DNA of 18,202 bases from Lachnoclostridium sp. UBA7482 (GTDB lineage Bacteria > Bacillota > Clostridia > Lachnospirales > Lachnospiraceae): contig DLOO01000052.1 of assembly GCA_002479645.1 (NCBI GenBank), positions 1-18,202 of the forward strand, read 5' to 3'. Made by a program: the position numbers and the translations under genes. The notes under the pieces were generated by a model that worked only from the letters and a program-made list of their open reading frames with translations, ran no database searches and was not told where the DNA came from. Of the stretch, positions 1 to 18,202 are shown piece by piece (the stretch's first letter is position 1; each line of letters opens with the position of its first letter).

Positions 1-195
1 CAACCGCCCCTGTGCCCCGTCAGCTTCAACCGTACACCACAGCCGCCCCCCACGTTCGTAGGGAACCGGAAGAATCAGCACGGAGGCGGCCTCCGGATCG
101 GTCTCCCGATACCCGGCGTCGGTCAGCATTTGCCGCAGATACTGCTGCCTGGCGTCCCCACCTACGACACAAAATCCGAATTTATCTCTTATCAA
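1..195 (-). CDS. spoVFA: Dipicolinate synthase subunit A, N-terminal part (runs off the left edge)
   Basis: This is the N-terminal 65 codons of a gene that begins with TTG at 195-193 and continues past base 1. After the first few residues the translation reads FGFCVVGGDARQQYLRQML, then a segment with LILPVPYERGG. The order hydrophobic strand, GGDARQ, and a later ILPV strand matches my recollection of Bacillus SpoVFA, which begins with a VIGGDARQ nucleotide-binding-like motif and has an ILPV segment. In that family, subunits A and B together make dipicolinic acid from a lysine-pathway intermediate in the mother cell during sporulation. The TTG start is supported by AAGGCGG at 210-204, eight bases upstream; no in-frame ATG or GTG lies between this TTG and base 300. 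The gene diverges from the NAD synthetase gene. No clear sporulation sigma-factor promoter was recognised. Family call is fairly firm; the start is likely. Confidence 0.72.
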   Translation of the reverse strand, partial: MIRDKFGFCVVGGDARQQYLRQMLTDAGYRETDPEAASVLILPVPYERGGRLWCTVEADGAQGRL

Positions 196-203
196 CTCAA
201 AAT

Positions 204-210
204 CCGCCTT
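204..210 (-). promoter_or_regulatory. Ribosome binding site that fixes the TTG start of spoVFA
   Basis: Read on the minus strand, AAGGCGG sits eight bases before TTG at 195-193. It is the only purine-rich stretch properly placed for the conserved GGDARQ reading frame, and it is the reason a non-ATG start is chosen. Confidence 0.55.
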
Positions 211-296
211 TTCTGTTATCGTATTCGTGATTACCGGCTTTGTTACCCGGGAATACTGATTTTTGAGGAAACCCGAGCCGAAAATGCATTTTCCTC

Positions 297-325
297 TTTC
301 GGTTTCGGCATTTTTCCTGTATAAT
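297..325 (+). promoter_or_regulatory. Candidate promoter of the NAD synthetase gene
   Basis: A perfect -10 hexamer TATAAT lies at 320-325. At 17-base spacing the -35 position (297-302) reads TTTCGG, a poor match to TTGACA, so the promoter would rest on its -10 or need an activator. Transcription would start near 332, giving a leader of about 60 bases. Confidence 0.4.
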
Positions 326-334
326 TGATGCAAT

Positions 335-350
335 CGGGAGATTTCTCCCG
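335..350 (+). promoter_or_regulatory. Perfect inverted repeat in the NAD synthetase leader (possible operator)
   Basis: CGGGAGA (335-341) and TCTCCCG (344-350) are exact reverse complements separated by two T's. The site sits just downstream of the predicted transcription start, where a dimeric repressor would block initiation or clearance. It is too short-looped and lacks a T tract to be a terminator. I do not recognise it as the site of a named NAD regulator. Confidence 0.35.
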
Positions 351-390
351 CAAATCACGTCTGCTTTGAAAAAGCACAGAAAGGAATCCT

Positions 391-2346
391 ATGAAACACG
401 GATTTATCAAAGTATCAGCTGCCTCCCATATCGTGCATGTCGCCAATCCTGCCGCCAATGTTCAGGAGATTCTGCCGTTGTTTACGGATGCAGACAAAAA
501 GAAAGTGAATTTGCTTTGCCTGCCGGAGCTTTGCATTTCCGGCTATACATGCGGGGATTTGTTTTTCTCCGATACCCTGCTGCAGGGAAGCCTTGCGGGT
601 CTTGTGACCCTTCGCGACGCCACCAGGGGACTTTACCCCGTTTACATCGTCGGTCTTCCGATTCGTTATCTCGGCAAGCTTTACAACTGTGCCGCTGTAC
701 TCCATGACGGCCGGATTCTGGGGCTTGTTCCGAAAACTCACATCCCGGCCTACGGAGAATACTACGAGATGCGTCAGTTCTCCTCCGGCAAAACCCTTGG
801 AAAGCGTGTCCACACATTGCAGATCGGCGGCGCGGAGGTTCCGCTTGGCACGCATTTGCTCTTCGGTCACGACAACATGGAAAACTACTGCTTCGGTATC
901 GAAATCTGTGAAGATGCCTGGGCTGCCGACACTCCGGCTACCGGTCTCTGCCTTGCAGGGGCAACTCTGATTGCCAATCCGTCCGCTTCCAATGAAGTCG
1001 TCGGCAAACAGAATTATCGCCGGTCGCTGGTGAACGGGACTTCCGGCCGTCTGCTGTGCGGTTATATCTATGCATGTACCGATGCAACCGAAAGTACGCA
1101 GGACATGGTTTTCTGCCGACACCATATGATTAGTGAAAATGGTTCCATGCTCGCGGAAAATCCGCCGTTTGGCGACAGGAACTGCATCACTTCCGAAATC
1201 GACGTCAACCGTCTCGCGCACGAACGCCATCGTATGACCAGCTACGCTTCCGTGCCGGATTCCGAATATCAGACCATCTATTTTAGTCAGGACGAACTCA
1301 CAACCGGGCTTACACGCCGAATCGACGCCAATCCGTTCGTTCCGCCGACCGATGATAAGCTCCTCGAACACGTGGACGCCATTCTTCAGATTCAATCCCA
1401 CGGCCTGATGAAGCGAATCCGTCACGTCCGCGCCAAGGCAATCGTCGTCGGAATCTCCGGCGGTCTGGACAGCACGCTGGCGCTTTTGGTGATGGTGCGT
1501 GCCATGGATATGTTAAAGCGTCCCCGCACCGATATCGTTGCGGTCACTATGCCCTGCTTCGGTACTACCGTCCGCACGAAGTCCAATGCCGTCAGGCTCT
1601 GTGAAAGTCTCGGCGTTACCCTTCGGGAAATCGACGTCAGGGATTCGGTTATGCAGCACATGAAGGACATCGGCCATAACCCCAATGTTCATGATGTAAC
1701 CTATGAAAATTCCCAGGCACGTATGAGAACACAGATTCTTATGAACCTTTCCAATGAAGTGGGCGGTTTCGTCGTCGGCACCGGCGACTTGTCGGAGCTT
1801 GCGCTCGGTTGGGCGACCTACAACGGCGACCATATGAGTATGTATGGGGTAAATGCTTCCGTACCGAAGACTCTGGTTCGTTATATCATCCGCTTTGAAG
1901 CAACCAGACTGTACGAGGATTATCTGAAAGGCGGTAAGGGCGAAGAGGCTGCTGACGAGATTCGCAGCATTCTGATGGATATTTTTGATACCCCCGTTTC
2001 TCCGGAACTTCTTCCGGCAGACGAGGACGGCAATATTGCCCAGAAGACCGAGGATCTGGTCGGTCCTTACGAGCTTCACGACTTCTTCCTCTATTATCAC
2101 CTGCGCTGTGCATTTGCCCCGGACAAAATTTTCCGCCTGGCTCGGTATGCATTTCAGGGCGCCTATGACGAAGAAACCATTAAAAAATGGCTGAAAGTTT
2201 TCCTTCGCCGATTCTTCACTCAGCAATTCAAGCGTTCCTGCCTGCCGGACGGTCCGAAGGTCGGTTCCGCCACACTGTCTCCGCGCGGCGACTGGCGTAT
2301 GCCAAGCGACGCCGAATACGGTCAGTGGCTCAGTGAATTAGAATAA
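391..2346 (+). CDS. nadE: Glutamine-dependent NAD+ synthetase
   Basis: This cytoplasmic enzyme makes NAD+ from deamido-NAD+, ATP and glutamine, the last step of NAD biosynthesis. The 651-residue length fits the two-domain glutamine-using form. The N-terminal nitrilase-type glutaminase domain (about 1-285) shows the expected triad: Glu46 in PELCISGY, Lys115 in LVPKTHIPAYGEYYE and Cys173 in GIEICEDAW. The synthetase domain (about 330-640) has the ATP-binding SGGLDS loop at 356-361 and GTGDLSELALGW at 463-474. ATG at 391 follows AAGGA (381-385) by five bases. The gene stands alone: it diverges from spoVFA and converges on the signal peptidase gene. A GC-rich third-position codon pattern matches the sugar operon and contrasts with the cassette at 3300-4396. 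A long antisense ORF across its first half is a shadow. Call is firm. Confidence 0.96.
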   Translation: MKHGFIKVSAASHIVHVANPAANVQEILPLFTDADKKKVNLLCLPELCISGYTCGDLFFSDTLLQGSLAGLVTLRDATRGLYPVYIVGLPIRYLGKLYNCAAVLHDGRILGLVPKTHIPAYGEYYEMRQFSSGKTLGKRVHTLQIGGAEVPLGTHLLFGHDNMENYCFGIEICEDAWAADTPATGLCLAGATLIANPSASNEVVGKQNYRRSLVNGTSGRLLCGYIYACTDATESTQDMVFCRHHMISENGSMLAENPPFGDRNCITSEIDVNRLAHERHRMTSYASVPDSEYQTIYFSQDELTTGLTRRIDANPFVPPTDDKLLEHVDAILQIQSHGLMKRIRHVRAKAIVVGISGGLDSTLALLVMVRAMDMLKRPRTDIVAVTMPCFGTTVRTKSNAVRLCESLGVTLREIDVRDSVMQHMKDIGHNPNVHDVTYENSQARMRTQILMNLSNEVGGFVVGTGDLSELALGWATYNGDHMSMYGVNASVPKTLVRYIIRFEATRLYEDYLKGGKGEEAADEIRSILMDIFDTPVSPELLPADEDGNIAQKTEDLVGPYELHDFFLYYHLRCAFAPDKIFRLARYAFQGAYDEETIKKWLKVFLRRFFTQQFKRSCLPDGPKVGSATLSPRGDWRMPSDAEYGQWLSELE

Positions 2347-2364
2347 AAGCACAATATCAGCCGC

Positions 2365-2400
2365 AAAAAATGCAGAGCTCCCAAGAAGCTCTGCATTTTT
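2365..2400. terminator. Bidirectional intrinsic terminator between nadE and lepB
   Basis: A perfect 9-bp stem, TGCAGAGCT (2371-2379) with AGCTCTGCA (2387-2395), closes a 7-base loop. TTTTT follows on the plus strand and AAAAAA (2365-2370) precedes it, giving a U tract on the minus strand too. It can end both the nadE transcript and the convergent signal peptidase transcript. Confidence 0.9.
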
Positions 2401-2437
2401 CCGTTCGGCAATAACCGAACCGGTCAGATACGTTATA

Positions 2438-3157
2438 TTAGTGCTTTCCCCAAATGAAGAACAGCATTTTACACTTCACATCCTCCTTGCGGACAACGCC
2501 GATTCGTCGACTGTCCGTGGAGTGATTTCGATTGTCTCCCATGACAAAATACTCATCGTCGCCAAGGGTTATTTCCTCTAAATGGTACCTGGGTATCTTA
2601 TTTCCGTTTCCGTCCAGGATAAAAGTGTCACCCGACAGTGCCTGGTCATAGTACGCATAATCCTCGTCCACAAGCTTGCCGTTTACATACACCTCATTGT
2701 TGATAATCTCAATGGTATCGCCGGGGCAGGCGATAACACGTTTGATGTAATCATCCCCCCTGGTTTTGCTGTTGGAAAAAACAATGATATCGCCCTTTTT
2801 CAAATCACAGAAGCGAATACCGAAGCCAAATGCCTTATCCGTCAAAGTCTTGTTCATAGAGTCTCCGCTTACAAGATACGGCGGAAACACATAGAAAACC
2901 AAGTATATAACAATAAAGCTGATACCGAAAAACAGGATATTTGATTTGATTTCCTTCCATTTCGCGCGACGTTCTTCCGCTAAAACGGCGGCTGCGTCCT
3001 CAGCGCTTCCATCTTCCGCAGGCATGGGAATCACTTCTTCTACTGCTTCCGCAACCGACGTTGACACAGTTTCCTCTGCTGCTTCCGCAACCGGCGTCGA
3101 CGCAGTTTCTTCTTCAAGCTTGACAGCCGAACCCTTCCATTCTTCCATAGCATTCAC
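2438..3157 (-). CDS. lepB: Signal peptidase I with an acidic N-terminal extension
   Basis: This membrane serine protease cleaves signal peptides from exported proteins. One membrane segment (about 74-91) precedes the catalytic domain. Box B reads LVSGDSM with nucleophile Ser100. The general base is Lys139 in DDYIKRVIACPGDT. A GDNRNHSTDSRRIG box closes the active-site region near the C terminus. The first 73 residues before the membrane segment are unusually long for a family in which the cytoplasmic tail is often under 20 residues; they are rich in Glu and Ala and contain two 12-residue repeats. The start is GTG at 3157, or ATG at 3148; an in-frame TAG at 3181-3179 rules out more distant starts. 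Neither start has a good Shine-Dalgarno sequence. The first codons and upstream region are duplicated at 4397-4487. Function is firm; exact start is not. Confidence 0.94.
   Translation of the reverse strand: MNAMEEWKGSAVKLEEETASTPVAEAAEETVSTSVAEAVEEVIPMPAEDGSAEDAAAVLAEERRAKWKEIKSNILFFGISFIVIYLVFYVFPPYLVSGDSMNKTLTDKAFGFGIRFCDLKKGDIIVFSNSKTRGDDYIKRVIACPGDTIEIINNEVYVNGKLVDEDYAYYDQALSGDTFILDGNGNKIPRYHLEEITLGDDEYFVMGDNRNHSTDSRRIGVVRKEDVKCKMLFFIWGKH
3042..3113 (-). repeat. Two tandem 36-bp repeats inside lepB
   Basis: 3042-3077 and 3078-3113 are similar 36-base units. In protein they read EETASTPVAEAA and EETVSTSVAEAV, so the period is exactly 12 residues. They lie in the acidic cytoplasmic tail of the signal peptidase, ahead of its membrane segment. 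Confidence 0.85.
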
Positions 3158-3172
3158 AAAAAGATTGTTTTG
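3114..3172. repeat. Direct repeat, left copy, segment 1 (5' end of lepB)
   Basis: These 59 bases cover the first 14 or so codons of lepB and 15 bases upstream. They recur at 4397-4455 in the same orientation with one mismatch (A at 3123, G at 4406). The copy that is continuous with the lepB body is this one. Confidence 0.95.
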
Positions 3173-3243
3173 TCGTCTCTATAGCGTACTCTCCAATCTT
3201 TTCCTTTCCCTTCAAATAATCGCAGACAACGTCCGCACCTTTT

Positions 3244-3272
3244 ATTATATCGTGCACCGCCCGCGTACGCAA
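3244..3272 (-). promoter_or_regulatory. Promoter of lepB
   Basis: On the minus strand, TTGCGT (3272-3267) and a perfect TATAAT (3249-3244) are separated by 17 bases. Transcription would start near 3237, giving a leader of roughly 80 bases. Most of this promoter falls in the 97-base stretch that is absent from the second repeat copy at 4397-4487. Confidence 0.65.
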
Positions 3273-3299
3273 GGTTTATTTTTTACAAAGAGAAGCCCC
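3270..3299. repeat. Direct repeat, left copy, segment 2 (far upstream of lepB)
   Basis: These 30 bases match 4457-4487 at about 27 of 31 aligned positions with one indel. The match ends in GAAGCCCC. At the right copy this sequence is the left arm of the GH3 terminator; here it is followed by unrelated cassette sequence. That places the insertion junction at about 3299/3300. Confidence 0.88.
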
Positions 3300-3338
3300 A
3301 ATGAATACAAAGCGATACATCCACTAAAGTAAAATTAG

Positions 3339-3367
3339 TTGCTCTATTTTTTTATATGTGATATGAT
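3339..3367 (+). promoter_or_regulatory. Promoter of the two-gene AT-rich cassette
   Basis: TTGCTC (3339-3344), a 17-base spacer and TATGAT (3362-3367) form a good sigma-A type promoter. TGA directly before the -10 gives an extended -10 element (TGnTATGAT). It lies inside the inserted segment and reads toward the two plus-strand genes, so the cassette carries its own promoter. Confidence 0.65.
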
Positions 3368-3404
3368 GAAAGCAAATAAATAGTATAGAAAGTGAGAAGT
3401 AAGT

Positions 3405-3872
3405 ATGAAAAATAAAGCTGCAATTATGTGGGGTATTACTGTAATTTGCTTAGTTTTAACTATTGTTTTTTGGTTTCTGATGAATAATGCAGAAATTAGT
3501 TATGAAGAAGTTTCCGCTATTGTTACTGCTACTTCCAGTAAAGATGTTGTAAATAAAAAAACCGGATCAAGAACTACTTTCTATGAAGTAAAAGTACGCT
3601 ATGACGGAAAGGAGTACGAATTAAAAAATGTTCATGGTCTTTCCGGATATTCCAAGGGAAAAAGCGTAAAAGCTTTGTTATCTAACGGAAAATTATATGC
3701 AAATGTAGAAGGCATAAAATCTACTTCCCCCGTTGCTATTGTTTATTTTGTATTTTTATTTGGAACTTTTGCAATGTTTATTGTATCAGCTACATGTATG
3801 AGTAAATCAAAAACAAAAAACAAGGTAAATAAAAGCGAAGGGGCTGTAAAAAACAGCCCTGAGGAAAAATGA
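3405..3872 (+). CDS. Small two-TM protein of unknown function (DUF3592-like layout)
   Basis: A 155-residue protein with a membrane segment at about 7-27, a soluble mostly beta-type domain at about 30-108, a second membrane segment at about 110-132, and a Lys-rich tail. The middle holds a YEVKVRYDGKEYEL strand pair and a GLSGYSKGKSV turn. This order (TM, a YxVxVxYxxxGxxY domain, TM) resembles DUF3592 proteins, whose role is not known; I assign it by layout only. ATG at 3405 is preceded by GTGAGAAG. The gene is clearly AT-richer than nadE or the sugar operon, and sits in the repeat-flanked insert. Its stop overlaps a possible ATG of the acetyltransferase gene, so the two are co-transcribed. The last codons are formed by a hairpin sequence at 3841-3859. 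Confidence 0.78.
   Translation: MKNKAAIMWGITVICLVLTIVFWFLMNNAEISYEEVSAIVTATSSKDVVNKKTGSRTTFYEVKVRYDGKEYELKNVHGLSGYSKGKSVKALLSNGKLYANVEGIKSTSPVAIVYFVFLFGTFAMFIVSATCMSKSKTKNKVNKSEGAVKNSPEEK
3841..3859 (+). other. Hairpin overlapping the end of the two-TM gene
   Basis: GGGCTGT (3841-3847) and ACAGCCC (3853-3859) form a 7-bp stem with a five-A loop. It looks like a terminator stem but no T tract follows on either strand. It lies within the last codons of the upstream gene and just before the acetyltransferase start, so it might tune translation or mark a former terminator. Confidence 0.5.
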
Positions 3873-3913
3873 GATCGTCAAAAAATTTTCAGTATAGTTT
3901 AACGGAGATAAGA

Positions 3914-4366
3914 ATGGTTTTTGAAGTCTTAAGTAATGATAACGTTGATGAATACATTGATTATTTGAAAATTGCAATGAGTGAAGAACCGGACATGATG
4001 ACCGCAGATAAGGTTGACGAAGATGGAATAAAAAGCAGAGTCTCCGACCCTTTTTTCAGCAAAACTACATCTATTCTTGCCAAAATGGACGGGAAAATTG
4101 TAGGGCGTATCGAGTATCACTTTTACGGCTGCATGCAGGACGGCTACAGAATGGCATACGTTGATTGGGTTTATGTTTTGAAATCGCACAGACATCAGGG
4201 AATCGCTCAAGGACTTTTTGAGGCGTTTGAAAAGGACTGTGAAAAAAATAAAATCAACCAATATTACTTAATACGCGCTCAAAATGACGATGCTAATCGC
4301 TTTTATAACCATTTTGCCGACGTTGAGCTGGCGGAAAGCCCAACACTGAGGAAGTTCCTTCGGTAA
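3914..4366 (+). CDS. GNAT-family N-acetyltransferase
   Basis: A 150-residue acetyl-CoA-dependent acetyltransferase. The acetyl-CoA pyrophosphate-binding motif A is visible as a beta strand (MAYVDWVYVLKSH) followed by RHQGIAQGL, matching the Q/R-x-x-G-x-G/A signature. The strand before it (GKIVGRIEYHFYG) and a C-terminal YYLIRAQNDDANRFYNH segment complete the GNAT fold. The substrate is not readable. ATG at 3914 is preferred because GGAG (3904-3907) sits six bases upstream and the family core starts there. An ATG at 3869 would add 15 residues and overlap the previous stop as ATGA, with a poorly spaced GAGGA. Low-GC composition and its place in the repeat-flanked insert suggest acquisition with its neighbour. 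No antitoxin-like partner is seen, so a GNAT toxin role is not supported. Confidence 0.88.
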   Translation: MVFEVLSNDNVDEYIDYLKIAMSEEPDMMTADKVDEDGIKSRVSDPFFSKTTSILAKMDGKIVGRIEYHFYGCMQDGYRMAYVDWVYVLKSHRHQGIAQGLFEAFEKDCEKNKINQYYLIRAQNDDANRFYNHFADVELAESPTLRKFLR

Positions 4367-4368
4367 TG

Positions 4369-4440
4369 TTACATAAAAAGGAATGTTCTATGGAAATCAA
4401 GCTTGGCAGCCGAACCCTTCCATTCTTCCATAGCATTCAC
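4369..4440 (-). pseudogene. Remnant of the 5' end of lepB in the right repeat copy
   Basis: GTG at 4440-4438 repeats the lepB start, and the next codons match lepB up to the Lys-Leu near residue 14 (one change, Val to Ala). The frame then enters cassette sequence and stops at TAA 4371-4369 after 23 codons. The lepB promoter is missing from this copy. It is a dead fragment left by the duplication, not a gene. Confidence 0.75.
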
Positions 4441-4455
4441 AAAAAGATTGTTTTG
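4397..4455. repeat. Direct repeat, right copy, segment 1
   Basis: Matches 3114-3172 at 58 of 59 positions. It directly follows the AT-rich insert, whose right edge is therefore at about 4396/4397. Only one base (4456) separates it from segment 2, whereas the left copy has 97 bases there. Confidence 0.95.
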
Positions 4456-4456
4456 A

Positions 4457-4487
4457 CAAGGTTTATTTTTAACAAAAGGGAAGCCCC
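4457..4487. repeat. Direct repeat, right copy, segment 2
   Basis: Matches 3270-3299 with about 27 of 31 positions and one indel, then runs on into the intact terminator of the GH3 gene. This copy therefore holds the native right flank of the insertion. Confidence 0.88.
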
Positions 4488-4510
4488 TATACGGATTGCA
4501 TAGGGGCTTC
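4466..4510 (-). terminator. Intrinsic terminator of the GH3 gene
   Basis: A perfect 11-bp stem is formed by GAAGCCCCTAT (4480-4490) and ATAGGGGCTTC (4500-4510) around a 9-base loop. On the minus strand it is followed by CCTTTTGTTAAAAA, a T-rich run. It ends the transcript about 20 bases past the GH3 stop codon. Confidence 0.85.
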
Positions 4511-4529
4511 TCATCTTGAAAGTATCTTC

Positions 4530-6659
4530 TTATACGGTCATCGTGAACTTCGCAGGCGCTTTGCCTGTCAGCTCGATACTTCTTGCATCCGGCTGAGACG
4601 CGCCAATGTAAATTTCATAGGTTCCCGGTGCGAGAACACGCTTGCCGTCTTCGTTGTAAACACCGAAGGACTTGAAATCCAGTTCGATTTCCACGGTCTT
4701 TTCTTCGCCCGGAGCCAAAGCAACCTTCTTCAGACCCTTTAGCTGCGCATTCGGAGCTCCGGTCATCGGGGATTTCACATAAACCTGAACGGTCTCGGCG
4801 CCTGCCATCTTACCGGTATTGGCAACGGTCACCTTGCAGGTTACCTTGCTGTCCTCACCGATAGTACCTGCAACGTCTGCATCCCTCATGTCAAAGCTTG
4901 TATAGCTCAGACCGTATCCAAACGGATACAATGCCGGTTTCTCCATGTAACGATAGGTTCTGCCCTTCATTGCATAATCAGTAAATGCAGGAAGCTCCTC
5001 GCTGGTCTCATAGAAGGTTACCGGAAGCTTGCCCTCCGGATTTGCCTCACCAAAGAGAATCTGTGCGATTGCACGGCCGCCCTGTGCACCCGGATACCAG
5101 CCCTGAAGGATTGCGGGCAAATGCTCCTGCTCCCACTTCACTGCCAATGCGCTGCCGGACAGAAGCACGAGAATGACCGGCTTGCCGCTCTCATAGAGCG
5201 CCTTGATAATATCTTCCTGGATACCCGGAAGCTTCAGATTCGGCTTATCGCCGGATGCGAATTCGTTACCTTCATCGCCTTCCTCGCCCTCAAGTCCCGG
5301 ATCAAGACCAAAAACGGCAATGACAACGTCACTCATATCTGCGATTGCCTTTGCCTCCGCAGTACGGTCATACGGCTGTCCTAAGCCCTGCACACGATTC
5401 TTGAACAAATGGCAGCCCTCAGAGTAGTAAATTCTCTTATCATCGCCGACATACTCACGAATACCCTCCAGTACGGTAACATACTCGGAAGAGGTTCCTT
5501 CATAGTTACCTACCAGCGCCTTACGGCTGTCCGCATTGGGTCCGATAACACCGATGGTCTGAATCTTATTAATATCCAGAGGCAGCGTCTGATTCTCATT
5601 CTTAAGGAGACAGATGGTCTTCTTTGCCACCTTCAGATTGAGTTCCCTCTGCGCCTTGCCGTCGCACTGATCATAGTCGATAGCATCATAAGCAACTTTT
5701 CCTTCTTCCTCGAAAAGGCCGAGCTTCATACGCGTAGTCAGAAGTCTGGTTACCGCGCGGTCAATCGTACTCTCCTCAACCAGGCCTTCCTTTACCGCCT
5801 GAAGCAAGTGTACGTACATATTTCCACAGTTCAGGTCACACCCCTTGTTCATGGCAAGCGCCACGGACTCAACCTGATTCTTTGTTACCATGTGGAATTC
5901 ATGGAAATCCTTGATTGCCCAGCAGTCAGATGTCACATGACCGTCAAAGCCCCAAAGATCGCGCAAAATATCTGCCAATAAAAGCTGGCTGCCGCAGCAG
6001 GGCTCATCATTGGTACGGTTATAAGCTCCCATAACTGCCTCTACGCCGCCCTCATGAACGCAGGCTTCAAAAGCGGGGAGATACGTCTCCCAAAGATCCT
6101 GCTTGCTGACTACCGCATTGAAGCTGTGACGCAAATCCTCCGGACCGCTATGTACGGCAAAGTGCTTTGCACATGCCGCAACCTTCATATAATTCTCGTC
6201 CTTACCCTGCAGCCCCTCAATAAAACGAACCCCCAAACGTCCGCTGAGATATGGGTCCTCGCCGTAGGTTTCATGACCACGGCCCCAACGGGGGTCACGG
6301 AAGATATTTACATTGGGAGACCAGAAGGTCAATCCCTTGTAAATGTCATGATCTCCGTACTTCTGCTGCATGTTAAACTTTGCTCTGCCCTCCGTTGATA
6401 TGGTATCGGCAACTTCCTCCATCATATCCTCGTCAAATGCTGCCGCCAGGCCGATTGCCTGGGGGAATACGGTTGCCACACCTGCCCGCGCAATACCGTG
6501 CAGCGCTTCATTCCAATAATTGTAGGATTTAATTCCCAGACGCTCAATCGCCGGCGCATTGTAGAGAGTCTGAAACACCTTCTCCTCCAATGTCATCCGG
6601 GAAACAAGCTCTGCCGCCCGCTCCTTATAGTTTTCTACCTTCTGTGCCGAAATACTCAT
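4530..6659 (-). CDS. GH3 beta-xylosidase/beta-glucosidase, cytoplasmic
   Basis: A 709-residue glycoside hydrolase family 3 enzyme that removes non-reducing-end beta-linked sugars with retention. The N-terminal barrel has MTLEEKVFQ, YNYWNEALHGIAR and ATVFPQAIGLAAAFD, typical of the beta-xylosidase branch. The nucleophile is Asp245 in HVTSDCWAI, and NKGCDLNCGNMY follows. The second domain carries GLEGEE (Glu457-Glu460), where I expect the acid/base Glu, and the GWYPGAQGG and EGKLPVTF motifs. A fibronectin-III-like domain (AGAETVQVYVKSP) ends the protein. There is no signal peptide, so it acts inside the cell on imported oligosaccharides. ATG at 6659 is chosen because GAGGA sits six bases upstream; an ATG at 6713 would add 18 unconserved residues. 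It follows solute-binding protein 2 but is separated by a strong terminator. Xylose versus glucose specificity is not decided. Confidence 0.93.
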   Translation of the reverse strand: MSISAQKVENYKERAAELVSRMTLEEKVFQTLYNAPAIERLGIKSYNYWNEALHGIARAGVATVFPQAIGLAAAFDEDMMEEVADTISTEGRAKFNMQQKYGDHDIYKGLTFWSPNVNIFRDPRWGRGHETYGEDPYLSGRLGVRFIEGLQGKDENYMKVAACAKHFAVHSGPEDLRHSFNAVVSKQDLWETYLPAFEACVHEGGVEAVMGAYNRTNDEPCCGSQLLLADILRDLWGFDGHVTSDCWAIKDFHEFHMVTKNQVESVALAMNKGCDLNCGNMYVHLLQAVKEGLVEESTIDRAVTRLLTTRMKLGLFEEEGKVAYDAIDYDQCDGKAQRELNLKVAKKTICLLKNENQTLPLDINKIQTIGVIGPNADSRKALVGNYEGTSSEYVTVLEGIREYVGDDKRIYYSEGCHLFKNRVQGLGQPYDRTAEAKAIADMSDVVIAVFGLDPGLEGEEGDEGNEFASGDKPNLKLPGIQEDIIKALYESGKPVILVLLSGSALAVKWEQEHLPAILQGWYPGAQGGRAIAQILFGEANPEGKLPVTFYETSEELPAFTDYAMKGRTYRYMEKPALYPFGYGLSYTSFDMRDADVAGTIGEDSKVTCKVTVANTGKMAGAETVQVYVKSPMTGAPNAQLKGLKKVALAPGEEKTVEIELDFKSFGVYNEDGKRVLAPGTYEIYIGASQPDARSIELTGKAPAKFTMTV

Positions 6660-6725
6660 ATTATGTCCTCGCTTCTGCGCCATGGGGCGCATCTCATGCT
6701 TTTTCCCGTCCAAACAAACGTAAAT

Positions 6726-6731
6726 ATATTA
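6726..6731 (-). promoter_or_regulatory. Weak candidate -10 for the GH3 gene
   Basis: TAATAT on the minus strand (6731-6726) lies between the terminator of the upstream operon and the GH3 start at 6659. The -35 position reads TTCGAT at 17-base spacing, a poor match. The gene needs some promoter here if the terminator at 6764-6796 is efficient. Confidence 0.3.
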
Positions 6732-6763
6732 CGCGAAATACGGAAAACATCGAAAAAATTCAG

Positions 6764-6796
6764 AAAAACGGGGGGATTTCCGCTGGAAATCCCCCC
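6764..6796 (-). terminator. Strong terminator after solute-binding protein 2
   Basis: A perfect 12-bp stem, GGGGGGATTTCC (6770-6781) with GGAAATCCCCCC (6785-6796), has a three-base loop. On the minus strand it is followed directly by GTTTTT (6769-6764). It should end most transcripts of the transporter operon before the GH3 gene. Confidence 0.92.
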
Positions 6797-6831
6797 GACA
6801 GACTCATTCAATAACTATATGTAACTAAAAA

Positions 6832-8250
6832 TTAGTGCTTAGCATTGAAATCATCACACATGGTCTGCCACTGGCTGCCATATGCCTCAAGCTGCTCAGC
6901 AGGAGTAGCTACCAAAGCATCCACATCATACAACCAGTCATTTACATAGTCAGGAAGAAGAATGGTACATCTCATGGCCTGAGGAAGCTTGTTGATCATG
7001 AGGTCGATCGTCTCGTTTACTGCTCTCTGATCAGTAAATACAGTCTCGTACTGACCCTTCCACCTAGAATCATCATCTTCATAGCCGGGTGCATCCGTGG
7101 TATATACATTGTATGCGTAAGCTATGTCAGCGATGTGCTGCTTATCATAGCAGGAAGGAATGATCCAGATGTTCTCACGAACGACAGAGATAAGCTCGCC
7201 GTCGCTGGAAGGTCCATAAGGGATGCATACGAAACCGGACTTGAAGTCGAACTTAGCAATGGTACCTGCACAGTACTCTTCGCAGACACGCATACAGGTC
7301 TTCTGCTCCTGATAAGCTGCCTCGAACCAGTTCCAAGCAACGTCCTCTCCTTCAGGTCTGGGCATTACAAGACCCTCTTCGTAAAGAGAAACACCCCAGT
7401 TAAGAGCCTCAAGTACAGCCGGATCGTCAAGGTTCGTGGAAAGAACACCCTTGGTATTTACGATAACGTCAGTTCCGTTAGCAACAAGGAGAGCCGGGAA
7501 GAAGTCGCAGCTGAAGGAAGCGATCGGATAAACATCCTGTACGCCGTCACTGTTGGTATCGCCTGCGTTCTTAATCTTTTTGCAGAGCTCCTTGAAGTTT
7601 TCCCAGTTCCACTTTCCTTCAGCCTGAAGGTTGTAAGGAAGATCCTTGTCAATACCAAGGGTCTCAAAAAGATCCCTGTTAAAGAATACACCACTTCTGG
7701 GCTCGGTGGAACTTGCAAAACCGTAAACAGCATTACCAACGGTCATAACCTCAAGAACAGTCTTGTTCCACTTGTCATCAGTGAAGTCAAACTCTTCGAG
7801 GTTGGATACATCTGCGAACAGACCCTTATCAAGCAAGGAAGCAATCCATCCACTATCAAGAGCGATGATATCACCGACGGGCTCGCCGTTAGTAATCGAA
7901 AGCATAGCGGTCTGCTGAACGCTGCCCCAGTCATAAGGCGTGCTGCCAACGATTTTGTAGTTGTGGTCTTTCATCATCTTGTCCTGGTATGCCCAGTAAT
8001 CCTCAAGATACTGAGTATCCTCTTTTCTCCAGCTATCGTTGGACCACCAGTCAGTAACAGTGATCGTCTGACCTTTCAGATCTCTGTCATCAGCAGGGGT
8101 AGGGGTTGCCGACGGCTTATCTTCCCCGGAAGTAGGGGTCGGCGCTTTGGTAGGATCTTTCTCGTTCTCTTTATCATCGCCACATCCCACAAGCGCGAAA
8201 ATAAATGTAAGAACGACTACCAAAAGCAATAACTTTTTCAAGTTTTTCAT
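6832..8250 (-). CDS. Sugar ABC transporter solute-binding lipoprotein (transporter 2)
   Basis: A 472-residue family 1-type extracellular binding protein that delivers a carbohydrate to the permease pair encoded just upstream. A lipoprotein signal peptide ends in the lipobox LVGC with Cys23 as the lipidated residue. A Thr/Pro/Asp-rich linker (about 30-55) then spaces the domain from the membrane. The mature domain starts near QTITVTDWWSND. Residues 231-239 read DTNSDGVQD, an EF-hand-like calcium loop. ATG at 8250 follows AAGGAGG by nine bases, the best ribosome site in the operon. The gene lies 67 bases after the MalG-type permease gene, the largest gap in the operon, and is the last gene before the terminator. 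The substrate is not readable from the sequence; carbohydrate is inferred from the neighbours and the GH3 gene. Confidence 0.92.
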   Translation of the reverse strand: MKNLKKLLLLVVVLTFIFALVGCGDDKENEKDPTKAPTPTSGEDKPSATPTPADDRDLKGQTITVTDWWSNDSWRKEDTQYLEDYWAYQDKMMKDHNYKIVGSTPYDWGSVQQTAMLSITNGEPVGDIIALDSGWIASLLDKGLFADVSNLEEFDFTDDKWNKTVLEVMTVGNAVYGFASSTEPRSGVFFNRDLFETLGIDKDLPYNLQAEGKWNWENFKELCKKIKNAGDTNSDGVQDVYPIASFSCDFFPALLVANGTDVIVNTKGVLSTNLDDPAVLEALNWGVSLYEEGLVMPRPEGEDVAWNWFEAAYQEQKTCMRVCEEYCAGTIAKFDFKSGFVCIPYGPSSDGELISVVRENIWIIPSCYDKQHIADIAYAYNVYTTDAPGYEDDDSRWKGQYETVFTDQRAVNETIDLMINKLPQAMRCTILLPDYVNDWLYDVDALVATPAEQLEAYGSQWQTMCDDFNAKH

Positions 8251-8281
8251 TGTATAGTACCTCCTTAAAATATTCTTAAAC

Positions 8282-8332
8282 CTGACGTTGTCAGATTTAA
8301 TTCGTTGTTAATCGGTATCAGCCCTTGATACC
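8282..8332 (-). other. Two small inverted repeats between the permease and binding-protein genes
   Basis: CTGAC-GTT-GTCAG (8282-8294) and GGTATCA-gccct-TGATACC (8314-8332) are short perfect stems. The second overlaps the permease stop codon. Neither has a T tract. They sit at the only wide gap of the operon, where stem-loops may protect or process mRNA so that the binding protein is made in excess. Confidence 0.35.
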
Positions 8333-9343
8333 TGTCTGAGATAAGCTCTCAACAAAGTTCTTCTGCGCCAAAACGTAAATAAGGATCAACGGTATCAAAG
8401 ACATCAAAACTGCGGTTGAGAGAACCTGCTGACCATATGCGCTTGCAATCTGGTAGCTCTGTCCGTAGATTGACTTGTAGTAACCATCCAGACGATCCAC
8501 CAAAGAACTGAGCCGGTTTGTAACCAGTATCCAGCCATAAGCGTTTGAGAAAAATATCTGTGAATAATATACATCTGTCCACTGCCATACGAAAGAAAAC
8601 AGGAAACAGGATGTAAGAATCGGGGTAGCGCCCGGAAGGAGAATCTGTACGAAGGTACGCATTCTGCTGCAGCCGTCTACATAGGCTGCTTCTTCCAATT
8701 CCTTAGGCTCATTACGAAAATGCTGTCTGAGCAGGTAGATATACAAACCGCTCTTAAATCCGGCACATCCGAGACACATCAGGATGTAAGGAGTCATACC
8801 GCCAAGCAGCTTCACACCCTTCCCGCCATGGAACAATCCTATTATACCAAAGATATCGAAATCTGTGAAGTACAAATATAACGGAGTGATAATTGTCTGC
8901 GGCGGAACGACAATCAGCAGAATAACACAGGCAAACCAGAAGTTCTTCAGCGGGAACTTAAATCTGGCAAAACCATAGCCTACCAGCGTACAGGAGACAA
9001 TCTGCGCAACGGCAACCAGGAAGGATACATAGAAGGAAGTCCAGAAAGTCTTTGCCCCCTCTAACATCTTCCATGCCATACTGTAGGCGCTTACCGAAAA
9101 GTGTCTCGGCACACTGATTACCGTACTGTCATAAAGGTCAATCTCCTCCATGAAGCTTACAGAAACCTTATTCAGCAGCGGCTGTAAAATCAGGAAGCAC
9201 AAACCGAATACCAATACTGCGCGGCATACGCAGAAGATGAATCTTGCGATTTTCTTTTTCAGCAAATACCCATCGGATTTACGGTTCCTTTCCCAGAAGA
9301 ATTCCCAGCGTTCTTTTCTTGTCATTGCATTCGTCTTAGTCAT
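8318..9343 (-). CDS. Carbohydrate ABC transporter permease, MalG type (transporter 2)
   Basis: A 341-residue integral membrane protein, one half of the translocation channel. Six membrane segments are expected; hydrophobic stretches are visible at about 35-55, 105-125, 135-160, then around the EAA loop and near the C terminus (STAVLMSLIPLILIYVLAQ). The EAA loop that docks the ATPase reads EEAAYVDGCSRM with the conserved Glu at 218. The C terminus SQTGIKG is typical for MalG-type subunits. The N terminus before the first membrane segment is longer than usual (about 35 charged residues). ATG at 9343 overlaps the end of the MalF-type gene by eight bases, so the two are translationally coupled, with AGAGGG of the upstream gene's last codons serving as ribosome site. 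Confidence 0.93.
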   Translation of the reverse strand: MTKTNAMTRKERWEFFWERNRKSDGYLLKKKIARFIFCVCRAVLVFGLCFLILQPLLNKVSVSFMEEIDLYDSTVISVPRHFSVSAYSMAWKMLEGAKTFWTSFYVSFLVAVAQIVSCTLVGYGFARFKFPLKNFWFACVILLIVVPPQTIITPLYLYFTDFDIFGIIGLFHGGKGVKLLGGMTPYILMCLGCAGFKSGLYIYLLRQHFRNEPKELEEAAYVDGCSRMRTFVQILLPGATPILTSCFLFSFVWQWTDVYYSQIFFSNAYGWILVTNRLSSLVDRLDGYYKSIYGQSYQIASAYGQQVLSTAVLMSLIPLILIYVLAQKNFVESLSQTGIKG

Positions 9344-10265
9344 AATAGTACACCCTCTTGGAAATAATAAGCGATACTATGCCGAGAATCGCCATAATGA
9401 TTACAAAGTATACCCAGGACATCGCCGAAGAACGACCGTAGTTGAAGTCCTTGAGGAGATTATCATTAATCATCTTCATGAACTCACTGTCAGACTTCGT
9501 AAAGAAATCGACAATGGTATAGATTACGTTTACCAGAATCAGGGAACTGATCATCGGGAAAGTAATCTTCCAGAAGCTCTCCCATGCGGTACAGCCCTCG
9601 ATGGTTGCTGCTTCGTACATACTCGGCGAAATCGTCTGCAAACCGGAAAGGAAGATGATTATCTGAATACCGGATGCAATAGCGATGTTATAAACCTCGT
9701 TTACCACCCTAATGATGGTTTCAAAGAAGCTGTTACCGGTTTCCCCCTGAAGCAGGATGCTTTCAAGAGTTGCCGTAATACTGGTTCCGTTATCACTGTC
9801 CTTTACAAGATCCTGCATGGAGGAAAGCAAAGCGTTGTTGGTCTCCAATCCGATCATAACACCGGAGGAAAGGATAACCGGGAGGAAGTATACCGCTCTT
9901 ACAAACGTTCTTCCCTTAAATTCCTGATTCAAAAGAATTGACATGAAGAAACTGAATACGAGAATAGACGGAACATAAAGCGCCATTTTCTCAAGCTCTT
10001 CAAGCAGCAGGCGTACATACTTCGGATCGGTTCTGAAAATATAACGGTAGTGAGTCAATCCGCTCCATACGAATTCAAAACCCTGACCGGATACCGGAGA
10101 TACCGTACAGAAGGACATGTACAGGGACTGTGCCAACGGATAAACCATAAACAACAGGAATCCGATGATAAAAGGGGAGATAAAAAGGTAACCGGCAATC
10201 GCATTACCTTTTGCAAGGTTTTTCTGCTTCTTCTTTTTTACTGCCTTTACAGCCTGTTCAGCCAT
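9336..10265 (-). CDS. Sugar ABC transporter permease, MalF type (transporter 2)
   Basis: A 309-residue membrane permease, partner of the MalG-type protein encoded next. A Lys-rich cytoplasmic start (about 1-20) leads into the first membrane segment (IAGYLFISPFIIGFLLFMVYP). The EAA loop reads YEAATIEGCTAWESF with Glu218. ATG at 10265 directly abuts the stop codon of the DUF5696 gene; the ribosome site GGAGGT is embedded in that gene's last codons (Gly-Gly-Asn). The tight junction means the DUF5696 protein and this transporter are made together. A periplasm-side insertion of about 60 residues between the third and fourth membrane segments (near 160-190) is longer than in the transporter 1 homologue. 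No ATPase gene is nearby. Confidence 0.93.
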   Translation of the reverse strand: MAEQAVKAVKKKKQKNLAKGNAIAGYLFISPFIIGFLLFMVYPLAQSLYMSFCTVSPVSGQGFEFVWSGLTHYRYIFRTDPKYVRLLLEELEKMALYVPSILVFSFFMSILLNQEFKGRTFVRAVYFLPVILSSGVMIGLETNNALLSSMQDLVKDSDNGTSITATLESILLQGETGNSFFETIIRVVNEVYNIAIASGIQIIIFLSGLQTISPSMYEAATIEGCTAWESFWKITFPMISSLILVNVIYTIVDFFTKSDSEFMKMINDNLLKDFNYGRSSAMSWVYFVIIMAILGIVSLIISKRVYYYD

Positions 10266-12818
10266 TTAGTTACCTCCTTTCACAACAAGCCAATCCTGTG
10301 CGGGAACAACCTGACCGCTCGGCAATTCGTAGGCTACGGTACGGTAGTTTACGTACACCTTGGTTCCGTCGCTGTATTCCGTAAGGGATACATTCTCTGC
10401 AACAACCTCGTGATTCTCAATGGTCGCCTTGTATGTATCGCCGAGTTCGCTCTTGAAACGGTTATAGTACTTAATTACGTCATCCTTCCAGCTGTCGAAG
10501 TTTGCGCCGTAGAACTTTGTGGACTCTGTATCCTGAAGCTCCTTGCTCTCTGCATCCATAAATACACAGTACATACCTGCGCCGGTCTCTACAGACTTGA
10601 GAAGGTTGGTAATGAAATCACCGGTAATATTGAGCGCATCGCCGGTATAATCCACATAACCGTGAAGTGCGATCTGGAAGAACGGAATCTGTCGGTCAAC
10701 AATATTGCTTCCCTGAGACTTGAGCGGCATGTTGATAATCATATCGGTGTATGGAAGCAGATAGGAATTCCCCTCGTAAATTACGCTGCGGTTTCCTGCC
10801 TCCTTCATAGCCTGAAGCTTATCCATGTGCATCTGCTTCACAGTCTGTCTGGTTACCGGACGCTTACGGTTGTAATCCGCCGCCAAAACATTGCCGATGG
10901 AATTAAACGCTACGTTCTTTGCACCGAGCTTCTCGATCTCCTTTATAAAGGAATCCAGAGTATCCATGGAGTACTTCGGATTAACAAGGTAGTGATACTC
11001 AGTGTTGTCATCTGTGGAATAGAAGATATTGCTGATATCCTTTGTCTTCGCAATTTCTCTGGTAACGTATTTAATCGCATCCGATCTGGAACTGAAGGAG
11101 TCAAACAAACGATTCTTATAAACAAACGTTACATCCGCCTTCAGATAAACGCTCTCGCAGTTGTCATTCAGGTAAGAAAGCATGTTCTTGAAATCCTTCT
11201 TGCCCCCGAGAACGGAAATCAAATCAACGTCGTCGGCAACCTCATGAACAGTGCCGCCGTTAAACCAACCATTCAGGATAACATCCATGTCGGTTACTCC
11301 GGCATCCTTCAATTCTTTGATGATATCCTGCATTTCCTTGTAGGTGGTAAGCGCATACGGTTTATCCTTCGGGAAACCGAGAATCTGCTGTGTCTTTGTA
11401 ATCGCGCCGACTAATTCAACCGCCATCGGCATGTTGCCGGTTACACCGCCCTTGAGTTCCGGCATCTGCTCAAAGAGATATTCGCGATATGCCTTTGCCA
11501 TATCTACATAGCTTGCGGAATCGAGCGTACGATAACGGATGCTGATTCCCTCGCCTTTGCCGAGCTTTTCTTCAAAGAGCTGAACACCGAGAGCGGACCG
11601 CTCGGACATATTGGCCTTCTCACTGTGTACGACAGAAAATCCTGCGGTTACATAGTTGTAATTGTGACGTCTTCCTGCTACGTCGGCCTCAACGTAACCA
11701 TAGGTATCTCCGTCCTCAACCATACAAATCATACCCTGATTGCGGTCGGTATAGGCAATTCCGAATACCGGGAAACGACACTCGGGGTCATTTACGACAA
11801 TATCACGAACAGCGCCGTAATCCCATCCGTAAATCTTTGCGCTGTACAGGGTCTGATTGTTCTTCCGGTTATTGAAGTTAATCAATGCGCCGGAACCGTC
11901 CGGAACGAACAGGTATCCTTCTTCGCTCTCGCCTGCCGAACAGAAATAAGGAACAACACGGCAGTCCGTAAGCGGATATTTGCTATAGTATTGAAGCTCT
12001 TCAAACGGAACACGAACAACCAAGTCTCTGCCATCCAGTGTGTAGTATACGGAAAGATTTACCGCAGGCTTATCTTCACTCTTCTCAACACCGTAGAGAG
12101 CCAAATCTGCTTCGTACTGCTCCTGGTCGTAACCGACCTCGGCAAAGTACTGTTCGGCAAGCTCCTTCTTCCATTCCTGTGTATTGTCACGAAGAATAAC
12201 GATATCATGCTCTTCAAGATCCGGATACAGCTTAAGCATCTTTTCCAGCTCGCCGTCACCCTTATCCTTCAGCTTGTCATAATTCAGCTGCTTATAGGAA
12301 CCCTTTATCTCCTTCTGCGCTTCCGGAGAAAGCTTATCAAATAATTCATTGTATCGCTCAGCCGGAACTGCCAGCGGAATAATGTAAACCTTTTCAATGT
12401 TACCAATGGTAAAGTCTACACGGATTGTCTTATCATCAACAACCTCGTAGCAGTAATTTCCTTTCTCCACGCTGCTCTTCCAGTTATCAAGCTGTGTGGA
12501 CACACCCTTTTTATCGGTATAGGTAATAACGACCGTAGATTGCAGCTCCTTATATACTGCATCGCTGCCCTGCGGGTTGGAATAATACTTGTTTCCTTCC
12601 TTATCGGTCAGGGTAAAATGCGCTGTCGTCGGATCAAATTCAAATGTCAGATATTCATTCTTGATTGTCTGAATATCTGTACTGAGGGAAGAATCAAAGC
12701 GATACGGCTTAATAGGTTCCTCCTCATCCGTGCTGCCAAGACCAAAATGAACGGCAAGCGCTGCCAGTGCACCAATCAAGCACACGGAAATCAGAGTAAT
12801 AATAATTTTACGTTTCAT
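10266..12818 (-). CDS. Membrane-anchored DUF5696 protein, possible glycoside-hydrolase-like
   Basis: An 850-residue protein with an N-terminal membrane anchor or uncleaved signal (about 4-27) and a large extracellular part. I recognise it as DUF5696 from its layout and its usual place among sugar ABC genes. Residues about 50-430 are beta-rich and begin NEYLTFEFDPTTAHFTL, like the mutarotase-type sandwich that precedes the barrel in some glycosidases. Around 435-760 the pattern is barrel-like: SYVDMAKAYREYL, then strand ends MDVILNGWFNGG (Trp518), KADVTF, IFYSTDD and NSIGNVLAADYNRKR (Asp648). The C terminus (about 790-850) is a beta domain with KVYVNYR and a final QDWLVVKGGN. No activity is known to me for the family. 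ATG at 12818 follows AGGAGGG. It abuts the MalF-type gene of transporter 2. A surface enzyme or binding platform for the transported glycan is inferred. Confidence 0.85.
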   Translation of the reverse strand: MKRKIIITLISVCLIGALAALAVHFGLGSTDEEEPIKPYRFDSSLSTDIQTIKNEYLTFEFDPTTAHFTLTDKEGNKYYSNPQGSDAVYKELQSTVVITYTDKKGVSTQLDNWKSSVEKGNYCYEVVDDKTIRVDFTIGNIEKVYIIPLAVPAERYNELFDKLSPEAQKEIKGSYKQLNYDKLKDKGDGELEKMLKLYPDLEEHDIVILRDNTQEWKKELAEQYFAEVGYDQEQYEADLALYGVEKSEDKPAVNLSVYYTLDGRDLVVRVPFEELQYYSKYPLTDCRVVPYFCSAGESEEGYLFVPDGSGALINFNNRKNNQTLYSAKIYGWDYGAVRDIVVNDPECRFPVFGIAYTDRNQGMICMVEDGDTYGYVEADVAGRRHNYNYVTAGFSVVHSEKANMSERSALGVQLFEEKLGKGEGISIRYRTLDSASYVDMAKAYREYLFEQMPELKGGVTGNMPMAVELVGAITKTQQILGFPKDKPYALTTYKEMQDIIKELKDAGVTDMDVILNGWFNGGTVHEVADDVDLISVLGGKKDFKNMLSYLNDNCESVYLKADVTFVYKNRLFDSFSSRSDAIKYVTREIAKTKDISNIFYSTDDNTEYHYLVNPKYSMDTLDSFIKEIEKLGAKNVAFNSIGNVLAADYNRKRPVTRQTVKQMHMDKLQAMKEAGNRSVIYEGNSYLLPYTDMIINMPLKSQGSNIVDRQIPFFQIALHGYVDYTGDALNITGDFITNLLKSVETGAGMYCVFMDAESKELQDTESTKFYGANFDSWKDDVIKYYNRFKSELGDTYKATIENHEVVAENVSLTEYSDGTKVYVNYRTVAYELPSGQVVPAQDWLVVKGGN

Positions 12819-12835
12819 TTTTTATCCCTCCTGTG

Positions 12836-13510
12836 CTAGAATCGGAAACTGATTTCCTTAAATAAGGAAACAAAATATGCAAATGCGTCGCTGACCAAAC
12901 TGAAGAACAGCAGCACGATGAAAATGATAATTGCCATACCCGCAACAGACAGAAGGGAGGAAATAATACCCTTGGCAAAACCATAATCATGTACCATCAT
13001 CATTCCTGCCAGAATCAGCATTACGCACCAAATCAAGGCAAATACATTGAAGTAGGTGTAGAAAACACCCTCTTCATAGGTAATGATGTTACTGATGAAA
13101 ATCATCGGGAAAGCAATAATTACATAAGGAGTAAATGCATATGCAGTTGCAATGTAAATGTCCTTCAGCTTTCCTTTACCATCCATCAAGGTGGTAAGGC
13201 TCCAGTTCGCGGTAACCCAGATTACAAGGGGTACCAGCACGCCGAGAATAACCATCAGGATGTTTACCCGCTCCCAGCGGGTATTGTTAAACATAAAGCT
13301 TGCGAAACGCATATCCCACAGATTGGTAAGCAATGCCGCAATAACAATCGTGTTTGCTGCTGCAAGGGAACCTCTCTTTTCATGGCTGAGATCCCAGAAG
13401 CCGTCAAACGGGTGCAGGATTACATACAGGGAATAACGGAGTGTTTTCCAGTAATTTGCCATCTTTTCACCGCGCCAAAAACGAAGGATTTTTGAGAATA
13501 GGTTTTTCAT
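12836..13510 (-). CDS. YIP1-family integral membrane protein
   Basis: A 224-residue protein with about five membrane segments (near 50-70, 83-103, 118-140, 150-175 and 185-212). The N terminus has WKTLRYSLYVILHPFDGFWDL, a shape typical of bacterial YIP1-domain proteins, and a Trp-Asp-rich amphipathic region ahead of the first segment. The molecular role of bacterial YIP1 proteins is not established. Its ATG overlaps the stop of the NHL/TPR gene as ATGA, with AAGGAG inside that gene's last codons, so translation is coupled. Seventeen bases separate it from the DUF5696 gene. The consistent neighbours suggest that it helps place or assemble the two large surface proteins or the transporters; this is inference. 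Confidence 0.85.
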   Translation of the reverse strand: MKNLFSKILRFWRGEKMANYWKTLRYSLYVILHPFDGFWDLSHEKRGSLAAANTIVIAALLTNLWDMRFASFMFNNTRWERVNILMVILGVLVPLVIWVTANWSLTTLMDGKGKLKDIYIATAYAFTPYVIIAFPMIFISNIITYEEGVFYTYFNVFALIWCVMLILAGMMMVHDYGFAKGIISSLLSVAGMAIIIFIVLLFFSLVSDAFAYFVSLFKEISFRF

Positions 13511-15438
13511 GCTTCTCTAATCTCCTTTCGCAGTTTTTTCACTCTACGAACTACCTTCGGAACAATAATCAGTACGGCAAGAATTGCAAGTGCATAACCG
13601 ATGTACTGTTCTACGACTTCCTCACGATAGTGACGGAATGCCTTGGAGTAGTTCACCTCATCTCTTGCTACCTTGAAGTAGCCCATTGCTTCTTTGTACT
13701 GGTTGTTACGAAGAAGTGCACGGCCGATACCGACATACGCAAGCTCGTTATTACCGTTGAACTTCAGAACCTCTTTCCAGGTGTCTGCGGAATCGTCATA
13801 CTTACCAACCTTGTACTCGTCAAGCGCCTTGTTAATGAGGCGTCCGTAGTTTGTCATGGAAAATTCGGTTATACCGCCGCTTCGCTGGTCAAGAACAAGG
13901 ATGGTTTCCTCATCGGGGTTATCCATTGCTGCCGGAAATACGAAGCGTCCGCTGAGCATACCAACATTACCAAATGCATAAAGCATGTTGCCCTGGAAAT
14001 CGTATACGAAGATACGTCCGCGCATACGGTCAAGACATGCATACGTGTCATTGTTAAATGCAATTACATCGATAAATCTGGATGCACCGGAAATTTCATT
14101 CGCGGTTCCCCATGTCAGGTCGCCGATCGGATAAGCATTACCGTTACGAACCAGGATATCGGAACCCATGGAATTGAGCTTACGAACCGGTGTTGCGGTT
14201 CCCGCCCAGATGTCATCATCATCCAGAGTATGGGTCGTTACATATATGAAGCCCTTGGAGTCAAGACTCAGGTTATTATACTCGGTAGGAACGAACTGTA
14301 CGGTACGGTTCTTCTGTTCCTGAGTCTGAATCTTACGCCAAATCTTCTCAACAATGTTGGCCTCAACCTTGTTTGCGCCGACATAGCTGGTGAAATCACC
14401 GCTCTTGTCAAACTCCATCAAACCGGAGTTGATACCGGTTGCCTGAACATACAGACGGAAAGCTGTATCAACAACAAGCTTGCCGGGAAGGAATTCATAC
14501 TTTTCACTCAAAGTATCATCCTTCGGATTCGCAATAACGCCGATCACATTCATGTTGTAATCGCAGTGAAGAACCCGATTGTTCTTATAGTCTGCGATAT
14601 AGAAATCATAGTCAAGGTTCAGATCCTGACCGATGACATTTTCTTTGTACTCAATCGGTGCGCTGTCCTCGGAGCCTTCTCCATTACCATCGGAGCCTTC
14701 GCCGTCAGCGCCTTCACCTTCACCGTCGGAGCCTTCGCCGTCGCCATCGGAGCCTTCTCCGTCACCGTCGGAACCTTCACCGTCGGAGCCTTCGTCCGTA
14801 TCTTCCTCAGAGCTGCTGCCTACAGACTCGTCTGCCCCCCCCTCAGGAACTTCGTCTCCGTTCTCCTCGGGTGCCTCGTCTCCATTTTCCTCGGGAGTCT
14901 CGTCTCCGTTCTCCCCGGGAGTCCCTTCTTCGTTCCCCTCACCGGGCTCTTCCTCCTTTTCAGGAAGCTGAACCTCATAAGGATCGCCTATATAATCCGT
15001 ACCGAATGCTTCCTCACGCTGTTCCGCGGTCATCGGCATTACGAAAATATCCATCGGGTTATTGAGTGTCAGTGTGATATTTCCCTTAACCTGAAGCGCA
15101 TCCACCATGTTTTTGGAAACATTCACGCTGTAGATAATACGTACAAATTCGTAAGCGCCGTCCTTGCGAATAAATTCCACAATACGGTTATTGCCGGTAT
15201 CGCATACAAATACGCTGTCGCCCACGCAGAAAAGTCCCTGCGGGTCCTTGAAGTTTCCGACCTCTTCCCAGTCCGCACCGAACAGGGTGTTCGTTACGGA
15301 ATAAGCATCGGGAGACTCAACTTCTTCTTTCCAGAAGTTGTAGGAATATGTATACCAGTCACTTGCGGCTGCCATCTGAAGTGTAGAAACCAGCAGGCAC
15401 GCAAGAAGTAAGAATACAACGATTCGTTTTGCTCTCAT
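13507..15438 (-). CDS. Secreted NHL beta-propeller/TPR protein with a C-terminal membrane anchor
   Basis: A 643-residue protein with a signal peptide (about 1-25, ending QMAAA). The first NHL blade is at 64-90 (FKDPQGLFCVGDSVFVCD, then TGNNRIVEF). After it comes an insert of about 100 residues (roughly 160-260) made of acidic repeats. Further blades follow (DFYIADYKNNRVLHCD, FRLYVQATG, GFIYVTTH, TILVLDQRSGGITEF). About 525-600 are TPR-like helices (GKYDDSADTWKEVLKFN, NNQYKEAMGYFKVARDE). A membrane segment at 609-630 and a basic tail (RRVKKLRKEIREA) anchor it, so propeller and TPRs face outward. Such modules bind ligands or proteins; no catalytic motif is seen. ATG follows AGGAGGG. It lies 12 bases after the MalG-type gene of transporter 1 and overlaps the YIP1 gene. 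A scaffold or glycan-sensing role is inferred. Confidence 0.88.
   Translation of the reverse strand: MRAKRIVVFLLLACLLVSTLQMAAASDWYTYSYNFWKEEVESPDAYSVTNTLFGADWEEVGNFKDPQGLFCVGDSVFVCDTGNNRIVEFIRKDGAYEFVRIIYSVNVSKNMVDALQVKGNITLTLNNPMDIFVMPMTAEQREEAFGTDYIGDPYEVQLPEKEEEPGEGNEEGTPGENGDETPEENGDEAPEENGDEVPEGGADESVGSSSEEDTDEGSDGEGSDGDGEGSDGDGEGSDGEGEGADGEGSDGNGEGSEDSAPIEYKENVIGQDLNLDYDFYIADYKNNRVLHCDYNMNVIGVIANPKDDTLSEKYEFLPGKLVVDTAFRLYVQATGINSGLMEFDKSGDFTSYVGANKVEANIVEKIWRKIQTQEQKNRTVQFVPTEYNNLSLDSKGFIYVTTHTLDDDDIWAGTATPVRKLNSMGSDILVRNGNAYPIGDLTWGTANEISGASRFIDVIAFNNDTYACLDRMRGRIFVYDFQGNMLYAFGNVGMLSGRFVFPAAMDNPDEETILVLDQRSGGITEFSMTNYGRLINKALDEYKVGKYDDSADTWKEVLKFNGNNELAYVGIGRALLRNNQYKEAMGYFKVARDEVNYSKAFRHYREEVVEQYIGYALAILAVLIIVPKVVRRVKKLRKEIREA
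14667..14800 (-). repeat. About six 21-bp tandem repeats (acidic Gly-Ser-Asp block)
   Basis: Imperfect 21-base units encode seven-residue repeats of the type EGSDGDG, with one shortened unit. They make up residues about 213-258 of the NHL/TPR protein. Near-identity at the DNA level makes the array prone to length change by slippage. The Asp/Gly pattern could bind calcium, but it lacks the RTX nonapeptide. Confidence 0.85.
14853..14924 (-). repeat. Three 24-bp tandem repeats (PEENGDE block)
   Basis: 14853-14876, 14877-14900 and 14901-14924 are similar 24-base units encoding eight-residue repeats such as TPEENGDE and APEENGDE. A degenerate fourth unit may follow toward 14948. This is a second, different array in the same protein insert, directly next to the 21-bp array. 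Confidence 0.85.
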
Positions 15439-15450
15439 GTTTCTGCCCTC

Positions 15451-16317
15451 CTACTCTTTAATACCGGAACTTGCCATGGTTTCTACGATGTTGCTCTGTG
15501 CAAGCAGGAAGCTTACGAGCGGAACAATCATAATAAATACCGTAGCCGCCGCACTGACGCCGGTTCGTGCAACACCGCCTGCTGCAAGAGTCTTCAATGC
15601 GAACGGCAGTGTCTTCTTCTCTTCCGAGTAAATGTAGGTCGTCGCTACGTTGTTCCACAAGTTCTGGATAGAGAAAATCATAAGTGTCAGAGTAGCCGGT
15701 TTTACAAGCGGCATTACAATACGGAAGAAGATGGTGCCTTCTTTTGCACCGTCAATCTTCGCTGCCTCAATCAAAACGTCCGGAATACTGGATTCCATGA
15801 ACTGCTTCATAAGGAACAAGCCCATCGGCATTGCAAACGCCGGAACGATAATTGCAAGATAGGTATCTACCCAGTGCAGCTTCGCCATAATCAGATAGTT
15901 CGGAATCGCAAGAACGTATCCGGAGAACATCAGGGCTACCGTTACCATGGTGAAGAATGCTCTTCCGCCCGGGAACTTATACTTGGAAAGTACATAAGCT
16001 GCCATGGATGCAATAAAAATGTGTCCCACAGTACCTACAAAGGTAATGAACAGGGAGTTAAAGGAATAACGCGTAAAGGTTACGACGCCGGACTTGTTCA
16101 TGAGAAGGAACAAATCGTTGAAGTTTGCTATGGTCGGGTTCTTTACGAACAAATGCGGCGGGAATACGAACAACTCATTCAAAGGCTTAAATGCGTTGTT
16201 GATTGCAAATACGAGCGGGAATGCGAAGAAGCATCCGAACAGTACGAGGAAAATTCCTACGCCAATGTCACCGCCGACGGAACGATTCGGTTGTCTACCA
16301 GCTTTAATTTTTTTCAT
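15451..16317 (-). CDS. Carbohydrate ABC transporter permease, MalG type (transporter 1)
   Basis: A 288-residue membrane permease of usual MalG size. The first membrane segment is near 18-38 (IFLVLFGCFFAFPLVFAINN) and an extracellular region includes FPPHLFVKNPTIANF, the typical xPxxxxxNPTxxNF stretch. The EAA loop reads IEAAKIDGAKEGTIFF with the key Glu at 184. The C terminus is SSGIKE, as expected. ATG at 16317 follows GGGGGAG by about five bases. Fifteen bases separate it from the MalF-type gene and twelve from the NHL/TPR gene, so it is part of one transcript. It pairs with the MalF-type protein and solute-binding protein 1 to form the first importer. Confidence 0.94.
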   Translation of the reverse strand: MKKIKAGRQPNRSVGGDIGVGIFLVLFGCFFAFPLVFAINNAFKPLNELFVFPPHLFVKNPTIANFNDLFLLMNKSGVVTFTRYSFNSLFITFVGTVGHIFIASMAAYVLSKYKFPGGRAFFTMVTVALMFSGYVLAIPNYLIMAKLHWVDTYLAIIVPAFAMPMGLFLMKQFMESSIPDVLIEAAKIDGAKEGTIFFRIVMPLVKPATLTLMIFSIQNLWNNVATTYIYSEEKKTLPFALKTLAAGGVARTGVSAAATVFIMIVPLVSFLLAQSNIVETMASSGIKE

Positions 16318-16332
16318 GATATCTCCCCCTCA

Positions 16333-17265
16333 TCAAGTTCCGATTCTGCTGAGCGCCTTCTGAATGAACTTGTTGCACAAGAACATAGTCAGGAAAAGCA
16401 CCGTTGCAATTGCCGAAGCATAACCCATTTCAAAACGGTAGGAGCCGTAGTCAATCAGGTGGGTTACTACGGTACGGGCTGCATAGTCCGTACTCGGGAA
16501 GCCGCACAGGGACATGGTAACGTCAGCCGTGTTGAAAGTCTGGGTAATTGCCATAACCGCACCGAACATCAACATGGATTTCATGTTCGGAAGAGTGATA
16601 TACCAAAGCTCCTGCCAACGGTTTTTGATACCGTCTACATAGCCGGCCTCGTACTGGTCGGTAGGAATCGTATTCAGACCTGCTACAAAGGAAAGGAAGC
16701 CGGTACCGAGGGACATCCACAAGGTAACCAACAAAACAATTCCCATCATATACTCCGGATTAGTCAGCCAAAGTATCGGGGTATCAATCAGTCCCAGCTC
16801 CGTTAGCCACGCATTTGCATAACCGAGGGAGTCGCCGGAGAAGATCAGCGCCCACATTACATATACCTGACCGGAAATGGTCGGTGCATAGAAGACAAGC
16901 ACTGCGAAAGCACGGATGCCTCTCGGAAGCTCATGAATGAGCCAAGCGAAGAGGAACGCCATGATATACCCAATCGGTCCGGTAATCGCTGCAATCAGGA
17001 ACGTGTTCTTAATTGCGGTAAGGAATACGTCGTCCGCAAGAATCAGGTTGATGTAGTTTGTAAGCCCATGGAACTTCGGGGGCTGCAATACGTTGTAATA
17101 TGTAAAACTCAAATAAATGGAAACAATTACCGGGATTACATAAAACGTAAAGAAAATGATTGCATAGGGAGCCAGGAAACCATAACAGGTTTTGCTCTGT
17201 TTGATATCCTTGAGAAGAAAATGTCTCTGGCGCTTCTTTGCCGCTTTCCAGTTTGCATAACTCAT
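16333..17265 (-). CDS. Sugar ABC transporter permease, MalF type (transporter 1)
   Basis: A 310-residue membrane permease. The cytoplasmic N terminus is basic (KAAKKRQRHFLLKDIK), then a membrane segment follows from about 30 (YGFLAPYAIIFFTFYVIPV). The EAA loop reads YEAGYVDGIKNRWQELW with Glu206. A FHGLTNYINLI segment in the first outer loop is the normal FxGLxNYxxL motif. ATG at 17265 follows GGGGGGAG by about eight bases. Sixteen bases separate it from the stop of the solute-binding protein 1 gene. It differs in sequence from the transporter 2 MalF protein well beyond a recent duplication, so the two importers probably have different substrates or were combined from different sources. Confidence 0.94.
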   Translation of the reverse strand: MSYANWKAAKKRQRHFLLKDIKQSKTCYGFLAPYAIIFFTFYVIPVIVSIYLSFTYYNVLQPPKFHGLTNYINLILADDVFLTAIKNTFLIAAITGPIGYIMAFLFAWLIHELPRGIRAFAVLVFYAPTISGQVYVMWALIFSGDSLGYANAWLTELGLIDTPILWLTNPEYMMGIVLLVTLWMSLGTGFLSFVAGLNTIPTDQYEAGYVDGIKNRWQELWYITLPNMKSMLMFGAVMAITQTFNTADVTMSLCGFPSTDYAARTVVTHLIDYGSYRFEMGYASAIATVLFLTMFLCNKFIQKALSRIGT

Positions 17266-17281
17266 AACTCTTCTCCCCCCT

Positions 17282-18202
17282 TTACTTCACTTTGGAAGTG
17301 AGTCCGAATTCGGCTCTCTTCTTTGCAATTTCATCATTTATGTCACGGTTGTAATCGAGAAGTGTTTCTCTCGGGTCTTCGTTCGCATTGATTACCTTAC
17401 GAATGGCATTTACGATATGTCTGGAGGTGTAGTAACCGCCGGGAACTTCCGGAGTACCGACTACCCACTCCCACTGTTCTTCCAGAACGGCACGCTCGGA
17501 AGTACTCCAGGACAACTGATCAAATGCTTTTACATTGGCGGTTGCATATCTTGCAGACTCACCCATAACCGCCTCAAGTTCACGGCCGTAACGAGCCTGA
17601 ACATCAGCGCTTGCCCACCACTGGAGGAAGGTCCACGCTGCATCCTTGTGCTTGGAGGTTCCGAGAAGCATGGAGCAGGTTCCCCAACAGGATACGCTTC
17701 GGTCGATATCCCACTTGCCGTCGCCGTCCTTATCAACCCTGTTGCCATTCTCGTCGAGAATGTAGTTGCCGGGAATCGGCGCCATTTTCCAGAGGCCGCG
17801 AATCTCGGGAGCAGATACCACCAGGGTGTTGTAGTTGTTGTAATCGACGAAACCGAGCGGCATCTCACCGGTACGGAAACGGTCGATAAAGTTGTAGTCC
17901 TTAGGACACTTATAATGTGTAAAGAACATGGTAAAACGCTCAAATGCTTTTACTGCCTCTTCGCTGTCAAGCAGGGTTGCAGAGCCTTCTTCGTTGTAAA
18001 GGGAAGCTCCCATCTGATAGTACTGTGCGAAGAAACCGGACATATCCGGGTTGGATACGTTGTTAATCTTACGTTCTGTCGAAGGAATACCAATGCTCAT
18101 GTTGGACTTCTGAATCGTCGGAAGAATCGCAATGAGGTCATCCCATGTCTGAGGAATCTCAATTCCAAGTTCTTCAAAGATATCGGTACGATAGAACATT
18201 AC
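17282..18202 (-). CDS. Sugar ABC transporter solute-binding protein, C-terminal part (transporter 1)
   Basis: The last 306 or so codons of a family 1-type solute-binding protein; the 5' end and signal peptide lie beyond base 18202. The visible part starts within the hinge-strand region (MFYRTDIFEELGIEIPQTWDDL), which in full-length relatives lies around the first third, so the ATG at 18199 is internal and not a start. Typical later features are GEMPLGFVDYNNYNTLV, the SWGT-like CWGTCSMLL strand and AAWTFLQWWAS. Residues coded by 17734-17708 read DKDGDGKWD, an EF-hand-like loop. It ends 16 bases before the MalF-type permease gene and heads the operon as far as visible. The carbohydrate class is expected from the family and neighbours; the ligand is unknown. 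Confidence 0.92.
   Translation of the reverse strand, partial: VMFYRTDIFEELGIEIPQTWDDLIAILPTIQKSNMSIGIPSTERKINNVSNPDMSGFFAQYYQMGASLYNEEGSATLLDSEEAVKAFERFTMFFTHYKCPKDYNFIDRFRTGEMPLGFVDYNNYNTLVVSAPEIRGLWKMAPIPGNYILDENGNRVDKDGDGKWDIDRSVSCWGTCSMLLGTSKHKDAAWTFLQWWASADVQARYGRELEAVMGESARYATANVKAFDQLSWSTSERAVLEEQWEWVVGTPEVPGGYYTSRHIVNAIRKVINANEDPRETLLDYNRDINDEIAKKRAEFGLTSKVK

What the first reader, a model, noticed from the sequence alone, without database searches (positions are those of the whole stretch)
7000..18202. Two complete sugar importers encoded around an NHL/TPR, YIP1 and DUF5696 surface module
One minus-strand transcription unit encodes binding protein 1 with its MalF/MalG pair, then three non-transporter proteins, then a second MalF/MalG pair and binding protein 2. 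The three middle genes are coupled to both sides (ATGA overlap, 12-17 base gaps, zero-base junction to the second MalF gene). Two of them are large extracellular anchored proteins with no assigned activity. The arrangement suggests one surface machine for glycan capture or processing that feeds two related importers, rather than two unrelated transporters. I recall similar gene sets in other Firmicutes, so the cluster may be conserved, but its function is, to my knowledge, not described.
Basis: partly seen in the sequence, partly recalled or inferred. Interest (0 to 1): 0.72.

Follow-up and report, generated by a model that had tools for sequence, protein, structure and literature searches.

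The report
Conserved two-importer hemicellulose uptake operon
A nine-gene bacterial operon, kept in much the same order in many Firmicutes and spirochaetes, joins two sugar importers to three membrane-anchored proteins of unknown role, and probably builds one surface machine for capturing and importing pieces of plant hemicellulose.

Summary
In 59 of 80 public loci the nine genes stand in the window's order; 18 of the other 21 are cut by contig ends. DUF5696, NHL/TPR and a giant SBP1 occur together in the same 37 of 398 phylum genomes; four further genomes have SBP1 or NHL without DUF5696. Corrections and additions: (1) "binding protein 1" is cut by the window edge; it is a 992-aa anchored protein with CBM35-like sequence before its binding domain (relatives 932-1092 aa, 67 of 67). 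(2) NHL/TPR and YIP1 are one fused protein in 21 of 38 further loci. (3) DUF5696 has the fold of GH129/GH101 glycosidases, but the known acid/base glutamate is not conserved. (4) The inner unit always neighbours importer-2 permease genes; importer 1 can move or be absent beside it. Linked genes suggest xylan here and mannan for a second copy in this genome. No function was tested; I found no description in the papers searched. Best reading: a surface capture-and-uptake complex.

The parts
17282..18202 (-). SBP1, C-terminal 306 aa of a 992-aa protein that runs past the window (contig C12:17282-20260): N-terminal membrane anchor, CBM35-like N-terminal half (inferred as two domains), helical linker, solute-binding domain
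   Evidence: full frame; relatives 932-1092 aa in 67 of 67; CBM_35 matched at E <= 0.01 by 16 of 30 relatives, best 2.8e-8
16333..17265 (-). F1, CUT1-type permease (MalF position) of importer 1
   Evidence: BPD_transp_1 41.2 bits; EAA-like loop in 69 of 69 relatives
15451..16317 (-). G1, CUT1-type permease (MalG position) of importer 1
   Evidence: BPD_transp_1 52 bits; EAA loop in 72 of 72 relatives
13507..15438 (-). NHL/TPR protein: signal peptide, extracellular NHL propeller with an acidic low-complexity insert, TPR-like helices, C-terminal transmembrane helix with basic tail
   Evidence: AlphaFold pLDDT 80.7; Foldseek best matches are NHL propellers; TM-like segments at 6 and 612; C-terminal TM in 72 of 73 relatives
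12836..13510 (-). YIP1-family integral membrane protein, fused to the NHL/TPR protein in many relatives
   Evidence: Yip1 48.4 bits; fused in 21 of 38 loci and in L140, L141
10266..12818 (-). DUF5696 protein: N-terminal membrane anchor, beta-sandwich, GH129/GH101-like barrel, C-terminal beta domain; general acid of GH129 not conserved
9336..10265 (-). F2, permease (MalF position) of importer 2
   Evidence: BPD_transp_1 33.4 bits; EAA-like loop in 77 of 79 relatives
8318..9343 (-). G2, permease (MalG position) of importer 2
   Evidence: BPD_transp_1 57.2 bits; EAA loop in 74 of 76 relatives
8276..8300 (-). A/T-rich hairpin in the 67-base G2-SBP2 gap, possibly an RNA-processing or attenuation site
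   Evidence: G2-SBP2 is the loosest junction of the core, median 130 bases in 69 loci
6832..8250 (-). SBP2, solute-binding protein with a lipobox-like LVGC (probable lipoprotein) of importer 2
   Evidence: SBP_bac_1 50.1 bits; sequence; lipobox-like motif in 41 of 70 relatives
6769..6797 (-). intrinsic terminator-like hairpin with T run between SBP2 and GH3
   Evidence: 13-pair stem with 9 G-C pairs
4530..6713 (-). GH3 glycosidase, beta-xylosidase-like, probably its own transcription unit
   Evidence: GH3 N, C and Fn3-like domains; best NCBIfam Xyl3A 838.8 bits, under its cut-off of 1250

Best explanation
The operon encodes one surface capture-and-uptake complex for decorated hemicellulose oligosaccharides (xylan for this copy). 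Shown by the calls: gene order, domain make-up, predicted folds of two proteins, NHL-YIP1 fusions, co-occurrence, linked xylan or mannan genes. Inferred: NHL/TPR and YIP1 form a membrane scaffold (propeller and TPR outside, YIP1 helices in the membrane) beside the F2-G2 permease. DUF5696, anchored by its N-terminal helix, keeps a GH129-like sugar pocket that works as a binding or orienting device rather than as an ordinary glycosidase. The giant SBP1 reaches into the wall, grips glycan through its CBM35-like part and hands chains to F1-G1. The lipoprotein SBP2 feeds F2-G2. The ATPase is probably the cell's shared CUT1 one (not searched for). A divergent AraC-type regulator probably controls the set, and enzymes such as the GH3 xylosidase finish the work.
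For: Full nine-gene order in 59 of 80 loci; NHL-YIP-DUF-F2 unbroken in the 78 that are not cut just before DUF5696. DUF5696, NHL and giant SBP1 in the same 37 of 398 genomes; strong DUF5696, NHL, YIP1 and SBP1 matches in the same 25 of 61 relatives. NHL-YIP1 fused in 21 of 38 loci, at least 4 changes of state on the DUF5696 tree. GH129-like fold at high confidence without conserved general acid. CBM35-like sequence in SBP1. Xylan-type enzyme clusters in 41 of 75 loci with flanks, GH5/GH130 in 11 (one representative per cluster was identified). Second copy in the same genome beside GH26-CBM35, GH130 x2, epimerase, PMM and PMI. AraC-type gene upstream at C12:20716-21600. EAA loops in all four permeases.
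Against: No complex, binding or transport was tested. Importer 1 is absent beside the inner unit in 8 of 38 loci, and in 4 of 11 genomes near-full DUF5696 copies outnumber SBP1 copies, so not every unit can own an importer 1. Conversely G308 and G357 have a near-full SBP1 and no DUF5696 match, and G443 has an NHL fragment without DUF5696. 23 of 75 loci have none of the labelled enzyme or regulator clusters in the fetched flank (one of them is this genome's second copy, whose mannan genes lie beyond that stretch). A Paenibacillus copy sits among flavin oxidoreductase genes instead of glycosidases. L065 and L072 lack a recognisable SBP2 despite about 8 kb of room. Asp is kept at the GH129 nucleophile column in 85 of 140 sequences and Asp648 in 125 of 140, so some members may be enzymes.
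Confidence: 0.5

Rival explanations
1. DUF5696 is an active extracellular exo-acting alpha-glycosidase with a changed catalytic pair. It trims side groups at the membrane and the two importers take up the debranched chain and the released sugar.
For: Its closest solved relatives are enzymes. Asp648 is kept in 125 of 140 sequences, Arg657 and Asn730 in 140 of 140, Glu744 in 135, the kind of pocket an enzyme keeps. In DagB the published catalytic candidates are Asp486, Glu517, Glu531 and Asp202 of the second monomer, and only Asp435 of the NagBb pair is kept (PMC5698469, passages), so this fold tolerates a moved general acid.
Against: The NagBb Glu478 column is acidic in 21 of 140 sequences and Tyr in the window; DagB Glu517 seems to fall on the same column, but in a marginal stretch of the alignment. 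The NagBb nucleophile column is Ser in the window. The same protein serves xylan-type, mannan-type and other loci, unusual for a specific exo-enzyme.
Confidence: 0.25
2. Two independent importers for products of the same polymer that are merely co-regulated; the three inner proteins serve importer 2 alone, for example as its assembly or gating factor.
For: F2 and/or G2 follow DUF5696 in every locus, whereas SBP1 with its permeases is downstream in 5 and absent in 8 of 38. Importers are only 22-24% identical. Near-full DUF5696 copies outnumber SBP1 in 4 of 11 genomes.
Against: Each of the 37 phylum genomes with strong DUF5696 also has giant SBP1 (one of them, G307, cut at a contig start), and G1-NHL is tight (median 9 bases in 74 loci), more than loose co-regulation needs.
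Confidence: 0.3
3. NHL/TPR, YIP1 and DUF5696 form a surface sensor that reports glycan to the cell rather than a transport part.
For: Propeller, TPR and an altered enzyme pocket would suit ligand sensing; the AraC-type cluster is in the flank of 28 of 82 loci.
Against: No kinase, cyclase or DNA-binding domain matched in the three proteins; the tightest partner is a permease pair, not a regulator.
Confidence: 0.08

Closest known systems
CUT1-family ABC importers of Gram-positive polysaccharide loci
   Same: MalF/MalG-type permeases with EAA loops, solute-binding proteins, AraC-type regulator and linked glycosidases.
   Different: Two unlike importers in one operon, an SBP of about 1000 aa with CBM35-like sequence and a membrane anchor, and three conserved non-transporter membrane proteins between them.
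GH129 (NagBb) and the GH129-like DagB, with GH101
   Different: Membrane-anchored and longer (850 against about 600-660 modelled residues), with a helical stretch near residues 150-245; known general acid not conserved; encoded with importers.
SusC/SusD systems of Bacteroidetes
   Same: Idea of a surface glycan-binding protein held over a transporter (recalled).
   Different: No SusC or SusD domain among the 14 window proteins scanned; transporter is of ABC type.
Pfam DUF5696, Yip1 and NHL families
   Same: Window proteins pass the curated cut-offs.
   Different: These are names without an assigned role in this setting; no paper in the library holds the word DUF5696.

Membership tests
CUT1 ABC importer (both importers) | permease pair with BPD_transp_1 domain and EAA loop | tested here: met
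CUT1 ABC importer (both importers) | solute-binding protein encoded with the permeases | tested here: met
CUT1 ABC importer (both importers) | ATP-binding subunit | not tested
   no ATPase domain among the window proteins scanned; a UgpC-annotated ATPase gene precedes SBP1 in the Paenibacillus copy; the rest of this genome was not searched for one
Gram-positive polysaccharide utilization locus | transporter, transcription regulator and glycoside hydrolases side by side | tested here: met
   importers and GH3 in the window; AraC-type gene beyond its edge
GH129 / GH101-like glycosidase (DUF5696 protein) | fold: beta-sandwich, GH barrel, C-terminal beta domain | tested here: met
GH129 / GH101-like glycosidase (DUF5696 protein) | general acid/base glutamate (NagBb Glu478) | tested here: not met
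   aligned residue is Tyr681; acid in 6 of 92 and 21 of 140 sequences; by profile alignment, not by superposed coordinates. The number Glu478 is recalled and fits the aligned sequence
GH129 / GH101-like glycosidase (DUF5696 protein) | catalytic aspartate (NagBb Asp435, DagB Asp486) | tested here: inconclusive
   column 640 is Ser here, Asp in 47 of 92 and 85 of 140; Asp648 nearby is nearly invariant and could be the DagB Asp486 equivalent; Asp435/Asp486 from PMC5698469 (passages)
GH129 / GH101-like glycosidase (DUF5696 protein) | hydrolase activity | not testable with these tools
   no assay
Carbohydrate-binding module family 35 (SBP1 N-terminal part) | profile match over Pfam cut-off | tested here: inconclusive
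   16 of 30 relatives match at E <= 0.01; of the 7 relatives whose tables were shown, one is over the cut-off (L140, 34.5 bits, cut-off 28), one below it and five without a match; the full protein of this genome was not scanned
GH3 beta-xylosidase Xyl3A (NF041776) | score over the curated cut-off | tested here: not met
   838.8 bits against 1250; GH3 domains themselves are clear
SusC/SusD system | SusD-like lipoprotein and TonB-dependent channel | tested here: not met
   no such Pfam match among 14 window proteins scanned

The most novel reading that the evidence does not exclude
A Gram-positive counterpart of the SusCD idea: one membrane supercomplex in which an NHL/TPR-YIP1 scaffold holds a catalytically altered GH129-fold protein over a CUT1 permease, and a CBM-carrying giant binding protein delivers long decorated glycans to a second permease, so that glycan chains are gripped, oriented and threaded at the cell surface. 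The unit is adapted to new glycans by duplication (a xylan-linked and a mannan-linked copy in this genome, 8-13 near-full DUF5696 copies in four others).
Probability: 0.3. Interest if true: 0.85.

Novelty: new variant of a known kind. Interest (0 to 1): 0.62.

Why it matters
How Gram-positive gut and rumen bacteria hold on to long hemicellulose chains and pass them to ABC importers is, to my knowledge, less well understood than SusCD. Here is a gene set found in Clostridia, Bacilli (Paenibacillus) and Treponema with largely fixed order. It contains a glycosidase-fold protein that seems to lack the known general acid, and has no described function in the papers I searched. It is testable in cultured hosts (Butyrivibrio fibrisolvens D1; Lachnotalea glycerini DSM 28816; Paenibacillus cellulosilyticus), and it would give roles to DUF5696, to a bacterial YIP1 family and to the giant binding proteins now annotated only as 'extracellular solute-binding protein'.

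Tried and rejected
Idea that one inner unit serves many SBP1 importers (note): rejected. Counting near-full matches only (at least 560 of 612 positions for DUF5696, 780 of 970 for SBP1; partial matches, several at contig ends, left out) in 11 genomes, DUF5696/SBP1 copies are equal in 7 (G245 6/6, G305 3/3, G440 1/1, G588 1/1, G537 4/4, G475 1/1, G531 3/3) and DUF5696 is ahead in 4 (G267 10/4, G286 13/7, G339 9/4, G368 8/4).

First claim that the catalytic pair of DUF5696 is simply lost: weakened. The NagBb-based alignment puts Ser at the nucleophile, but DagB Asp486 could correspond to the nearly invariant Asp648; I had no coordinates to superpose. So I claim only that the known general acid is not conserved.

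Weak DUF5696 hits in five relatives (G026, G030, G035, G043, G055) were not counted: L031 is a NagBb-like GH129 protein and L032 is 61% identical to it; L033-L035 look like alpha-amylase-type proteins by my reading, with no search run. Weak NHL hits in six relatives (G027, G032, G040, G048, G052, G055; E 4.6e-9 or worse) were not counted. In one search, 9 of 46 matching genomes are weak (E above 1e-6) and were not counted. In one search, 8 of 48 are ordinary SBP-domain hits, G284 is half-length, and G308 and G357 have near-full SBP1 without DUF5696, their SBP1 running towards a contig end about 700 bases away, G443 has an NHL fragment without DUF5696.

SBP2 gave no match among solved structures. 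A Butyrivibrio xylan transcriptome paper (PMC6344614) has no occurrence of YIP1 or operon and its passages name no NHL or DUF5696 gene. The Thermoanaerobacter mannoside-phosphorylase cluster (PMC4264767, passages) has a different gene set. PMC8106489 (passages) gave background on GH129. Paper searches were seen as listings (titles and abstract starts); none shows a description of this cluster. The library lacks most subscription journals and preprints.

No formal control was run for enrichment of xylan enzymes; the comparison is only that the 22 genus genomes hold 1-7 GH10 matches each. Flank clusters are single-linkage and only one representative of each was identified. Yip1 missing in four loci was an ORF-picking error, repaired; L196 was therefore labelled 'split' in the tree although it is fused, and L140 and L141 were not in that tree. 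L196 is the sister of fused L156 there, so I expect the minimum of 4 to stand, but I did not rerun it. The SBP1 profile was empty because of a wrong length filter (mended), and the F1 loop patterns were too strict (mended).


Full report
What is in the window. The sequence lies on contig C12 of a 2.05-Mb, 87-contig assembly, 80% complete. The nearest listed public relatives are uncultured Lachnospiraceae (70 and 68% identity of the DUF5696 protein).

The first binding protein is not an ordinary one. The window holds only its C-terminal 306 residues. The whole reading frame has 992 residues (part of it reads N in the held copy). In all 67 public loci in which it was found it has 932-1092 residues. 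It begins with a hydrophobic anchor (62 of 67) and rarely has a lipobox-like motif (2 of 67). Relatives show SBP_bac_1 near residues 580-910, and 16 of 30 have CBM_35 matches at E <= 0.01, best 2.8e-8; in the two shown with coordinates these lie at residues 110-136 (L071, below the cut-off) and 312-360 (L140, over it). I infer two CBM35-like sandwiches plus a helical linker before the binding domain; no structure was predicted for this protein.

Is it an enzyme? In the hhalign alignment NagBb Asp435 falls on Ser640 and Glu478 on Tyr681 (Glu478 is a recalled number, while Asp435 and DagB Asp486, Glu517, Glu531 and Asp202 are in PMC5698469, passages seen). In 92 sequences column 640 is Asp in 47, column 681 is acidic in 6, both in 2. 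In 140 sequences, which include distant phylum members, the numbers are 85, 21 and 11. Arg657 and Asn730 are kept in 140 of 140, Asp333 in 136, Glu744 in 135, Asp648 in 125. The pocket region is thus conserved while the known general acid is not. I take it as probably a binding protein, with a changed enzyme as the main rival.

NHL/TPR and YIP1. The NHL/TPR model (pLDDT 80.7) shows a propeller whose best matches are NHL domains, TPR-like helices and a long C-terminal helix that a hydropathy scan marks as a membrane segment (72 of 73 relatives). YIP1 is an integral membrane protein (4 hydrophobic segments by a simple scale). In the window the genes overlap by 4 bases. In G033 and G053 the two matches lie in one reading frame. 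In 38 further loci (36 from 33 of the 37 phylum genomes with strong DUF5696, plus two plasmids) all 38 have NHL, YIP1 and DUF5696 together, and in 21 NHL and YIP1 are one protein, one of them (L201) cut by a contig end. On a DUF5696 tree of 59 rows the state needs at least 4 changes (one row was mislabelled, see Tried and rejected). Repeated fusion or fission suggests that the two proteins act as one unit.

Conservation. From 80 genome-contig loci, 59 have the nine genes in order. Of 21 others, 18 are cut by a contig end, L065 and L072 lack a recognisable SBP2, and L077 shows two G2 pieces. Among 61 relatives, strong DUF5696 and NHL matches, YIP1 and SBP1 occur in exactly the same 25 genomes of 4 genera; 22 of these belong to one genus, so these are not independent events. 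Among 398 phylum genomes DUF5696 is strong in 37 (20 genera by the handles' labels). NHL is found in those 37 and as a fragment in one more; giant SBP1 in those 37 and, near contig ends, in two more, plus one half-length match. Treponema loci share the order.

What belongs to what. F2 follows DUF5696 in all 80 loci, and F2 and/or G2 follow it in all 38 phylum and plasmid loci. SBP1 with permease genes stands upstream in 23 of these 38, downstream of G2 in 5, is absent within the fetched stretch in 8, and could not be judged in 2 cut by contig ends (counted from its listing; not every permease was labelled). The eight loci come from seven genomes, all of which carry giant SBP1 elsewhere. So the core is NHL-YIP1-DUF5696-F2-G2, with SBP1-F1-G1 as its usual partner.

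Substrate. In 82 loci (80 public and the two of this genome), flanking-gene clusters, each named from one representative scanned by Pfam, are: AraC-type regulator 28 loci, GH10 23, GH3 19, GH43 14, GH67 9, GH5 9, GDSL-type esterase 6, GH130 5, SASA-type esterase 4, GH43-CBM6 4, GH115 3. Of 75 loci with flanks, 41 have a xylan-type cluster, 11 GH5 or GH130, 3 both and 23 none of the labelled clusters. The second copy in this genome stands before GH26-CBM35, GH130, a 2-epimerase-GH130 fusion, a phosphomannomutase-type gene and mannose-6-phosphate isomerase: a mannan set. The window copy is next to a GH3 enzyme that resembles beta-xylosidase without reaching the curated cut-off, behind a strong terminator-like hairpin. 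The Paenibacillus cellulosilyticus plasmid copy is beside flavin oxidoreductases and a UgpC-annotated ATPase, so the machine is not tied to one polymer.

Transport competence. All four permeases keep EAA-like loops (69/69, 72/72, 77/79, 74/76), so both pairs should couple to an ATPase. F1/F2 and G1/G2 share 24 and 22% identity: two different CUT1 lines, not a recent duplication.

Reading. I judge most likely a membrane-anchored capture-and-uptake complex for hemicellulose fragments, with the NHL/TPR-YIP1 pair as scaffold, DUF5696 as glycosidase-derived binding part, and two importers with different binding proteins. The physical complex, the roles and the substrate are inferred. No paper in the searches I ran (seen as listings) shows such a system; the library is limited to open-licence papers.

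Noticed in passing
window 13507-15438 (-), residues about 165-265 of the NHL/TPR protein: Acidic Glu/Gly/Asp/Ser-rich low-complexity insert inside the propeller; complete frames in this genus run to about 602-658 aa against about 500 aa in the other unfused copies.
   Followed up: no
window 391-2346 (+): Glutamine-dependent NAD synthetase-like gene (CN_hydrolase and NAD_synthase domains), with no evident link to the operon.
   Followed up: no
window 2438-3157 (-): Signal peptidase I-like gene; a Peptidase_S26 cluster lies in the flank of 6 of 82 loci, downstream in 5.
   Followed up: no
window 3405-4366 (+): Two small overlapping genes, the second a GNAT acetyltransferase, the first without a Pfam match at E <= 0.01.
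   Followed up: no
L156, Paenibacillus cellulosilyticus plasmid NZ_CP054609.1: A copy of the operon with fused NHL-YIP1 among LLM flavin oxidoreductase and aldo/keto reductase genes, with a UgpC-annotated ATPase gene: a different catabolic setting.
   Followed up: partly
L234 (MT835587.1); MT835600.1: Two 'Bacteriophage sp.' records from human faeces encode DUF5696 proteins (99 and 88% of the query covered); the first is marked UNVERIFIED and is perhaps bacterial DNA, the second was not opened.
   Followed up: partly
L031 868-2751 (+), L032 772-2691 (-): NagBb-like GH129 proteins in two related genomes (L031: E 2.6e-253 to 5wzn; L032 61% identical to L031), separate from DUF5696.
   Followed up: yes
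L049, L093, L101, L107-L109, L115 downstream of the operon: HlyD-like and FtsX-like genes (clusters c4 and c8, 7 loci) follow the operon in several Lachnospiraceae and other Clostridia; meaning unknown.
   Followed up: no
G267, G286, G339, G368: Four genomes of the phylum sample carry 8-13 near-full DUF5696 copies in 2.2-3.0 Mb, an unusual expansion.
   Followed up: partly
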